DNA of 64,000 bases from Gandjariella thermophila. Its GTDB lineage: Bacteria > Actinomycetota > Actinomycetes > Mycobacteriales > Pseudonocardiaceae. Made by a program: the position numbers and the translations under genes. Below are positions 1 through 64,000 of this stretch, one piece after another; position 1 is the stretch's first letter; each line of letters opens with the position of its first letter. Under the pieces are notes generated by a model that ran no database searches, was not told where the DNA came from, and worked only from the letters and a program-made list of their open reading frames with translations. The DNA lies in the NCBI RefSeq assembly GCF_005405885.1, contig NZ_BJFL01000025.1, positions 1 to 64,000 on the forward strand, written 5' to 3'.

Positions 1-1
1 C

Positions 2-145
2 GACCTGTCCGTCTACACCCAAGCCGAGCTTGACGCCGTCGCCGACGAACTCAACGATCGGCCTCGGCGGACTCTGGGCTGGCTCAAACCGACCGAGGTT
101 CTCAACAAATTGCTGCTTGAGGCAGGTGGTGCACCCATCAGTTGA
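2..145 (+). pseudogene. IS30-family transposase, C-terminal fragment (cut by window edge)
   Basis: An open frame enters from the left edge and encodes 47 residues before a TGA. It contains LNDRPRRTLGWLKPTEVL, which closely matches the end of the DDE catalytic domain of IS30-family transposases (LN.RPRKTLG...PAE). Only the tail is visible, so it is impossible to say whether the element is intact upstream. No matching terminal inverted repeat could be assigned in the roughly 280 bp that follow. The family assignment rests on this motif alone but is quite specific. It marks the left boundary of the kynurenine region as a possible insertion point. Confidence 0.75.
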
Positions 146-422
146 CATCGCCCTCCACCTCTTTTTTGGGACCACGGTCGGGTAACCACCCGAGCACGGT
201 GCCCGTGCTTCGGTGAGGAAGACCGGTTTCCGAATATTCGGTGGCAGGCCGGTCGGCGTCACCGGAAACGGCGGTCAGGGAGCGATATAGGCCGACCGGT
301 GCGGCGGCAATTGCCCTTTGGGCGTTCAGCGTGAGTAGCAACCATCCAGCCAACCGGATGGCTCCAACGGGACGCGGGACACCGGGTAGGGCGGCGCCCA
401 CCCTCCGCGAAATCGCGACGCA
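146..422. other. Non-coding gap with two small palindromes
   Basis: No convincing gene lies between the transposase tail and the Lrp gene. The gap holds a 7-bp stem, 3-nt loop hairpin (AGCACGG / CCGTGCT, 193-209) and a perfect 12-bp palindrome CCGAATATTCGG (230-241). Either could be an IS end, a terminator for one of the two converging genes, or an operator; none can be chosen from sequence alone. A + strand frame starting at 241 shows no recognisable domain and overlaps the end of the Lrp gene. Confidence 0.5.
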
Positions 423-875
423 TCAGTGCGTCCGTGGTGGCTGGACGGGCTTCGGTGGCAGTGGCCACGAGAGGATCATCGCGCTGGCCGTCTCGCCGTA
501 TTCCCACAACCGTTCCAACAGTTCGCGCAGCTCGTCCACGTTTGCGGTGGCGACGTGAACGAGGGAGCAGATATCGCCGGTCAGGCGGACCACGGAGAGG
601 ATCTCCGGCCAGTCGGCGACGCGCTCCGGCCGCAGCGTGATGCAGCGCGGCCCGTAGCAGCGCATGCTCACCAGCGCCTGGACCGGCCGGCCGACCACGG
701 TCGGGTCGACGACGGCGTGGTAGCCGGTGATGGCGCCGCCGCTCTCCAGGCGGCGAACCCGCTGCGCCACCGTCGGCGCGGACACCCCGAGCCGCCGGGC
801 GAGTTCGTTGAACGACGCGCGGGCGTCCCGCTGCAACTCGGTCAGCAGCCGCCAGTCCAGGTCATCCAGCGTCAT
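423..875 (-). CDS. Lrp/AsnC-family transcriptional regulator, probable regulator of the kynurenine genes
   Basis: 150 residues. The N-terminal part (MTLDDLDWRLLTELQRDARA, then ELARRLGVSAPTVAQRVRRLE) is a standard Lrp/AsnC winged helix-turn-helix. The C-terminal part (about residues 65-140) fits the ligand-binding RAM/AsnC domain. The start at 875 places the usual LD..D..LL..LQ motif at the very N terminus; longer frames upstream lack homology. The gene is divergent from kynA with a gap of about 138 bp. Known family context: in Pseudomonas an Lrp-type protein (KynR) next to the kyn genes responds to kynurenine, so a similar role is inferred here. An inverted repeat CGGTC-GG-GACCG at 889-900 lies in the shared promoter region. 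Confidence 0.88.
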   Translation of the reverse strand: MTLDDLDWRLLTELQRDARASFNELARRLGVSAPTVAQRVRRLESGGAITGYHAVVDPTVVGRPVQALVSMRCYGPRCITLRPERVADWPEILSVVRLTGDICSLVHVATANVDELRELLERLWEYGETASAMILSWPLPPKPVQPPRTH

Positions 876-888
876 CTGGCAATCGTAA

Positions 889-900
889 ACGGTCGGGACC
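889..900. promoter_or_regulatory. Small inverted repeat in the lrp-kynA intergenic region (candidate operator)
   Basis: CGGTC-GG-GACCG is a 5-bp inverted repeat lying 14 bp upstream of the regulator's start codon and about 115 bp upstream of kynA. It sits next to an A-rich tract (ATCAAAAAGAA). Lrp-family regulators often bind such short imperfect dyads in divergent promoters. The repeat is short, so chance occurrence in GC-rich DNA is possible. Confidence 0.25.
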
Positions 901-1013
901 GATCTGCTTGCGATCAAAAAGAACTGCGCCCTTCGTGGTCGGCATCGACCATTCCGTTCCGCTGGCTGCGAGGCAACCATGACCGTCGGCAGGAGCATCA
1001 GGAGGTGGTGACC

Positions 1014-1979
1014 GTGGCCGCGTCGTCTCCGCAGACGACCGCACCGAGAGCCGGAGCGCCGTTCGAGCACGCGACCGAGCCGGCGAACGAACGCGCGGCC
1101 GAGCCGGCGAACGAACGCGCGGCCGGACCCGCGAACGAACGTGCGGCCGGGGCCCGATCGGCGGGCGAACCGGTCAACGAACCGAGGCTGGACTTCGCGG
1201 GCCTGACCCCGTACGACGAGTACGTGAAGGCCTCCACGCTGCACCGGCTCCAGCAGCCGCGGTCCGCTGACCCGGGCGAGATGGCGTTCCTGGTGACCAC
1301 GCAAGTCATGGAGCTGTGGTTCGGGCTGCTGGTCTATGAGTGGCACACCGCCTGCGGGGCGCTGGCCGAGGACCGCCTGGACGATGCGCTGGCCTCGTTG
1401 CGGCGCAGCGTCGCCGAGCTGAGGGCGTTGGCGGCGTCGTGGACGCCGGTCAGCTCGCTCACACCGGCGCAGTTCAACGCGTACCGATCGGCCCTCGGCG
1501 AGGCGTCCGGATTCCAGTCGGCCGCCTACCGTGAGATGGAGTTCCTGCTCGGCGAGAAGAGCGCCTCACTGCTCCAGCCGCACGCCGATGCGCCGCACGC
1601 GTACGCTCAACTGGAACAGGCGCTCCACGCGCCTAGCCTCTACGACACCGTGCTGGATTTCCTGCACCGCAGGGGTTTCGACGTGCCGCGCGAGGTGCTC
1701 GACCGGGACCTCTCCCAGCGTTACGAGCCGCACCCCGGCGTGGAGGCCGTCTGGGTGCGGATCTACACGACCGGCGACGAGCCGCTGGTGCAACTCGGCG
1801 AGGTGCTCACCGACATCGCCGAACTGTTCGGGCGGTGGCGCACCGACCACCTGATGGCCACCCGGCGCGCGATGGGAGCGAAGCGCGGCACCGGCGGGTC
1901 CTCGGGTGTGGCCTGGCTGGAGAAGCGGGCGGCCAGGCTGGTGTTCCCCGAGCTGTGGACGGCGCGCGGCCATGTCTGA
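1014..1979 (+). CDS. kynA: Tryptophan 2,3-dioxygenase
   Basis: 321 residues. The enzyme opens the indole ring of L-tryptophan with O2 to give N-formylkynurenine, using haem. Family signatures are clear: TQVMELWFGLLVYEW, LGEASGFQSAAYREMEF and, near the end, TDHLMATRRAMGAKRGTGG followed by SSGVAWL. The GTG at 1014 is chosen because AGGAGG (1000-1005) precedes it by 8 nt. The first 60 or so residues are not part of the usual enzyme and contain a threefold 8-residue repeat (EPANERAA). The gene overlaps kynU by 8 bp, and the formamidase gene follows, so the three genes are almost certainly one operon. Confidence 0.95.
   Translation: MAASSPQTTAPRAGAPFEHATEPANERAAEPANERAAGPANERAAGARSAGEPVNEPRLDFAGLTPYDEYVKASTLHRLQQPRSADPGEMAFLVTTQVMELWFGLLVYEWHTACGALAEDRLDDALASLRRSVAELRALAASWTPVSSLTPAQFNAYRSALGEASGFQSAAYREMEFLLGEKSASLLQPHADAPHAYAQLEQALHAPSLYDTVLDFLHRRGFDVPREVLDRDLSQRYEPHPGVEAVWVRIYTTGDEPLVQLGEVLTDIAELFGRWRTDHLMATRRAMGAKRGTGGSSGVAWLEKRAARLVFPELWTARGHV
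1077..1148 (+). repeat. Three tandem 24-bp repeats inside the 5' end of kynA
   Basis: Three consecutive 24-bp units starting at 1077, 1101 and 1125. The first two are identical; the third differs at three positions. Each encodes EPANERAA or GPANERAA. The reading frame is kept because the unit is a multiple of 3. They form a charged, probably disordered N-terminal extension ahead of the catalytic domain. Tandem units of this kind are prone to slippage, so copy number may vary between strains. Confidence 0.9.
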
Positions 1980-3195
1980 GGCGCTGCGCTCGCACCCCCG
2001 CACCGCACTCGCCGACCGCGCCGCCGAGGCGGACCGCGCCGACCCGCTGGCGCGCGTACGGGACCGTTTCGACCTCGACGACGGCGTCACCTACCTGGAC
2101 GGCAACTCGCTCGGCGCGCTGCCCCGCGCGGTACCCGACCGCGTCGCGCACGTGATCCGGCACGAGTGGGGCCGGCTGCGGATCCGCTCGTGGACGGAAA
2201 GCGGCTGGTGGACCGCGCCGGAACGGGTCGGCGACCGGATCGGCCCGATCGTCGGCGCCGCGCCCGGGCAGATCGTGGTCGGCGACTCGACCAGCGTCAA
2301 CGTGTTCCGCGCGCTGGTTTCCGCCGTCCGGCTGGCCCAGCAGGACGGCCCGGGCCGCGCCGAGATCGTGGTGGACGCGACCACGTTCCCCACCGACGGC
2401 TATATCGCCGGGTCGGCGGCCAGGATGACCGGCTGCCGGCTGCGCAGCGCGAGCCCCGACGACCTGGCCGGCGTGCTCGGCCCGGCCACGGCCGCGGTTT
2501 TGGTCAACCACGTCGACTACCGCACGGGCCGGCTGTGGGACCTCCCGGAGATCACCGGCATGGTGCACGCCGCCGGCGCCCGCGTGGTCTGGGATCTCTC
2601 GCACAGCGCGGGTGCACTCCCGGTCGGGCTGGACGAGCACGGCGTCGACCTCGCCGTCGGCTGCACCTACAAGTACCTCAACGGCGGTCCCGGCGCACCG
2701 TCCTATGTGTACGTTCGCGCCGATCTGCTGTCCCGGCTCGACCAGCCGCTGCCCGGCTGGTGCTCGCACGCCGAACCGTTCGCCATGGAGTCGGACTACC
2801 GTGCCGCCACCGGGATCAGCCGGGCCAGGGCCGGGACGCCGGAGATCCTGTCGCTGCTGGCGCTCGACGCCGCGCTGGACGTCTGGGACGGGGTGGAGAT
2901 CGCCGCGGTCCGGGACAAGAGCCTGGCACTCACCGGCTTCTTCGTCGACTGCGTGACGGCGCTGCTGCCGTCCGGCCGGGTGACCTGCGCGACTCCGACC
3001 GGCGAGCGGCGCGGTAGCCAGGTGTCGCTGCGCTGCGCCGGTGCGGCGGGCGTGATGCGGCGGCTGATCGACCGTGGCGTGGTCGGCGACTTCCGGGAGC
3101 CGGACATCCTCCGCTTCGGGTTCGCGCCGCTCTACACACGGTTCGCCGACGCGCTGCACGCGGCCGAGGTGCTGGCCGAGGTGCTGGCATCATGA
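1972..3195 (+). CDS. kynU: Kynureninase
   Basis: 407 residues. A PLP-dependent hydrolase that cleaves kynurenine to anthranilate and alanine. Family landmarks: YLDGNSLGALP near the N terminus, WDLSHSAGALPV carrying the PLP-contacting Asp, the lysine motif TYKYLNGGPGAP (about residue 233), and GTPEILSLLALDAAL further on. The ATG at 1972 lies inside the last codons of kynA (8-bp overlap), so translation is likely coupled. The stop overlaps the next start as ATGA (3192-3195). Length and motif order are normal for bacterial KynU. Together with its neighbours it completes the route to anthranilate. Confidence 0.95.
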   Translation: MSEALRSHPRTALADRAAEADRADPLARVRDRFDLDDGVTYLDGNSLGALPRAVPDRVAHVIRHEWGRLRIRSWTESGWWTAPERVGDRIGPIVGAAPGQIVVGDSTSVNVFRALVSAVRLAQQDGPGRAEIVVDATTFPTDGYIAGSAARMTGCRLRSASPDDLAGVLGPATAAVLVNHVDYRTGRLWDLPEITGMVHAAGARVVWDLSHSAGALPVGLDEHGVDLAVGCTYKYLNGGPGAPSYVYVRADLLSRLDQPLPGWCSHAEPFAMESDYRAATGISRARAGTPEILSLLALDAALDVWDGVEIAAVRDKSLALTGFFVDCVTALLPSGRVTCATPTGERRGSQVSLRCAGAAGVMRRLIDRGVVGDFREPDILRFGFAPLYTRFADALHAAEVLAEVLAS

Positions 3196-4028
3196 CCGAG
3201 CCCGCGGTGCTGCTCCGCAAGCCGGTGCCACCGCAGGCCAGCCTCCACTACGGCGGTCATCCCGATCAGGTCGTGGATCTCTGGTTCCCACCGGACGACC
3301 GCGGCGCGCCGATCGTGGTGCTGCTGCACGGCGGGTTCTGGCGGCAGGCGTACGACCGGCGGCATCTGTCCGGGCTGGCCGCGTACCTGTCCGCCCGCGG
3401 TGCGGTCGCCGCGTCGGTGGAGTACCGCAGGGTGGGCGGCGCCGGCGGCTGGCCGGCGACCTTCGACGACGTGGCGTGGGCCGTCGACGCGGCGCCGAGC
3501 CTGGTCGGCGACGCCTGCCGGCACGCGGACCGGAGCCGAGTCACGCTGCTCGGCCACTCCGCCGGTGGCCACCTCGCGCTCTGGGCGGCCGCCCGCCACC
3601 GGCTGCTCACCACGAGCCGGTGGCATCGCCCCGACCCGCCCGCGGTCGCCTCGGTGGTCGCCGTCGCCCCGGTCGCCGACCTGGTACTCGCCGACCGGCT
3701 CGGCCTGAGCGATCACGCCGTCGCCGCCCTGCTCGGCGGCGGCCAGCGCAGCGGCGGCGAGGACAGTGACCAGGTGCGGCGCACCGGCCGGATCGCCGAG
3801 GCGGACCCGGTGGGCCTGCTCCCCACCGGAATCCCCACAACCCTGGTGCACGGCGCGGCGGACACCATCGTGCCCGTCGCGCTGTCCGAGCGGTTCGCCG
3901 CGGCCGCCCGGCGCGCCGGCGACCAGACCGACCTGGTCATCCTGGACGGCGTCGACCACTTCGAGCCCATCGACCCGGCCACCGCCGCGGCCGACGCCGT
4001 CGCACGCGCCGTGCTCGGCGCCCGCTGA
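3192..4028 (+). CDS. Alpha/beta hydrolase, probable N-formylkynurenine formamidase
   Basis: 278 residues. The oxyanion-hole motif HGGFWR (about residue 45), nucleophile elbow GHSAGGH (119-125), an Asp in GAADTIVP (about 220) and a His in DGVDHFEP (about 256) give a complete Ser-Asp-His triad. HGGFW/HGGYW hydrolases next to kynA and kynU are the arylformamidase type related to eukaryotic AFMID/BNA7, unrelated to the metal-dependent bacterial KynB. It would convert N-formylkynurenine to kynurenine, the step otherwise missing between its two neighbours. Start ATG overlaps the kynU stop by 4 bp. Function is inferred from context plus motif; a generic esterase is the alternative. Confidence 0.82.
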   Translation: MTEPAVLLRKPVPPQASLHYGGHPDQVVDLWFPPDDRGAPIVVLLHGGFWRQAYDRRHLSGLAAYLSARGAVAASVEYRRVGGAGGWPATFDDVAWAVDAAPSLVGDACRHADRSRVTLLGHSAGGHLALWAAARHRLLTTSRWHRPDPPAVASVVAVAPVADLVLADRLGLSDHAVAALLGGGQRSGGEDSDQVRRTGRIAEADPVGLLPTGIPTTLVHGAADTIVPVALSERFAAAARRAGDQTDLVILDGVDHFEPIDPATAAADAVARAVLGAR

Positions 4029-4032
4029 GCGA

Positions 4033-5430
4033 TCAGTTGGGCCGGCCCACCGGCCGACCGGTCTGCTGCACGGCGTACCCGGTGTAGCTGCCGGAGCCGC
4101 CCAGGTCGGGCGCGTCGTGGGAGTAGGTGATGTGCGCCCAGCCGGACTGGTCGGTGTCCACGCCGAAGTCGTCGAAAAGCTGCCGACCGCCGCTGCAGCT
4201 GATGCCGCCCTCGCAGACGTCACCCTGGTGGACCGGCATCAGCTTGCTGTTCGACCACCCGGTCAGCGACTGGGTGCGGTTCTGTGCGAAGTAGACGGAC
4301 CACACCGCGGACGGCCCGGTCCCGTCGGTGCCGTAGTAGACCAGGTCCTCGCCCGCCGAGGTGGCCACGATCCACGGGAAGATGGCCCGCTTGCTGGTGC
4401 TCACCGGCGCCGAGCAGCTCCAGGTGTTGCCGTGGTCGGTGGACTTGGCGACGTACACGGCGGAGTCGTTGGACACCGCGTAGAACAGCGTGCCGTTCGG
4501 CGCGACGGAGACGTTCGGGAAGTTGTGTGCCAGGCCGTTCTTGCCGAACTTCGTGGTGCACGGGATCGGCTTGTCGGTCCAGGTGTGCCCACCGTCCGAG
4601 GACACCGCGAGGAACGCCTCGTTCTCCTCGCTGCCGGTGGCCGTGCTCGGCGCGACGAACGACTGGTACGCCCAGAAGCCGCCGGGGGTGGGGCTGGCGT
4701 TGTCGTGGTCGATGACCAGGTTGCCCAGCTCGTTGCTGGACGCCTTGTCGTCGGTGGGCGGGATGGCCTGCGCGATCTGCGTGTAGAGCTGACCGCCGTT
4801 GTCCGAGCGAAGGATGTCGATGTTGTTGGTGGCGATGTCGTGGTAGCTCAGCAGCGAGGTGTCCGCGCCGTACGCCGCGATCCATTCCCGGTCGTCCAGC
4901 GGCAGCCCGCCCTGCACCGGCGTCTGGCTGAACGTGGCACCGTCGTCGTCGGAGGTGGCCACGTTCACCGAACCGAGGTTCAGGCTGGCCACGTAGATCC
5001 GGTACGTGCCGTGCGAGGACAGCGCCGGGGCGAACGCGGTGTCCACGTCACCGCCGGAGGCGCCCACCCCGTGCACCGCGTTCGGCTGCCCGGAGTAGGC
5101 GAGCTGGCAGGCGCCGGCACCGCTGGCGCCGCCGACCTGGTGCGCGCGCCAGTACTCGCTGCCGCCGCCGAGCCCCTCCTCGGACGCCACCCCGACCAGG
5201 TTGCCCCGGGAGACGTGCACGGAGGGCTCCGCGGCGGTGTTCGTGCCGCACCCCGCGGCCCCGACCGTCTGGGTCTGCAACTGGCCGTAGGAGAACCCGC
5301 CGACCGTGGCCGCCGCGCCGACGGTGAGCGCTCCGGACGCCGGGAGCGAGGCCAGCACGAGGCCGGTGACCGCCGCGCCGGCGACGGCTCCGAGGATCGC
5401 GGTGCGCCGCCACGTTCGCTTGCCCAGCAC
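4033..5430 (-). CDS. Secreted BNR/sialidase-fold protein
   Basis: 465 residues. The GTG start at 5430 follows AGGAGG by 8 nt; a slightly longer ATG frame (5451) would place that Shine-Dalgarno inside the gene. The N terminus is basic (GKRTWRRT) followed by a hydrophobic stretch and Ala/Ser-rich end, a signal peptide or anchor. The mature part shows repeated Asp-box-like units of beta-propeller proteins (SDDDGATF, SDNGGQLY, SSDGGHTW, STDHGNTW), spaced as in sialidases and exo-acting glycosidases. Sialidase catalytic Arg/Tyr residues cannot be assigned by eye, so substrate is unknown. It ends 4 bp from the converging formamidase gene. A palindrome related to one near 9800 lies about 115 bp upstream. 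Confidence 0.75.
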   Translation of the reverse strand: MLGKRTWRRTAILGAVAGAAVTGLVLASLPASGALTVGAAATVGGFSYGQLQTQTVGAAGCGTNTAAEPSVHVSRGNLVGVASEEGLGGGSEYWRAHQVGGASGAGACQLAYSGQPNAVHGVGASGGDVDTAFAPALSSHGTYRIYVASLNLGSVNVATSDDDGATFSQTPVQGGLPLDDREWIAAYGADTSLLSYHDIATNNIDILRSDNGGQLYTQIAQAIPPTDDKASSNELGNLVIDHDNASPTPGGFWAYQSFVAPSTATGSEENEAFLAVSSDGGHTWTDKPIPCTTKFGKNGLAHNFPNVSVAPNGTLFYAVSNDSAVYVAKSTDHGNTWSCSAPVSTSKRAIFPWIVATSAGEDLVYYGTDGTGPSAVWSVYFAQNRTQSLTGWSNSKLMPVHQGDVCEGGISCSGGRQLFDDFGVDTDQSGWAHITYSHDAPDLGGSGSYTGYAVQQTGRPVGRPN

Positions 5431-5542
5431 GATGATCGCCTCCTGCGGCATGGGTCGCCAACCGCCCGTTGCCCGTGGTCGTGCCGGTGGCCCGGGCGGG
5501 CCACGGCGCGTTCGGGCACGGTCAATCAGGCACAAAGGGCCA

Positions 5543-5556
5543 ACCGACCGGTCGTT
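5543..5556. promoter_or_regulatory. Imperfect palindrome upstream of the BNR-protein gene
   Basis: AACCGACCGGTCGTT contains the perfect 10-bp core CGACCGGTCG. It shares that core with the 16-bp perfect palindrome at 9792-9807. It lies about 115 bp upstream of the start at 5430 in the only sizeable gap before that gene. The style resembles TetR-family operators. No TetR gene is present in the window. Confidence 0.35.
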
Positions 5557-5669
5557 ATGATCGGCGGCGCTTTGTTGCCCGGTTGTTACGTTGGTGATTG
5601 TTCGCGTGGCCGCACTGGCGCCGATCGAGTTCGTTACGCGATGCGCGGCGCTTTCCGGCGCGTTTCCGG

Positions 5670-6620
5670 TCAGCCCTCGGTGAGTTCGACCGGTTCGGCG
5701 ATCACGTCGACCATGGCCCCGTTGCGGAACACGGTGACCGGCAAGGGCTTTCCGATCGCCTTGGCGAAAAGCTGGCGCTGGATGTCCTGGGCGTTGGCGA
5801 CCGGGGCACGGCCGACGCTGAGAATCAGGTCGCCGGAGTGCAGCCCGGCCCGGTCGGCCGGCCCGCCGGGAACCACCTGGACCACGCGCAGCCCGGCGCG
5901 CTGCCCGGTGCGTTCGGCAAGGGCGCCCGGCAGTGGCGCGGGCGCACCGACCAGGCCGAGGTAGGCGCGGCGTACCCGGCCCTCGGCGATCAGCGTGGCG
6001 ATGATCCGCCGGGTGGTCGCGTTGATCGGAATGGCGAGCCCGAGCCCGACGCCGGCCACCGCGGTGTTGACCCCGACCACCCGGCCGGCCGAGTCGGCGA
6101 GCGCCCCTCCGGAGTTGCCCGGGTTGAGCGCCGCGTCGGTCTGGATGACGTCCTCCACCACCCGGATCGTCCCGCCCTGGCCCACCGGCAGCGCCCGGCC
6201 GAGCGCGCTGACCACCCCGGCGGTGACCGAGCCGGCGAGGCCGAGCGGACTGCCCACGGCGACCACGAGTTGGCCCACGGACAGCGTGTCGGCGTCTCCC
6301 AGCACGGCCGCCTTCGGGGCCGGACCGCGCGCCGCGATCACCGCGAGGTCGGACAGCCGGTCGGCGCCGACCACGTCGAAACCGGACTCGGTGCCGTCCG
6401 CGAAGGTCACCGTCCCGCCGCCGCTCGATCCGACGACGTGCGCGTTGGTCAGCAGGAAACCCTCGTCGGTGAACACCACGGCCGAGCCGCCCGCGCGCCG
6501 CATGCGCACGCTCGCCACGTGCGGCGTCACCGAGGCGGCGACCGCGATCACCGTGCGGGAGTACGCGTCCAGCGCGGTGGCATCCGCAGCCGTGGTCTCC
6601 GGGTCGCTCCCCATCGTCAT
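5670..6620 (-). CDS. HtrA/DegP-type trypsin-like protease with one PDZ domain, no visible signal peptide
   Basis: 316 residues from the ATG at 6620 (an ATG at 6614 is equally possible). The protease domain spans about residues 20-210, with His61 in TNAHVV, Asp91 in SDLAVI and Ser170 in NPGNSGGAL, an intact triad. A single PDZ domain follows (about 220-305: AYLGLVG, then GPADRAGLHSGDLILSVGR). HtrA proteins are normally exported or membrane anchored, but neither a signal peptide nor a transmembrane helix is visible here, even in the longer frame beginning at 6770. It may act in the cytoplasm or use a non-classical route. It is co-directional with the secreted protease upstream but separated from it by a terminator. 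Confidence 0.88.
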   Translation of the reverse strand: MTMGSDPETTAADATALDAYSRTVIAVAASVTPHVASVRMRRAGGSAVVFTDEGFLLTNAHVVGSSGGGTVTFADGTESGFDVVGADRLSDLAVIAARGPAPKAAVLGDADTLSVGQLVVAVGSPLGLAGSVTAGVVSALGRALPVGQGGTIRVVEDVIQTDAALNPGNSGGALADSAGRVVGVNTAVAGVGLGLAIPINATTRRIIATLIAEGRVRRAYLGLVGAPAPLPGALAERTGQRAGLRVVQVVPGGPADRAGLHSGDLILSVGRAPVANAQDIQRQLFAKAIGKPLPVTVFRNGAMVDVIAEPVELTEG

Positions 6621-6774
6621 CACCGCCCGGGCCGCCGTCGCACGCGGTCGCGCGCGATGACACCGTTGCACCGCCATCGAGAGTGCGCCCGCCGCCCCGT
6701 TCCCGGCCACCCCGTTCACTGTGCGCGTAGCGCATGGCGCCACCCGCCGGCCGTTCGCCCCGCCGGGCATGAAA

Positions 6775-6804
6775 GTGGGGGAGGCGGCGAACCGCCTCCC
6801 CCAC
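6775..6804 (-). terminator. Rho-independent-type terminator after the S1 protease gene
   Basis: A perfect 13-bp GC-rich stem (GTGGGGGAGGCGG / CCGCCTCCCCCAC) with a CGAA tetraloop. Read on the minus strand it lies 47 bp after the stop of the secreted protease and is followed by TTTC. It separates that gene from the HtrA-type gene downstream. Confidence 0.8.
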
Positions 6805-6850
6805 CTGTGCCTCGACGTCCGGCCTGGGCAGGCCGCTGGGCGGGTTCGGG

Positions 6851-7705
6851 TCAGGGCAGGGACACCAGCGGGCCGCGGAACGCCTCGGTCCCCGGCACCA
6901 GGGTGACGCTGCCGAACGACGAGTGGCTGTGCAGGTAGGCCAGCTCGTGGGCGAGGTCGCCCACGCCGTTGCTGGTCGGCGTCGGCGCCAGCTCCAGCGT
7001 GGAAAGAATGCCCAGCGCCTTGCCGCCGGCGTCGAGGAAGGCGCTGCCGGAGTCACCCGGGATGCCCGGGGTCACGGTCTCCACGGAGTGGCTCCATCCG
7101 CTGCCGGTGTCGCCCAGGCTGATGCCCTGCTTCGGGCTGAGCAGCGCCACGCCGCCGCGCAGCTCCGAGTTGCCGTAGGACAGCACGGTGTCCCCGGACG
7201 ACGTGCCGGCGGTGTTCAGGCCGATGGGCCCGCCCCAGAACGGCACGGACGGGTTGACCTTGCTGACGTCCGCCGGGTCGAGCCGGATCAGCGCGAGGTC
7301 GTTGTACGCGCAGGTGTCCGGGTCCTTCTCCCCGTTGGCCTGCATGGTCAGCCACGAGTTGTAGACCATCGTGCCGGGTTTGCTGGCGCCGTCGACCTGC
7401 ACCTGGGTGCCCAGCGGGAGCGATCCGGAGGTGCAGCCGTTGGTGGACGTGCTGCCGCCCGTCCCCGAGCAGTGCGCGGCCTGCCCGAGGTACACCGACG
7501 TGCCGTCGGTGAACACGAAGTTGGATGTGCATTGAGCACCGTTGGTATGTGTCTGGACGCCGGGATGGATGGCGGCGGTGCTGGCGGGGGCCCAGCTGGG
7601 CGTGGCCGCCGTCGCGGTGCCGATGGCGGCTCCGGACGCGGCGACCAGTACCGCGGCCGTACCAGCGGCGAACCAGCCGGCGCGCCGGAGAGTTAACGAG
7701 CCCAT
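6851..7705 (-). CDS. Secreted chymotrypsin-fold (S1) serine protease
   Basis: 284 residues. A signal peptide is visible (RR at 7-8, hydrophobic 11-30, ATAA end near 34). The triad is intact: His78 in QAAHC, Asp136 in NDLALIRL, Ser219 in PGDSGSAF. Cysteines near 59, 79, 91 and 132 could form disulphides, which fits export. The GDSGSAF form (rather than GDSGGP) is common in actinobacterial trypsin-like proteases whose cellular substrates are unknown. The gene has its own terminator and a 235-bp divergent upstream gap shared with the YbjN-like gene, so it is probably monocistronic. Specificity cannot be read from the sequence. Confidence 0.9.
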   Translation of the reverse strand: MGSLTLRRAGWFAAGTAAVLVAASGAAIGTATAATPSWAPASTAAIHPGVQTHTNGAQCTSNFVFTDGTSVYLGQAAHCSGTGGSTSTNGCTSGSLPLGTQVQVDGASKPGTMVYNSWLTMQANGEKDPDTCAYNDLALIRLDPADVSKVNPSVPFWGGPIGLNTAGTSSGDTVLSYGNSELRGGVALLSPKQGISLGDTGSGWSHSVETVTPGIPGDSGSAFLDAGGKALGILSTLELAPTPTSNGVGDLAHELAYLHSHSSFGSVTLVPGTEAFRGPLVSLP

Positions 7706-7940
7706 GCGACCTCCTGGACCGTCGTGGCACCGTGAGCGGTGTCACTCGAACGTGTGTTACTCGTAGGTAAGCTAGTGATCCTGCCGGACGAAGACCACCC
7801 CCTCGCGCCAAGTCGGCGCCTGCGCGATCATGGTGAGTGTACGGAGCGTCAGTACTGGATCACGGTGCGACGCGCCGGCCCGCGACGATCAACGAGACCT
7901 GGTGTCGCGCGGACATTCCCGCGGTACGGAAAGGGCGGAC

Positions 7941-8333
7941 ATGGCCTCATGGGCTGATCTGGCGGCGTTCGTGCGGTCGCGGTACCGCGTGGTGGCGGAA
8001 CGGGCCGACGAGATTCGGATCCTGGTGGAGTTCGACGACGAGCGCAGCCAGACCGTGATGGTGTTCCGCGAGATGCTCGACCGTCGCGACGAGTGGGTGC
8101 AGATCGCGTCGCCGTGCGGGCTCGCCGGCGACGTCGATCTGCACGACCTCCTCGTGGAAATCGGTGCCACCGCCGTGGTGGGCGGTGCCGCCATCATCGG
8201 GGAACACGTGGTGGTACGCCATTCCCTGCCGCTGGCGAACCTCGATACCAACGAGTTCGTCGACCCACTCCACCTGGTGGCCACAACGGCGGACGAACTG
8301 GAGGAGAAGTTCTTCGGCGGCGACGGGTACTAG
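7941..8333 (+). CDS. YbjN-like / CesT-like small cytoplasmic protein
   Basis: 130 residues, acidic, no signal or membrane segment. The ATG at 7941 follows GGAAAGG. The pattern of alternating strands (RYRVVAERADEIRILVEFDDERSQTVMVF), a central DEWVQIASPCG and the C-terminal HSLPLANLDTNEF resembles YbjN and type III chaperone-like folds common as orphan genes in actinobacteria. No catalytic motif is visible. Its TAG stop shares a CTAG palindrome with the stop of the converging MFS gene, so the two genes overlap by 4 bp. The fold call is by resemblance only. Confidence 0.7.
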   Translation: MASWADLAAFVRSRYRVVAERADEIRILVEFDDERSQTVMVFREMLDRRDEWVQIASPCGLAGDVDLHDLLVEIGATAVVGGAAIIGEHVVVRHSLPLANLDTNEFVDPLHLVATTADELEEKFFGGDGY

Positions 8334-9661
8334 CCGGCCCGGCGGGCGCGGCGCGCCAGCACGGCGATGCACAACAGCGCGACGGCGGCCATCGCGATGA
8401 TGTATCCGGACACGGCCATCGAGGTGCCCGTGGACTCCAGCAGCAGCACCATGATGAACGGCGCCAGCCCGCCGCCGATCACGCCGCTGATCTGGTAGCC
8501 CAGCGACGCTCCGGTGTACCGGGTCTCCGCGTTGAACAGTTCGGCGAACAGCGCCGCCTGCGGGCCGTACATGATGCTGAGGAACATGCTGCCGACGAAC
8601 GTGGCGATCGCCAGGTTCACCACGCTCGCGGTGTCGATGAGCAGGAACATCGGCACCGCCCAGACGAGCAGCCCCACGGCGCCCGCGGTGTAGACCCGCA
8701 GCCGGCCGACCCGGTCGGACAGTCCGGCCGCCGACGGGATCACCGCCAACTGGGTCGCGCTGACCGCCAGCGACACCAGCAGCACGGTGCTGCGGGACAT
8801 GTGTAGCTCGCGGGTGGTGTAGTCGAGCACGCCGGTGATGAGGATGTAGAACGTCGCGTGGTTGACCACGAACGACCCGGCGGCGAGCAGCACCGTACCC
8901 AGGTTGTGGCGCAGCACCTGGCCGAGCGGCGAGTGGCCGCGGGCGCGTTCCTGCTCCGCCAGCCTGGCCTCGGCCTCCCGGAACTCCGGCGTCTCCTCCA
9001 CCCGCGTGTGGATGTACCACGCCAGGATCATCACCAGCACGCCGACGAAGAACGGCAGCCGCCAGCCCCAACTGCCGAACGCGCTGGCCGAGGTCACCGC
9101 GGTGGCGACGAGGAAGGTGGTGTTGGAGAGCACCACGCCGATCGGCACGCCCAACTGGACCAGGCTGCCGTAGATGCCGCGCCGGCCGGCCGGCGCGTAC
9201 TCGGTGGCCAGCAGCATGGCCCCGCCCCACTGGGCGCCCACCGCGATGCCCTGCACCAGTCGTAGCACGACGAGCGCGACGGGGGCGGCGATGCCGATGG
9301 CGGCGTAGGGCGGCAGCAGTCCGATCAGCGTGGTGGCCGCGCCCATGCTGGCCAGGGCGAGCACCAGCATCGGTTTGCGGCCTCGCTTGTCGCCGAGGTG
9401 GCCGGCGATGATCCCGCCCAGCGGTCGCGCGCCGAACCCGACCGCGAAGGTCGCGAAGGAGGCGAGGACGCCGGCGACCGGGCTGAAGGCGGGGAAGAAC
9501 TGCTTGCCGAAAATCAGTGCGGCCGCGGTGCCGAAGATGAAGTAGTCGTACCACTCCACGGCGGATGCCAGTGCGGCGGCGGTGGCGACCCGGCGGCGGC
9601 GGGCCGAATCCGAAATCGCCTGGTTGGTGCTGGTGGTGGCGGCGGTTGGGGTCGTTTCCAT
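8330..9661 (-). CDS. MFS transporter, metabolite:H+ symporter type
   Basis: 443 residues with about 12 hydrophobic segments. Signatures of the MHS (shikimate/proline/citrate symporter) branch: SAVEWYDYFIFGTAAAL in the first helix, RPLGGIIAGHLGDKRGRKP in loop 2-3, and RLVQGIAVGAQWGGAMLLATEY in helix 4. The ATG at 9661 follows GGAGGA. Members import organic acids or betaines with protons; the substrate cannot be told from these motifs. The gene stands alone on its strand, with a 16-bp perfect palindrome 131 bp upstream that could be its operator. It converges with and overlaps the YbjN-like gene by 4 bp. Confidence 0.88.
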   Translation of the reverse strand: METTPTAATTSTNQAISDSARRRRVATAAALASAVEWYDYFIFGTAAALIFGKQFFPAFSPVAGVLASFATFAVGFGARPLGGIIAGHLGDKRGRKPMLVLALASMGAATTLIGLLPPYAAIGIAAPVALVVLRLVQGIAVGAQWGGAMLLATEYAPAGRRGIYGSLVQLGVPIGVVLSNTTFLVATAVTSASAFGSWGWRLPFFVGVLVMILAWYIHTRVEETPEFREAEARLAEQERARGHSPLGQVLRHNLGTVLLAAGSFVVNHATFYILITGVLDYTTRELHMSRSTVLLVSLAVSATQLAVIPSAAGLSDRVGRLRVYTAGAVGLLVWAVPMFLLIDTASVVNLAIATFVGSMFLSIMYGPQAALFAELFNAETRYTGASLGYQISGVIGGGLAPFIMVLLLESTGTSMAVSGYIIAMAAVALLCIAVLARRARRAG

Positions 9662-9791
9662 CGCGTCTCGTCCTCCGCGTGGGGAGCCGGAAACGGGGGG
9701 GCCGACGTGGCATGCGTCACGTTGGTCGCTGGAAGTTAGCAACCGCTTAGTATGTCGTCAAGAGTTCGGCTCGGCCCTGAACGGGAATTGA

Positions 9792-9807
9792 TACCGACCG
9801 GTCGGTA
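9792..9807. promoter_or_regulatory. 16-bp perfect palindrome upstream of the MFS gene
   Basis: TACCGACCGGTCGGTA is a perfect palindrome between the MFS start (9661) and the end of the APC permease gene (9886). Its length, symmetry and CGACCGGTCG core are typical of operators bound by TetR-family repressors. The same core recurs upstream of the BNR-protein gene (5543-5556). No cognate regulator gene is in the window. Confidence 0.5.
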
Positions 9808-9885
9808 AAGGGGGGATCGACCGGGCCGCGGGCCGGGCCCCGCTCGGCGCCGGCCGAGCGGCCGGCTCCGAGCGGCGGTGCCGGG

Positions 9886-11922
9886 TCAGCCGACGTGCAC
9901 CCGGGGCCGGCGCTCGGGGTCGGGCTCCGCGCGGCGGATCACCTCGCGGGTGAGCGGCGCGATGTCGCCACCGCCGAAGACCAGGTAGCGCAGCAGCGCG
10001 AGCACCGGGTTGCCCTCGATCCAGGCGAAGTAGACGTGCGGCAGCACGCCCAACTCGTCCCGGATGTGCAGCAGCACGGCGGCGATGCCGTTCGGCACGC
10101 TGGCGCTTTCCGCGCGCAGGATGCGGTAGCCGAACCGCTGCTCGCCGGTGACCACGACGGTCGACTCGAACTCCGAGGCATCCCGCACGGTCACCTCGAC
10201 GAACAGCACCGGATCGCGGTCCGGGATGTCGTGGTGGGTGCGCTGCTCGCGCTCCTTCTCCCGGTACTCCCGCTCGTCCCGCGCGTCGGGCTCGTTGGCG
10301 ATGATGCGTAGCCGGTCGCCCGCCGCGCCGTGCACGAACTCCCGCGCCAGCGGGTCCATCTCCACGGTGGTGACCCGCAGTTCGGTGGACCGGGTGGCCC
10401 GGGAGACCAGCGAGGTGACCACGATCGCCACGATGAAGAACGTCGCGATCTTCACGCCGTCCGGCCGCTCGACGATGTTGGCGGCGGTCGTGTAGAGGAA
10501 CACCACCGCGATGGCGCCGTAGAGGACGGTCCGCGCCGTGGCCGGTGCCGTCGATCCCGCCCTGGCACGCTCCCGCCCCGCGGACAGCGTCACCGCGACC
10601 GCCGCCGACGAGATCAGCACCAGCACACCGGTGGCGTACGCGCCGCCCTGCGCGTCCACGTCCGCGCCGAAGATGACCGTAATGACGAATGCGATGGCGG
10701 TGAACACGAGCACCAGCGGCCGCATGGCCCGCGTCCAGTCCGGCGCCATGCCGTACCGAGGCAGGTACCTCGGCACGATGTTGAGCAGCCCGGCCAGCGC
10801 CGACGCGCCGGCGAACCACAGGATGCCGATGGTGCTCAGGTCGTAGACGGTGCCGAAGGCGGAGCCGAGTTCCTCGTGCGCCAGGTAGGCCAGCGCCCGG
10901 CCGTTGGCCCGCCCACCGGGCTGGAACTCCTGCTGCGGGATCAGCAGTGTGGTGGTGAAACTGCTGCTGATCAGGAACACGCTCATGATCAGCGCGGCGG
11001 TGACCAGCAGCTTGCGGGTGTTGCGGATGCGCAGCCGCATGGCCGGGCGGCCGTCCCGATCCACGCCGCGCACCAGCGGCATCACCGCCACCCCGGTCTC
11101 GAAGCCGGACAGTCCCAGCGCCAGCTTGGGGAAGACCAGTAACGCGATCGCCACCACCGCGGCCGGGCTGCCCTGCTGGGCCAGCAGCAGGTTGCGCCAG
11201 TCCACCACCAGGTGCGGCGCGGCCACCACCCGGGCCACCGAAACCGCCACCACGACGGCGTTCAACGCGAGGTAGACCGCGACCAGGCCGACGGCCACCC
11301 CGATGGCCTCGGTGAAGCCGACCAGGAACACCACGCCGAGCAGCGCCACCAGCACCAGGGTGACCAGCACCTGATGGCCGTGCAGGACGTTCGGGGTGAA
11401 TGGGTTCTCCAGCAGGTGCGCGCTGGCGTCCGCGGCGGACAGGGTGACCGTGATGATGAAGTCGGTGGCCACGAACCCGAGCAGAAACAGCACCAGCAGC
11501 TTGCCGCGCCACCGGGGCAGCAGCTTCTCCAGCATGGACAGCGAGCCCTGGCCGTACGGGCTCTCCCTGGCCACCCTGCGGTACACCGGCAGCGCGCCGA
11601 GCAGCGTGAGCAGCACCAGCACCACGGTCGCCACCGGGGACACCACTCCGGCGGCGAGCGCGGCGATGCCCGGCTGGTAGCCCAGGGTGGAAAAGTAATC
11701 CACGCCGGTGAGGCACATCACCTTCCACCACGGCTGGTGCTCGTGCTCCTCCGGCCGCTTGTGCGGGCCCGCGAGCTTCTGGTTGCGGTGTGCGAGGCCC
11801 TCGAACAGCCAGTCTCGGAACCGGCCGTCGCGGGTCGGCTCAATCTCGGGTCGGGTCTCGGTCACCACGCGGGCCACCCTAGCGATCTGCCCGATGCTCC
11901 CCGGGATCGCCACGGCGCTCAC
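9886..11922 (-). CDS. APC-superfamily amino acid permease with long C-terminal cytoplasmic domain
   Basis: 678 residues. About 12 hydrophobic segments occupy residues 70-500, with APC-like features such as [13 protein letters not shown] in the first helix and [13 protein letters not shown] in the middle. A soluble C-terminal part of roughly 170 residues follows ([35 protein letters not shown]); it resembles regulatory tails on large actinobacterial permeases. The substrate is not evident. The start at 11922 is uncertain: an in-frame GTG about 19 residues downstream ([10 protein letters not shown]) is possible. It is divergent from the DUF485-ActP operon and may share regulation with it. Confidence 0.8.
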
Positions 11923-12041
11923 ATGTCACCGGATTGTCACCATTCGTTGCGAAAATGCAGCGACGCAAAGGGTGGACAAAGGTCGTCCAAACGCTAACCT
12001 GCGTACGCTCGCGGCAGCAACGAACCGCCGAAGGAGGAGTT

Positions 12042-12386
12042 GTGACGACCACCGAGCCGACGAGCGGCTCTCCCGGGACCGACACGTGGTCCACCGTGCA
12101 TGCCAGCCCCGAGTTCGCCGAGTTGCGGCGCCGGCTGCGCGGCTTCGTGTTTCCCATGACCGCGCTGTTCCTGCTCTGGTACGTGCTCTACGTTCTGCTC
12201 GCTGACTACGCGCACGGCTTCATGGCCACGAAGGTGCTCGGCAACATCAACGTCGGTCTCGTTCTCGGCCTGCTCCAGTTCGTCTCGACGTTCGTCATTA
12301 CCGGCTGGTACGTGCGCTTCGCGAACCGGCGCATCGACCCCGCCGCGGAACGCATCCGGGCCCGGATCGAGGAGGGCGACCGATGA
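12042..12386 (+). CDS. DUF485 membrane protein (partner of ActP)
   Basis: 114 residues. The GTG at 12042 follows a strong AAGGAGGAGT. There are two transmembrane segments (FVFPMTALFLLWYVLYVLLA and VGLVLGLLQFVSTFVITGWYV) joined by DYAHGFMATKVLGNINVG, the conserved DUF485 core. DUF485 genes nearly always sit directly upstream of ActP-type solute:sodium symporters and are thought to be an accessory subunit. Here the stop overlaps the actP start as ATGA, so the pair is translationally coupled. Confidence 0.9.
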   Translation: MTTTEPTSGSPGTDTWSTVHASPEFAELRRRLRGFVFPMTALFLLWYVLYVLLADYAHGFMATKVLGNINVGLVLGLLQFVSTFVITGWYVRFANRRIDPAAERIRARIEEGDR

Positions 12387-14458
12387 GCCGAATGGTCCTG
12401 GCGGCCGGAGTGGCCGGCAGCAACCCCACGTTGAACATCGGTATCTTCGCGGTCTTCGTCCTGATCACGCTGGTCGTGGTGTTCCGGGCCAGCCGAAGCA
12501 CCCGGACCACGGCCGACTACTACGCGGCCGGACGCGCCTTCACCGGCCCGCAGAACGGCATCGCCATCTCCGGCGACTACCTTTCCGCGGCGTCGTTCCT
12601 CGGTATCGCCGGCGCCATCGCGGTCAACGGCTACGACGGGTTCCTGTACTCCATCGGGTTCCTGGTGGCGTGGCTGGTGGCTCTGCTGCTGGTCGCGGAA
12701 CTGCTGCGGAACACCGGCAAGTTCACCATGGCCGACGTGCTCAGCTTCCGCATGCGGCAGAAGCCGGTGCGGACCGCGGCGGCCATCTCCACCCTCGCGG
12801 TGTCGTTCTTCTACCTGCTCGCGCAGATGGCCGGCGCCGGCGGGCTGGTCGCGCTGCTGCTCAACGTGTCCAACAAGACCGGGCAGGCCGTGGTGATCGC
12901 GGTGGTCGGCGCGCTGATGATCCTCTACGTGCTGATCGGCGGCATGCGCGGCACCACCTGGGTGCAGATCATCAAGGCGGCGTTGCTGATCGTCGGTGCC
13001 GCCGCGATGACGGTGTGGGTGCTGGGCAGGTTCGGGCTGAACCTGTCCACCCTGCTCGGCAGCGCGGCGGACCACGCCGGCAGCAACGGCGCGAAGGTGC
13101 TCGCACCCGGCCTGCAGTACGGCAAGACCGGCACCACCAAGCTGGACTTCCTGTCCCTGGGCCTGGCGCTGGTGCTGGGCACCGCCGGGCTGCCGCACGT
13201 GCTCAGCCGCTTCTACACCGTGCCCAGCGCCCGGGAGGCGCGCCGCTCGGTGGTGTGGGCGATCGCGTTGATCGGCATCTTCTACCTGTTCACCCTGGTG
13301 CTCGGGTACGGGGCGGCGGCGCTGGTCGGCCCGACCGCGATCAAGGCGGCGCCCGGCGGGGTGAACTCCGCCGCGCCGCTGCTGGCCAACGCCCTCGGCG
13401 GCACCGTGTTGCTCGGGTTCGTCTCCGCGGTCGCCTTCGCCACCATCCTGGCCGTGGTCGCCGGGCTGACGATTACCGCGGCGACGTCGTTCGCGCACGA
13501 CATCTACGCGAACGTCATCAAGGGCGGTGCCGCCGAGGACAAGGCCTCGGAGGTCAGGGTCGCGCGGTGGACGGCCGTGGTGATCGGCATTCTGGCGATC
13601 GCCGGCGGCATCCTGGCCAACGGGCAGAACGTGGCCTTCCTGGTCGCGCTCGCGTTCGCGGTGGCCGCGTCGGCCAATCTGCCCACGATCCTCTACACGC
13701 TCTTCTGGAAGCGGTTCAACACCAGCGGCGCGCTGTGGAGCATCTACGGCGGTCTGATCTCCACCGTGGTGCTGATCGTGTTCTCGCCGGTCGTCTCCGG
13801 TAAGCCGGTTTCCCCGACGACGCACAAGAGCGACTCGATGCTCCAGGGCGTCGACTTCCACTGGTTCCCGCTGGACAATCCCGGCATCGTCTCCATTCCG
13901 CTGTCCTTCCTGCTCGGCTACCTCGGTACGGTGTTGACCAAGGAACGCTCCGACGAGGCGAAGTTCGTGGAGATGGAGGTTCGGGCGCTGACCGGTGCCG
14001 GCGCCGAAAAGGCCGAGTCCGTGACGGCTACCGTCGCGGAAACCGCCTCGGAGATCTCCGAACCGGCCGCCGAACCGGCCGAGGCGGTCTCGGCCGCGGG
14101 TTCGACCGGTGAAGCGGCGGCGGACCCGACGGAGAACTCCTCGTCGGATTCGGCGGAGTCGGCCAAGGATTCCGCCAAGGATTCCGTCAAGGAGTCGGCC
14201 AAGGATTCCGCCAAGGATTCCGCCAAGGATTCCGTCAAGGAGTCGGCCAAGGATTCCGCCAAGGATTCCGCCAAGGATTCCGTCAAGGAGTCGGCCAAGG
14301 ATTCCGCCGATGGTTCCGGTGAGGACGCCACCGAGGACTCGGCGGGCGAATCGCCCGAGGAATCGCCGAACGGGGCCGAGCCGGAAACGGAGCCGGAGTC
14401 CGAGGCCGCGGCCGGGACCGCCGCGCAGGCGGGTGACGGGCAGGCTGCCAGCACCTGA
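12383..14458 (+). CDS. actP: ActP-like cation/acetate symporter with repetitive hydrophilic C-terminal tail
   Basis: 691 residues; the usual SSS-family ActP is about 530-550. Residues 1-530 have around 13 membrane segments with ActP landmarks (TADYYAAGR, GDYLSAASFLGIAGAIA, GTAGLPHVLSRFYTVP). It imports acetate or similar short organic acids with a cation. From about residue 545 the protein turns into a charged, Ala/Ser/Glu-rich tail of roughly 145 residues. This includes a nearly perfect 16-residue repeat (ESAKDSAKDSAKDSVK) at about 592-643. Such a tail is not part of the transporter family and is predicted to lie free in the cytoplasm. The gene ends the DUF485-actP operon at a strong terminator. 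Confidence 0.9.
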   Translation: MSRMVLAAGVAGSNPTLNIGIFAVFVLITLVVVFRASRSTRTTADYYAAGRAFTGPQNGIAISGDYLSAASFLGIAGAIAVNGYDGFLYSIGFLVAWLVALLLVAELLRNTGKFTMADVLSFRMRQKPVRTAAAISTLAVSFFYLLAQMAGAGGLVALLLNVSNKTGQAVVIAVVGALMILYVLIGGMRGTTWVQIIKAALLIVGAAAMTVWVLGRFGLNLSTLLGSAADHAGSNGAKVLAPGLQYGKTGTTKLDFLSLGLALVLGTAGLPHVLSRFYTVPSAREARRSVVWAIALIGIFYLFTLVLGYGAAALVGPTAIKAAPGGVNSAAPLLANALGGTVLLGFVSAVAFATILAVVAGLTITAATSFAHDIYANVIKGGAAEDKASEVRVARWTAVVIGILAIAGGILANGQNVAFLVALAFAVAASANLPTILYTLFWKRFNTSGALWSIYGGLISTVVLIVFSPVVSGKPVSPTTHKSDSMLQGVDFHWFPLDNPGIVSIPLSFLLGYLGTVLTKERSDEAKFVEMEVRALTGAGAEKAESVTATVAETASEISEPAAEPAEAVSAAGSTGEAAADPTENSSSDSAESAKDSAKDSVKESAKDSAKDSAKDSVKESAKDSAKDSAKDSVKESAKDSADGSGEDATEDSAGESPEESPNGAEPETEPESEAAAGTAAQAGDGQAAST
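14156..14308 (+). repeat. 48-bp tandem repeats encoding the SAKD-type tail of ActP
   Basis: A 36-bp shortened unit at 14156 is followed by two essentially identical 48-bp units at 14192 and 14240, and a partial unit from 14288. Inside each, a 12-bp subunit encoding SAKD is repeated, ending in SVKE. Codons are nearly invariant (AAGGATTCCGCC), unlike the varied codons around them, which points to recent duplication at DNA level. Confidence 0.92.
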
Positions 14459-14508
14459 CCGCCCCGTCGCCCGGCCGGCCGCGCCCCGCGCGCGGCGTGC
14501 CCGACCGT

Positions 14509-14551
14509 GATCCGCCCCGCCGGCAACCGCCGGCGGGGCGGATCGCTTTTT
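14509..14551 (+). terminator. Strong rho-independent terminator after actP
   Basis: A perfect 16-bp stem (GATCCGCCCCGCCGGC / GCCGGCGGGGCGGATC) with an AACC loop, followed by GCTTTTTC. It starts 51 bp after the actP stop. It insulates the exopolysaccharide locus from the acetate operon. Confidence 0.95.
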
Positions 14552-14769
14552 CGGCGCCCTGTCGGTTGGCCGTATTGCGAACACGCGCCGCCACGGCGTC
14601 GCCGGGCTGCGACGGGGACGTGACACTCCGAGCTTCGCCCCCCGGGCGCGCGTTGGGGCTTCACCGGCGCGTTCCCATACTTGTCAGTGCGGGCCGGCCC
14701 GGTTCTGGAAGCAGGCTGTCAATTCGTTTCGATCCGTTGCCCGATTCGTCCGGCGTATGGAAGAGGGAC

Positions 14770-14801
14770 CTTCGGTAGGGCCGAACGGCCCTACCGAAGG
14801 G
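14770..14801. repeat. Perfect 14-bp stem hairpin without T-tract
   Basis: CCTTCGGTAGGGCC and GGCCCTACCGAAGG are exact inverted copies separated by GAAC. There is no run of T on either side, so it is not a classical terminator. It lies between the actP terminator and the putative promoter of the polysaccharide operon. It could be a protein-binding dyad, a bidirectional terminator or part of a transcript. Confidence 0.7.
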
Positions 14802-14889
14802 CAAGCGAATGTGTCTTCGAGGTGACCGGCCGGGTTGGCCGGCGCCAATGCCCTGGTCGGCACGTCCCCCGCCACCCGATCGGGCGTCG

Positions 14890-14918
14890 TTGAGCGCCCA
14901 ACTAACGCACCGTGTAAC
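14890..14918 (+). promoter_or_regulatory. Possible sigma-70-type promoter of the exopolysaccharide operon
   Basis: TTGAGC and TGTAAC are spaced by 17 nt, each matching 4 of 6 positions of the -35 and -10 consensus. They lie about 160 bp upstream of the first gene of the locus. Actinobacterial promoters are poorly conserved, so this is only a candidate. Confidence 0.25.
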
Positions 14919-15076
14919 GGCAGCGACGGGTGGAACGAATGATGGGTAGTCACGACGGTTCCGGGCCGCCAACCGGAATCCGTTTGGCAGTACGTGCTTG
15001 ATCCGAACGCGTGGGGCCGCGGGGGCGTCCACCAATTCCGCTTGCAAAAAAACCGGCAGAACCGGGGGGAACACGG

Positions 15077-16618
15077 TTGAGCGAACACGTCGGGCCCACT
15101 CGCGACCATGTCGGTGACTGGCTGTCGCGGGTGCAGTATGTCGACCCTCTTCCGCTGGGCCGGGGCCGCCGCCCAGCGCGTGGCTCCGCCGCTCAGTCCG
15201 CGAGCGACTGGGAGCCGCGGTACCGCCGCGCCGTGATCGTCAGCGACGTCCTGGCCACCGTCGTCGTGGTGGGCGTGATCGGCGGACTCTTCGGCGCGCG
15301 CGGCGCGTCGAACTGGCACGATCGGTGGGGCATCCTGGCCGCCGGCACCGAGGTGCTGGTGCTCGGCGCGCTCGCCGTCGGTCGGGCCTGGCACTCGACG
15401 GTGCTCGGCCAGGGCGCCGAGGAGTTCCGCCGCCTGGGCCGGTCGCTGTTCACCGCGGCGGTCGTGCTCGCGCTCGGCGGGATCGCCCTCACCTCACACA
15501 ACATCCGGTTGTGGATCTTCGTCGCGATCCCGGCGATCGCCGCGGTCACCCTGCCGGAGCGGTACCTGCTGCGCCGTTGGCTGCACCGGCAGCGCCAGGA
15601 CGGCCGCTGCCTGCTGCCGGTGCTGGCCGCGGGCAGCGTGGCCACGGTGCGGGACCTGATCGCGCGCACGCGGAAGTCGCCGCACCTGGGCTGGCGGGTG
15701 GACGCGGTGTGCACCGTGGACGGCCGCGGCGTGGACGGTGACGGGCAGGGTGGCGACCACGTGGACGACGTGCCGGTCGTCGGCCGGTTAACGGAGGTCG
15801 CCGACCACGTACGGCGCGGCGGCTACCGGGTGGTCGCGGTGACCCCGGACCCGCACTGGTCGCCGGACCGGTTGCAGCGCCTCGCCTGGCACCTGGAGGG
15901 CAGCGAGGCGGAGATGGTCGTCGCGCCGGTGCTGATGGAGGTCGCGGGGCCGCGGCTGCACGTCAGCGGCGTGCTCGGCATCCCGCTGTTGCGGGTCAGC
16001 CTGCCCACCTTCACCGGGGTGCGGCGGGCGGTGAAGGAGGTCGTCGACCGGGTCGGCGCGACTGTGCTGTTGATGCTGTTCGCCCCGCTGATGATGCTGG
16101 TCGGCCTGCTGGTGATGGTGGAGAGCCGGGGCGGGGCGTTCTACCGCCAGCGCCGGGTCGGCAAGGACGGCCGGGAGTTCACGATCGTCAAGTTCCGCAC
16201 CATGGTGCGGGACGCCGACGCGCTGCGGGCCCAGCTCGCCGACCGGAACGAGGGCGCCGGCCTGCTGTTCAAGCTACGCAAGGACCCGAGGGTGACCCGG
16301 GTCGGCGCGGTGTTGCGGCGGTTCTCCATCGACGAGTTGCCCCAACTGTTCAACGTGCTCACCGGCTCGATGTCGCTGGTGGGGCCGCGGCCGCCGCTGC
16401 CGGAGGAGAGCGCCGCCTACGGCCCGGACATCCGGCGGCGGCTGCTGGTCAAACCGGGGCTGACCGGGCTGTGGCAGGTCAGCGGGCGCAGCGACCTGCC
16501 GTGGGAGGAGGCGGTCCGGTTGGACCTGCGGTACGTGGAGGACTGGTCGCTCGCACTGGACGCGGTGATCTTGTGGAAGACGCTGCGCGCGGTCTTCTAC
16601 GGGGAAGGGGCCTACTGA
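15077..16618 (+). CDS. Polyprenyl-phosphate hexose-1-phosphate transferase (initiating phosphoglycosyltransferase)
   Basis: 513 residues, of the WbaP/CpsE polytopic type. A TTG at 15077 follows GGGGGGA and is the best start. Four hydrophobic segments (about residues 50-170) are followed by a Rossmann-like soluble segment. A re-entrant hydrophobic helix (about 330-350) then leads into the catalytic domain: FYRQRRVGKDGREFTIVKFRT, IDELPQLFNVLTGSMSLVGP and KPGLTGLWQVSGRSDLP. It would transfer a sugar-1-phosphate from a nucleotide sugar to undecaprenyl phosphate, starting each repeat unit at the inner face of the membrane. It is the first gene of the polysaccharide locus. Which sugar is used (Gal, Glc or other) cannot be decided from the motifs. 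Confidence 0.92.
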   Translation: MSEHVGPTRDHVGDWLSRVQYVDPLPLGRGRRPARGSAAQSASDWEPRYRRAVIVSDVLATVVVVGVIGGLFGARGASNWHDRWGILAAGTEVLVLGALAVGRAWHSTVLGQGAEEFRRLGRSLFTAAVVLALGGIALTSHNIRLWIFVAIPAIAAVTLPERYLLRRWLHRQRQDGRCLLPVLAAGSVATVRDLIARTRKSPHLGWRVDAVCTVDGRGVDGDGQGGDHVDDVPVVGRLTEVADHVRRGGYRVVAVTPDPHWSPDRLQRLAWHLEGSEAEMVVAPVLMEVAGPRLHVSGVLGIPLLRVSLPTFTGVRRAVKEVVDRVGATVLLMLFAPLMMLVGLLVMVESRGGAFYRQRRVGKDGREFTIVKFRTMVRDADALRAQLADRNEGAGLLFKLRKDPRVTRVGAVLRRFSIDELPQLFNVLTGSMSLVGPRPPLPEESAAYGPDIRRRLLVKPGLTGLWQVSGRSDLPWEEAVRLDLRYVEDWSLALDAVILWKTLRAVFYGEGAY

Positions 16619-16658
16619 TGGCCGGTGCAGAGAAAACCCGCGGTGGAAGGGACTTCGC

Positions 16659-17975
16659 ATGAGGGTCAGCGTTTTCGGGCTCGGCTACGTGGGCTGCGTG
16701 TCGGCCGCGTGCCTGGCCAGCCGCGGACACCAGGTCATCGGGGTGGACGTGAACCCGGTGAAGATCGACCTGGTCCGCCGGGGCAGGGCGCCGGTGGTCG
16801 AGGAACGCATCGGTGAGCTGACCGCCGAGGTGGTGCGCACCGGCGCGCTGCGCGCCACCGCCGACGTCGCCGAAGCGATCGCCGGCAGCGAGGTGTCCCT
16901 GGTCTGCGTGGGCACCCCGTCCGCGCCGAACGGCAGCCTGTCCACCGCCTACCTGGAGCGGGTCACCGAGCAGATCGGCGCCGCACTGTCCGAAAAGGAC
17001 GGACGGCACACGGTGGTCTTCCGCAGCACCATGCTCCCGGGTACCTGCCTGGAGAAGCTGGTGCCGATCCTGGAGAAGTCCTCCGGTGGCACCGCCGGGG
17101 TGGACTTCGGCGTCGCGGTCAACCCGGAGTTCCTCCGCGAGGGCAGCAGCGTGCGGGACTTCTTCGACCCGCCGAAGACGGTGATCGGCGAGTTGGACGC
17201 GGCCAGCGGGGACGTGGTCGCCGAGCTGTACGGCGGGCTGCCCGGCGAGATGTTCCGGGTGCCGATCCCGGTCGCGGAGATGACCAAGTACGCGGACAAC
17301 GCGTTCCACGGCCTCAAGATCGGCTTCGCGAACGAGCTGGGCGCGGTGTGCCGGGCGCTGGGCCTGGACTCACACCGGGTGATGGACGTCTTCCTGGCCG
17401 ACCGCAAGCTCAACATCAGCCCCGCCTACCTGCGTCCCGGGTTCGCCTTCGGCGGTTCCTGCCTGCCCAAGGACCTGCGCGGCCTGGTGTACGCGGCGCA
17501 CCGGGCGGACGTCGCGGTGCCGATCCTCGCGCACGTGCTGCCGTCCAATGAGGAGCACCTGCGGCGCGCGGTGGAATTGGTCGAGCGCACCGGCCGGCGC
17601 CGGGTCGGGCTGTTCGGGTTGTCGTTCAAGCCGGGCACCGACGACCTGCGGGAGAGCCCGCTGGTCGAGCTGGCCGAGCGGCTCTTCGGCAAGGGCTACG
17701 ACCTGCGCATCTACGACGCCAACGTGAGCCTGTCCCGGTTGCTGGGCGCCAACCGCGAGTACATCGAGGGCCGGCTGCCGCACCTCGGCCAGCTACTCGC
17801 CGGCTCGGTCGACGAGGTGCTCGCGCACGCCGAGGTGTGCCTGGTCGGGTGCACCGACCCGGAGGTGCTCGGCGCGCTGCCGCACGGCGACGGCCGGGTG
17901 CTGATCGACCTCGTCCGCCTCCCCGACGCCGAGGCGCGCCGGGCCGAACCGGGATACGTGGGCCTTGCCTGGTAA
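16659..17975 (+). CDS. algD: GDP-mannose 6-dehydrogenase-like nucleotide-sugar dehydrogenase
   Basis: 438 residues. It tracks Pseudomonas AlgD along its full length: MRVSVFGLGYVGCVSAACL (NAD-binding), VCVGTPSAPNG, VNPEFLREGS, GFAFGGSCLPKDLR with the catalytic Cys, GLSFKPGTDDLRESPLVELAE, then REYIEGRLPHL near the end. These last stretches are characteristic of AlgD rather than UDP-glucose dehydrogenase. The reaction is a two-step NAD-dependent oxidation of GDP-mannose to GDP-mannuronate, the committed precursor of alginate-type polymers. It lies 40 bp after the initiating transferase and overlaps the next gene by 11 bp. Substrate is inferred by similarity; UDP-sugar use remains possible. Confidence 0.87.
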   Translation: MRVSVFGLGYVGCVSAACLASRGHQVIGVDVNPVKIDLVRRGRAPVVEERIGELTAEVVRTGALRATADVAEAIAGSEVSLVCVGTPSAPNGSLSTAYLERVTEQIGAALSEKDGRHTVVFRSTMLPGTCLEKLVPILEKSSGGTAGVDFGVAVNPEFLREGSSVRDFFDPPKTVIGELDAASGDVVAELYGGLPGEMFRVPIPVAEMTKYADNAFHGLKIGFANELGAVCRALGLDSHRVMDVFLADRKLNISPAYLRPGFAFGGSCLPKDLRGLVYAAHRADVAVPILAHVLPSNEEHLRRAVELVERTGRRRVGLFGLSFKPGTDDLRESPLVELAERLFGKGYDLRIYDANVSLSRLLGANREYIEGRLPHLGQLLAGSVDEVLAHAEVCLVGCTDPEVLGALPHGDGRVLIDLVRLPDAEARRAEPGYVGLAW

Positions 17976-19143
17976 AGCGCTGGTCCTCGTCGAGAACCTG
18001 TCGGTGCCGTTCGACCGGCGGGTGTGGCAGGAGTGCACCACGCTGCGCGACGCCGGCTGGCAGGTGCATGTCATCTGTCCACAGGGGACGAGGCGGGACA
18101 CCGAGCCGGAGGCGGAGATCGACGGGGTGCGGATCCACCGCTACCCGCTACGCGCCGCCACCGGCGGACCCGCCGGCTACCTGCGGGAGTACGGAACGGC
18201 GCTGTGGCACACCGCCCGGCTGGCCCGCCGGATCGGCCCGGTCGACGTGGTGCACGCCTGCAATCCGCCCGACCTGCTCTTCCTGGTCGCGCTGCTGGCC
18301 AAGCGGCGCGGCGCCCGGTTCGTGTTCGACCAGCACGACCTGGTGCCCGAGCTGTACCTGTCCCGGTTCGACCGCGGCAAGGACCTGCTCTACCGCGCGG
18401 TGTGCGCGCTGGAGCGGCTGACCTACCGGGCCGCGGACGTGGTCATCGCGACCAACGAGAGCTACCGGGAGGTGGCGCTGCGCCGCGGCGGCAAGCGGCC
18501 GGAAGACGTGTTCGTGGTGCGCAGCGCGCCCGCCGTCGACCGGTTCCGGCGGGTGCCTGCCGAGCCGGCGCTGAAGCGGGGCCGGCCGCACCTGCTGTGC
18601 TACCTGGGCGTGATGGGCCCGCAGGACGGCGTGGACTACGCCCTGCGGGCGCTCGCCGCGCTGCGTGACGACCTCGGCCGCACCGACTGGCACGCGGTGT
18701 TCGTCGGCGCCGGCGACACCTTCGACGCGATGGTCGAGCTGTCCCGGCGGCTCGGGCTGGCCGACCGGGTGGAGTTCACCGGCCGCATCCCGGACGTCGA
18801 CCTGGTGCGCTACCTGTCCACCGCGGACGTGTGCCTGTCCCCGGACCCGCACAACCCGCTGAACGACGTGTCCACCATGAACAAGGTCCTGGAATACATG
18901 GCGATGGGTCGGCCGATCGTCTCCTTCGACCTCCGCGAGGCACGGGTGTCCGCCGGGGACGCCGCCGTCTACGCGCCGGCCAACGACGAGCGGGAGTTCG
19001 CCAAGCTCGTCGCCCGGCTGCTGGACGACCCGGAGGAGCGGGACCGGATGGGCCGGGTCGGCCTCCACCGGATCAACGGGCCGCTGTCCTGGGCGAACTC
19101 CCAGCGGGCGCTGCTCGCCGCGTACGCGGCGGCCGTCCGGTGA
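17965..19143 (+). CDS. Glycosyltransferase family 4
   Basis: 392 residues, GT-B fold. The N-terminal half opens with LVLVENLSVPFDRRVWQECTT and VVHACNPPDLLF. The C-terminal half has YLGVMGPQDGVDYALRAL, GRIPDVDLVRYLSTADVCLSP and the donor-binding NKVLEYMAMGRPIVSFD, with the acidic residue of the EX7E-like motif. It is cytoplasmic and would add a sugar to the lipid-linked repeat unit. The proposed TTG start at 17965 overlaps the dehydrogenase end by 11 bp; no better start is visible. Donor and linkage are not predictable. Confidence 0.88.
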   Translation: MPGKALVLVENLSVPFDRRVWQECTTLRDAGWQVHVICPQGTRRDTEPEAEIDGVRIHRYPLRAATGGPAGYLREYGTALWHTARLARRIGPVDVVHACNPPDLLFLVALLAKRRGARFVFDQHDLVPELYLSRFDRGKDLLYRAVCALERLTYRAADVVIATNESYREVALRRGGKRPEDVFVVRSAPAVDRFRRVPAEPALKRGRPHLLCYLGVMGPQDGVDYALRALAALRDDLGRTDWHAVFVGAGDTFDAMVELSRRLGLADRVEFTGRIPDVDLVRYLSTADVCLSPDPHNPLNDVSTMNKVLEYMAMGRPIVSFDLREARVSAGDAAVYAPANDEREFAKLVARLLDDPEERDRMGRVGLHRINGPLSWANSQRALLAAYAAAVR

Positions 19144-19183
19144 CCGCCGTGACGCTCATCCATGCAGGGGGGAGGCCACACCG

Positions 19184-20611
19184 TTGAACCCGCCGTCGAG
19201 CGACGACACCGTCCGCCTGGCCACCGTCGGTCAGGTGCTCCGCGGGCGCTGGCGCGTGCTCACCGTGCTCACCGTGGTGGGCGCGCTCGCCGGCTTCGGT
19301 GCCTCGCTGGTGCTGTCGCCGGGCTACGCGACCTCGGCGACCGTGCTGCTGCAGGGACCCCGGCAGGCCGACGAACTGCTCACCGAGGCCGAGGTGGCGA
19401 CCAGTTCGGTGGTGCTGGACCGGGCGGCCGCCGCGCTCGGCTGGCGGGTCACCGGCGTCGAGCTGCAGAAGTCGGTGATCGCCAAGGTGGCCGGCGGCAA
19501 CGTCATCCAGATCACCGGTGAGGCCGACACCCCGGAGCGGGCGCAACGGCTCACCGACCAGGTGGCCCAGCAGTTCGTCCGGTTCTCCACCCAGCTCGTC
19601 TCCAACACCGGGGACGCCTCGGCGCAGGTCGCGCAGGAGCAGCGCGAGGCGCTGCGGCAGCAGGTCGCGCAGACCAACCAGCGCATCATCGACCTGGCCA
19701 AGTCGGCCAACCAGGGGCAGACCGTGGAGAGCGTGCAGGCCCGCACCCAACTCGAGGCGCTGCGCACCGCGCTGAACCAGGCCATGAACGCCCTCGACCA
19801 GGCCGACGCGGCGACCGGCCGGGCGAACATGGTGCTGATGGGCGGGTCCGAGCGGCCCACCAGCCAGGCGCCGCCGACCCGGGTGCAACTGATCGCCGCC
19901 GGCGCGCTGCTGTTCCTCGTGCTCGGCGTGATCGGTCACCTCTTCGCGGCCCGCGCCGACCGCCGGCTGCGCAACCCGGCGGAGATCGCCGCCGCGCTCG
20001 ACGCCGCGCCGCTGGGCAGCGTCGACGTGCCCGGCGGGGACGCCGGGGACCGGCCGCGCGCCCCGGGCCCCGGCGGCCGGATCCGCCGGCTGCTGGGCAT
20101 GGACACGCCGTGGCACCTGCCCCGACTGCCGGCCTCCGGTGACGACCGCAGCCGGCACATCCGCTACCGGCGCGTGCTGACCCGGCTCCGGGACGGCGCG
20201 CCGGCCGCCCGCCGGGTGCTGCTGGTCGTCCCGGACGACGACCCGATCGCCCGAGGGGCGGCGGGTCACCTGGCCGCCGTGGCCGACCCGCCCGGCGAGG
20301 CCAACGGCGCCGCCCGGCCCGGGCCGCAGCTGCGGGTTGCCGAGGTCACCGCCGACCAGCCCGCCGTGCCCGACCTCGCGGACGTCTCCGGCGTCCTGGT
20401 CGTGGTCACCGCCGGCACCCGCACCGCGTGGGAACTCGTCGGCATCACCGAGGCGTGCGCCGACGCCGGTCACCACGTGGTCGGCGCCGTCGTCGCCCAC
20501 CCGGCCGGGAAAACCTCGCGCCGCCCGGCGGCACCCGCGCCGCCCGTGCGGCCCACCGAACCCATTCCGACACACGACGTCGGCGGCACGATGATGGCAG
20601 GTTCCGCGTGA
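19184..20611 (+). CDS. Polysaccharide copolymerase (Wzz/CapA-like) with degenerate C-terminal ATPase region
   Basis: 475 residues from a TTG at 19184 preceded by GGGGGAGG. The first membrane segment (VLTVLTVVGALAGFGASLVL, about 24-43) and the second (LIAAGALLFLVLGVIGHLF, about 230-248) flank an extracytoplasmic stretch with a coiled-coil-like, Gln-rich part (QREALRQQVAQTNQRIIDLA). This is the Wzz/copolymerase layout that sets chain length. The cytoplasmic C-terminal half looks like a worn-down P-loop domain (VLLVVPDDDPIARGAAGHL) with no Walker A. It is coupled by GTGA overlap to a second copy of the same type. Confidence 0.8.
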   Translation: MNPPSSDDTVRLATVGQVLRGRWRVLTVLTVVGALAGFGASLVLSPGYATSATVLLQGPRQADELLTEAEVATSSVVLDRAAAALGWRVTGVELQKSVIAKVAGGNVIQITGEADTPERAQRLTDQVAQQFVRFSTQLVSNTGDASAQVAQEQREALRQQVAQTNQRIIDLAKSANQGQTVESVQARTQLEALRTALNQAMNALDQADAATGRANMVLMGGSERPTSQAPPTRVQLIAAGALLFLVLGVIGHLFAARADRRLRNPAEIAAALDAAPLGSVDVPGGDAGDRPRAPGPGGRIRRLLGMDTPWHLPRLPASGDDRSRHIRYRRVLTRLRDGAPAARRVLLVVPDDDPIARGAAGHLAAVADPPGEANGAARPGPQLRVAEVTADQPAVPDLADVSGVLVVVTAGTRTAWELVGITEACADAGHHVVGAVVAHPAGKTSRRPAAPAPPVRPTEPIPTHDVGGTMMAGSA

Positions 20612-22230
20612 CGACAAGCGGTATTCCAGGCGGCGCGCAGGCCGGTACACCCGGCGCCGCCCCGGCGGCCCAGCCGCTGCTGGACCTGCAGCGGCTGGTG
20701 GTCGCGGTGCGGCGGCGCCGCCGGTTCTGGCTGTCCTGCGCGCTGCTGGGCCTGCTCGCCGGCGCCGCGGTCGCGGTGCTCGTGCCGTCCCCGCCCACCG
20801 CGACCGCCAAGCTGCTCGTGGCGCACCAGGCCGACCAGGCAAACGACGCCGGCACGCTGATCCGGACCGATGTCGCGGTGCTGGAGACCACCCGGATCGC
20901 CGGCGCGGCGCTGCAGGCGCTGCACTCCGACCAGCGCCCCGAGGACTTCCTCAAGGACTACACCGGCAGCGGGCTGACCAACAACGTTCTGCAGATCACC
21001 GTGCAGGCGAGCAGCGCGGCGGAGGCGGTGGCCAGGGCCGGGGCACTGGCCGACGCGTTCATCGCGGACCACGTGCGGCGGATGAAGGACGCTGCCGGCG
21101 CGCAGGCCCAGGCCCTGGTCGACCAGCGCGACCAGGCGCGGGCCGAACTGTCCAAGGTGGACGCGGCGATCGCGGACGCCACGTCCAGGGGCAGCAGGAC
21201 CACCCCGGGCGACCTGGAGGCGCTCTACGCCCGCCGCGCCGAGCTGACCTCGCAGATCTCCGACTTCGGCCGGCGCGCCGACGAGGCCCGGATCGGCACG
21301 CCCCAGGTCGCCGCCGGCACGCAGATCGTGGACGCCCCGCGGCTGCAGCGCCGCTCGCTGGCCAGGGCCGGCGCCACGGACGCCGGTATCGGTCTCGCGC
21401 TGGGCCTGGTGATGGGCCTCGCCGTGACCGCGGTCGGCACCGTGGTGCGGGACCGCCCGCTGCTGCGCCGGGAGATCGCGGCCAACCTGGGCGCGTCGGT
21501 GATCGCGCAACTGCCGGCGGCGCGCCGCGGGCTGGCCCTGCCGTGGCGGCGTTCCCGGGCACGCGACGAACGCCGGCGGGCCGCCGCCACCCTCGCCCGC
21601 GCCGTGCGTGGCTTCCCGGGAGCCGGCGGCATGGCCGGGTCGGTGTCCGTGCTGGAGCTGGGCTGCGCGCGCACCGCCGCCGCGCTCGCCATGGACCTGG
21701 CCGAGCAGCTCGCCCTGGACGGGCCGGTGGTGGTCGTCGACGACCTGCCCGGCCGAGACCTCGGCCGGCTCGGCCGCGGGCCGGAACGCCCGATCCGGAT
21801 GGTGGACGGCGGTGAGCTTTCCCCCGGCCACCCCGCCGACCACCGGGAGCGCCAGGTCGGCGTCGGCTCGGTCGCGCCCGGCACCGCGTGGACGGACCTC
21901 GGACACCTCGGCGCGGAGACCCTGCTCGTGGTCCGCGCCGGGCACGGCAGCACCGCGTGGCTGCACACCGTCGCCCGCCAGCTCGCCGACCTGCGTATCC
22001 CGGTGATCGGAGTGGTCCTGGTCGACCCCGACCCGCGGGACCGCACCGACGGCACCCTCTGGGACGAGCTGCACATCGCGCTGCGCGGCCGCGCCGCCCG
22101 CCGGCCAGCGGCACCCCGGCTGGCCGAGCGGCCGGCGGAACGCCCGGCCGGCTCACCGGCCGAGATAGCGACCGAACTGCCCACCGTGAAGTTCGCCCCG
22201 GTCCGGGCCACCGACGTGGAGGTCTCGTAA
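20608..22230 (+). CDS. Second polysaccharide copolymerase with degenerate tyrosine-kinase-like domain
   Basis: 540 residues. Membrane segments at about 42-62 (FWLSCALLGLLAGAAVAVLV) and about 260-280 (GIGLALGLVMGLAVTAVGTVV) enclose an extracytoplasmic coiled-coil region (QALVDQRDQARAELSKVDA). The cytoplasmic part follows the outline of a BY-kinase: VSVLELGCARTAAALAMDLA aligns where VSS..PGEGKSTTA.NLA is expected, and VVVVDDLPGRD sits at the Walker A' position. The GKS/T needed for ATP is missing, and no Tyr cluster is present at the C terminus. It is probably a structural co-polymerase rather than a kinase. GTG start overlaps the preceding paralogue by 4 bp. Confidence 0.8.
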   Translation: MTTSGIPGGAQAGTPGAAPAAQPLLDLQRLVVAVRRRRRFWLSCALLGLLAGAAVAVLVPSPPTATAKLLVAHQADQANDAGTLIRTDVAVLETTRIAGAALQALHSDQRPEDFLKDYTGSGLTNNVLQITVQASSAAEAVARAGALADAFIADHVRRMKDAAGAQAQALVDQRDQARAELSKVDAAIADATSRGSRTTPGDLEALYARRAELTSQISDFGRRADEARIGTPQVAAGTQIVDAPRLQRRSLARAGATDAGIGLALGLVMGLAVTAVGTVVRDRPLLRREIAANLGASVIAQLPAARRGLALPWRRSRARDERRRAAATLARAVRGFPGAGGMAGSVSVLELGCARTAAALAMDLAEQLALDGPVVVVDDLPGRDLGRLGRGPERPIRMVDGGELSPGHPADHRERQVGVGSVAPGTAWTDLGHLGAETLLVVRAGHGSTAWLHTVARQLADLRIPVIGVVLVDPDPRDRTDGTLWDELHIALRGRAARRPAAPRLAERPAERPAGSPAEIATELPTVKFAPVRATDVEVS

Positions 22231-22234
22231 GCGC

Positions 22235-24145
22235 ATGTGCGGCATCGCAGGCACCTACCGCTGGCCGGACGGCGGCCCGCTGACCGACCGGCTCACCGAC
22301 ATCCTGGCCCACCGCGGCCCCGACGGGGCCGGGCGGTACCACCACCCCGCCGGGGACGGCGAGGTCCACCTGGGACACCGCCGGCTGGCCATCGTCGACC
22401 TGTCCGAGGCCGGCGCCCAGCCGATGGTCTCCGGCGGTCTCGCCCTGTCCTACAACGGCGAGCTGTACAACGCGCCGGAGCTGCGCGCCGAACTCGCAGC
22501 CGCCGGGGTCCGCTTCCGAGGCAGCTCGGACACCGAGGTGTTGCTGGAGGCGTGGCGACGCTGGGGCATCGGCTGCCTGCCCCGACTGCGCGGCATGTTC
22601 GCCTTCGCCGTGTTCGACGAGCGCAGCGGGGAGCTGGTGCTGGCGCGCGACCAGCTCGGTATCAAGCCGCTGTTCCTGCTGCGCCGCGGCGGCGGGCTGG
22701 TGTTCGCCTCCGAGCTCAAGGCGCTGGCCGCCGCGCTCGGCGGGTCGCTCCAGGTGGACCACGCCGCGCTGGTCGCCTCGCTGCTGTACTACTGGGTGCC
22801 GGACTCCCGGTGCGCGTTCCGCGGCGCGGAGAAGCTGCCGCCGGGAAGCTGGCTGCGCTGCCGGCCGGACGGCCGGGTGGAGCGCGGCCGGTTCTGGTCG
22901 CTGCGCGACGTCGCCGCCGAGGCGCAGGACGGCCCGGTGCCGGACCTGGCCGCGGTGGTCGAGGACGCCACCCGGCGGCACCTGCTCGCCGACGTGCCGG
23001 TCGCGACGTTCCTCTCCGGCGGCCTGGACTCGAGCTACCTGACCGCGCTCGCCGCCCGCCACTCGCCCGGCATCTCCGCGTACACCATCGGGTTCCGCGC
23101 CGAGGACACCCGGTTCGAGGCGATGCCGGACGACCTGCGCTACGCGCGGCGGGTGGCCGAGCGGTTCGGCGTCCAGCTGCACGAGATCGAGATCGCGCCG
23201 CGGGTGCTGGACCTGCTGCCGAAGATGACCTACCACCTGGACGAGCCGATCGGCGACCCCGCCGCGATCAACACCTTCCTGATCTGCACCGCCGCCCGGG
23301 AGGCCGGGGTCAAGGTGATGCTGTCCGGGATGGGCGCCGACGAGCTGTTCGCCGGATACCGCAAGCACCTGGCCAACCTGCTCGCGCTGCGCTACCAGCG
23401 CGTCCCCCGCGCCGTCCGAAGGGGACTGTCGGCGGCGGTGGACCGGCTGCCGGTGGCCAGCTCCCGGCGCGGGTACCGGTCGGTGCGCTTCGCCAAGCGG
23501 TTCCTGTCCTTCGCCGAGCTGCCCGAGGAGACCGCGTTCCGGCGCAGCTACACCATGTACGACCGGCGGGAACTGCTCGACCTGGTCAACCCGGACCTGG
23601 CGTCCACAGTGGACGACGTGCTCGCCGAGCACGCGGACACCTACCACGACAACGCCCTGGAGGACTTCGTCAACCGGATGTGCCTGGCCGACGCGCGGCT
23701 GTTCTTGCCCGGCCTGAACCTGGCCTACACCGACCGGTCCAGCATGGCCGCGTCCACCGAGGTGCGGGTGCCGTTCGTGGACGTCGAGGTGGTGAGGGCG
23801 GCGTTCGCCGTCCCGGGCAAACGCAAGATCGTCGGCCGGCAGGGCAAGGCGGCACTCAAGCGTGCCGCCACGTCGATCCTGCCCGCCGAGATCGTGTACC
23901 GGCCCAAGGGACTGTTCAGCGCGCCGCTGCGGGCGTGGATGAGCCGCGACCTGGCGCCGCTGGTCCGCGAGGTGGTGCAAAACGGGGTGCTGGTGCGGTC
24001 CGGGCTGCTGCGCCGGGAGGCGCTGCACCGCCTGGTCGCCGAGGACGCCGCCGGGCAGCAGGACCGGTCGAAGCATCTCTGGCACGTGCTGACCCTCGAG
24101 CACTGGTACCGCGCCGCGACCACATCAGTGCGCCAGGCCGCATAA
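22235..24145 (+). CDS. asnB: AsnB-like glutamine amidotransferase of the polysaccharide locus
   Basis: 636 residues. Cys2 of MCGIAGTY is the glutaminase nucleophile, followed by AHRGPDGAGRY, LGHRRLAIVDLS and SYNGELYNAPELR. The synthetase domain has the PP-loop FLSGGLDSSYLTA (about residue 260) and LSGMGADELFAGYRKH. All catalytic parts of asparagine synthetase are therefore present. Inside O-antigen and capsule loci, members of this family (WbpS-type) are proposed to amidate uronic acids instead of making asparagine. Placement a few genes after the AlgD-like dehydrogenase supports that reading here, as inference. It starts 5 bp after the copolymerase gene. Confidence 0.88.
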   Translation: MCGIAGTYRWPDGGPLTDRLTDILAHRGPDGAGRYHHPAGDGEVHLGHRRLAIVDLSEAGAQPMVSGGLALSYNGELYNAPELRAELAAAGVRFRGSSDTEVLLEAWRRWGIGCLPRLRGMFAFAVFDERSGELVLARDQLGIKPLFLLRRGGGLVFASELKALAAALGGSLQVDHAALVASLLYYWVPDSRCAFRGAEKLPPGSWLRCRPDGRVERGRFWSLRDVAAEAQDGPVPDLAAVVEDATRRHLLADVPVATFLSGGLDSSYLTALAARHSPGISAYTIGFRAEDTRFEAMPDDLRYARRVAERFGVQLHEIEIAPRVLDLLPKMTYHLDEPIGDPAAINTFLICTAAREAGVKVMLSGMGADELFAGYRKHLANLLALRYQRVPRAVRRGLSAAVDRLPVASSRRGYRSVRFAKRFLSFAELPEETAFRRSYTMYDRRELLDLVNPDLASTVDDVLAEHADTYHDNALEDFVNRMCLADARLFLPGLNLAYTDRSSMAASTEVRVPFVDVEVVRAAFAVPGKRKIVGRQGKAALKRAATSILPAEIVYRPKGLFSAPLRAWMSRDLAPLVREVVQNGVLVRSGLLRREALHRLVAEDAAGQQDRSKHLWHVLTLEHWYRAATTSVRQAA

Positions 24146-24160
24146 GCAAAGGGAGCGTTC

Positions 24161-26332
24161 GTGAAGCAGGTTGTGCAGAACTACAAGAGCGGCGAGCTGA
24201 CGCTGCTCGACGTGCCGGTGCCGGCGTGCAAACCGGGCGGCGTGCTGGTCCGGTCCGCCTTCTCGCTGATCTCCACCGGCACGGAGATGATGAAGGTGTC
24301 CGAGGCCGGCATGTCCATGCTGGGCAAGGCCCGCTCCCGGCCGGACCAGGTCGCCAAGGTCATGCAGAGCGTGGCCACCAACGGGGTGGCCGCCACCTAC
24401 CGCAAGGTGATCAACCGGCTGGACTCCTACACGCCGCTCGGCTACTCGCTGGCCGGCGTGGTGGAGCAGGTCGGCGCGGGCATCGAGGACGTGGCCGTCG
24501 GCGACCTGGTGGCCTGCGCCGGCAACGAGCACGCGCTGCACTCCGAGCTGAACTGGGTGCCGAGGAATCTCTACGCGCCGGTGCCGGCCGGCCTGGCGGC
24601 CCGGCACGCTGCGTTCGGCACCGTCGGCTCCATCGCGCTGCAGGGCGTCCGCCGCGGCGAGCCGCAGCTCGGGGACGTAACGCTGGTCATCGGGCTCGGG
24701 CTGATCGGGCAGCTGGTGGTGCAGTTGCTCACCGCCTCGGGCGCCCGGGTGGTCGGCGTCGACCCGGACCCGGCCCGCTGCACGCTTGCCGCGCGGCTGG
24801 GCGCGGTGGCCTGCGGCGACCCCGGCTCGGCGGCGGTGCAGAGCGCGGTCGCCGACCTCACCGGCGGGCGCGGGGTGGACCAGGTGTACCTGGCCGCCGG
24901 CGGCGGCAGCAACGAGCCGGTGGAGCTGGCCGCCCGGTTGAGCCGGGACCGAGGCCGGGTGGTCGACATCGGCAAGTGCCGCCTCGACCTGCCGTGGAAC
25001 GCCTACTACGAGAAGGAGCTGGACGTCCGGTTCTCCCGCTCCTACGGGCCGGGCCGCTACGACCCCGAGTACGAGCTGAACGGCCGGGACTACCCGATCG
25101 GGTACGTGCGCTGGACCGAGCGCCGCAACCTCGCGTGCTTCCTCGACCTGGTGGCCCGCGGCCGGGTCGACGTCGAGCCGCTGATCTCGCACGTGGCCGA
25201 CTTCGACACCGCGGTGGACACCTACCAGCGGCTCGCCGCCGGCGAGCTGAAGGCGGTCGCCGTGCTGTTCCGCTACCCCGACGGCGAGTCCACAGTGGAG
25301 CATCCCGCGCTCACCGTGCCGGTGGCGCGCAACGGCCACGTCCGGCGCCCGGCGCGGTCGGCCACGGTGCGGGTCGCCTTCGTCGGCGCGGGCAACTACG
25401 CGTCCTCCATGCTGCTGCCGCACCTGGTGGAGCGGGACGACGTGGAACTCCGCCAGGTGGTGACCACGTCCGCGCTGTCCGCGGCGAACGCCCGGCGCAA
25501 GTTCGGCTTCGCCACCGCGTCCACCGACCTGGACGCCATGCTCGCCGACCCCGCGGTCGACGCGGTGTTCGTGGTGACCCGGCACAGCTCGCACGCCGCG
25601 CTGACCAGGCGGGCGCTGCTGGCCGGCAAGGCGGTGTTCGTGGAGAAACCGCTGGCGCTGACCGAATCCGAGCTGGCCGACGTGCTCGCCGCTGTCGAGG
25701 AGTCCGGCAACGACCGGCTGCAGGTCGGTTTCAACCGCCGCTTCGCGCCGCTGCTGCGCGAGGCCGTGGACCGCTTCGGCGCGCGCGTCGGCCCGGCGTC
25801 GGTGCGCTACCTGGTCAACGCCGGCCGGCTCGAGCAGGGGAGCTGGTACGCGCAGCAGGACAGGGAGGGGTCCCGGTTCACCGGCGAGGGCGGGCACTTC
25901 GTCGACACGGTGAGCTGGCTGCTCGCCGCCGACCCGACCTCGGTGTACGCCGCCGCCACCCCCGGCCACCACGACCTGCAGGTGGTGCTGCGGTATCCCG
26001 CCGGGTCCACCGCCACGATCAGCTACGTCACCAGTGGAGCGGCCAGCTTCCCCAAGGAGACGCTGGACCTGGTCGCGGACGGCAAGGTGCTGCGGTTCGA
26101 CGACTTCGCCCGCGCCTCGGTGTACGGCCGCGGGCGGTGGACCAGCTCGCGGCTGCCGCGCGGGCGGGACAAGGGCCAGCGCGCCGAACTGGACGCCTTC
26201 CTCGACGCGGTGCGCACCGGCGCGCCGATGCCGGTGTCGCTGGACTCGCTGGCCGCCACCACCGCGGCCACCCTGGCGGTGCGGACCAGCCTGGCCACCG
26301 GGGTGCCGGTGAAGCTGGAGCGCACCCGATGA
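24161..26332 (+). CDS. Bi-domain oxidoreductase: MDR (zinc-type alcohol dehydrogenase fold) fused to Gfo/Idh/MocA
   Basis: 723 residues. Residues 1-375 are an MDR domain (GYSLAGVVEQVGAGIEDVAVGD, then VTLVIGLGLIGQLVVQLL as nucleotide-binding site). Residues 400-723 are a Gfo/Idh/MocA domain with a second Rossmann motif (VRVAFVGAGNYASS), VFVEKPLALTESE with the catalytic Lys, and GEGGHFVDTVSWL. Two dinucleotide-binding domains in one chain suggest consecutive redox steps on one sugar. This fusion is known mainly from O-antigen and exopolysaccharide loci, next to heparinase-fold genes as here, but its reaction is not established to my knowledge. Good RBS (AAGGGAGCG); its stop overlaps the next start (ATGA). 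Confidence 0.88.
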   Translation: MKQVVQNYKSGELTLLDVPVPACKPGGVLVRSAFSLISTGTEMMKVSEAGMSMLGKARSRPDQVAKVMQSVATNGVAATYRKVINRLDSYTPLGYSLAGVVEQVGAGIEDVAVGDLVACAGNEHALHSELNWVPRNLYAPVPAGLAARHAAFGTVGSIALQGVRRGEPQLGDVTLVIGLGLIGQLVVQLLTASGARVVGVDPDPARCTLAARLGAVACGDPGSAAVQSAVADLTGGRGVDQVYLAAGGGSNEPVELAARLSRDRGRVVDIGKCRLDLPWNAYYEKELDVRFSRSYGPGRYDPEYELNGRDYPIGYVRWTERRNLACFLDLVARGRVDVEPLISHVADFDTAVDTYQRLAAGELKAVAVLFRYPDGESTVEHPALTVPVARNGHVRRPARSATVRVAFVGAGNYASSMLLPHLVERDDVELRQVVTTSALSAANARRKFGFATASTDLDAMLADPAVDAVFVVTRHSSHAALTRRALLAGKAVFVEKPLALTESELADVLAAVEESGNDRLQVGFNRRFAPLLREAVDRFGARVGPASVRYLVNAGRLEQGSWYAQQDREGSRFTGEGGHFVDTVSWLLAADPTSVYAAATPGHHDLQVVLRYPAGSTATISYVTSGAASFPKETLDLVADGKVLRFDDFARASVYGRGRWTSSRLPRGRDKGQRAELDAFLDAVRTGAPMPVSLDSLAATTAATLAVRTSLATGVPVKLERTR

Positions 26333-28275
26333 CGAGCCCCGGCTGGTACCTGCGCCGGCTGTCCCGGATGGGGCCCGCCGAGATCGCCGGCCGCGCCGGT
26401 GACACGCTGCGCAAGCGCCGGTGGCGCGCGGCCCCGCCGGCCTGCCCCGCCGCGCCGGGCGCCCGGTTCGGTGCGACGCTGCCGGACCGGGCGCTCGCCG
26501 GAATCCCGGCGGACGCGGCGAAGCGGCTGGTCGCCACCGCGGACCGGCTGATGGACGGGCACGCCGAGTACTTCGGCGTGGCCCGCGCCGACATGGTGGC
26601 GCCGGACTGGGCGTACGATCCGAAGACGCATCGCCGCGCCCCGTCCGGCTACGCCTTCGACATCCCGTACCGGGACGAGGACACCGTCGGCGACATCAAG
26701 CAGATCTGGGAACCGTCCCGGCACCAGCACCTCACCGTGCTGGCCGCGGCGTACGCGGTCACCGGCAACGACCGGTACGCCGCCCGGGTCGCCGAGCACC
26801 TGCGGTCCTGGTGGGCGGACAACCCGCCGCTGCGCGGGGTGCACTGGGTCAGCGGTATCGAGCTGGGCATCCGCCTGCTGTCCTGGGTGTGGGCGCGCCG
26901 GCTGCTGCACGGCTGGCCGGGGGCGGCCGCGCTATTCGAGGGCAACCCGGTGGCGCGGCACCAGATCTGGCACCACCAGCGCTGGCTGGCCGCGTTCGGA
27001 AGCCGTGGATCGTCGGCGAACAACCACGTCATCGCCGAGGCCGCCGGGCAGCTCGCGGCCGCCTGCGCGTTCCCGTGGTTCCCGCAGTCGCGGCGGTGGC
27101 GGGCGGCCGCGCTGCGCGCACTGGACGTCCACCTGCGCCGCAACACGTTCCTGTCCGGGCTCAACCGCGAGCTGGCCACCGAGTACCACGGCCTGGTGCT
27201 GGAGCTGGGCCTGGCCGCGGTGGCCGAGGCGGACGCCGCCGGAGTTCCGGTGCCGGCGACCACCCGGCTGGTGTTGCTGCGGATGACCGACGCGCTGGCG
27301 TCCATCGTGGACGGTCGGCTGCGGCCGCCCCGGCAGGGCGACGCGGACGACGGCCACGGGCTGGTCCTGGACGGCACCGGCACCGACCGCTGGGCCTCGC
27401 TGCTGGCCACCGGGGAGGCGGTGTTCGGCCGGCTGGACTGGTGGCCGCGCCCCAGCGGTACCGACGCCCGCACCCCGCTGCTGGCCACGCTGCTCCGCCG
27501 GTCCAGCCCGGCGCGCACCCGCCCGGCGAGCCGGCCGGCGCACTTCCCCGACGCGGGCATGACCATCCTGCGCGCGGGGGAGGTGTGGTGCCGCTGCGAC
27601 GGCGGGCCGCACGGCTTCCTGTCCATCGCCGCGCACGCGCACGCCGACGCGCTGTCGCTGGAGGTGCGGCACGACGGCGTGGACGTGCTCGCCGACCCGG
27701 GAACGTTCTGCTACCACGGCCAGCCCGAGTGGCGGCGGTACTTCCGTTCCACGATCGGCCACAACACCCTGGAACTGGACGGGCGGGACCAGTCGGTCTC
27801 CGGCGGCCCGTTCCTGTGGACCCGGCAGGCACGCAGCCGGGTGCTGGTCGCGGAGACACCGGAGCATGGCGTCGCCCGCTGGTGCGCGGAGCACGACGGG
27901 TACGCGCCGGCGGTGCACCGGCGCTGGGTGGAACTCGACGGCGCCCGGCGGGAACTGCGGGTGTTCGACGAGATCCGCGGGCCGCGCTCGGCGGGCCGGC
28001 GGGTACGGCTGGCCTTCCACCTCGGTCCCGCGGTCGCCGCGTCCCTTTCCGGCACCCGGGCGACGCTGACCTGGAGCAGGGACGGCGCGGAGCGCTCCGC
28101 CGCGCTCGACCTGCCGGAGGGCCTTTCCTGGCGGGCGCACCGCGGGGACACCGATCCGCCGCTGGGCTGGTACTCCGCGGGCTTCGGGCGCAAGGAACCG
28201 GCGACGGTGCTCGTCGGGACGGGGCCGACCGGTGCCGCCGGCGGGTTCGCCACCGTGCTGCGGTTCGACGGGTAG
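26329..28275 (+). CDS. Heparinase II/III-fold (alginate lyase-like) protein
   Basis: 648 residues. An (alpha/alpha) toroid N-terminal domain (about 80-370) is followed by a beta-sandwich domain (about 390-640). Candidate catalytic residues of this polysaccharide lyase fold are present: Asn in SSANNHVIAEA (about 230), Tyr in RELATEYHGLVLE (about 284) and His in AHAHADALSLEV (about 434). No signal peptide is visible, so the protein appears cytoplasmic. That is unlike degradative lyases and fits the locus-associated branch whose role may be editing or proofreading. With an AlgD-like gene upstream, a uronate-containing substrate is a reasonable inference. ATG overlaps the bi-domain gene by 4 bp. 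Confidence 0.85.
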   Translation: MTSPGWYLRRLSRMGPAEIAGRAGDTLRKRRWRAAPPACPAAPGARFGATLPDRALAGIPADAAKRLVATADRLMDGHAEYFGVARADMVAPDWAYDPKTHRRAPSGYAFDIPYRDEDTVGDIKQIWEPSRHQHLTVLAAAYAVTGNDRYAARVAEHLRSWWADNPPLRGVHWVSGIELGIRLLSWVWARRLLHGWPGAAALFEGNPVARHQIWHHQRWLAAFGSRGSSANNHVIAEAAGQLAAACAFPWFPQSRRWRAAALRALDVHLRRNTFLSGLNRELATEYHGLVLELGLAAVAEADAAGVPVPATTRLVLLRMTDALASIVDGRLRPPRQGDADDGHGLVLDGTGTDRWASLLATGEAVFGRLDWWPRPSGTDARTPLLATLLRRSSPARTRPASRPAHFPDAGMTILRAGEVWCRCDGGPHGFLSIAAHAHADALSLEVRHDGVDVLADPGTFCYHGQPEWRRYFRSTIGHNTLELDGRDQSVSGGPFLWTRQARSRVLVAETPEHGVARWCAEHDGYAPAVHRRWVELDGARRELRVFDEIRGPRSAGRRVRLAFHLGPAVAASLSGTRATLTWSRDGAERSAALDLPEGLSWRAHRGDTDPPLGWYSAGFGRKEPATVLVGTGPTGAAGGFATVLRFDG

Positions 28276-28284
28276 GAGGGCGTC

Positions 28285-29823
28285 GTGAACGGGCTGCTGC
28301 GGACCGCCGGCGGGCGCTGGCGCGCGGCGCTGCTCGCCGTGCTGGCACCGCTGGTGGTGGCCGGGTGCTCGACCACCCCGGAGGCGAGCGTCGCGCCGAC
28401 GGTGAACTCCTCGGGGTCGCCGGCCCCGGCCGCCGCCGCGGTGTGCGACCGGATGCCGCCCGGTCCGACGACCGCACCGGCCGGTGCGGTCACCGTCGAC
28501 CCGGCCGTGCCGGGCGACCTGGCCGCGAAGACGCAGGCCAGCCCGGCCGGGACGACGTTCTGGCTGGCACCGGGCACGCACCGGCTGCCCGACGACCGGT
28601 ACGCCCAGGTCACCCCGAAGGACGGGGACACCTACCTCGGGGCGCCCGGAGCGGTGCTGGACGGCCGGCGGATCAACCAGTACGCCTTCGCCGGCGCCGC
28701 CCGCGACGTCACCATCCGCAACCTCACCGTGCAGGGCTTCGTCGCCCCGCGCGACGAGGGCGTGGTCAACCACGACTCGGCGGACGGCTGGGTGGTCGAG
28801 CACAGCACTATCCAGCACAACGCCGGCGCCGGGCTGATGGCCGGCGCCCACCAGCGGGTCCGCGGCGACTGCCTGCGCGGCAACGGGCAGTACGGCATGA
28901 ACGCCTACCAGGAACGCGGCGGCATCACCGGGCTGGTGGTCGAGGGCAACGAGATCGTCGGCAACAACGCCGACGACTGGGAGAGTCGGGAACCGGGCTG
29001 CGGCTGCACTGGCGGCGTGAAGTTCTGGGCCGTCGACGGCGCGGACGTGCGCGGCAACTGGGTGCACGACAACCGGGGCGCCGGGCTGTGGGCGGACACC
29101 GACGACAACGACTTCCTCGTCGAGGGCAACCTCATCGAGGCCAACGACGGCGCCGCGATCATCTACGAGGCCAGCTACAACGCGGTCATCCGGAACAACA
29201 CCATCCGCAGGAACAACTGGGTGGACGGCCGCCGGTACGCCGACCGGGGCGACAGCTTCCCGGTGGCCACCGTCTACGTGTCCGAGTCGGGCGGTGAACC
29301 ACGCGTGCGGGCCCGCACGGACAGGCTCGACATCTCCGCGAACACGCTGGAGGACAACTGGTCCGGGATCACCCTGTGGGAGAACGCCGACCGGTTCTGC
29401 AACAGCCCGGCCAACACCTCCAGCGGAAGCTGCACGCTGCTCGTGCCGGACAGGTCCCGGTGCACGCAGCCGGCGATCGACACCGCCCCGCTGCGCGACG
29501 ACTGCCGGTGGAAGACGCAGCGGGTGGACATCCACGGCAACCGGTTCACGCTGGACACCTCGGTGGTCGGCTGCGAGGTCACCTGCGGCCGGATGGCGTT
29601 GCTGGCCAACTTCGGCAGCTACCCGGACTGGTCGCCGTACCGGGGCGACGGCGTCGAGCAGGCGATCATCGCCCGCCAGGACAACCGCTGGCACGACAAC
29701 GCCTACGTCGGCCCGTGGACGTTCGTCGCGCACGACACCAGCCAGGTGCTCGACCACCTGCAGTGGCAGGCCGCGCCGTACCAGCAGGACCAGGGCAGCA
29801 CGTTCACCCGGGGCGGTGGCTGA
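28285..29823 (+). CDS. Lipoprotein with right-handed parallel beta-helix
   Basis: 512 residues from a GTG at 28285. The signal peptide ends in a lipobox, LVVAGCS (Cys27). After a Ser/Thr/Pro/Ala-rich linker, the body shows repeated helix rungs typical of NosD/pectate-lyase-like folds: AARDVTIRNLTVQGF, ITGLVVEGNEIVGN, GADVRGNWVHDNRG, NAVIRNNTIRRNN, LDISANTLEDNW. Such proteins bind, cleave or epimerise acidic polysaccharides; AlgG/AlgE epimerases and AlgX-associated factors are examples of the fold, but no specific active site could be matched. It would act on the outer face of the membrane. It starts 9 bp after the heparinase-fold gene and ends 1 bp before wzy. Confidence 0.82.
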   Translation: MNGLLRTAGGRWRAALLAVLAPLVVAGCSTTPEASVAPTVNSSGSPAPAAAAVCDRMPPGPTTAPAGAVTVDPAVPGDLAAKTQASPAGTTFWLAPGTHRLPDDRYAQVTPKDGDTYLGAPGAVLDGRRINQYAFAGAARDVTIRNLTVQGFVAPRDEGVVNHDSADGWVVEHSTIQHNAGAGLMAGAHQRVRGDCLRGNGQYGMNAYQERGGITGLVVEGNEIVGNNADDWESREPGCGCTGGVKFWAVDGADVRGNWVHDNRGAGLWADTDDNDFLVEGNLIEANDGAAIIYEASYNAVIRNNTIRRNNWVDGRRYADRGDSFPVATVYVSESGGEPRVRARTDRLDISANTLEDNWSGITLWENADRFCNSPANTSSGSCTLLVPDRSRCTQPAIDTAPLRDDCRWKTQRVDIHGNRFTLDTSVVGCEVTCGRMALLANFGSYPDWSPYRGDGVEQAIIARQDNRWHDNAYVGPWTFVAHDTSQVLDHLQWQAAPYQQDQGSTFTRGGG

Positions 29824-29824
29824 C

Positions 29825-31057
29825 ATGGCCGTCGAGTCCACCGGCGTCGCGTACCGCACCGCGAGCCGACCCGAACCGGGAGCGCGGCCTCGGGTGCCGC
29901 GGTTGGCCGGCGTGGCGTGGGCGCTGCTGATCCTCAACACGCTCGGCTCGGCCGGCGCGAAGACGATCGTGCCGCTGCCCCGCTCGCTCATCCAGCTGGC
30001 CACGATGGGCTCGCTGGTCACCGCGTTCGCGCTGGCGCTGCTGCTCAACCCGCGGCTGCGGGTGCGGCCCAGCGCCTACCTGTTCCTGCTCAGCCTGCTG
30101 CTCGCGGTGAGCGTGATCTCCAGCGCGCACCTGGAGTCGGGGCTCGGCGCGCTGTTCCGCTGCGCCAGGTTCGCCCTGTTCGTCGCCACCCTGTGGCTGC
30201 TCAGCCGCTGGTGGGACGGTGACCTGACGTTCGTCCGGTACCACATCCGGATGTTCGGCGCGGTGCTCGCCTCGGTAGCGGCCGGGTTGGTGATCTCGCC
30301 CGGCGCGGCCATGCCGGACCTCTACGGCGGCCGGCTGGTCGGCGCGCTGTGGCCGCTCACCCCGCCGCAGGTCGGGCAGTACGCCGCCGTGATCGCCGGG
30401 CTGACCGTGCTGCTCCTGCTGGGCCGGCGCACCGACCGGTGGAGCGCCGTGGTGGTGATCGTGCCGTCGATGGTGCTGCTCCTGCTGACCCACACTCGCA
30501 CGGCCACGGTCGGCATGCTCGTCGGGCTGGCCGTGGCGATCGGCTCGCTGCTGCTGACCAGTGCCCGCGCGCGCCGGCTGTTCGCCTGGACGGTGCCGTG
30601 CGCCGGGGTGGCCGCGGTCGCGCTCGGGCCGGTGCTGCAGGCGTGGTTCCTTCGCGGGCAGAGCGAGGAGAACTTCTCCAGCCTCACCGGCCGGGCCAAG
30701 GTGTGGGACGCCCTGCTCGCCGCGCCCCGCACCACCACCGAGCAGGTGTTCGGCGTCGGCCTGGGGGACAAGTCCTTCGGCGGGCTGCCGATCGACAACA
30801 GCTGGCTGGCCGTCTACAACGAGCAGGGCTTCGCCGGCATCACCCTGGTCGCGGCGTTCCTCGTGGTGCTCGTGCTGGTCGCCGTGCTGCGACCGCCGTC
30901 GCTGGCAAGGGCGTGCGCGATCTTCCTGATCACCTACTGCGTCACCGCCTCCTACACCGAGGCGGGGCTGGGCGACGCGTCCCCGTACCTGCTGCACCTC
31001 GCCGTCGCCGCCGCGCTGCTCGCCCTGCCAGCCGCACCCGAACCGGAGGTGACATGA
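29825..31057 (+). CDS. Wzy/O-antigen ligase-family polysaccharide polymerase
   Basis: 410 residues, about 11-12 hydrophobic segments. The large extracytoplasmic loop carries a Wzy_C-like pattern (FSSLTGRAKVWDALLAA, then GVGLGDKSFGGLPIDNSWL), with the conserved R and an H/D-rich end replaced by the D-N-S form common in actinobacteria. Wzy polymerises lipid-linked repeats on the outer face. Together with the flippase at 37462 and the two copolymerases it makes the export route Wzx/Wzy-dependent. ATG at 29825 lies one base after the lipoprotein stop; the gene's own stop overlaps the next start (ATGA). Confidence 0.82.
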   Translation: MAVESTGVAYRTASRPEPGARPRVPRLAGVAWALLILNTLGSAGAKTIVPLPRSLIQLATMGSLVTAFALALLLNPRLRVRPSAYLFLLSLLLAVSVISSAHLESGLGALFRCARFALFVATLWLLSRWWDGDLTFVRYHIRMFGAVLASVAAGLVISPGAAMPDLYGGRLVGALWPLTPPQVGQYAAVIAGLTVLLLLGRRTDRWSAVVVIVPSMVLLLLTHTRTATVGMLVGLAVAIGSLLLTSARARRLFAWTVPCAGVAAVALGPVLQAWFLRGQSEENFSSLTGRAKVWDALLAAPRTTTEQVFGVGLGDKSFGGLPIDNSWLAVYNEQGFAGITLVAAFLVVLVLVAVLRPPSLARACAIFLITYCVTASYTEAGLGDASPYLLHLAVAAALLALPAAPEPEVT

Positions 31058-32256
31058 AGGTCCTGGTGGTGCACAACCGGTACCGGTCGGCGCAGCCGAG
31101 CGGCGAGAACAACGTGGTCGACCGGGAGGTGGCGCTGCTGCGCGACGCCGGCCACGACGTCGACCTGTTCGAGCGGCGCAGCGACGACATCGCCGGCCGG
31201 TCCCTGCTCGGCCGGGCCGCGGTACCGCTGCTGGTGCCGTGGAATCCGGCCGCCCGCCGGGAACTCGCCGCCCGGCTGCGCGCCGAGGCGCCAGACGTGG
31301 TGCACGTGCACAACACGTTCCCGCTGCTGTCGCCGTCGGTGCTGGCCGCGTGCGCCGGCGCGGGCGTGCCCACGGTGGCCACCCTCCACAACTACGGGCA
31401 GGTGTGCCCGCCCGGCACGCTGCACCGGGACGGCCGGACGTGCACCGAATGCGTCGGCGGCACGCCGCTGCCGGCGATCCGGCACGGCTGCTACCGGGAT
31501 TCCCCGCTGGCTACCGCGCCGGTGGCGGTCGGCCTGGCCGCCAACCGCCGCCGCTGGTGGTCGACCGTGGCCCGGTTCTTCTGCATCTCCGCGGCGCAGC
31601 GGGACATCCTGCGCCGGGCCGGCATGCCGGCCGCGAAGCTGGCGGTGAAGCACAACTTCGTGCCGGACCCTGGTGTCCGCCGCGCGGGCACCGGCGAGCA
31701 CGTGCTCTACCTCGGCCGGCTGGCCGAGGAGAAGGGCGTCGGACTGCTGATGGCCGCGTGGGACCAACTCGCCGCCGCCGGCGGGTTGGGCGTGCCGCTG
31801 GCCATCGCCGGCGCCGGGCCGCTGCAAGCCGCGGTGGCGCGGTGGGCGGCGGGCCGGGACGACGTGCGGTACCTGGGCCTGCGCGACACCGCGGCCTGCC
31901 GCGACCTGCTGTCCCGGTCGGTGGCCGTGGTGGCGCCGTCCACCTGGCTGGAGGCGTTCGGGCTGGTGGTGGTGGAGGCGATGGCGGCGGGTGTGCCCGC
32001 GGTCGCCGCCGGGCACGGCGCCTTCGCGGAACTGGTCGAGGACGGCGTGACCGGGTTGCTGCACGCACCCGGCGACGCCGGCTCGCTCGCGTCCTGCCTG
32101 CGCCGGGTGGCGGCCGCGCCGGCGCGGAACCGGGAGATGGGTGCGGCCGCCCGGCGCCGCTACGAACGGGACTTCACCCCCGCGGTCGGGCTGGACCGGC
32201 TGCTCGCCGGCTACCGCGCGGCCATCGCCGGGGAAACCGTCGGGGAGCGCGCATGA
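31054..32256 (+). CDS. Glycosyltransferase family 4
   Basis: 400 residues, GT-B. The N-terminal domain has VLVVHNRYRSAQPSGENNVV and VVHVHNTFPLLSPSVL plus a Cys-containing insertion (YGQVCPPGTLHRDGRTCTEC, with GCYRD after it) that is typical of a GT4 subgroup. The C-terminal domain has YLGRLAEEKGVGLLM and STWLEAFGLVVVEAMAAGVP, a full EX7E motif. A cytoplasmic transferase extending the repeat unit; sugar specificity unknown. It is the last gene before a 199-bp break in the otherwise overlapping operon. Confidence 0.88.
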   Translation: MKVLVVHNRYRSAQPSGENNVVDREVALLRDAGHDVDLFERRSDDIAGRSLLGRAAVPLLVPWNPAARRELAARLRAEAPDVVHVHNTFPLLSPSVLAACAGAGVPTVATLHNYGQVCPPGTLHRDGRTCTECVGGTPLPAIRHGCYRDSPLATAPVAVGLAANRRRWWSTVARFFCISAAQRDILRRAGMPAAKLAVKHNFVPDPGVRRAGTGEHVLYLGRLAEEKGVGLLMAAWDQLAAAGGLGVPLAIAGAGPLQAAVARWAAGRDDVRYLGLRDTAACRDLLSRSVAVVAPSTWLEAFGLVVVEAMAAGVPAVAAGHGAFAELVEDGVTGLLHAPGDAGSLASCLRRVAAAPARNREMGAAARRRYERDFTPAVGLDRLLAGYRAAIAGETVGERA

Positions 32257-32455
32257 TACCGGCGACGCTCCCGTTCAACGGGGGAATTTTCGGGTCTTGT
32301 GGCCCTGGTTCGCGGCGTGGCCGAGCGCCGCGGCGACGCTTTTCCGGAATGGCCGGGTATCGCCGGTCAAAACGTGTAACAAGGGTCCCGTGTTCGGCGA
32401 CTTAACCGAGGGGATGCCCGCGCGCCGCCTGGCGCGGGCAAAAAGGAGCCTGTCG
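32257..32455 (+). promoter_or_regulatory. 199-bp leader with hairpin splitting the polysaccharide operon
   Basis: This is the only sizeable gap in the 28-kb run of genes and is lower in GC than its flanks. Its 3' end carries a 9-bp stem TGCCCGCGC / GCGCGGGCA (32415-32440) placed directly before AAAAAGGAG, the Shine-Dalgarno of the methyltransferase gene. No ORF with recognisable content lies in it. It may hold a promoter for the second half and a structure affecting translation. Confidence 0.45.
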
Positions 32456-33691
32456 ATGACGAAATGCCGACTCTGCGGTTCGTCGAGCCTGGCCAGCGTG
32501 GTGGATCTCGGGGCGACACCGCCCTGCGAGAGTTTTCTCACGGCGGACCAACTCGACCAGCCTGAACTGACCTACCCGTTACACCTGCGGGTCTGTACGG
32601 AGTGCTGGCTGGCGCAGATTCCTCCGCTGATCACGCCGGAGGAAACATTCACCCAGTATGCCTATTTTTCGTCGTACTCCACCTCCTGGGTGGAGCACGC
32701 ACGAAACTTTGTCGACGGCGCCGTGGAAAGGCTCGGGCTCGGCCCGGATTCCTTCGTGGTGGAGGTCGCCAGCAATGACGGGTACCTGCTGAGGCACGTG
32801 GTCGCTCGCGGTATTCGCTGCCTCGGCGTCGAGCCGTCCGTGAACGTCGGCCAGGCCGCGCGGGACGCGGGTGTCCCCACGCTGACCGCGTTCCTGCATC
32901 CGGGCACCGGTGCGGCGGTCCGCGCCGAGCACGGCCCCGCCGAGCTGGTGGTGGCGAACAACGTCTACGCGCACATCCCCGACGTGGTCGGATTCACCCG
33001 CGGGCTGCGCGCCCTGGTCGCCGACGACGGCTGGGTGTCGATCGAAGTGCAGCACCTGCTCACGCTGATCGAGCGCAACCAGTTCGACACGATCTACCAC
33101 GAACACTTCCAGTACTACACGGTGGCCTCCGCGGCGCGCGCGCTGGCCAGCGGCGGGCTGAGCCTGGTGGACGTCGAACTGCTGCCCACCCACGGCGGCT
33201 CCATCCGGCTGTGGGCCCGGCCGGCCGAGGCCGCCGGTGAGCCGAGCGCGCGGATGGTCGACGTGCTGGCCCGGGAGAAGGCCGCCGGACTGCGGGAACT
33301 GTCCGGCTACGCCGAGTTCGCCGCCCGGGTCGCCAGGGTGCGCGGGGACCTGCTGCGCTTCCTGGTCGACGCGGCCGGCCGCGGCGAGACGGTGGTCGGC
33401 TACGGCGCCCCGGGCAAGGGCAACACGCTGCTCAACCACTGCGGCATCCGGCCCGACCTGCTCGCCTACACGGTCGACCGCAACCCGTACAAGCACGGCC
33501 GGTACACGCCGGGCACCCGGATTCCCATCCTGCCGCCCGAGCGGATCGCCGCCGACAAGCCGGACTACGTGCTCGTCCTCCCGTGGAACCTGCGCGAGGA
33601 ACTCACCGACCAACTGTCCTTTGTGCACACCTGGGGCGGCCGGCTGGTCTTCCCGATTCCGGAGCTGGAGATCGTGGAGGTGAAGCCGTGA
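32456..33691 (+). CDS. NDP-sugar C-methyltransferase (TylC3/three-domain SAM methyltransferase type)
   Basis: 411 residues with the three-part layout of deoxysugar C-methyltransferases. The N-terminal zinc module has CRLCGSS (Cys4, Cys7) and a second pair CTECW; a central SAM domain has VVEVASNDGYLLRHV; the C-terminal Rossmann-like domain has VVGYGAPGKGNTLLN. Related enzymes add a branched methyl group to C-3 of 4-keto sugars. The ATG at 32456 follows AAAAAGGAG. It heads a second set of overlapping genes, with a nucleotidyltransferase directly after it (GTGA overlap), so it probably acts on the sugar nucleotide made there. Confidence 0.87.
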   Translation: MTKCRLCGSSSLASVVDLGATPPCESFLTADQLDQPELTYPLHLRVCTECWLAQIPPLITPEETFTQYAYFSSYSTSWVEHARNFVDGAVERLGLGPDSFVVEVASNDGYLLRHVVARGIRCLGVEPSVNVGQAARDAGVPTLTAFLHPGTGAAVRAEHGPAELVVANNVYAHIPDVVGFTRGLRALVADDGWVSIEVQHLLTLIERNQFDTIYHEHFQYYTVASAARALASGGLSLVDVELLPTHGGSIRLWARPAEAAGEPSARMVDVLAREKAAGLRELSGYAEFAARVARVRGDLLRFLVDAAGRGETVVGYGAPGKGNTLLNHCGIRPDLLAYTVDRNPYKHGRYTPGTRIPILPPERIAADKPDYVLVLPWNLREELTDQLSFVHTWGGRLVFPIPELEIVEVKP

Positions 33692-34485
33692 AGGTCGTCC
33701 TGTTCTGCGGCGGGTACGGCATGCGGATGCGCAGCGGCGCGTCGGACGACGTGCCCAAACCGATGGCGATGGTCGGCCCGCGACCGCTGATCTGGCATGT
33801 GATGCGCTACTACGCGCACTTCGGGCACACCGACTTCATCCTGTGCCTCGGCTACGGCGCGCACCACATCAAGAACTTCTTCCTCACCTACGAGGAGACC
33901 ACCTCCAACGACTTCGTGCTCCGCGGCGGCAGGGCGGAGCTGCTGTCCACCGACATCTCCGACTGGTCGATCACCTTCGTGCAGACCGGGATCGAGTCGG
34001 CGATCGGGGAGCGGCTGCGCCGGGTGCGCGAGTACCTGGACGGCGACGAGATGTTTCTCGCCAACTACGCGGACGTGCTCACCGACGCCCCGCTGCCGGA
34101 GATGATCGACCGGTTCGCGGCGCGGGACGCCGGCGCGTCGATGATGGTGGTGCCGCCGCAGTCGTCGTTCCACTGCGTCGAGATGACCGAGGACGGCATG
34201 GTCGGCGGGATCACCGCGGTCAGCGACATGCCGCTGTGGGAGAACGGCGGCTACTTCGTGCTCCGCCAGGAGGTGTTCGACCACATTCCGGAGAACGGCG
34301 ACCTGGTCGCCGACGGGTGCGCCGAGCTGGCCAAGCGCGGCCGGCTGCTCGCCTACCCGTACCGCGGGTTCTGGAAGCCGACCGACACGGTCAAGGAGCG
34401 GTTCGCGCTCGACGCCGCGTACTCCCGCGGCGAGCGCCCGTGGGCGCTGTGGGAACGCGACCACGCCACGGTGAGGACGGCGTGA
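33688..34485 (+). CDS. Sugar-1-phosphate nucleotidyltransferase, glucose-1-phosphate cytidylyltransferase type
   Basis: 265 residues. The N terminus VVLFCGGYGMRMR replaces the common LAGGxGTRL. It continues with VPKPMAMVGPRPLIWHVMRYY and FILCLGYGAHHIKNFF, which match RfbF-type glucose-1-phosphate cytidylyltransferases (KPM..IG..PILWHIMK..., ICCGYKG..IK.YF). NGGYFVLRQEVFDHI and GFWKPTDTVKERFAL also fit. It would activate a hexose-1-phosphate, probably with CTP, to feed the methyltransferase, SDR and epimerase genes beside it. The altered signature loop (GYGM for GLGT) makes the exact nucleotide and sugar uncertain. GTG start and stop both overlap neighbours (GTGA). Confidence 0.85.
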   Translation: MKVVLFCGGYGMRMRSGASDDVPKPMAMVGPRPLIWHVMRYYAHFGHTDFILCLGYGAHHIKNFFLTYEETTSNDFVLRGGRAELLSTDISDWSITFVQTGIESAIGERLRRVREYLDGDEMFLANYADVLTDAPLPEMIDRFAARDAGASMMVVPPQSSFHCVEMTEDGMVGGITAVSDMPLWENGGYFVLRQEVFDHIPENGDLVADGCAELAKRGRLLAYPYRGFWKPTDTVKERFALDAAYSRGERPWALWERDHATVRTA

Positions 34486-35129
34486 TCCGGCTCGGGGCGT
34501 CCCGGCTGGACTCGGTGGTCGCGCTCGGCGCGCACTGCGACGACATCGCCATCGGCGCGGGCGGCACCCTGCTGACGATCTGCACGGCGCGGCCCGGGAT
34601 CCGCGTCGACGCGCTGGTGCTCTCCGGCGGCGGCGGCGAGCGCGAGCGCGAGGAGGAGGCCGCGCTCGCTGCCTTCTGTCCCGGTGCCGGCCTGCGGCTG
34701 ACCGTGCTCAAGCTGCCCGACGGCCGGCTGCCCGCGCACTGGGACGAGGCCAAGTCCGCGGTCGAGGACCTGCGCGCCCGCACCGACCCGGACCTGGTGC
34801 TGGCCCCGCGCGCCGAGGACGCGCACCAGGACCACCGCGGGCTGGCCCGGCTGGTGACCACCGCCTTCCGCGATCACCTCGTGCTCGGCTACGAGATCGT
34901 CAAGTGGGACGCCGACCTCGGCCGGCCGGTGGCGTACCAGCCGCTGTCGGCGGAGATCGCGGAACGCAAGGCGCGGCTGCTCCAGCAGCACTACCCGTCA
35001 CAGCGGCACCGGCCCTGGTACGACCGGGAGGCCTTCCTCGGCCTGGCCCGCATCCGCGGCATCGAATGCCGCACCCGCTACGCCGAGGCGTTCTTCACCA
35101 CCAAACTGACTCTTGGCCTGGAGGGCTGA
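34482..35129 (+). CDS. PIG-L/LmbE-family deacetylase
   Basis: 215 residues. Zinc-site motifs are present: GAHCDDIAIGAGGTL near residue 17 (the AHPDDE position, with Cys for Pro and Ile for Glu, as in several sugar-cluster members) and AEDAHQDHRGLARL with the second His pair. The family removes N-acetyl groups from GlcNAc-type sugars or small molecules. In this cluster it could expose an amine on the modified sugar. It overlaps the nucleotidyltransferase gene by 4 bp and is followed after 3 bp by the SDR gene. Confidence 0.87.
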   Translation: MIRLGASRLDSVVALGAHCDDIAIGAGGTLLTICTARPGIRVDALVLSGGGGEREREEEAALAAFCPGAGLRLTVLKLPDGRLPAHWDEAKSAVEDLRARTDPDLVLAPRAEDAHQDHRGLARLVTTAFRDHLVLGYEIVKWDADLGRPVAYQPLSAEIAERKARLLQQHYPSQRHRPWYDREAFLGLARIRGIECRTRYAEAFFTTKLTLGLEG

Positions 35130-35132
35130 GAA

Positions 35133-36155
35133 ATGCGTGTGCTGCTGACCGGCCACCAGGGATACCTGGGCACGGTGATGGCCCCGGTCCTCGCGGCCGC
35201 CGGGCACGAGGTCGTCGGCCTCGACGCGGGCCTGTTCGACGGTTGCGTGTTGGGCCCGGCACCGGACGACCCGCCCGGTCACCGGGTGGACCTGCGTGAC
35301 GTCACCGCCGCACATCTGTCCGGAGTGGACGCCGTGATCCACCTGGCCGCGCTGTCCAACGACCCGCTGGGGGCGCTGGCCCCCGAACTCACCTACGACA
35401 TCAACCACCACGCGTCCGTGCGGCTGGCCAAACTGGCCAGGGACGCCGGGGTGCGCCGCTTCCTGTACGCGTCCACCTGCTCCGTGTACGGCGCGTCCGG
35501 CGGGGACGACCTGGTCACAGAGGACGCCCCGCTGCGGCCGGTGACGCCGTACGCGGAGTCCAAGGTGCGGGTGGAGGACGATCTGCACGGCCTGGCCGAC
35601 GCCGACTTCACCCCGGTGTACCTGCGCAACGCCACCGCGTTCGGCTACTCGCCCCGGCTGCGCGCGGACATCGTGCTGAACAACCTGGTGGCGCACGCCC
35701 ACCTGACCGGGCAGGTGCGGGTGCTCTCCGACGGCACCCCGTGGCGGCCGCTGGTGCACGCCGCGGACATCGCGCGGGCCTTCGCCGCCGCGCTGGCCGC
35801 GCCGCGGGACGCGGTGCACGACCGGGCGTTCAACGTTGGCACCGAGCGGAACAACGTGACCGTCGCGGAGATCGCCGGGCAGGTGGTCGAGGCGGTGCCC
35901 GGGTCCCGGCTGCTGATCACCGGGGAGACCGGCGCGGACCCGCGCTCCTACCGCGTCGACTTCTCCCGGTTCCGCGCCGCCGTGCCCGGCTTCGACTGCG
36001 AGTGGACGGTCAAGCAGGGCGCGCTGGAACTGGCCGACGCCTACCAGCGGCACGGCCTGACCCAGCGGGACTTCGAGCGTCGCTTCACCCGGCTGGCCTG
36101 GCTGCGCGAGCGGTCCGAGGCCGGCGCCGTCGACGACACGTTGCGGCGGTGCTGA
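35133..36155 (+). CDS. Extended SDR sugar-nucleotide epimerase/reductase
   Basis: 340 residues. NAD-binding motif TGHQGYLGTVMAPVL at the N terminus, HLAALSNDPLG after strand 4, then STCSVYGA and the catalytic pair in TPYAESKVRVEDDL (YxxxK). YLRNATAFGYSPRLR marks the sugar-binding half. The family acts on nucleotide sugars as 4-epimerases, reductases or dehydratases; context with a C-methyltransferase and nucleotidyltransferase suggests a step on the same sugar. The particular reaction is not decided by these motifs. The last base of its stop is the first base of the next start (TGATG). Confidence 0.87.
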   Translation: MRVLLTGHQGYLGTVMAPVLAAAGHEVVGLDAGLFDGCVLGPAPDDPPGHRVDLRDVTAAHLSGVDAVIHLAALSNDPLGALAPELTYDINHHASVRLAKLARDAGVRRFLYASTCSVYGASGGDDLVTEDAPLRPVTPYAESKVRVEDDLHGLADADFTPVYLRNATAFGYSPRLRADIVLNNLVAHAHLTGQVRVLSDGTPWRPLVHAADIARAFAAALAAPRDAVHDRAFNVGTERNNVTVAEIAGQVVEAVPGSRLLITGETGADPRSYRVDFSRFRAAVPGFDCEWTVKQGALELADAYQRHGLTQRDFERRFTRLAWLRERSEAGAVDDTLRRC

Positions 36156-37465
36156 TGGCGATGCTGATGGACGGGCCGGCGGCCTGGCCGGTGGGGGACG
36201 CCGGCGCGGAGATGTACGCGCTGGTCGAGCGGCTGTACCCGGTGTGCCGCAGCATCACCGGCGACGGGGTGCGCCGCACCCTCGACATCGTCGGCGAGTA
36301 CCTGCCGCTTCAGGTGCACGAGGTGCCGACAGGCACCCCGGTGCTGGACTGGACGGTGCCGCCGGAGTGGAACATCCGGGACGCCTACATCGCCGACGCC
36401 ACCGGCCGCCGGGTCGTCGACTTCGCCGCGTCCACCCTGCACGTGGTCGGCTACAGCGTGCCGGTGTCGGCGACGATGACGCTCGCCGAGTTGCGCCCGC
36501 ACCTGCACACCCTGCCGGACCACCCGACCTGGATCCCCTACCGCACCAGCTACTACGCGCCCACCTGGGGCTTCTGCCTCGCCCAGGAGACGCTGGACGC
36601 CCTGCCGGACGGCGAGTACCGGGTCGAGATCGACTCGACGCTCGCGGACGGCCACCTCACCTACGCCGAGCACGTGGTCCCCGGCCGGGTCACCGACGAG
36701 GTGATCGTCTCCTGCCACGTGTGTCACCCCTCGCTGGCCAACGACAACCTGGCCGGCATCGCGGTGGCCGCCTTCCTCGCCAGGGCACTGTCCGAACGCG
36801 ACCCCTGGTACACGTACCGGTTCCTGTTCGCGCCCGGCACCATCGGCGCGATCACCTGGCTGGCCCGCAACGCCGACCGCATCGACCGAATCAGGCACGG
36901 GCTGGTGCTGGCTTGCGCCGGCGACCGCGGGCCGCTGACCTACAAGCGCAGCCGGCGCGGCGACGCGGAGATCGACCGGGTGATGGCGCACGTGCTGGCC
37001 GCGTCCGGCCGGCCGCACCGGGTGGTCGACTTCTCCCCGTACGGCTACGACGAGCGGCAGTTCTGCTCGCCCGGCTTCAACCTCGGTGTCGGCTCGCTCA
37101 CCCGCACCCCGTACGCCGGCTATCCCGAGTACCACACCTCCGCGGACAACCTCGACTTCGTCTCCCCGGACGCGATGGCCGACACGCTCGCGGTGTGCCG
37201 CGAGGCGTTCGGACTGCTGGACCGCAACCGCCGCTACGTCAACCTCAGCCCGTACGGCGAACCGCAACTCGGCCGGCGCGGGCTGTACGACTCGCTCGGC
37301 GGCCGCAGCGACGCCAAGCAGGCCCAGCTGGCCATGCTGTGGGTGCTCAACCTCGCCGACGGCGAGCACAGCCTGCTGGACATGGCCGAACGGTCCGGGT
37401 TGCCGTTCGACGCCGTCGCCGACGCGGCCCGCGCGCTGCACGACGCCGGCCTGGTCAAACCATGA
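36155..37465 (+). CDS. M28/DUF4910-like aminopeptidase-fold protein in a sugar cluster
   Basis: 436 residues. Features of the DUF4910/DUF2172 family: MYALVERLYPVCRSITGDGVR at the N terminus, WTVPPEWNIRDAYI, and the metal-binding core SCHVCHPSLANDNLAGI with HP and an Asp-Asn pair as in M28 aminopeptidases. YPEYHTSADNLDFV near residue 330 supplies another likely zinc ligand. A C-terminal winged-helix-like segment ends the protein (LLDMAERSGLPFDAVADAA). Genes of this type recur in O-antigen and natural-product sugar clusters, but no substrate is established to my knowledge. It may act on an amide or acyl group of the sugar rather than on peptides. Confidence 0.8.
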   Translation: MAMLMDGPAAWPVGDAGAEMYALVERLYPVCRSITGDGVRRTLDIVGEYLPLQVHEVPTGTPVLDWTVPPEWNIRDAYIADATGRRVVDFAASTLHVVGYSVPVSATMTLAELRPHLHTLPDHPTWIPYRTSYYAPTWGFCLAQETLDALPDGEYRVEIDSTLADGHLTYAEHVVPGRVTDEVIVSCHVCHPSLANDNLAGIAVAAFLARALSERDPWYTYRFLFAPGTIGAITWLARNADRIDRIRHGLVLACAGDRGPLTYKRSRRGDAEIDRVMAHVLAASGRPHRVVDFSPYGYDERQFCSPGFNLGVGSLTRTPYAGYPEYHTSADNLDFVSPDAMADTLAVCREAFGLLDRNRRYVNLSPYGEPQLGRRGLYDSLGGRSDAKQAQLAMLWVLNLADGEHSLLDMAERSGLPFDAVADAARALHDAGLVKP

Positions 37466-38721
37466 CTACCACGCAGAACCGCGGAAACACCGCGCTCCGG
37501 GCCATGGCCGGTCGGCTGTCCTGGGGGCTGGCCGACCAGGCGGTGTCCAGCATGACCAACTTCGCGGTCGGCATCTCCGTGGCCCGCTCGCTCGGGGTGA
37601 CCGCGTTCGGCGTGTTCAGCCTCGCCTGGGTGACCTACGGCGTGGTGCTCAACGTGTCCCGGGGGCTCGCCACCGACCCGCTGATGGTCCGGTTCAGCGG
37701 GGTGCCCGCCGCGGCGTGGCGCGGTGCGGTGGCCCGCTCGTCGGGGACCGCGCTCGGCGTGGGCGTGGTCACCGGCGCGGTGAGCGTGCTAGCCGGGCTC
37801 GCCATCGGCGGCTCGGTGGGGCCCGCGTTCGTCGGTCTCGGCGTCGTGCTGCCCGCGCTGCTGCTGCAGGACGCCTGGCGGTTCGGTTTCTTCGCCGCCG
37901 GCGCCGGCCGCAAGGCGTTCCTCAACGACACCGTGTGGGGCGCCGCGCTCATCCCGGCGATGGTGCTGGCCGCCCGCGACGGCAGCGTGGTCGCCTTCGT
38001 GCTGGCCTGGGGCGGCTCCGGTGCGGTGGCCGCCGGCTACGGCTGCGTCCAGGCGGGCATCCCGCCCCGGGTGTCCCGCGCGCTCGGCTGGCTGCGCGAG
38101 CAGCGCGACCTCGGGTCCCGCTACCTGGTGGAGAACGTCAGCAACAGCGGCGCCTCGCAGCTACGCGCCTACGGGTTGGGCGCGATCGCCGGGCTCGCCG
38201 CCGTGGGCACGGTGCGCGGCGCCGAACTCCTGCTCGGCCCGTTCCTCGCCGTCCTGATGGGACTGTCCCTGGTCACCGTCGCCGAGGCGGCCCGGGTGCT
38301 GCGCCGCGCCCCGCACCGGCTGCGGTTCTTCTGCCTGCTGCTCGGCGCCGGCCAGGCCGCCGCCGCGCTGCTGTGGGGCGGCGCGCTGCTGCTGCTGCCG
38401 GACCGCGCCGGTGAGTTCGTGCTCGGCGGGGTCTGGCCCACCGCCTCGGCACTGATCGTGCCGGCCACGCTCGGCGTGATGGGCGCCAGCCTGGCCAGCG
38501 GCGCGGCGGCCGGGTTGCGCGCGCTCGGCGCGGCCCGCCGCAGCCTGCGCTCCCAACTGCTCGCCTCGACCTGCTACGTCACCGGCGGGCTGGCCGGCGC
38601 GGCCGTGGCCGGCGCGGTCGGCTCCGCCTGGGGCGTCGCCACCGCCACCATCACCGGCTCGGCCGTCTGGTGGCTACACCTGCGCGCCGGCCTGCGCGAG
38701 AACGAAGTGAGGAGCCCATGA
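37462..38721 (+). CDS. Wzx-like polysaccharide flippase
   Basis: 419 residues with about 12 hydrophobic segments. The layout (SWGLADQAVSSMTNFAVGI in the first helix, SLGVTAFGVFSLAWVTYGVV next) is typical of MOP-superfamily Wzx/polysaccharide exporters. It would turn the lipid-linked repeat unit to the outer face, where Wzy acts. It is translationally coupled by ATGA overlaps on both sides, within the decoration half of the locus. Sequence among Wzx proteins is poorly conserved, so the call rests on topology, family-like start and context. Confidence 0.82.
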   Translation: MTTTQNRGNTALRAMAGRLSWGLADQAVSSMTNFAVGISVARSLGVTAFGVFSLAWVTYGVVLNVSRGLATDPLMVRFSGVPAAAWRGAVARSSGTALGVGVVTGAVSVLAGLAIGGSVGPAFVGLGVVLPALLLQDAWRFGFFAAGAGRKAFLNDTVWGAALIPAMVLAARDGSVVAFVLAWGGSGAVAAGYGCVQAGIPPRVSRALGWLREQRDLGSRYLVENVSNSGASQLRAYGLGAIAGLAAVGTVRGAELLLGPFLAVLMGLSLVTVAEAARVLRRAPHRLRFFCLLLGAGQAAAALLWGGALLLLPDRAGEFVLGGVWPTASALIVPATLGVMGASLASGAAAGLRALGAARRSLRSQLLASTCYVTGGLAGAAVAGAVGSAWGVATATITGSAVWWLHLRAGLRENEVRSP

Positions 38722-39668
38722 CCGCCACACCCCGACTCTCCATCGGCCTGCCCGTGTACAACGGCGAGGAGTACCTGGCCGAGGCGCTGGACGCGCTGCT
38801 CGGCCAGACCTACGCCGACTTCGAGCTGATCATCTCGGACAACGCGTCCACCGACGGCACCGCGGACATCTGCCGGGACTACGCGGCCCGCGACCCGCGC
38901 ATCCGCTACATCCGGCTGGCGCGGAACATCGGTGCCGCGCCGAACCACAACTTCGTGTTCCGCGAGGCCCGCGGGGAGCTGTTCAAGTGGGCCTCGCACG
39001 ACGACCTGTACGGCCGGGACCTGCTGCGGGCCTGCGTCGAGGCGCTGGACGCGCGGCCGCACATGGTGCTCGCGCACGCCTGGCAGGCCATCATCGACGG
39101 CGGCGGCCGGGTGACGGTGCCGTTCGACTACCGGCTGGCCACCGACTCGCCGCGCGCGTCCGAGCGGTTCCGCAGCCTGCTGTTCGAACCCGGCGGCGAC
39201 GACTTCTACGGGGTGATCCGCGCCGACGTGCTGCGCCGGGTCAAGCCGCACGACAGCTACCACCACGCGGACCGCACGTTCGTCGCGGAGATCGCCCTGC
39301 ACGGGCCGTTCCACCAGGTGCCCGAGCTGCTGTACTTCCGCCGCGACCACCCCACCCGGGCCGAGCGGGCCAACCCCGGCAAGCGCAGCCGGTGCGCCAA
39401 CCTGGACCCGCGCCGGGCCGACCCGCTGCGGCACCCGACCGCGCGGCTGCTCGCCGAGTACGTGTGGGGCTACCTGGCGGCGATCCGCCGGGCCCCGCTG
39501 CCCCCGGGCGAACGTGCCGCGTGCTACCGCGCGCTGGCCGCGTGGCTGGCCAGCCGGACCCGGCCCGGCGCCGGCGAGCGGGTCGAGGACCGCGCGCCGG
39601 TGGATGCCGGCGAGCTGTCCCTGTCCGTCGACGCGATCGTCGCCGGCCGCGAGGGGAGGTCCACATGA
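38718..39668 (+). CDS. Glycosyltransferase family 2
   Basis: 316 residues, GT-A fold. RLSIGLPVYNGEEYLAEALD and DFELIISDNASTDGTADIC are the UDP/GDP-sugar binding elements; FKWASHDDLYGRDLL carries the metal-binding D-x-D equivalent (HDD). No membrane segment is evident, so it is a cytoplasmic single-addition enzyme. ATG at 38718 overlaps the flippase stop by 4 bp, and the stop overlaps the next start likewise. The donor sugar is unknown; it may be the modified sugar made by the adjacent genes. Confidence 0.88.
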   Translation: MTATPRLSIGLPVYNGEEYLAEALDALLGQTYADFELIISDNASTDGTADICRDYAARDPRIRYIRLARNIGAAPNHNFVFREARGELFKWASHDDLYGRDLLRACVEALDARPHMVLAHAWQAIIDGGGRVTVPFDYRLATDSPRASERFRSLLFEPGGDDFYGVIRADVLRRVKPHDSYHHADRTFVAEIALHGPFHQVPELLYFRRDHPTRAERANPGKRSRCANLDPRRADPLRHPTARLLAEYVWGYLAAIRRAPLPPGERAACYRALAAWLASRTRPGAGERVEDRAPVDAGELSLSVDAIVAGREGRST

Positions 39669-40903
39669 GGAGGCTGCGCGTGGGCGTGTTCGGCCTGCTC
39701 GGCTCCGGCAACCTCGGCAACGACGGATCGCTCGAGGCGGTGCTCCACCACCTGCGCACCGCCCATCCGGACGCGGTCGTGGACGCGCTGTGCGGCGGCC
39801 CGGAGCGGGTCACCGCCCGGTACGGCATCCCCGCCACCCGGCTGCACTGGTATCACGCGGAGTACCGGACCGCCTCCAGCGTCGCCGCGATGGCCGGGAA
39901 GCTGCTCGGCAAGCTCGTCGACATCGCCCGCACCGCGGCGTGGGTGCGCCGGCACGAGGTGGTGATCGTGCCGGGGATGGGCGTGCTGGAGGCCACCCTT
40001 CCGCTGCGGCCGTGGGGGTTCCCGTACTCGCTGTTCCTGCTGTGCGCGGCCGGCCGGCTGCTCGGCACCCGGGTCGCACTGGTCAGCGTCGGCGCGGACG
40101 TGATCAGTCACCGGGCCACCCGGGCACTGGTGCGCGCCGCGGCCCGGCTGGCCGCCTACCGGTCCTACCGGGACACGCTGTCCCGGGACGCGATGCGGGC
40201 CATGGGCGTGGACACCGCGCGCGACGAGGTCCACCCCGATCTGGCGTTCGCGCTGCCGACCCCCCGGTCGTACGCCGAGCCGGGCACGGTCGGGGTCGGC
40301 GTGATGGCCTTCCGCGGCGGCAACGACGACCGGGCACGGGCCGAGCAGATCTACCGCCGCTACGTCGACGGGATGACCCGCTTCGTCCGCCACCTGGTCG
40401 ACAGTGGACGGTCGGTGCGGCTGTTCACCGGCGACGAGGTCGACCAGCCGGTGGTCGCCGAGATCATCGCCACGGTCGGCTCGCCGCGGGTGTCCGCCGC
40501 CTCGGTGTCCTCTCTGGACGAGCTGATGCGGGAGATGGCGGCGGTCGACACCGTGGTGGCCACGCGCTACCACAACGTGCTGTGCGCGCTGAAGGTCGGC
40601 ACGCCGACGCTGTCGGTCGGCTACGCCGCCAAGAACGACGTGCTCATGGCCGAGATGGGGCTGGCCGAGTTCCGTCACCCGGCCCGTGCCGTCGACGCCG
40701 GCCGGTTGATCGAGCAGTTCACCCGGCTCGAACAGCGGGCGCCGGAGCTGCGGCGGACGCTGGCTGAGCGCAACCTGGCCGTCGCGAAACGGATCGAGCA
40801 CCAGCTCACCGCCCTGTCCGCCGCGGTCCTCCCGCCGACCCGTTCCGCGGCCGGGTCCGCCCCGGCGGAGTTCCCCACGGCCGCCTCCCAGGAGATCCGA
40901 TGA
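39665..40903 (+). CDS. Polysaccharide pyruvyl transferase
   Basis: 412 residues. The N terminus VGVFGLLGSGNLGNDGSLEAV and the C-terminal half (RRYVDGMTRFVRHLVDSG, VVATRYHNVLCALKVGTPTLS, then SVGYAAKNDVLM) match the pyruvyl-transferase family (PF04230), a GT-B-like fold using phosphoenolpyruvate. The RYHNVLCAL element contains the family's conserved H-x(n)-A region. It places an acidic ketal on a sugar of the repeat, adding negative charge. Overlaps both neighbours by 4 bp. Confidence 0.87.
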   Translation: MRRLRVGVFGLLGSGNLGNDGSLEAVLHHLRTAHPDAVVDALCGGPERVTARYGIPATRLHWYHAEYRTASSVAAMAGKLLGKLVDIARTAAWVRRHEVVIVPGMGVLEATLPLRPWGFPYSLFLLCAAGRLLGTRVALVSVGADVISHRATRALVRAAARLAAYRSYRDTLSRDAMRAMGVDTARDEVHPDLAFALPTPRSYAEPGTVGVGVMAFRGGNDDRARAEQIYRRYVDGMTRFVRHLVDSGRSVRLFTGDEVDQPVVAEIIATVGSPRVSAASVSSLDELMREMAAVDTVVATRYHNVLCALKVGTPTLSVGYAAKNDVLMAEMGLAEFRHPARAVDAGRLIEQFTRLEQRAPELRRTLAERNLAVAKRIEHQLTALSAAVLPPTRSAAGSAPAEFPTAASQEIR

Positions 40904-41448
40904 AGGCCACCGAGGTGCCGGCGATCGCCGGCGCGTACCTGTTCGAACCGGCGCCGCACGCCGACCACCGCGGCTTCTTCTGCCGCACTTTCGACGCCGA
41001 CGTGGTCCGCTCGGTGGGCATCGACCCGAACGCCTTCGTCCAGGACAGCGTGTCCCGCTCCGGCAGGGGCGTGCTGCGCGGGCTGCACCTGCGCTCCGGT
41101 GCCGGCGAGGCCAAGCTGGTCCGGTGCTCGTCCGGCGCGGTCTTCGACGTCGTCGTCGACCTGCGCCCCGGCTCGCCGACCTATCGCAACACCGCCTTGT
41201 TCGAACTGTCCGGAGACACCCAGGTCACCCTGTACATCCCGGCCGGCTGCGCGCACGGGTTCCAGGCGCTGACCGATCCGGCGGACGTCTCCTACCGGAT
41301 CGACCGCAGGCACGACCCGGCCGAGGACGTGACGATCGCGTTTGACGATCCCGAACTGGCCATTCCGTGGCCGCTTCCGGTCACGTCCATGTCCGACCGG
41401 GATCGGCAGGCACCGCCACTCGCCGAGGTCCTGCCGAGGGTGAGGTGA
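40900..41448 (+). CDS. dTDP-4-dehydrorhamnose 3,5-epimerase family (RfbC-like)
   Basis: 182 residues, cupin fold. HADHRGFFCRTFD, DSVSRSGRGVLRGLHLRS with the catalytic His, LVRCSSGAVFDVVVDLRPGS and IPAGCAHGFQAL are standard RfbC segments. The Tyr that normally acts as acid in the Y..Y.P region is not evident (SYRIDRRHDP instead), so a single epimerisation or relaxed role is possible. No RmlA, RmlB or RmlD genes accompany it in the window. It may therefore epimerise the C-methylated sugar nucleotide of this cluster rather than make dTDP-rhamnose. Confidence 0.85.
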   Translation: MKATEVPAIAGAYLFEPAPHADHRGFFCRTFDADVVRSVGIDPNAFVQDSVSRSGRGVLRGLHLRSGAGEAKLVRCSSGAVFDVVVDLRPGSPTYRNTALFELSGDTQVTLYIPAGCAHGFQALTDPADVSYRIDRRHDPAEDVTIAFDDPELAIPWPLPVTSMSDRDRQAPPLAEVLPRVR

Positions 41449-42776
41449 GCACCGTGGACACGAACCGACCGCTGCTCCGGTCACGGCTGGCCAACGAGCG
41501 GCTGCACACCATGATTCCGGGGGGCGCGCACACCTACGCCAAGGGGGACGACCAGTACCCCGAGGACCTCGCGCCGGTGATCAGCCACGGCCGTGGCGCG
41601 CACGTATGGGACGTCGACGGTAACGAGTACATCGAGTACGGCTCCGGGCTGCGCTCGGTCAGCCTCGGCCACGCGCACCCGCGCGTCCTCGCGGCGGTGC
41701 GACGGGAACTCGACCGGGGCAGCAACTTCGTCCGGCCCTCCATCGTGGAAGTCGAGGCGGCCGAACGGTTCCTTACCACCGTGCCGACCGCGGAGATGGT
41801 GAAGTTCGCGAAGAACGGCTCCGATGTCACCACGGCCGCCGTGCGGCTGGCCCGCGCGGTCACCGGCCGCCCCATGGTGGCGATCTGCCGCGATCACCCG
41901 TTCTTCTCCACCGACGACTGGTTCATCGGCACCACGGCGATGTCAGCCGGCGTTCCCGCGGCGACCACCGAGCTGACCGTCACCTTCCCGTACGGCGACC
42001 TGGCCGCTACCGAGGACCTGCTCAACCGGCACGAGGGGCGGATCGCCTGCCTCGTCCTCGAACCCGCCACCCAGCAGGATCCGCCGCCCGGGTACCTCGC
42101 CGGGCTGCGCGAACTCGCCGACCGGCACGGCTGCGTGCTCGTCTTCGACGAGATGATCACCGGCTTCCGCTGGTCCGCCGCGGGCGCCCAGGGCCTGTAC
42201 GGCGTCGTCCCGGACCTGTCCACGTTCGGTAAGGCGCTGGGCAACGGCTTCGCCGTCGCCGCGCTGGCCGGCCGCAGGGAACTGATGGAGCGGGGTGGCC
42301 TACGCGACTCCCGGGACCGGGTGTTCCTGCTGTCCACCACGCACGGGGCGGAGACGCACTCGCTGGCCGCCGCCATGGCGGTGCTGGACACCTACGTCGA
42401 GGAGGGCATCACCGCGCGGCTGCACGCTCTCGGCGAGCGGCTCGCCGCCGGCGTCCGGGAGGTCGCCTCCGGCATGGGCGTCGGCGACCACGTCGTGGTC
42501 CGCGGCCGGGCCAGCAACCTGGTGTTCGCCACCCTGGACGAGAACCGGCAGCCGTCGCAGCGGTACCGCACGCTCTTCCTGCGCCAGCTACTCGCCGGCG
42601 GCGTGCTCGCACCGTCCTTTGTGGTCAGTGGCGCGCTCGACGACGCCGACATCGACCGCACCGTCGACATCGTCGCCGAGGCCTGCGCGGTGTATCGCAA
42701 GGCGCTCGACTGCGGAGACCCCACTCCCTGGCTGGGCGGTCGACCGGTGAAGCCGGTGTTCCGCCGCTTCGTGTGA
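41445..42776 (+). CDS. Glutamate-1-semialdehyde aminomutase-like class III aminotransferase
   Basis: 443 residues from the GTG at 41445 (GTGA overlap; a GTG at 41454 is the alternative). HemL-like landmarks: MIPGGAHTYAKGDDQYP at the N terminus, WDVDGNEYIEYGSGLRSVSLG, FAKNGSDVTTAAVRLARA, VFDEMITGFRW, and the PLP lysine in STFGKALGNGFAVAAL (about residue 263). It is located at the end of the sugar operon, not with haem genes. Related proteins in polysaccharide clusters act as aminotransferases on sugars or small acyl groups. A transamination or 1,2-amino shift on a pathway intermediate is inferred, not shown. Confidence 0.85.
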   Translation: MSTVDTNRPLLRSRLANERLHTMIPGGAHTYAKGDDQYPEDLAPVISHGRGAHVWDVDGNEYIEYGSGLRSVSLGHAHPRVLAAVRRELDRGSNFVRPSIVEVEAAERFLTTVPTAEMVKFAKNGSDVTTAAVRLARAVTGRPMVAICRDHPFFSTDDWFIGTTAMSAGVPAATTELTVTFPYGDLAATEDLLNRHEGRIACLVLEPATQQDPPPGYLAGLRELADRHGCVLVFDEMITGFRWSAAGAQGLYGVVPDLSTFGKALGNGFAVAALAGRRELMERGGLRDSRDRVFLLSTTHGAETHSLAAAMAVLDTYVEEGITARLHALGERLAAGVREVASGMGVGDHVVVRGRASNLVFATLDENRQPSQRYRTLFLRQLLAGGVLAPSFVVSGALDDADIDRTVDIVAEACAVYRKALDCGDPTPWLGGRPVKPVFRRFV

Positions 42777-42830
42777 CGCGCCGGCGACTGTTGGCGGGGG
42801 CCTTGGGGCAGAGAGGAGATCGGTGAACGG

Positions 42831-42944
42831 ATGGATGTATTCGCAGCGGACGAGCTGTGCGGGCGGGCCGCCCTCGTCACCGGCGCGAGCGGCGAAATCG
42901 GCAGAGCCATCGCGGTGGCTCTTGCGCCCAGCTCACCAGCGTGA
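42831..42944 (+). pseudogene. Truncated short-chain dehydrogenase (N-terminal fragment)
   Basis: The frame from ATG 42831, behind GAGAGGAG, reads MDVFAADELCGRAALVTGAS followed by GEIGRAIAVALA, a clean SDR nucleotide-binding start (TGxxGxIG). It stops at TGA after 37 residues, where about 210 more would be expected. The sequence then runs into unrelated DNA and the end of the PAP2 gene on the other strand. It looks like a gene cut off by a deletion at the right edge of the polysaccharide locus. Confidence 0.65.
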
Positions 42945-43014
42945 CCCTGCTACCGACCGAGTTCGTCTCCGGCGCGCCGATCTGGCACCCGACAGCGACT
43001 GACTGCGGCCTTGA

Positions 43015-43677
43015 TCAGCGCCCGGAGCGAATACCGGCGACGCGGTCGACCAGCCACGCGGTGGCCGGCACCACCGCCAGCGCGGTGGCGTAGCCGCCGA
43101 GTGCGTCGGTGGGGTAGTGGGCGCCGAGGGCGACCTCGGCCCACCCCATCGCCGCCCCCGCCAGTGCGGCCGCGACCAGCGGCAGCAGCGTCGCGGCCCG
43201 GCGGCGAAGCCGGAGCATCCCCGTGGCGACCAGCGCCGCGACGAGGGCGAGCGCGGTGGCCAGCGCGGTGTGCCCGCTGGGAAACGACAGGTAGCCACCG
43301 TGAATCGTGCGGCCCACCACGTGCTTGAGCAGAGACGTCGACCCGACGGTGAGGCCGGCACCGGCGAGCGTGAGCACCGCGGCGCGCGGCCGCCGGAGCA
43401 GCAGGCAGGCGGCTACCGCCGCGGCGACCAGGATGGTCGCGCCGACCGGTTCGCCGCAGAAGTCGATGGCCAGCGCGGCGTAGCGCCACGGCGGCCGCAC
43501 ACCGTCGACGCCGGGCAGGATCCACCCGTCGACCGCCCCCGGGGTGCGATGACCGGCGTAGTGGACGCCGAGGGCGGCGACCACCAGCGCGCCGAGGACC
43601 GCCAGCACCCCGAGCGGCAGTCCGAGGCCCGGGGGCAGGGCCGGTCGTTCGCTGTGCCGTTCACTGGGTGCGGGCAA
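43015..43677 (-). CDS. PAP2-superfamily membrane protein with incomplete phosphatase motifs
   Basis: 220 residues, about six membrane segments. The PAP2 core is visible: Lys118 of motif 1, PSGH at 133-136, and H187-YPT-D191 of motif 3. In motif 1 the Arg-Pro that should follow K-x6 is Ile125-His126. In motif 3 the Ser-Arg five residues before the His is Ala180-Glu181. Phosphate-binding arginines are therefore missing. It may have lost lipid-phosphatase activity or changed substrate. The TTG start at 43677 overlaps the upstream gene by 17 bp; a shorter start is possible. Confidence 0.75.
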   Translation of the reverse strand: MPAPSERHSERPALPPGLGLPLGVLAVLGALVVAALGVHYAGHRTPGAVDGWILPGVDGVRPPWRYAALAIDFCGEPVGATILVAAAVAACLLLRRPRAAVLTLAGAGLTVGSTSLLKHVVGRTIHGGYLSFPSGHTALATALALVAALVATGMLRLRRRAATLLPLVAAALAGAAMGWAEVALGAHYPTDALGGYATALAVVPATAWLVDRVAGIRSGR

Positions 43678-45361
43678 GGAGAATCCAGTCGGTGGTGCGC
43701 TCGGTTTCGGTGAAGTGCCGGTCCAGGTAGGGCTGGTAGAGGTCGAGCATCGTCTGAACCGTCTGCTGGCAGCAGCCCCGCCCGGGCACCATGCGCGGGA
43801 CCATCACCCAGCGCGCGTTGCCGAAGGCCCGGTCGGCGCTGGGATGGCTGGCGCGGTCGAAGTCGATGCCGACGTCCCACCACAGCGGCTCGCCCCGGCT
43901 GGGCGGCAGGGACAGCGCGAAGGAGAACGGGTTGGCGAGCGCGACGGTGAACACCGTGTCGCGCGGGGCGACGTGCCGTCGCAGCAATGCCATGCCGTCG
44001 TTCATCATGGCCGGAACCTCGTTGGCGGTGCGGTAGGCCGTCTGCCAGGTCGCGTCGGCCGGTACGACGAAGTCGCGCAGCCGGTCGCTGGCCATCCGCT
44101 GGCTCGGCGCCGGGGCGGCGACCTCGCCGCGCAGCGCCACCGCCCTGCCGATGGCCACCATGTCCCGCGCGGCGACCAGGCCGGCCGTGCCGACCAGCAG
44201 CACGGCGACGCCGGCCAGCAGCGGTTTCGGCGGGCGGAACGGGCGCGCGCCGGCCGGTGCGGCGTCGCCGACGGCGTATCCGGCCAGCAGCAGCGGGATC
44301 AGCACCAGCGCCGGCAGGTCGACCTTCTCCTGCGAGTTGGTGACCGAGACCAGCACGCTGGAGCCGAGGACGTAGCCGGCCGCCGCCGCCAGCCGCCAGA
44401 TCGGTCGGGCTGGCCGGCCATGCCGGCGGGCGGACACCAGCAGCCCGCCGATGACCGCGGCGGCGACCAGCCCCACCGGGAGGTTGACCGCCACGCTGCG
44501 CACCAGCACGGACAGCCGCTGCCCGTCGCGCTGCGCCCGGGCGGTGGCCACGAAGTCGGCCAGGTAGTCCGGCGCGCGGGCGCCGAACGCGAGCCACATC
44601 GCGATCCCGACGAGCAGGAAGCCGACGACGGCCCACAGCGCGAGCAGCAGCCGGCGGGGAAGGGTGCCCAGCAGCAGGCCGGCGCCGACCGCGCCCACCC
44701 CGACCAGCAAGAAACTGATCTTGCAGTAGCACAGCAGGCCCAGCAGCGCCCCGAGGATCAGCCCGTCGCCGGCCAGCGCGCGTGGTGGCATCGGGACCCG
44801 CGGCCGTAGCAGCGCGAGCACGAGCAGCGTCGCGTACAGCGCCCAGCCGTACCGGTTGTAGAGCATCGCGTAGGTGGTGTTGCCCGCCGAGTAGCCGAGC
44901 GGCCGAACCGCGACCACCACGACGGCGACGAAGACGGTGAACCCCGCGGCGAGCGGAGCGGGCAGACGCCGCCGCGCGACCAGCCAGCCGAGCACCGCGA
45001 CGATCCCGAGGAAGACCACGCTGCCGTAGCCGACCGCGGCGAGGGACGGTACCCGCTGCATCCGCATGCCGATCGCGGTCAGCCCGTACACCAGCGGCCC
45101 GATGGGGCTGGCGAAGTCGGTGCTGGGCGCCTGACCCTGGAGGATCCGGTACGCGCCGTCGAGCAGGATGAAGTTGTCCCAGGGCGCCATCATCGGCGCG
45201 GGCGCGGACCAGAGGGTGATGCCGCCGAGGGCGGCCACCGCGCCGAATGCCAGCAGCGCCCAGAACGGGCTCCGACTCATGTCCCGGCCGGCGATCGGCC
45301 GGTGGCCGCCGATTCCCGCGCCAGCACGATCGTCGCGTTCGTCGACTGCTGGATTCGCCAT
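43661..45361 (-). CDS. Large multi-spanning membrane protein of unknown function (glycosyltransferase-C-like topology)
   Basis: 566 residues from an ATG at 45361 behind GAGGGGG (starts at 45391 or 45280 are also possible). About 11 hydrophobic segments, with a charged loop after the first (PAPMMAPWDNFILLDGAYRIL, then TDFASPIGPLVYG) and a soluble C-terminal part of about 170 residues (VVPADATWQTAYRTANEVP, WWDVGIDFDRASHPSADRA). A long first loop with acidic residues plus many helices resembles GT-C transferases such as those of the DUF2029/mannosyltransferase group, but no family motif could be confirmed. It overlaps the PAP2 gene, so the two are probably one operon. Confidence 0.65.
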   Translation of the reverse strand: MANPAVDERDDRAGAGIGGHRPIAGRDMSRSPFWALLAFGAVAALGGITLWSAPAPMMAPWDNFILLDGAYRILQGQAPSTDFASPIGPLVYGLTAIGMRMQRVPSLAAVGYGSVVFLGIVAVLGWLVARRRLPAPLAAGFTVFVAVVVVAVRPLGYSAGNTTYAMLYNRYGWALYATLLVLALLRPRVPMPPRALAGDGLILGALLGLLCYCKISFLLVGVGAVGAGLLLGTLPRRLLLALWAVVGFLLVGIAMWLAFGARAPDYLADFVATARAQRDGQRLSVLVRSVAVNLPVGLVAAAVIGGLLVSARRHGRPARPIWRLAAAAGYVLGSSVLVSVTNSQEKVDLPALVLIPLLLAGYAVGDAAPAGARPFRPPKPLLAGVAVLLVGTAGLVAARDMVAIGRAVALRGEVAAPAPSQRMASDRLRDFVVPADATWQTAYRTANEVPAMMNDGMALLRRHVAPRDTVFTVALANPFSFALSLPPSRGEPLWWDVGIDFDRASHPSADRAFGNARWVMVPRMVPGRGCCQQTVQTMLDLYQPYLDRHFTETERTTDWILLARTQ

Positions 45362-45783
45362 TCCCGGTGCGCCCCCTCGGCTGCCCGACATCCTCGGTGC
45401 GCCCCGACGTCGGCCGTCATAGATGACTCGCCAGGCCGCGTGGATTCGTTACCACCGGGTCCAGGGCGGGCCGGCGGCGACCGCGGACCGATCCGGGCGC
45501 GACGGCTGATGGACCCGGTCGGGGTAACGCGGGCCGGGTCCCCGGCGACCAAGTAAGCAGCCGGTCAGCGGGAACACCTGCGCACCGGGTGTGTTCCGTC
45601 CCGGCCACGACCGGACCTTCCCGGTGGCCGACCCGATCGCGGGTCAACTATTGTCCCTGCCGATCTTTCCGGAACGCGCCCTTCCGGAGCGCTTTCCCGA
45701 GCGCTTTTCCGGAGGCGTCCGGTGGAGGGACAGCACGCCGTGCAGCAGAAGCGGGTGGGCACGACACGGGCGGAGGCGTTGCG
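45362..45783. other. 422-bp divergent intergenic region with iterated TTCCGGA units
   Basis: No gene is supported. The part near the acyltransferase gene (45667-45717) has four imperfect copies of an 11-bp unit, described separately. The rest shows no clear promoter or terminator. An open + strand frame runs through it but has no homology signature and its peptide is explained by the repeats. Confidence 0.5.
45667..45717. repeat. Four near-tandem copies of TTCCGGAGCGC
   Basis: Copies start at 45667 (TTCCGGAACGC), 45682 (TTCCGGAGCGC), 45694 (TTCCCGAGCGC) and 45707 (TTCCGGAGGCG), spaced 15, 12 and 13 bp apart. TTCCGGA is close to palindromic. Uneven spacing near one helical turn suggests an array of protein-binding sites rather than coding sequence. 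They end 67 bp before the acyltransferase start. Confidence 0.6.
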
Positions 45784-46362
45784 ATGACCGTGGAAGCCGT
45801 CGATGGGGTGCGGGTACATCCGCTGGGCCTGTGCGAGAGCGACGACGTGGGCGCCGGCACGCGGGTGTCGGCCTTCGCGCACGTGTTGCCCGGTGCTCGC
45901 GTCGGTCGGGACTGCACCATCTGCGACTGCGCCTTCGTGGAGACCGGCGCGGTGCTCGGCGACCGGGTCACGGTGAAGAACGGCACCCTGGTGTTCGCCG
46001 GCGTGACCTGCGAGGACGACGTCCTGCTCGGACCCAACGTGCTGTTCACCAACGACCTGCGGCCGCGGGCGCACCTGCGCGAGGAGCCGGAGCAGCTCCG
46101 GTCCACTGTGGTGGGTCGGGGCGCCAGCCTGGGCGCGGGCACGCTGGTCGTCTGCGGCGTGACCATCGGCCCGCACGCGTTCACCGCGGCCGGCTCGGTG
46201 ATCACCAAGGACGTGCCCGCGCACGCCTTCGTCGCCGGCGACCCCGCTGGCGTCAAGGGCTGGGTGTGCGCGTGCGGCTGCCGCCTGGACGGGCTGTTGC
46301 AGTGCCCGGACTGCGGCACCGTGCACATCCGCGGCGATGCCGGGCTGACCGCGGTGTCCTGA
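45784..46362 (+). CDS. Left-handed beta-helix acyltransferase (WbpD/WlbB-like) with C-terminal zinc-ribbon-like tail
   Basis: 192 residues. Hexapeptide repeats fill residues 20-155 (VGAGTRVSAFAHVLPGARVG, TICDCAFVETGAVLGDRVTV, NGTLVFAGVTCEDDVLLGP). They resemble acetyltransferases that acylate 3-amino sugars of UDP-GlcNAc3NA type. The last 30 residues hold CACGC and CPDCG, two Cys pairs spaced like a rubredoxin-type zinc knuckle. Good RBS (GGAGG). Its place 3 kb from the polysaccharide locus makes a role in decorating a surface sugar plausible, though it has its own promoter region. Confidence 0.82.
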   Translation: MTVEAVDGVRVHPLGLCESDDVGAGTRVSAFAHVLPGARVGRDCTICDCAFVETGAVLGDRVTVKNGTLVFAGVTCEDDVLLGPNVLFTNDLRPRAHLREEPEQLRSTVVGRGASLGAGTLVVCGVTIGPHAFTAAGSVITKDVPAHAFVAGDPAGVKGWVCACGCRLDGLLQCPDCGTVHIRGDAGLTAVS

Positions 46363-46389
46363 AGAGATGTCCCGACGGGGGGAGTCACG

Positions 46390-47292
46390 ATGACCGGGTA
46401 CTGGTTGCGCCGTATCCAGCGGCTCGACCCGGTGGCCGACCACCAGGAGATCTACCGGATCTCCGCCGGGTTCGAGTTCCCGTGGGACTACACGCGCGCG
46501 CTGGAGTTCGCGCTGTTCCGCACGTACTGCGTGCCCAGCATCTCCGGCCTGCTCGCCGCGACCGGGGAGTTCGAGAAGCGCACCCAGAAGCGTTACGACG
46601 ACACGTCGTTGCTGATGCAGGAGATCAGCGAGCACGGCTACGACTCACCGCGCGGCCGGGAGGCGATCCGGATGATCAACCGGATGCACGGCCGGTACGC
46701 GATCAGCAACGACGACATGCGCTACGTACTGTCCACGTTCGTCTACGACCCGATCGACTGGATCGACCGGTTCGGCTGGCGCCGGCTGCACGAGCACGAG
46801 CGCCTGGCCGCGTTCCATCACTTCCGGGCGATCGGCGCGCGGATGGCGATCAAGGACATCCCGGCCGACGACGCGGAGTTCCGCCGGTTCAAAACCGACT
46901 ACGAGCGAGAACACTTCCGCTACTCCGACACCAACCGGCAGATCGGCGGCTACACCCTCGACCTGTTCTGCTCCTGGTATCCCCGGCCGCTGCGGCCGGC
47001 GGTCGCCACCGCGGCCCGCGGCCTGCTCGACCCGGCGATGCTCGCCGCGTTCGGCTTCCCGCCCGCCCCGGCCTGGGTGGGCCCGGTCGCCCGCGCAGGG
47101 CTGCGGGCCCGGTCCGCGGTGGTGCGGCTGCTGCCCCGCCGCCGGCGGTCACGGCTCACCCGGGAACCCCGCAACCGCACCTACCGTGGCTACCCGCACG
47201 GCTATACGCCGGGCGATCTGGGTGCTCCCGAGCCCCCGGCTGATCTGGACCGGCGCTGGCTGCGCGGCGGCGAGCGGCCGGAGTCACGGTGA
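46390..47292 (+). CDS. MpaB/rubber-oxygenase (DUF2236) family protein
   Basis: 300 residues, cytoplasmic. Family-type segments include FALFRTYCVPSISGLLAATG, IRMINRMHGRYAISNDDMRY with the conserved His likely to bind haem or metal, and STFVYDPIDWIDRFGWR followed by AFHHFRAIGARM. Related proteins include the Lcp rubber oxygenase domain and MpaB', but most actinobacterial members have no assigned substrate. The gene lies 27 bp after the acyltransferase gene, in the same direction, and is probably co-transcribed with it. Function beyond family membership is unknown. Confidence 0.78.
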   Translation: MTGYWLRRIQRLDPVADHQEIYRISAGFEFPWDYTRALEFALFRTYCVPSISGLLAATGEFEKRTQKRYDDTSLLMQEISEHGYDSPRGREAIRMINRMHGRYAISNDDMRYVLSTFVYDPIDWIDRFGWRRLHEHERLAAFHHFRAIGARMAIKDIPADDAEFRRFKTDYEREHFRYSDTNRQIGGYTLDLFCSWYPRPLRPAVATAARGLLDPAMLAAFGFPPAPAWVGPVARAGLRARSAVVRLLPRRRRSRLTREPRNRTYRGYPHGYTPGDLGAPEPPADLDRRWLRGGERPESR

Positions 47293-47495
47293 GTGGGTGT
47301 CAACGCGATCGTGGCGCGCGTTCAGGAACAGGCGCTGACAACGCGGACAGTGACCAGAACCACCGGATAGGGCGATGCGGACTTGCTATGGTGGCTTGAG
47401 CCCCGTAAAAGCAGGGCCCGGCGCCTACTCTCCGTAATTAATTCCTCGCGGTTCCTGGCATGGCGCGGCGGCCCCGCGGTAAGTGAGGTTCCCCG

Positions 47496-48020
47496 GTGCC
47501 CGTCGACCTCTCACCGATGATCGCGGCCACGACCCACTGGCTGCTCCGCGCGTACCCGCCCACCGGCGGCGTGTTCGGTGCGACGCTCGCGGAGGCGCAG
47601 GCGCGGCAGGCGGCCACCGTCGCGGCGTGGCTGCGCTACCCGACCGCGCTGGACGCCGGCCTGGTCACCATGGTCGGCCCCGGCGGCTCCGCCCGGCTGG
47701 ACTGGCTGGTCGGCGCGGACACCGCGCCGCCGGCCGAGGACGAGCACGCCTGGCGTAGCTGGGTGGACGAGGTGGTCGCGAGCTGGGCGGCCTGCCTGCT
47801 CGGCGACGAGGCGCTGGCCGCCGCCGCGGTCACCGCGGTCAAGGGCTCGGAGCACGCCTCCGGCATCCACTGCGACTTCCGCCGGCTGGTCCGGCCGGAC
47901 GAGAAGGACCGGAAGGCGGCGGCGCTGCTCCGGCATCCCGACCTCCTCGCCCCGGTGGCGGACCTGCATCGCGGTCCGCTGCGGGAGCGCCTCAACCTCG
48001 ACTCGGTCGAGGCCGCCTGA
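47496..48020 (+). CDS. Hypothetical cytoplasmic protein
   Basis: 174 residues from GTG 47496, with GTAAGTGAGG as a weak RBS and a 203-bp gap upstream. No membrane segment or recognisable motif. The first half is Ala-rich and helical; the C-terminal end (GIHCDFRRLVRPDEKDRKAA, then PVADLHRGPLRERLNLDSVE) is charged. Codon use in the third position is strongly GC-biased as in the real genes nearby, which supports expression. The function is not known. Confidence 0.55.
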   Translation: MPVDLSPMIAATTHWLLRAYPPTGGVFGATLAEAQARQAATVAAWLRYPTALDAGLVTMVGPGGSARLDWLVGADTAPPAEDEHAWRSWVDEVVASWAACLLGDEALAAAAVTAVKGSEHASGIHCDFRRLVRPDEKDRKAAALLRHPDLLAPVADLHRGPLRERLNLDSVEAA

Positions 48021-48108
48021 CGGTTCCGCGAGGCTTCCGAGTCGCCCGGCGGCGGCACGACGGTGCCGGGCAGGTGCGCCGCCCGGCACCATCCCATGCC
48101 GTGGGGTC

Positions 48109-48696
48109 TCAGCGCCCGGAACGCCTCCAGTCGCGGATCGCGTCCTGCACCCGGTCGAACACCGCCAGTGGCGGACCGGCCAGCAGGTTGGCCACCGCCG
48201 ACTCGCCGGCGGCGGGGTGCGGCCGTGTCGGCGCGGTCGCCTCGGCCGCCCGGACCGCCCCGGCCATCTGCCGCAGCCGGTCGGCGGACAGCTTCTTGCG
48301 AAGCTGCGGGAACTCGTCCTTCTCCTCGTGCGTGGCGTGCTCGACCACCGACTCGGCGAACTCCGTCATCTTCCGGTCGAAGTCGGGGTGGTCCACGCCC
48401 ATGCCGTGCAGCTCGGCCAGCACGTGCTTCGCCTCGTCCTCCTCGTGCAGCCGGCCGGACACCACCTTCTCGCCGTTCGGTATCTCGGTGCGCGCGGTCG
48501 GGTGCACCACGATCTCCTCGGCCGTCTCGTGCACCGCCAGCAGCCGCACCAGGTCCTCGAACAGCTCCTGCTTCCTCCGCCCGCGCTCGCCGGAGATCTG
48601 GCGGAACAGGGCCTTGATCTGGTTGTGCTGGTCGAGCAGCAGCTCGACCACGTCCTTGTCCTGAGTCTGCGCCCCCGTGCTGCCGGTCTTCGCCAC
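48109..48696 (-). CDS. Hemerythrin-like (DUF1948-type HHE) domain protein
   Basis: 195 residues from the GTG at 48696, behind GGAGGTGAG; an upstream frame to 48801 exists but lacks this RBS. The four-helix HHE domain shows LLDQHNQIKALFRQI, LLAVHETAEEIVVHPTAR, HEEDEAKHVLAEL and VEHATHEEKDEFPQL, supplying the His and Glu ligands of a di-iron site. Proteins of this type bind O2 or sense iron, redox state or nitric oxide. A Pro/Ala-rich tail follows. It is downstream of and co-directional with the MarR regulator, 101 bp apart. Confidence 0.87.
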   Translation of the reverse strand: MAKTGSTGAQTQDKDVVELLLDQHNQIKALFRQISGERGRRKQELFEDLVRLLAVHETAEEIVVHPTARTEIPNGEKVVSGRLHEEDEAKHVLAELHGMGVDHPDFDRKMTEFAESVVEHATHEEKDEFPQLRKKLSADRLRQMAGAVRAAEATAPTRPHPAAGESAVANLLAGPPLAVFDRVQDAIRDWRRSGR

Positions 48697-48797
48697 GTGC
48701 CTCACCTCCGTCACGGCCTCCGTCGTGCCGCTGTCCTTGGCTTTCCCCCGAATCGCCGAGGTCATGCACGGGGCCGTGGCGGGGGCCACGCACCGCG

Positions 48798-49259
48798 TCA
48801 CGCCGGCGGGTCGGGCCGTGCCGACGGCTCGCCACCGGCCTCGGCGAACGCGGTGAGCGCGGCGACCAGGCCCTGCCGGCTCCGGGCGGGCATCCGGGCC
48901 ACGATCGCGGAGATTTCCCTGCGTCGTTGCTCGGTCACGTCCCGCACCACCCGGCTGCCCTCGCCGGTGAGTCGCACCACGACCTCGCGGCGGGACGCCG
49001 GGTTGACGTCCCGGGCCACCATCCCGGCGGCGATCAGTCGGTCGACCATTCGGGTGGCCGTCGACGGGTTCACGCCCAGGTGGTCGGCGAGCGCGGAGAG
49101 CTTGAGGGACCCTCGCGTGTCCAGCACCACGAGCAGCCGGAACTGGGGGAGGGTGACGGACTCGTCCACGGCGGCGATCGACCGTGCGGAGATCGCGACG
49201 AGCAGGCGCGACGCGGTGAGTACCGCCTCGGTCACCGCGTCCACGTCCTCGGTCGGCAT
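48798..49259 (-). CDS. MarR-family transcriptional regulator
   Basis: 153 residues from ATG 49259; the frame is open further, to a GTG at 49313. SVTLPQFRLLVVLDTRGSLKLSALADHLGV, split as helices, and NPSTATRMVDRLIAAGMVAR form the winged helix; VNPASRREVVVRLTGEGSRVV is the wing, with the D-R-R-type pattern. MarR proteins repress nearby genes until a phenolic or oxidising ligand is bound. The hemerythrin gene downstream is its most likely co-regulated partner. No clear dyad was found in the 358-bp gap upstream. Confidence 0.85.
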   Translation of the reverse strand: MPTEDVDAVTEAVLTASRLLVAISARSIAAVDESVTLPQFRLLVVLDTRGSLKLSALADHLGVNPSTATRMVDRLIAAGMVARDVNPASRREVVVRLTGEGSRVVRDVTEQRRREISAIVARMPARSRQGLVAALTAFAEAGGEPSARPDPPA

Positions 49260-49617
49260 TCCACCGTGGGTGGATGTTCGAGCGGGTGGCACGCCCTTTT
49301 CTACCGCTTTCACCGCAGGGGTTCGACCGGGCGGTTGCGCACCGCCTGGCCGTACACCGCCCGCACCCGGCAGGGATGCGTCACCACCGGTACCCGGAGG
49401 CGCGCTCGGCGGTGCCGGGCCGGTGCCGCGGAGGGCCGGAGGTCGCGTGGATTCGGGCTACCCGTACTGTTCACGGTCGTGGCGATCTGTTCGGCGCCGT
49501 GGCGGTGGACGCATGGGGGGCGGTTGGTGCGGCCCGCCGCGGTAGACGCTGTGGGTGCGACTGAGGGGACGGCGGGGGCAGCCGTGGGTGCGGCTGCGGG
49601 TGCAGAGGTGAACGACG
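49260..49617. other. 358-bp divergent gap between marR and a small membrane protein
   Basis: No gene is supported. It contains several copies of GTGGGTGCG-like sequence toward the right end (around 49550-49600) but no convincing promoter, dyad or RNA element. The start of the marR gene may extend up to 54 bp into it. Confidence 0.4.
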
Positions 49618-49953
49618 ATGGCGCGTGATCCGGAAAGATACGAAACTCGGTCGGCTCTCGGCCGGGTCGACCCGTTCTGCTGGGTCGCGGTGGCCTCGAT
49701 GCTGCTGCTCGCGGTGATCGTCACCGCGGGCGGCGTGCCGATGCTGGGCATTCCCCTCGGGGTGCTCGCGCTGCTGGTCCTGGGCTTCGACTCGTGGGTG
49801 AACCGGGACGAGCCGTCGCCGGCCCGTTGGCGGTCGCCGCAAGGCGGCTGGGACGACGACCGCGCTCCGCGCGCCGCTGCCGCCCCGAGGAGGAGCGACC
49901 CGCGTCCCCGCGGGCCGGGGCGGGCCAACGCGCGGGCCGGCCACGGGTACTGA
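49618..49953 (+). CDS. Small membrane protein, unknown function
   Basis: 111 residues. ATG 49618 lies behind AGAGGTGAACGACG. Two hydrophobic segments (VAVASMLLLAVIVTAGGV and GIPLGVLALLVLGFDSWV, about residues 22-62) are followed by a basic, Arg/Pro/Ala-rich tail. Proteins of this shape are common in actinobacteria, near or independent of cell-envelope genes. No domain with known function is recognised. Confidence 0.6.
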   Translation: MARDPERYETRSALGRVDPFCWVAVASMLLLAVIVTAGGVPMLGIPLGVLALLVLGFDSWVNRDEPSPARWRSPQGGWDDDRAPRAAAAPRRSDPRPRGPGRANARAGHGY

Positions 49954-50045
49954 CCGCCGCTGCCGGCACCGTGGCCGCCGGTCCGTCGCCGGGGCCCGCC
50001 GTCACGGGCCACCGGGCGGCCGGTCCCGGTGGTGCCGAATGGGCG

Positions 50046-50059
50046 GGTGCCGCGGCACC
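50046..50059. terminator. Palindrome just beyond the P450 stop (possible terminator)
   Basis: GGTGCCGCGGCACC is a 14-bp perfect palindrome 2 bp beyond the P450 stop codon, between it and the converging small membrane gene. It has no loop and no T-tract, so it is at most a weak, factor-dependent terminator or a chance palindrome. Confidence 0.25.
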
Positions 50060-50061
50060 GG

Positions 50062-51351
50062 CTACGACCCGAGGAGCACCGGCACCGAGTCCACGCCGTA
50101 GACGATGGACAGCTTCCGGAACGACAGTTGCTCCGGGGCGACCGCGAGGCGCATGTTCGGAAAGCGCCGCACCAGCGCGGGGTACGCGGTGCGCAGCTCC
50201 ATCCGGGCCAGTTCGGCGCCGATGCAGCGATGGGCGCCGTAGCCGAAGGCCAGATGCGAGGTGGCGGGGCGGGTCGGGTCGAAGCGTTCCATGTCCGGGC
50301 CCAGGGCGTCGTCCCGATCCGCCCCGGACAGCGAGCAGAGCACCACGTCGCCGCTGGACACCCGGGTGCCGGCGATGTCGACGTCGTTCCTGGCGAAGCG
50401 CGGGAACGCCACCTGCACCACGGTGAGGTAGCGCAGTAACTCCTCCACGAACGGCTCGATCGCGTCGTCGGAGTCGTGCACCAGCCGGAAGTACGCCGGG
50501 TCGCGCAGCAGGATGAGGGTGCCCAGCGCCAGCATGCTCGCGGTGGTTTCCAGCCCTCCGGTCAGCAGCCCGTCGGCCAGCCCGGCGAGTTCCTGGTCGT
50601 CGATGTCCTCGCCGTGCTCCCGGACCAGCATGCCGAGCAGCCCGTCGCCGGGCGTCTCGCGCTGCTTCTTGACGATGTCGGTCAGGTAGGACAGCGACTC
50701 GCTGATCGCGCCGAGCGAGGCGGTGGCCCCGCCGAAGAGGTCGAAGCGGGTCGTGCTGAGCCGCTGGAAGTCGGCGCGGTCCTCGTACGGAACACCGAGC
50801 AGTTCGCAGATCGTCAGCGACGGAATGGGCAGGGCAAAGCTCTGCACCAGGTCGACGGCGGCGTTGGTGTCACCGGCGCGCGCGGCCATCTCGTCGAGTT
50901 GCCCGTCGACGATGTCCCGAATTCGCGGCTTGAGCCGGGCCAGCCGGCGGACCGTGAATTCCGGCGTGAGCATCCGGCGCAGCCGGGTGTGCGCAGGCGG
51001 GTCGCTGAAACCGAGACCGCCGGGGTTCTGCTGGTCGGCGAACCCGAAATTCATGGTCAGGTTGGTGAAGTCGTTGCTGAAGTCTTTGGTATTACTCAAC
51101 ACCGCCTTGACCTCGTCGTAACCTGTGACCAACCACACGTTCACCCCGAACGGAAGCGGCAACCGGGACACCGGGTGTTCGTTCCGCCTGCGGGCCAGTG
51201 CGGGTACCGGGTCGAGGCCGTCACGCCGCAGCGGCAGCAGCGCGGACCTGGGCAGGAAGGGCATCCGCGTGAGGTCGAAGCCTTTTCGTTGTGTCCTCGC
51301 GAGATACTTGCGCCCCAGCCAGTTAATGACATGCGACCGTAGCTTGATCAC
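50062..51351 (-). CDS. Cytochrome P450
   Basis: 429 residues from GTG 51351. Core P450 motifs: I-helix ADGLLTGGLETTASML with the Thr pair, the ExxR helix in VEELLRYL, and the haem loop HLAFGYGAHRCIGAELAR with the Cys ligand near residue 374. FSDPPAHTRLRRMLTPEFT is typical of soluble actinobacterial CYP105/107-like enzymes. No ferredoxin or reductase gene lies beside it and no biosynthetic cluster surrounds it, so the substrate is unknown. The start is not supported by a clear RBS. Confidence 0.92.
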   Translation of the reverse strand: MIKLRSHVINWLGRKYLARTQRKGFDLTRMPFLPRSALLPLRRDGLDPVPALARRRNEHPVSRLPLPFGVNVWLVTGYDEVKAVLSNTKDFSNDFTNLTMNFGFADQQNPGGLGFSDPPAHTRLRRMLTPEFTVRRLARLKPRIRDIVDGQLDEMAARAGDTNAAVDLVQSFALPIPSLTICELLGVPYEDRADFQRLSTTRFDLFGGATASLGAISESLSYLTDIVKKQRETPGDGLLGMLVREHGEDIDDQELAGLADGLLTGGLETTASMLALGTLILLRDPAYFRLVHDSDDAIEPFVEELLRYLTVVQVAFPRFARNDVDIAGTRVSSGDVVLCSLSGADRDDALGPDMERFDPTRPATSHLAFGYGAHRCIGAELARMELRTAYPALVRRFPNMRLAVAPEQLSFRKLSIVYGVDSVPVLLGS

Positions 51352-51733
51352 GAATGGATGGTACCGGTGGCTGAGCGGCGGCCGATCGGGAGGGACCGTC
51401 CTCGTTACCGGGGTTGGCGCCGATGCCGAATGGAGGCGAATCCGGTTCTCACGTGTGTGCTGCCCGCGCGGGCGCACCGTCGCCGTTGTCGGGATTGCCG
51501 TTTCGAATCCCTTCGGTGACGAACCGAGCGCATCCGCTGGGTAACCGCCGCAGCGCCCGGTAGATGCCCGCGCCATGGGTGCGCTGCCCCGGCGTGGCTG
51601 GTTTGGGTGGTTGCGCACGGTGCCGGCGGTTTGGGCGGTTCGAGTGGACTCCCGTCCCTGCCGGGCGACATCCCGATCCGCCCGTGGCGTCCCGGGCTTA
51701 GCTGGAGGCCGGGACAACACCGGGAGGGTCGGC
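51352..51733. other. 382-bp gap upstream of the P450 gene
   Basis: No supported gene, RNA or repeat was seen. Frames on both strands are open but are expected at this base composition. It should contain the promoter of the divergent P450 gene and possibly that of the small gene at 51734, but no clear hexamers stand out. Confidence 0.4.
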
Positions 51734-52135
51734 ATGGCCGTCGCCGTGGGCATCGTGGTACCGCGCCGGTGCGTGGTCGCGCTGGCGCTCGCCGCGCTGC
51801 TCGGGTTGCTGGGTGCCCTGGGCGCGGTTGGCTCCGGGGATTCGCCGATGCCGGACGCCGACCGGTGTGCGAGCGCGTGCGCGGACGCCGACGAGGCGGC
51901 CGCCCGGTGGGCCGCCTCGCCGTCCCTGCCGGAGATCGCGCGGCGGCGGCCGGGGTGGCCGCCGTGCGCGGTCACCGAGCCGGCCTGCGCCGGTCCGGCC
52001 CGGGCGAGGTGGGTGGCGTGGGTGGGTGCGCCCGCCGGGGCCGGCAGCGGCGGGGTGGGCGGCCACGCGCGTCCACCTGCGTCGGGCACACCGCCGCTCG
52101 CCGGCTCCACCGGGGACACGGTACTGCGCTGCTGA
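51734..52135 (+). CDS. Hypothetical small secreted or membrane-anchored protein
   Basis: 133 residues from ATG 51734, behind GGGAGG at 6 nt spacing. A hydrophobic segment (VVALALAALLGLLGALGAVG) follows a short basic start, and the rest is Ala/Pro/Gly-rich with five Cys (e.g. ADRCASACADADEA, PPCAVTEPAC). This fits an exported, disulphide-containing protein. No family is recognised. The low-complexity composition means it could still be a chance frame. Confidence 0.4.
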   Translation: MAVAVGIVVPRRCVVALALAALLGLLGALGAVGSGDSPMPDADRCASACADADEAAARWAASPSLPEIARRRPGWPPCAVTEPACAGPARARWVAWVGAPAGAGSGGVGGHARPPASGTPPLAGSTGDTVLRC

Positions 52136-52212
52136 TCGGGCCCGGTCGCACCGGAGCGGCGCCGGTGTGACCTGCCGGCCAGCCACCACCCGATCTCGCG
52201 CAGGAGAGCGCC

Positions 52213-52428
52213 ATGCCCAGGGATGTTCTCGCGGCGATCGCCGCGATCGTGCACGCCGAGGCGATCCGTCGGTTCGGGGCGACCGGCGGCGTGGGCGGTG
52301 ACCAGACCGGCCCGGCCGACCGGCCGGCCCGTGTTCGCTCCGCGGCCGAACCCCGGGGCGCGCACCGGCCGAGCAAGCTCGGCCGGTGGTTAGCGGCCGC
52401 GCTGCGCGCCGTGCGCCGCCGCGGCTGA
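52213..52428 (+). CDS. Hypothetical small protein
   Basis: 71 residues. ATG 52213 is preceded by CAGGAGAG at good spacing. An N-terminal helix (MPRDVLAAIAAIVHAEAIRR), a loop rich in Gly/Pro, and a basic C-terminal helix (KLGRWLAAALRAVRRRG) are visible. Nothing is recognised. A hairpin 8 bp after the stop (52436-52472) supports it as a transcribed unit. Confidence 0.45.
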   Translation: MPRDVLAAIAAIVHAEAIRRFGATGGVGGDQTGPADRPARVRSAAEPRGAHRPSKLGRWLAAALRAVRRRG

Positions 52429-52435
52429 CCCGGAC

Positions 52436-52472
52436 CCTCGCCGCGGGTGGCGGCGCGCCGCCCGCGGCGAGG
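52436..52472 (+). terminator. Long GC-rich hairpin after the small gene
   Basis: CCTCGCCGCGGGTGGCG and CGCCGCCCGCGGCGAGG form a 17-bp stem with one G-U pair and a GCG loop. No T-run follows. In high-GC actinobacteria, U-less hairpins of this strength often act as terminators; that is the reading proposed. Confidence 0.55.
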
Positions 52473-52699
52473 CGTGCCTCACCGCGCGCCGCCCGACCCC
52501 GCCCGCTGGGCGCGCCGACGTCCCGGCGGGCGGGGTGCCCGGGGACCGGGACAACACGCGCGTCAGACCGAGTCGAGGGATGTGCTGGTCAGCCGGCATG
52601 GCCAGCCGGCCCGGTGTGGTCGGTGACGGAAGGGACACGATTCGATCAATTCGCCGCTGATCCTTTCCACGGGCAGGTGATGTTGGTTCTCATGCCCGC

Positions 52700-53242
52700 G
52701 TGGCAACGATCGTCCACCCGTTTCTCGTCGGCGGCCGGTGGCCGCGCCGGTTAGACCTCGCCGCCGCGGTGCCCGAGGTGGTGCGCGGGGTGATCAGGCA
52801 TGCCGCCGACCAGACCGGCACGGGAGGCGGCGAGGGTCCCCCGATCGGCATCGCCGTGGTGGTGGGCCTGGTCCCGGCCGAGCTGGTCGCGGCCACCGAG
52901 ACCGACCCGGGCATCCGGGCGGCGGCGCTGACCGATCCGCGGCTGCGGCAGCTGCAGCTGGCCATCTTCCGCCGGGCCCCGCTGGACGGGCGGCACCTGC
53001 GCGAGCTCGTGGTGATCGGCGTGGTCTTCGCGGTGTGGACGCTGCTGCCGACGTTGAGCGAGACCACCATGCGGTTGTTCATGAGTGCGCTGGTGGTCCA
53101 TCCCGACGTGGTCCAGACCGAGCCGGGGGCACCGCGGCGCGGCATGCGGGCGGTCCGTGCCGCCCTGGCGGCCTGCGAGGTCGCCGCGCACGGCGGCGAC
53201 GAGGACCTGCTCCCGGACCAACCGCCGGGCCAGCGGGTCTGA
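52700..53242 (+). CDS. Hypothetical protein with possible membrane segments
   Basis: 180 residues from a GTG at 52700. Two moderately hydrophobic stretches (IGIAVVVGLVPAELVAA and LRELVVIGVVFAVWTLLPTL) and regularly placed Glu/Arg residues give it protein-like character. A competing minus-strand frame (52751-53248) is less convincing. No domain is recognised, and the RBS is weak. Confidence 0.45.
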   Translation: MATIVHPFLVGGRWPRRLDLAAAVPEVVRGVIRHAADQTGTGGGEGPPIGIAVVVGLVPAELVAATETDPGIRAAALTDPRLRQLQLAIFRRAPLDGRHLRELVVIGVVFAVWTLLPTLSETTMRLFMSALVVHPDVVQTEPGAPRRGMRAVRAALAACEVAAHGGDEDLLPDQPPGQRV

Positions 53243-53273
53243 GTCCAACCGCGGACCGGTGGTCAGCCGGCCG

Positions 53274-53486
53274 TCAGCCGTTGGGACGCAGGCCGATGGC
53301 GTGCAGCAGGCTGGCGCCGGCGCTGGAGAAGGCGTTCACGATCTGGTCGGCGGGACCCGCGAGCGGGGAGTGCATCAGTGCGATGCCGAGCACGACCGCG
53401 GCGAAGGCGACCCAACCATGGTGATGTTTCTTCATCACGCCGAACACCACGGCCACGGTGGCCAGGATCAGCACAATGGTCGGCAT
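53274..53486 (-). CDS. Small membrane protein (70 residues)
   Basis: MPTIVLILATVAVVFGVMKK starts the protein with one membrane helix; HHHGWVAFAAVVLGIALMH adds a second. The end (ADQIVNAFSSAGASLLHAIG) is a short amphipathic helix. ATG 53486 follows AGGGGTG. It resembles the small two-helix proteins of actinobacteria found near conjugative or phage-related functions, but no mobile element is visible around it. Function unknown. Confidence 0.65.
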   Translation of the reverse strand: MPTIVLILATVAVVFGVMKKHHHGWVAFAAVVLGIALMHSPLAGPADQIVNAFSSAGASLLHAIGLRPNG

Positions 53487-53775
53487 CGAAACACCCCTGC
53501 TGGTGGTTGACGGGCCTGCTCCCGACGGTGCCTTCCGCGCCGCCCTCTCCGAGACTCCTTCCCGGTGCGTTGGTCACCATGCCGGAAATCCGCAGCGGGG
53601 GGAAGCATGACCCCCGTGACACGCGGGACCCGACCGGCGGTACCGGCGCGGCCCGCGGGGACGGCGGCCGGCGAGCACCGGCGGTCGGTGGCCGGCGGCG
53701 CGTTGAGCCGGTCGGGTCCGGCCGCGCATGATGGCCCGGCCGAGTGAGCGAACCCGCGAGCCGAGGAGTACCCGG

Positions 53776-54969
53776 ATGAGCCTGGTGGAGGATGCGGCGG
53801 CACTGCAGGACGACCTCGTGGCGCTGCGCCGCGAGCTGCACCAGATCCCCGAGGTCGGCCTCGAACTGCCGCGCACCCGGGAGCGGGTGCTCGCCGCGCT
53901 CGACGGCCTGCCCCTGGAGGTCAGCACCGGGTCGGCGCTGTCCTCGGTGACCGCGGTGCTGCGCGGCGGCCGGCCGGGTCCGGCGGTGCTGCTGCGCGGG
54001 GACATGGACGCGCTGCCGGTGACCGAGCGCACCGGGCTGCCCTTCACCTCCCGGCACGACGGCGCGATGCACGCCTGCGGGCACGACCTGCACACCGCCG
54101 GTCTGGTCGGCGCCGCCCGGCTGCTCGCCGCCCGGCGCGAGGAACTGGCCGGGGACGTGGTGTTCATGTTCCAGCCCGGCGAGGAGGGCTGGGACGGCGC
54201 GGGCCACATGATCCGGGAGGGCGTCCTGGACGCCGCCGGCCGGCCGCTCGCGGCCGCGTACGGGCTGCATGTGTTCTCCGCGCTGTTCCCGGCCGGGCGG
54301 TTCGTCTGCCGCCCCGGCACCATGATGGCTGCCTCCGACGCGTTACTGGTGCGCGTGCACGGCAGCGGCGGGCACGGCTCCATGCCGCACCGCGCGCTGG
54401 ACCCGGTGCCGGCGGCCTGCGAGATGGTCACCGCGCTGCAGACCATGGTGACCCGCTCGATCGACGTGTTCGATCCGGTGGTGGTCACCGTCGGCACGTT
54501 CCACGCCGGCACGCGCCGCAACGTCATCCCGGACGAGGCGGTGTTCGAGGCGACCGTGCGCACCTTCTCCGAGGCGGCCAGGGCGCGGGTGCGGGACGCG
54601 GCCGTGCGGGTCTGCCGGGAGATCGCGGCCGCGCACGGCCTGCGCGCCGACGTGGAGTACGCCGACGAGTACCCGGCCACCGTGAACGACCCGGCCGAGT
54701 ACGACTTGGTCGCGGACACCGTGCGGGAGGTGTTCGGCGAGGACCGGTTCGCCCCGATGGAGAACCCGCTGCCCGGCTCCGAGGACTTCTCCCGGGTGCT
54801 GCGCGAGGTGCCCGGTGCGTACGTGTTCCTCGGCGCGTGCCTCTCCGGCGAGCCGGAGTCCGCGCCGAACAACCACTCCCCGCTGGCCGCCTTCGACGAC
54901 CGGGTGCTCGCCGACGGTGCGGCGCTGCTGGCCGAACTCGCCGTCCGCCGGCTCAACCGGGCCGACTGA
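53776..54969 (+). CDS. M20-family amidohydrolase
   Basis: 397 residues. ATG 53776 follows CGAGGAG. Metal and catalytic motifs: LRRELHQIPEVGLELPRTR, LRGDMDALPVTERTGLPF, MHACGHDLHTAGLVGAAR, FMFQPGEEGWDGAGHMI and GSGGHGSMPHRALDPV of the lid domain. Such enzymes (AbgA/hippurate hydrolase/IAA-amino acid hydrolase type) cleave N-acyl amino acids or small amides. It stands alone, with no biosynthetic partner nearby. Specificity cannot be predicted. Confidence 0.92.
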   Translation: MSLVEDAAALQDDLVALRRELHQIPEVGLELPRTRERVLAALDGLPLEVSTGSALSSVTAVLRGGRPGPAVLLRGDMDALPVTERTGLPFTSRHDGAMHACGHDLHTAGLVGAARLLAARREELAGDVVFMFQPGEEGWDGAGHMIREGVLDAAGRPLAAAYGLHVFSALFPAGRFVCRPGTMMAASDALLVRVHGSGGHGSMPHRALDPVPAACEMVTALQTMVTRSIDVFDPVVVTVGTFHAGTRRNVIPDEAVFEATVRTFSEAARARVRDAAVRVCREIAAAHGLRADVEYADEYPATVNDPAEYDLVADTVREVFGEDRFAPMENPLPGSEDFSRVLREVPGAYVFLGACLSGEPESAPNNHSPLAAFDDRVLADGAALLAELAVRRLNRAD

Positions 54970-55011
54970 CCATGAGCCGGCCGACCCCGGTCGCCGGTCA
55001 GCAGCGGCCGG

Positions 55012-56250
55012 TCACGAGCAGCACGGGCAGCCGCGCATCCGCACCCGCTCCCCGGTCAACTCGGCGACGGAGGTGACGCCGAGCAGCCGCATGGTCGCGG
55101 TGAACTCGGTGGTGAGCAGCCGCAGGGCGTGGTCGACGCCGCGCTCCCCGCCGGCCATCAGCCCGTACAGGTAGGCCCGGCCGATCAGCACGCCTCGCGC
55201 GCCCAGCGCCACGGCGGCGGCGATGTCGCCGCCGGACCGCACCCCGCCGTCCAGGTAGATCTCCGCGCGCTCGCCGCACCGGGCCGCGATGCCCGGCAGC
55301 AGCTCCAGCGGCGTGGGCGAGCGGTCCAGTTGCCGGGCGCCGTGGTTGGACACCACCAGCGCGTCCGCCCCGGCGGCCACGCACGCCTCGGCGTCCTCGA
55401 CGGTCTGCACGCCCTTGACGACCAGCTTGCCCGGCCACGCCTCGCGCAGCCAGCGCACGTCGTCGATGGTGGCGCTGGGGTCGAAGATCTTGTTGGACAG
55501 CTCCGCCGGGGTGCCGGCGAAGTGCTTCAGCGAGGCGAACTCCAGCGGCTCGGTGGTCAGGAAATTGAACCACCAGTGCGGGTGCCGCGCCCCGTCCACG
55601 AAGGTGCGCAGCCGCAGCGCCGGCGGGATGGTCATGCCGTTGCGCGCATCCCGCAGCCGCGCCCCGCCGATCGGGGTGTCCACGGTGAGCATCAGCGTGT
55701 CGTAGCCGCAGTCGATCGCTCGCTTGACGAAGTCCGCGCTCGCGTCCCGGTCCCGCCACAGGTAGAGCTGGAACCAGCGCCGGGTGCTCGGCGCCTGCGC
55801 GGCGAGGCGCTCCAGCGAGGTGGTGCCCATGGTGGACAGCGTGTAGGGCAGCCCGAACCGGCCCGCCGCCCGCGCCACCGCCGGCTCGCCGGCGTGGTGC
55901 ATCATCCTGGTGAACCCGGTCGGTCCCAGCGCCAGCGGGATGGGCACCGGCTTGCCGAGCATCCTCGTGCTGGTGTCCACCACGGAGACGTCGCGCAGCA
56001 CCCGGGGCACGAACTCCACCCGCTCGAACGCCCGGCGGGACCGGGCCGCGGACACCTCGTCGCCGGCAGCGCCGTCGGTGTAGTCGAACACCGCCCGTGG
56101 CGTGCGCCGGCGGGCGATCTCGCGCAGGTCGGAGATCGACGCCGCGCGCCGCAGCCTCCTGTTGGTGGCCGAGGCGTCGAAGCCTTCCGTGCGCAGCAGG
56201 GGTTTCAGCTCGGACCAGCGGGGCAGACGGCGCTTCGTCACGCGAAGCAT
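55012..56250 (-). CDS. FMN-dependent alpha-hydroxyacid dehydrogenase/oxidase
   Basis: 412 residues from ATG 56250 (a GTG at 56241 is equally good). Active-site elements of the lactate/glycolate oxidase family are all present: VFDYTDGAAGDE, WFQLYLWRDR, MLTVDTPIGGARLRDARNG, SNHGARQLDRSPTPLELLP with the base His, and LDGGVRSGGDIAAAVALGAR for FMN phosphate. It ends in an unusual Cys-rich tail (MRGCPCCS). Members oxidise L-lactate, glycolate, mandelate or similar acids. It is divergent from the FAD-dependent dehydrogenase gene and about 4.6 kb from the glcDEF operon. Confidence 0.9.
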   Translation of the reverse strand: MLRVTKRRLPRWSELKPLLRTEGFDASATNRRLRRAASISDLREIARRRTPRAVFDYTDGAAGDEVSAARSRRAFERVEFVPRVLRDVSVVDTSTRMLGKPVPIPLALGPTGFTRMMHHAGEPAVARAAGRFGLPYTLSTMGTTSLERLAAQAPSTRRWFQLYLWRDRDASADFVKRAIDCGYDTLMLTVDTPIGGARLRDARNGMTIPPALRLRTFVDGARHPHWWFNFLTTEPLEFASLKHFAGTPAELSNKIFDPSATIDDVRWLREAWPGKLVVKGVQTVEDAEACVAAGADALVVSNHGARQLDRSPTPLELLPGIAARCGERAEIYLDGGVRSGGDIAAAVALGARGVLIGRAYLYGLMAGGERGVDHALRLLTTEFTATMRLLGVTSVAELTGERVRMRGCPCCS

Positions 56251-56369
56251 CCTGCATCCGGGCCCGCGGAGGGTCAAAGATCGGCCGGGAGAGCGATTGG
56301 CAGATCGACTCGGACCCCGGGGCCGGGTGGACTCCCGGGCACAACGCGAACATGTTTCGATAGCACGCT

Positions 56370-58031
56370 ATGAACCGGGCTATGGACGCGGACGTCATCG
56401 TCGTCGGCGCGGGACTCGCCGGGCTGGTGGCCACGGCGGAACTCGCCGCCGCCGGCCGCCGGGTGATCGTGCTGGACCAGGAGCCGGAGGCGTCGCTGGG
56501 CGGCCAGGCGTTCTGGTCGTTCGGCGGGCTGTTCCTGGTGGACTCGCCGGAGCAGCGCCGCATGGGCGTGAAGGACTCGCTCGACCTGGCGCTGCAGGAC
56601 TGGATGGGCACGGCCGCGTTCGACCGGGAGGAGGACCACTGGCCGCGCCGCTGGGCCGAGGCGTACGTGCACTTCGCCGCCGGCGAGAAGCGGCGCTGGC
56701 TGACCAGCAAGGGCATCCGCTTCTTCCCGGTGGTCGGCTGGGCCGAGCGCGGCGGCTACGGCGCCGTCGGGCACGGCAACTCGGTGCCGCGCTTCCACAT
56801 CACCTGGGGTACCGGCCCGGGCGTGGTCGCGCCGTTCGAGCGCGCGGTGCGTGCCGCCGCCGAGCGGGGCCTGGTGGAGCTGCGGTTCCGGCACCGGGTG
56901 GACGAGTTGACCGTCACCGGCGGCGCGGTCGACGGGGTGCGCGGCAGCGTGCTGGAACCCAGCGACGCGGCCCGCGGCGAGGCGAGTTCGCGCACCGTGG
57001 TCGGCGACTTCGAACTGCGCGCCCAGGCCGTGATCGTCACCTCCGGCGGCATCGGCGGCAACCACGACCTGGTCCGCCGCAACTGGCCGGCCCGGCTGGG
57101 CCAGCCGCCGAAGCACCTGCTGTCCGGAGTGCCGGCGCACGTGGACGGGCGCATGCTGGAGATCACCGAGGCCGCCGGCGGAACCGTGATCAACCCGGAC
57201 CGGATGTGGCACTACACCGAGGGCATCCAGAACTGGAACCCGATCTGGCCGCTGCACGGCATCCGCATCCTGCCCGGCCCGTCGTCGCTGTGGTTCGACG
57301 CGCGCGGCCGGCGGCTGCCGGTGCCGCTGTTCCCCGGCTTCGACACGCTCGGCACGCTCGAGCACATCATGTCCACCGGCTACGAGCACACCTGGTTCGT
57401 GCTCACCCAGAAGATCATCGAGCGGGAGTTCGCGCTGTCCGGTTCCGAGCAGAACCCTGACCTGACCGGCAAGGACATCGGCAAGGTGCTGCAGCGCGTG
57501 AAGAAGGGCGCGCCCGGACCGGTCACCGCTTTCCTGGAGCACGGCGAGGACTTCGTCGTGGAGCGCGGCCTGCCGGCGCTGGTGGACCGGATGAACGCGC
57601 TCACCGGCGAGAAGCTGATCGACCTCGCCGACCTGGAGCGGGAGATCGTCGCCCGGGACCGCGAGATCGACAACCCGTACACCAAGGACCTGCAGATCAC
57701 CGCGATCCGCGGGGCCCGCCGCTTCCTCGGCGACCGGCTGGTCCGGGTGGCCAAACCGCACCGGTTCCTCGACCCGGCCGCCGGCCCGCTGATCGCGGTG
57801 CGGCTGCACATCCTGACCCGCAAGACCCTCGGCGGGCTGCACACCGACCTGGACGGCCGGGTGCTGGCCGCGGACGGCAACCCGCTGCCCGGCCTGTACG
57901 CGGCGGGCGAGGTCGCCGGGTTCGGTGGCGGCGGCATGCACGGCTACCGCGCGCTGGAGGGCACGTTCCTCGGCGGCTGCCTGTTCTCCGGGCGGATCGC
58001 CGGCCGCGCCGCGGCGACCGCGGTCGGCTGA
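56370..58031 (+). CDS. FAD-binding dehydrogenase, fumarate reductase/3-ketosteroid-dehydrogenase superfamily
   Basis: 553 residues; ATG 56370 or 56382. ADVIVVGAGLAGLVATAELA is the FAD-binding motif; VIVTSGGIGGNHDLVRRNW and the C-terminal PGLYAAGEVAGFGGGGMHGY are typical of the flavoprotein subgroup often annotated as FAD-binding dehydrogenase (KstD/FccA-like). QNWNPIWPLHGIRILPGPSS marks a substrate-side loop particular to this subgroup. It probably transfers hydrogen to or from a small alkene or ketone substrate. No steroid-degradation genes are nearby. A strong terminator follows. Confidence 0.87.
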   Translation: MNRAMDADVIVVGAGLAGLVATAELAAAGRRVIVLDQEPEASLGGQAFWSFGGLFLVDSPEQRRMGVKDSLDLALQDWMGTAAFDREEDHWPRRWAEAYVHFAAGEKRRWLTSKGIRFFPVVGWAERGGYGAVGHGNSVPRFHITWGTGPGVVAPFERAVRAAAERGLVELRFRHRVDELTVTGGAVDGVRGSVLEPSDAARGEASSRTVVGDFELRAQAVIVTSGGIGGNHDLVRRNWPARLGQPPKHLLSGVPAHVDGRMLEITEAAGGTVINPDRMWHYTEGIQNWNPIWPLHGIRILPGPSSLWFDARGRRLPVPLFPGFDTLGTLEHIMSTGYEHTWFVLTQKIIEREFALSGSEQNPDLTGKDIGKVLQRVKKGAPGPVTAFLEHGEDFVVERGLPALVDRMNALTGEKLIDLADLEREIVARDREIDNPYTKDLQITAIRGARRFLGDRLVRVAKPHRFLDPAAGPLIAVRLHILTRKTLGGLHTDLDGRVLAADGNPLPGLYAAGEVAGFGGGGMHGYRALEGTFLGGCLFSGRIAGRAAATAVG

Positions 58032-58040
58032 CCGGCGCGC

Positions 58041-58093
58041 GATCAACCGGTCGCCGTCCGGGCTGGGCAGCCCGGGTACCGGTTGATCTTTTT
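58041..58093 (+). terminator. Two-tier rho-independent terminator after the FAD-dehydrogenase gene
   Basis: The outer stem GATCAACCGGT / ACCGGTTGATC (11 bp) encloses an inner stem CCGGGCT / AGCCCGG, followed by TTTTT. It begins 10 bp after the stop codon at 58031 and separates this gene from the transpeptidase gene. Confidence 0.93.
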
Positions 58094-58193
58094 CGTGCCC
58101 GTCAGCCGAGCTGAGGACGGGTTTCCGTAACCTGGCAGCGGAATTCCGGTGGGGCCGCGGTGGCCCCGTGAGCTGCAGCGTGGAGCGACGAGC

Positions 58194-59693
58194 GTGAACA
58201 AACCCCTCCGCAGAGCCGGTGTGGTCATCATGGTCATGATGGTGGCGCTGCTCGCCAACGACACCTACGTGCAGGTGATCGAGGCGCACAGCCTGGCGAC
58301 GAACAGCCGCAACCAGCGCCGCCTGATCAACGAGTACGCCACCCAGCGTGGCATGATCATGGCCGCCAACGGCCAGGTGCTGGCCACCTCGGTCGCCACC
58401 GACGACGCGTTCCGGTTCCTCCGCCAGTACCCCGGCGGCGCGCCCTACGCGGACGTCACCGGCTACTACTCGCTCAACTACGGCGCCGGCGGCATCGAGA
58501 ACGCGGAGAACACCGTGCTCGACGGCACCGATGACAAGCTGTTCGTGCAGCGGCTGTCCGACCTGATCACCGGCCGCAACCATCAGGGCGGGAACCTCCA
58601 GCTCACCATCGAGCCGAAGATCCAGCAGGCCGCCTACGACACGCTGACCAAGAACGGGTTCACCGGCGCGGCGGTGGCCATCCAGCCGTCCACCGGGCAG
58701 ATCCTGGCGATGACCAGCACCCCGTCCTACGACCCGACCGGCCTCGGCTCGCACGACAACGCCGCCCAGACCAAGGCCTGGACCAGCGCCAACGCCGGCG
58801 ACCCGGCCCCGATGTTCAACCAGCCGGTCAACGCCGCCTACCAGCCGGGATCGACGTTCAAACTGGTTGTGGCCGCGGCGGCGCTGTCCAACCATGTCGC
58901 CGACGAGAACACGCCGAGCCTGCCGGCCGACCCGAAGATCACCCTGCCGGGCACCTCCGCCACGCTGTCCAACTTCGACAACGAGACCTGCCCGGGCAGC
59001 GTGAACGGCCAGGTCTCCATGAAGACCGCGATCGCCTACTCCTGCAACACCGCGTTCGCCTCGCTGGCCGGCAAGGTCGGCGCGCCCGCGCTGTCCGCAG
59101 AGGCGGCGAAGTTCGGGTTCGGGCAGCGGCTGTCCATCCCGCTGGGCGTGACCCCGTCGTGTGTCGGCCCGGCGGCCGGCGGCAACTGCATGAACATCCC
59201 GAACGGCACACCGGGGCTGTACCAGAGCGGCATCGGGCAGCTCGACGTGCAGGAGACGCCGCTGCAGGACGCGCTCATCGCCGCGACGATCGCCAACGGC
59301 GGCAAGGAGATGTACCCGCAGTTGGTGAAGAGCATCCTCGGGCCGGACCTGTCCACCATCCAGGGCTTCAGCCCCAAGGTGCTCAACGACGAGGTGATGT
59401 CCGGCGACGTGGCCAACCAGCTCACCGACATGATGCTGGCCGCGGAGCAGCACGCGGGCACCGCGAACAAGAACCCGAACATCCAGATCGCCGCCAAGAC
59501 CGGCACCGCCGAGCACGGCACCAACCCGAAGGACACCCAGCCCTACGGCTGGTACGTGGCGTTCGCGCCACACCGGGACATCGCCGTCGCCGTGGTGGTC
59601 ACCGCCGGCGGCACGCTGGACGCGGCCACGGTCGGCGCCAAGGTGGCCGGGCCCGTGGGCCGCGCGATGATCAACGCCGCGCTCGGCGGCTGA
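58194..59693 (+). CDS. pbpA: PbpA-like penicillin-binding protein (class B-type transpeptidase)
   Basis: 499 residues from GTG 58194. One N-terminal membrane anchor (AGVVIMVMMVALLANDTYV), then a dimerisation-type region (RNQRRLINEYATQRGMI), and a transpeptidase domain with SxxK in PGSTFKLV (Ser about 219), SxN in YSCNT (about 282) and KTG in AAKTGTAE (about 434). It cross-links peptidoglycan outside the membrane. In most actinobacteria pbpA sits in the rodA-pbpA-pknAB cluster near the origin; here none of those genes is adjacent, suggesting a second copy. A terminator lies just upstream. Confidence 0.9.
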   Translation: MNKPLRRAGVVIMVMMVALLANDTYVQVIEAHSLATNSRNQRRLINEYATQRGMIMAANGQVLATSVATDDAFRFLRQYPGGAPYADVTGYYSLNYGAGGIENAENTVLDGTDDKLFVQRLSDLITGRNHQGGNLQLTIEPKIQQAAYDTLTKNGFTGAAVAIQPSTGQILAMTSTPSYDPTGLGSHDNAAQTKAWTSANAGDPAPMFNQPVNAAYQPGSTFKLVVAAAALSNHVADENTPSLPADPKITLPGTSATLSNFDNETCPGSVNGQVSMKTAIAYSCNTAFASLAGKVGAPALSAEAAKFGFGQRLSIPLGVTPSCVGPAAGGNCMNIPNGTPGLYQSGIGQLDVQETPLQDALIAATIANGGKEMYPQLVKSILGPDLSTIQGFSPKVLNDEVMSGDVANQLTDMMLAAEQHAGTANKNPNIQIAAKTGTAEHGTNPKDTQPYGWYVAFAPHRDIAVAVVVTAGGTLDAATVGAKVAGPVGRAMINAALGG

Positions 59694-59831
59694 CCACCGG
59701 CCCCCCGAACATCGTCGCGCACGGTGGCCGGGTGGAAGACGCGCGTAACACGGTCGGCCACCGAGCCGACGTATCGGCTGGGTCGTGCGGGACCGTCTTC
59801 CGTGCCCCGCCGCAGAGACGGGAGCCCGTCC

Positions 59832-60896
59832 ATGGTGACCAGACAAAGCCGGCCTGGACTGGGCGTCCTCTTCGCCGCGCTGGCCGTCACACTGACCGCC
59901 ACATCGGCCGTCCTTCTGACGACAGTCTGGTTTCTCCGTCCCGCCACCATCGCCGCCAACCCGCAGCTGTATTCCGCTCTCTTCGCCGGTCTGGCGCTGG
60001 TCCTGGGAACCAGCGCGACGGTGTCCGGTGCCGTGGCGACCGTTCGACTCGCCGGCACGACGGTGAGAATCGCGAGTGCGCAGCAACAGCGCGATCTCCG
60101 CGACTTCCTGGAACGACGGGTCGACGCGAGCACGGTGGCGCTGTCCCGCGTGGCGCAGTCCCTATCGGAGGTGCACACCGCCGGCATGCGCGTTCATCAG
60201 CGGCTTGTCGACTTCCGCTCAGAACATGAATCGCTGCGGGAGCACCTCGAGGATCCCCTCTCCCCGCCGCTGAAGTCGGCGGTCAACTCCCTGTGCGAGG
60301 CCCTCGAGCAGTTGAGATCGGCGCTCGTCGCCATGCAGCACAACCCCTTGGCGCTCAGCATGTTCCGCGGCCAACTGGAGGGGGAGACCAGCGACCTGGC
60401 CTACGTGGCGGGGAAGATGGCCGCGCACGGTTTCCCCGCCACGGAGATCGAGGTGGACCACACCGACGTCACCGTCCTGGCTCAGTTCCTGGGAGTCGCC
60501 AGGGAGAAACTGTCCTCGAGCGACGATGTCGCGCCCCTCATGCAGCCTCTGCTCCTCGCGAGCATGCAGAAACCCGACCATGCCGCGCTGCGTACCTTCC
60601 TGTTCTGCGGGCACCTGATCTTCAACCGGGCGGACACCTCGCGCCTGGTGGCAGACCGGCTGGTGGTAGCTTCCTACGGCGCGGCCATGCTCGCCGATAT
60701 TTTCCGTTCGCTCCCGCCGGACGAGGTCGCCGTGAAAGCCGTGTATGCCGGTTCCTATCCGGATCTGCGGGACACGATCGAGGAACTGCCCGTCTACTTC
60801 AGTGCCGAACAGGTCGTCGGAGACAACTTCATGGTCGCCTTCAAGGCGTTACGCGATCAACGGGAACTACTCTTTCTCGAGACCGCGGCTCCCTGA
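59832..60896 (+). CDS. Two-helix membrane protein with unknown cytoplasmic domain
   Basis: 354 residues. ATG 59832 follows GGGAG. Two membrane segments (LGVLFAALAVTLTATSAVLL and LYSALFAGLALVLGTSATVS, about 15-85) are followed by a coiled-coil-like stretch (QQQRDLRDFLERRVDASTVA) and a soluble domain of about 200 residues. No motif is recognised. Codon use is less strongly GC-biased than in neighbours. Its last 40 bp overlap the end of the converging glcF gene. A fungal- or phage-type sensor cannot be argued; it is simply of unknown function. Confidence 0.65.
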   Translation: MVTRQSRPGLGVLFAALAVTLTATSAVLLTTVWFLRPATIAANPQLYSALFAGLALVLGTSATVSGAVATVRLAGTTVRIASAQQQRDLRDFLERRVDASTVALSRVAQSLSEVHTAGMRVHQRLVDFRSEHESLREHLEDPLSPPLKSAVNSLCEALEQLRSALVAMQHNPLALSMFRGQLEGETSDLAYVAGKMAAHGFPATEIEVDHTDVTVLAQFLGVAREKLSSSDDVAPLMQPLLLASMQKPDHAALRTFLFCGHLIFNRADTSRLVADRLVVASYGAAMLADIFRSLPPDEVAVKAVYAGSYPDLRDTIEELPVYFSAEQVVGDNFMVAFKALRDQRELLFLETAAP

Positions 60897-62326
60897 GCGG
60901 GAGGCGGTCCGTGCGGTATGTCCACTCCGCGGATGGCCGCGTCCAGCAGCTCGACGGGGTGTATCAGCGGCAGCTCGTCGCCGAGGTAGCGGCCCACCTG
61001 GAGCAGGCAACCCGGGTTCGCGGTGACCAGCGCGTCCGGGCGCACCGCCCGGATGTTGTCGGCCTTGCGCCGGCCCAGTTCCGCCGCCGCCTCCGGCTGG
61101 ACTAGGTTGTAGATGCCCGCCGAGCCGCAGCAGATCTCCGCCTCCGGCAGGTCGACCAGTTCCAGCTCGGGAATGCTGCGCAGCACCGCGCGTGGCTGCT
61201 CCCGGATGCCCTGGGCGTGCCGGAGGTGGCAGGCGTCGTGGTAGGCGACCCGCGCGCGGATCGGGTGCCGTGGCGCGGCCGGTCCGTCCTCGTCGAGCAG
61301 TTCGGCGAGCAGTTCGGTGACGTCCCGCACCTTGGCGCTGAACCGCCGCGCCCGCTCCGCCCACTCCGGGTCGTCGGCGAGCAGGTCGGCGTACTCCTTC
61401 ATGGACGATCCGCAGCCCGCCACGTTCACCACGATGTGGTCCACCGGGAGGTCGCCGAAGGTTTCGATGGTGCGCTTCGCGCGGGCGGCCGCGTGCGGTT
61501 CGCGGCCCGCGTGCAGGCCGAGCGCGCCGCAGCAGCCCTGGGCACGCGGCACCAGCACCTCGCAACCCTCGGCCGCCAGCACCCGGATGGTGGCCAGGTT
61601 CGCCTGGTGGAAGAACACGTCCTGCACGCAGCCGGACAGCATCGCCACCCGCCGCCGTGGCGCCGCGGTACCCGGTGGCCCGGTGCGGCGGGGCAGCGCG
61701 GCGAAGGCGTCGCGCAGCCGCACCGGCGGCAGCAACTCCTCGGCGGCGCGCATCCGGGCCGGTAGCCGGCGCGCGATCCCGGTACGGGCCAGCAGCCTGG
61801 GCACCCGCATCTTCCGGTACGCCACGCCGAGCACCGCCGCCGCGCGCAACCGCCTGCGGTACGGGAACAGCGCGAAGATCGCGTCGCGGAACAGCCGGTC
61901 CGGCCACGTCCGGCGTACGTTCCGCTCGATCTGCGGGCGGGTCGCCTCCAGCAGCCGGTTGTACCGCACGCCGGAGGGGCAGGACGTCACGCACGCCATG
62001 CAGCCCAGGCAGGCGTCGATGTGCTCGGTGAACGGCCCGTCCAGGCCGATCTCCCCGCGTTCGGCGAGGTCCATCAGGTAGATGCGGCCCCGCGGCGAGT
62101 CCATCTCCTCGCCCCACAGCTGGTAGGTGGGGCAGGTGGGCAGGCAGAACCCGCAGTGCACGCAGTCATCGATCAGGTCACGCTCCGGCGGCCGGGTCGC
62201 GTCGAAACCGGCGGACCGTGCCGCGTTCGCCGCCGCGCCGGCCGCCGGCGGGCCGCCGGTCTTCGGGCCGATGGTCTTGGGCCCGGCCTTCTGCGCGTCC
62301 GCGCCGGGATTCCGTTCGGCCGTCAC
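60857..62326 (-). CDS. glcF: Glycolate oxidase iron-sulphur subunit
   Basis: 489 residues from GTG 62326, behind GGGGAGGG. Two ferredoxin-type clusters are visible (CVHCGFCLPTCPTYQLWGEE and CLGCMACVTSCPSG). Two CCG-domain motifs follow (ending GCCGALGLHAGR and ICCGSAGIYN). These are the GlcF features. With GlcD and GlcE it oxidises glycolate to glyoxylate and passes electrons to the quinone pool. GTGA overlap with glcE; the stop overlaps the converging gene at 60896. A Gly/Pro/Ala-rich N-terminal extension of about 35 residues precedes the first cluster. Confidence 0.9.
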   Translation of the reverse strand: MTAERNPGADAQKAGPKTIGPKTGGPPAAGAAANAARSAGFDATRPPERDLIDDCVHCGFCLPTCPTYQLWGEEMDSPRGRIYLMDLAERGEIGLDGPFTEHIDACLGCMACVTSCPSGVRYNRLLEATRPQIERNVRRTWPDRLFRDAIFALFPYRRRLRAAAVLGVAYRKMRVPRLLARTGIARRLPARMRAAEELLPPVRLRDAFAALPRRTGPPGTAAPRRRVAMLSGCVQDVFFHQANLATIRVLAAEGCEVLVPRAQGCCGALGLHAGREPHAAARAKRTIETFGDLPVDHIVVNVAGCGSSMKEYADLLADDPEWAERARRFSAKVRDVTELLAELLDEDGPAAPRHPIRARVAYHDACHLRHAQGIREQPRAVLRSIPELELVDLPEAEICCGSAGIYNLVQPEAAAELGRRKADNIRAVRPDALVTANPGCLLQVGRYLGDELPLIHPVELLDAAIRGVDIPHGPPPAQGAAVSRKSSSR

Positions 62327-63525
62327 CGTGCACCCTCCCCACCGGTGTTGCCGGTGAACCAGGCACCGAACCGGCCGGGCGCCAGCCTTGTGTCCGGGTC
62401 CAGCTCCTTCTTCAGTGCGCGCAGCACCGCCACCGCGGAAGGGGCCTGGCCCCATGCGGGCAGTTCGGCGGTGGCCGGGTGGTGGCGCAGCACCGAGGTG
62501 CCGCCCGCGGCGGTAACCGCGGTGTGCGCGACCGCCACCCCTGCCGGCTCGGCCGGCACGGTCACCGTGGCGATGCCGGTCAGCAGGCCCGCGGTGACGC
62601 CCGTGCCGGGCGGGTCGATCCGGGCCAGCACGCCGGGCAGCCGGCTCGGCCGGCAGCCGATGCGCAGCACGGCGGCCTCGGCGCCGTTTCCGGTCTGATC
62701 CACCAGGTCGGCGTGCTCCCGCCAGGCGGCGTCGGCCTCGTCGCCGCGCACCGTGAATGCGCCCGGACCGAGCAGCTCCGCGACCGCCCGGGCCCGCGCC
62801 TCGGTGCCCTCCGCGGTGCCCTCCAGCCGGACCAGCAGGTGTCCCTCAGTCACGCCGGAGCCGTACCACTCGACGGCGACGGGTTCCAGCGAGGTGCTGG
62901 CCAACTCGGCGGCGCGCTCCGCGGCCGCGGCCAGCGAGCACGGCAACCGCACCGTGACGCTGGCCGCGGGAACCGGGTGCAGCCGCAGCACCACCTCGGC
63001 GAGCAGGCCGAGCGCGCCGTAGCTGCCGTGCGTCACCTTGGCGAGGTCGTAGCCGGCCACGTTCTTGATCACGTGGCCGCCGGTGCGGGCGATCGTGCCG
63101 TCCGCCAGCACCAGGGTGGCCCCGATGACCAGGTCCCGGAGCGACCCGTAGGCCAGCGCCAGCGGGCCGGAGTCGGCGGTGGCGATCAGCCCGCCCACGG
63201 TGGCGCCTCGCCGCACCCGGGCGGCGTCGAACGCGACCCGCTGCCGGTTGCCGGCAAGTTCGCGCTGCAGGTCGGCGAGCGGCGTGCCGGCCCGAACCGC
63301 CACGGTCATGTCGGCGGGGTTGTAGGCGAGGATCCCGGTGAGCCGGGTGGTGTCCACGGTGACCGGCGCCGGCCGCAGGGCATCCGCCCAGCCGTCCGCC
63401 GTGCCGCCGCCGCGGACGTGCACCTGTCCGACCGATCCGGCCAGCGCCTCGTGTGCCTCGCGCAGGTCGGCGGGTTGCAGCACCGGGCCGGTGGTCTCCC
63501 GGCCAGAGGTTTTCGACGTCGTCAT
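62323..63525 (-). CDS. glcE: Glycolate oxidase FAD-binding subunit GlcE
   Basis: 400 residues from ATG 63525. FAD-binding (PCMH/FAD_binding_4) segments: VHVRGGGTADGWADAL, LAYNPADMTVAVRAGTPLAD, RRGATVGGLIATADSGPLAL and GHVIKNVAGYDLAKVTHGSY. The GlcE subunit lacks the substrate-binding C-terminal domain of GlcD; here the C-terminal part is correspondingly short. ATGA overlaps couple it to glcD before and, by GTGA, to glcF after. The order glcD-glcE-glcF is the classical one. Confidence 0.9.
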   Translation of the reverse strand: MTTSKTSGRETTGPVLQPADLREAHEALAGSVGQVHVRGGGTADGWADALRPAPVTVDTTRLTGILAYNPADMTVAVRAGTPLADLQRELAGNRQRVAFDAARVRRGATVGGLIATADSGPLALAYGSLRDLVIGATLVLADGTIARTGGHVIKNVAGYDLAKVTHGSYGALGLLAEVVLRLHPVPAASVTVRLPCSLAAAAERAAELASTSLEPVAVEWYGSGVTEGHLLVRLEGTAEGTEARARAVAELLGPGAFTVRGDEADAAWREHADLVDQTGNGAEAAVLRIGCRPSRLPGVLARIDPPGTGVTAGLLTGIATVTVPAEPAGVAVAHTAVTAAGGTSVLRHHPATAELPAWGQAPSAVAVLRALKKELDPDTRLAPGRFGAWFTGNTGGEGAR

Positions 63526-64000
63526 AGCCGTTCGATCACTCCCGCCTCCTCCAGCGGGTGCGGGCGGTACGGCCCGGGCCGCTCGCCGCACAGCCGCGGC
63601 GTGGGCAGCAGCTTGCCCGGGTTGCACAGCTGTCTCGGGTCGAACGCGGACCGGAGGCGGCCCATCACCTCCAGGTCAACCTCGCCGAACATGCGCGGCA
63701 TGGAGCACGCCTTGTCGGTGCCGATGCCGTGCTCGCCGGACAGCGACCCGCCGAGTTCCACGCACAGCTCGGCGATGCTCCTGGACAGTTCCTCGGCGCG
63801 CTCGGCCTCGCCGGCGTCGTCGTCGAACAGCACCAGGGGGTGCAGGTTGCCGTCGCCGGCGTGGAAGACGTTGGCCACCCGCAGGCCCGCCTCGCGGCCC
63901 ATCTCGCCGATCCGGTCCAGCACCTCGGCCAGCCGCGTCCGGGGTACCACCCCGTCCTGCACGATGTAGTCCGGGCTGATCCAGCCCACCGCCGCGAACG
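63522..64000 (-). CDS. glcD: Glycolate oxidase subunit GlcD, C-terminal part (runs off the window)
   Basis: 159 codons are visible; the start lies beyond the right edge. The C-terminal half of a GlcD/D-lactate-dehydrogenase-type FAD-linked oxidase is clear: FHAGDGNLHPLVLFD, SLSGEHGIGTDKACSM with the catalytic-region His, and FDPRQLCNPGKLLP at the end. It supplies the flavin site that oxidises glycolate (or D-lactate). First gene of the glcDEF operon on the minus strand. Confidence 0.92.
   Translation of the reverse strand, partial: FAAVGWISPDYIVQDGVVPRTRLAEVLDRIGEMGREAGLRVANVFHAGDGNLHPLVLFDDDAGEAERAEELSRSIAELCVELGGSLSGEHGIGTDKACSMPRMFGEVDLEVMGRLRSAFDPRQLCNPGKLLPTPRLCGERPGPYRPHPLEEAGVIERL

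Follow-up and report, generated by a model that had tools for sequence, protein, structure and literature searches.

A portable AsnB, double oxidoreductase and heparinase-fold gene set in an actinobacterial exopolysaccharide operon is a candidate uronate-tailoring module

Heparinase-like genes are common in capsule and exopolysaccharide loci. Their usual annotation there is lyase, which is an unexpected function for a member of a biosynthetic operon. The locus analysed here, in a window of 64,000 nucleotides (the whole stretch of DNA studied), raises the question of what such a protein does there and which of its neighbors it works with. An earlier note had described three consecutive genes, the layout of which was confirmed: P1 (24161..26332; 723 residues, GTG start), a bi-domain oxidoreductase; P2 (26329..28275; 648 residues, ATG start), a heparinase II/III-fold protein predicted to be cytoplasmic; and P3 (28285..29823; 512 residues, GTG start), a right-handed β-helix lipoprotein, all on the forward strand, as are the other features given below. 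P1 and P2 are linked by an ATGA start/stop overlap indicative of translational coupling (26329..26332), which is retained in 75 of 78 loci, and the gap from the P2 stop to the P3 start is 9 nt.

The surrounding genes are those of a polysaccharide assembly operon. Upstream lie a polyprenyl-phosphate sugar transferase (15233..16618; Bac_transf match), predicted to start the repeat unit, a UDP-sugar dehydrogenase with the N-terminal, central and C-terminal UDPG_MGDP_dh domains (16659..17975), which is a candidate uronate source, two Wzz-like chain-length proteins (19184..22230; Wzz by the annotation in Streptomyces KN37), and an AsnB-like glutamine amidotransferase in which Cys2 is present (22235..24145). 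Directly after P3 comes a Wzy/ligase-like membrane protein (29825..31057; Wzy_C match below cut-off, annotated as O-antigen ligase in KN37). The remaining genes (31054..42776) encode a glycosyltransferase, a C-methyltransferase, a nucleotidyltransferase, a PIG-L protein, an epimerase, a DUF4910 peptidase-like protein, a flippase, a further glycosyltransferase, a pyruvyl transferase, an RmlC protein and a class III aminotransferase, in the same order as in a related locus (L195) and in Streptomyces loci. PADLOC matched no defense system, and a promoter/terminator scan found no such element, the expected outcome for high-GC actinobacteria.

This set is nearly identical in gene kinds and order to the S. 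coelicolor “deoxysugar/glycosyltransferase cluster” SCO0381-0401, a possible single operon (PMC2000904, PMC3610822), as matched by annotation order, and by sequence to other Streptomyces. Common to both are a glycosyltransferase, a sugar dehydrogenase (SCO0382), two exopolysaccharide transport genes, an asparagine synthetase (SCO0386), a bi-domain oxidoreductase (SCO0387, equivalent to P1 by order and annotation), a hypothetical protein (SCO0388, equivalent to P2), a lipoprotein (SCO0389, equivalent to P3) and, further along, an aminomutase; the first three genes are possibly ordered differently. The host is a high-GC actinobacterium from a family other than that of S. coelicolor, and the locus represents the SCO0381-0401 exopolysaccharide operon in its Micromonosporaceae-type form. 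Clusters of this type are already known from Streptomyces, and the locus is of a known kind; the earlier note did not recognize the operon as a whole as this cluster.

Within clusters of this type the three genes travel together. Of 100 genomes from the bacterial family, the same 23 carry P1, P2 and P3, and in the remaining 77 the set is missing (hypergeometric 4e-23, with relatedness ignored). The three genes lie side by side in 75 of 77 loci from Streptomyces, Kitasatospora and Amycolatopsis and in 20 of the 23 family genomes; P3 is relocated and diverged in three members of the family. Such figures could also arise if the trio were merely co-inherited operon members, tied only by making one polymer: the whole 21-gene block is kept in order and gained or lost as a block, and in genus g51 the trio is missing entirely from three of the seven sampled genomes, the remaining members holding the closest relatives. 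For the trio as a whole we regard this explanation as unlikely, since the P1-P2 link holds in loci of differing architecture and in other phyla. Phylum-wide, P2 occurs in 14 of the 17 genomes with P1, compared with 23 of 246 overall (p 2e-14).

Outside SCO0381-0401-type clusters, the conserved unit is AsnB-P1-P2 with uronate-forming dehydrogenases, found in several phyla without P3. AsnB adjoins P1 in genomes G184, G141, G284, G263 and G043 and in Streptomyces HUAS 15-9, and in G184 and G141 AsnB-P1-P2 occurs without P3. UGD or WecB/WecC lies beside P1/P2 in some ten different contexts, Sphingobium and Parabacteroides among them, which bears out the earlier proposal of P1 and P2 as a cytoplasmic pair conserved in polysaccharide loci. 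P3 stands on its own in Nonomuraea. The co-conservation of the three genes is real, but the trio that moves between locus types is AsnB-P1-P2. The idea that P1-P2-P3 is the smallest conserved unit was rejected, and P3 is a frequent yet separable companion for which the co-inheritance null is close to correct.

The heparinase fold of P2 is supported by Pfam matches to Hepar_II_III_N (53.9 bits, cut-off 22) and Hepar_II_III_C (169.2 bits, cut-off 24); Hepar_II_III_N gave no match in control genomes. The P2 N-terminus (MTSPGWYLRRLSRMGPAEIAGRAGDTLRKRRWRA) is basic and, as judged by eye, has no hydrophobic signal core, in contrast to the secreted PL12/PL33 lyases, which carry a signal peptide. The AF2 model shows an (α/α) toroid and an antiparallel β-sandwich, as in PL12 heparinase III, PL33 and human DS-epimerase 1, and matches HepIII (5jmd, 6.6e-20) and DS-epimerase 1 (6hzn, 8.2e-12) in Foldseek. 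It is of moderate quality (pLDDT 73), with a poorly modelled active-site loop (425–440), and the alignments used for structure modelling held only window and related-locus sequences of low diversity (about 60–81% identity). Sequence identity is only about 16–20% to the PL12 structures and 13% to DS-epimerase 1, and, unlike these enzymes, P2 is encoded in a biosynthetic operon.

The PL12/PL33 lyase catalytic set of Asn, Tyr, His and a second Tyr is complete in P2, as N232, Y286, H436 and Y462 (reference roles: PMC11848413, PMC8006597). N232-H233 (27022..27027) corresponds to HepIII N240, with the His at the HepII H202 position; Y286 (27184..27186) to HepIII Y294, PL33 Y291 and DS-epi1 Y261; and H436-A-H438 (27634..27642) to HepIII H424 and a putative metal-site His. 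Y462 (27712..27714), the second Tyr of a double-Tyr motif, corresponds by position to PL33 Y470 and DS-epi1 Y473, and its spacing from H436 (+26) equals that of PL33 H444 to Y470. H233/Y286/Y462 would, by position, be the counterparts of the DS-epimerase triad His205/Tyr261/Tyr473. The catalytic residues, on the presence of which in relatives the earlier reading depended, are found in all actinobacterial relatives examined: none of N232, H233, Y286, H436, H438 and Y462 varies across 17 actinobacterial sequences with identities as low as 25%, and the same six are present in the Parabacteroides homologue. This conservation makes it very unlikely that P2 is a non-catalytic scaffold or binding protein for a lipid-linked glycan, with a fold recruited from a lyase, although homologues in similar loci miss part of the set. 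The Deinococcus homologue, adjoining AsnB and UGD, lacks the equivalents of N232/H233/Y286, and the Sphingobium homologue lacks HxH; site-based catalysis is thus not universal among P2 homologues.

HepII and DS-epimerase have a common active site (PMC8006597), so the active-site residues cannot tell an epimerase from a lyase. We found no assayed reaction in the literature for any enzyme of the P2 subfamily. The nearest solved relatives of P2 are PL12/PL17/PL33/PL35 lyases, and P2 might accordingly be a cytoplasmic β-eliminating lyase that clears mis-assembled uronate chains, or one that supplies an unsaturated uronate for the P1 MDR domain to reduce to a 4-deoxy sugar.

The make-up of P1 bears on this possibility. 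Its two domains, an MDR Rossmann domain (ADH_zinc_N, residues 182–300) and a Gfo/Idh/MocA domain (GFO_IDH_MocA, residues 403–524), were both matched in Pfam, as the note had described, and P1 is 82% identical to the KN37 “bi-domain-containing oxidoreductase”. In 12 of 12 aligned homologues (36–100% identity), Ser38 and Tyr95 occupy the zinc-ADH Cys/His places, as mapped by motif position, and the identification of P1 as a zinc alcohol dehydrogenase was rejected because these ligands are missing. E495-K496-P497, H579 and D582 are invariant in the same alignment, so that the C-terminal half retains the EKP lysine (K496) and the downstream catalytic His (H579) of Gfo/Idh/MocA proteins; the Sphingobium, Parabacteroides and Thalassospira homologues have the same key residues. 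Zinc ligands are also missing from C=C-reducing, enoyl-reductase-like MDR enzymes, which together with the P1/P2 start/stop coupling favors the lyase reading. In Rhizobium and Deinococcus, however, P2 is found without P1.

Published deletions also argue against a clean-up enzyme. In V. vulnificus YJ016, two adjacent genes near a capsule cluster, VV0357, annotated as a “zinc-binding dehydrogenase”, and the heparinase III-like VV0358 (PF07940), are each required for capsule, which is abolished when either is deleted (PMC6037467). By description, a dehydrogenase and heparinase-like pair tied to capsule, they appear to be the same pair as P1-P2, and no P3-like gene is reported with them. In P. lipolytica, deletion of AT00_17115, a heparinase-family gene within the capsule operon (cps), reduces capsule and turns colonies translucent, and the phenotype is complemented (PMC10634453). 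Loss or reduction of capsule in these deletions argues for a biosynthetic role of heparinase-type genes; loss of a clean-up enzyme need not have this effect. The lyase reading is therefore possible but rather unlikely, and the “editing” function first proposed for P2 is less likely than that of a required biosynthetic enzyme.

P3 carries a V-A-G-C lipobox with a predicted lipidation site at Cys28 (28366..28368) and matches Beta_helix (PF13229), which upholds its description as a β-helix lipoprotein. Its AF2 model (pLDDT 79) has as best Foldseek matches AlgE6/AlgE4 and RbmB, at modest TM-scores of 0.34–0.38 by query; a phmmer search of the PDB returned nothing beyond low-complexity chance matches. 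P3 shares the right-handed β-helix with the VPS lyase RbmB (9OZD, with VPS), which is likewise associated with the locus that makes its matrix polysaccharide, and with the AlgE/AlgG mannuronan C5-epimerases, but at 10–14% identity and with a predicted lipid anchor. K246, H261, D271, E295, E334, R340 and R344 are putative groove residues of P3. The AlgG DPH aligns with N206-A207-Y208 of P3, and DPH occurs anywhere in the sequence in only one of 64 P3 homologues. A straightforward AlgG-type epimerase was rejected on this ground; of the proposed alginate-type lyase or epimerase, the fold stands and the AlgG/AlgE DPHD motif is missing. That P1, P2 and P3 all act on one uronate chain, with P1-P2 editing it in the cytoplasm and P3 acting as a surface lyase or C5-epimerase, would fit the contiguity of the trio and the nearest folds of P3. 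Given the modest scores, the replaced motif, the AsnB-P1-P2 loci without P3 and the solitary P3 of Nonomuraea, we consider it improbable.

Our leading, though tentative, reading is that AsnB-P1-P2 is a cytoplasmic uronate-tailoring module in which P2 is most likely a C5-epimerase, with P3 acting separately on the exported polymer. The UDP-sugar dehydrogenase would provide a nucleotide uronate, which AsnB, P1 and P2, probably membrane-associated, would remodel before or during the stay of the repeat unit on its lipid carrier. The Asn/Tyr/His/Tyr site of P2 would abstract the uronate C5 proton and most likely re-protonate the opposite face, as a C5-epimerase with the same fold as dermatan-sulfate epimerase, rather than eliminate the 4-substituent. 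P1 would carry out a redox step on the same residue or a neighboring one, and AsnB would amidate the carboxylate; outside the membrane, P3 may bind or modify the exported polymer, as a β-helix lyase, epimerase or binding protein. Synteny with SCO0381-0401, retention of AsnB-P1-P2 without P3, phylum-wide co-occurrence of P1 and P2, the neighboring UGD or WecB/WecC, the fold and complete catalytic set of P2, and the published knock-outs support such a module; the ambiguity of the residues between epimerase and lyase and the incomplete sites in Deinococcus and Sphingobium weaken the C5-epimerase assignment. More doubtful is the extension to a module shared across phyla, with P2 as a cytoplasmic C5-epimerase making nucleotide- or lipid-linked L-uronates (e.g. 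L-iduronate-type from GlcA, L-GulNAcA-type from ManNAcA), P1 as a redox enzyme and AsnB adding an amide cap. The VPS polymer contains a glycine-amidated L-guluronate-type residue (PMC11637428); we found no paper tying V. cholerae vps genes to heparinase, amidotransferase or GulNAcA, so the analogy is drawn from polymer structure and is not taken as a sign of homology.

Heparinase-like proteins that retain the site for C5-proton abstraction and belong to a conserved set, together with uronate-making dehydrogenases, a double oxidoreductase and an amidotransferase, can be given a testable assignment, as C5-epimerase or eliminase, and S. coelicolor is a harmless host in which it could be tested. 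To our knowledge, no biosynthetic role with a defined reaction has previously been described for the “heparinase II/III” proteins of capsule and exopolysaccharide loci; if true, a portable C5-epimerase module would be the first.

The bi-domain oxidoreductase gene P1 (24161–26332, + strand; GTG start, 723 residues) encodes an MDR Rossmann domain followed by a Gfo/Idh/MocA domain, the product of P2 (26329–28275, + strand; 648 residues) matches the two heparinase II/III Pfam domains, and that of P3 (28285–29823, + strand; 512 residues) combines a VAGC lipobox with a right-handed β-helix. The window sequence bears out the coordinates and arrangement described in the earlier note: the P2 start sits inside the ATGA closing P1, 9 nt separate P2 from P3, and the following gene starts at 29825. 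No hydrophobic N-terminus was seen in P2. Upstream lie an AsnB-like glutamine amidotransferase gene (AsnB; 22235–24145, + strand) and genes for two Wzz-like proteins, a glycosyltransferase (GT), a UDP-sugar dehydrogenase, and a polyprenyl-phosphate sugar transferase. On the 3′ side are GTs, a cassette (32453–37465) comprising a C-methyltransferase, a nucleotidyltransferase, a PIG-L deacetylase, an NAD epimerase, and a DUF4910/DUF2172/HTH_47 (M28 peptidase-like) protein, a polysaccharide pyruvyl transferase (39665–40903), and others. The cassette is conserved along with the cluster, and its peptidase-like member is puzzling in sugar synthesis. The pyruvyl transferase makes pyruvate ketals on the cluster polymer probable.

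This type of locus is already known; its chemistry is unassigned. Its genes from 15233 to 42776 match by annotation order the S. coelicolor “deoxysugar/glycosyltransferase cluster” SCO0381-0401, in which the order of the first three genes may differ. That cluster begins with a GT, a dehydrogenase, a hypothetical protein, two exopolysaccharide transport genes, and asparagine synthetase, and continues with a bi-domain-containing oxidoreductase, a hypothetical protein, a lipoprotein, a second hypothetical protein, a transferase, a methyltransferase and, later, an aminomutase (PMC3610822). Its 21 genes, which may be a single operon, are affected by bldA (PMC2000904) and raised in multinucleated mycelium (PMC3610822); absence of the sigma factor SCO4117 strongly lowers several of them (PMC5826349). 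A literature search found no paper naming its product. In a Streptomyces sp. KN37 record, annotated genes follow the same order as the window cluster.

Orthologues of P1, P2, and P3 share exactly the same 23 of 100 family genomes and no others (p = 4e-23, ignoring the relatedness of the genomes), and 20 of these genomes have P3 immediately 3′ of P2. Scanning 84,980 species with a P3 alignment left 80 loci, all from Streptomyces, Kitasatospora, Streptantibioticus, Amycolatopsis, or organisms labelled only Actinobacteria. AsnB-P1-P2-P3 is contiguous and ordered in 75/77 loci having all four genes, and the P1/P2 overlap is preserved in 75/78; the proposed co-conservation of the trio is therefore real, yet that of the whole block is equally so. 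The portable unit is AsnB-P1-P2. In a phylum sample of 246 genomes, P1 occurs in 17, P2 in 23, and both in 14 (p = 2e-14, again ignoring relatedness), while full-length P3 is confined to the SCO0381-type cluster (5 genomes). AsnB-P1-P2 adjoins a sugar dehydrogenase and a GT in genomes G184 and G141 (about 59–63% identity for P1, 52–56% for P2), and P3 is absent from both loci. The theme common to P1/P2 loci is nucleotide-uronate supply, of UDP-GlcA type in some and UDP-ManNAcA type in others: WecB, WecC, GT, P2, P1 in G043 and G076 (AsnB next after P1 in G043); WecB, WecC … P1, P2 in Sphingobium; overlapping P1 and P2, then WecC, WecB in Parabacteroides; WecB, WecG, WecC, P1, AsnB in Streptomyces HUAS 15-9; AsnB, P2, UGD in Deinococcus; and sugar dehydrogenase, GT, P2 in Rhizobium.

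In G040, G052, and G083, P3 is relocated and reaches only 42–48% identity. Duplicates occur in several family members and in Amycolatopsis, with extra paralogues (L184:14370-17155, L183:1120-2613, L080:15657-18604) next to the second half of the cluster, which is inverted there. A lone homologue (58% identity) in Nonomuraea gerenzanensis (L196:11956-13758) has no exopolysaccharide genes around it. The P3 AF2 model (pLDDT 79) is closest to the AlgE6/AlgE4 epimerases (5e-5) and the Vibrio polysaccharide lyase RbmB (1.8e-4), with modest TM-scores. An AlgG profile matches weakly (E 0.4), placing the AlgG DPH opposite N206-A207-Y208, and among 64 P3 homologues a single one has DPH. K246, H261, D271, E295, and E334 are invariant and R340/R344 mostly conserved; judged by conservation, these residues could line a groove. 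The most likely target of P3 is the polymer after export, on which it may serve as a binding protein, a lyase, or an epimerase.

In a profile alignment to 4MMH/4MMI, numbered with a 24-residue offset, P2 N232, Y286, and H436 fall on heparinase III N240, Y294, and H424. The P2 AF2 model (pLDDT 73) matches heparinase III (6.6e-20), human DS-epimerase 1 (8.2e-12), and also PL17 and PL35 lyases. Y294 is the acid/base of PL12, and PL33 lyases use N238/Y291/H444 plus a second tyrosine, Tyr470 (PMC11848413); DS-epimerase 1 uses H205/Y261/Y473, and its whole site is common to heparinase II (PMC8006597). Across 17 actinobacterial P2-type proteins, the most distant at 25% identity, there is no variation at N232, H233, Y286, H436, H438, Y462, R469, R473, or H478, and 15 of them retain D456. 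The catalytic residues are present in close relatives, and the active site of P2 is intact. H438/D456/H478 would fit a metal site by position. The Sphingobium homologue lacks HxH; that of Deinococcus lacks N232/H233/Y286 and keeps HxH and the second Tyr. This Deinococcus homologue, on a Deinococcus aetherius plasmid (L194:9611-11611), lies between AsnB and a sugar dehydrogenase, with no P1 nearby.

In P1, S38 and Y95 occupy the zinc-ADH catalytic Cys/His places in 12/12 homologues, and the MDR half is therefore not expected to be a zinc dehydrogenase. EKP and a catalytic-type His are retained in the Gfo half. Deleting the heparinase-like VV0358 or the adjacent ‘zinc-binding dehydrogenase’ VV0357 abolishes the V. 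vulnificus capsule (PMC6037467), and when a heparinase-family gene is deleted from the cps operon of P. lipolytica, the colonies turn translucent and poor in capsule (PMC10634453). By analogy, these phenotypes favour a biosynthetic role. The earlier note's proposal, a cytoplasmic P1-P2 redox/editing pair with P3 as a surface enzyme on the same uronate-containing chain, stands in part: co-conservation within this cluster type and the catalytic residues support it, but P3 is separable from AsnB-P1-P2. Because uronate supply adjoins these genes, the C5-proton site is intact, an amidotransferase is present, and P2 lacks a signal peptide, the favoured interpretation is that AsnB/P1/P2-type genes would tailor a uronate in the cytoplasm, more likely by C5-epimerisation than by elimination, between which the residues alone do not decide.
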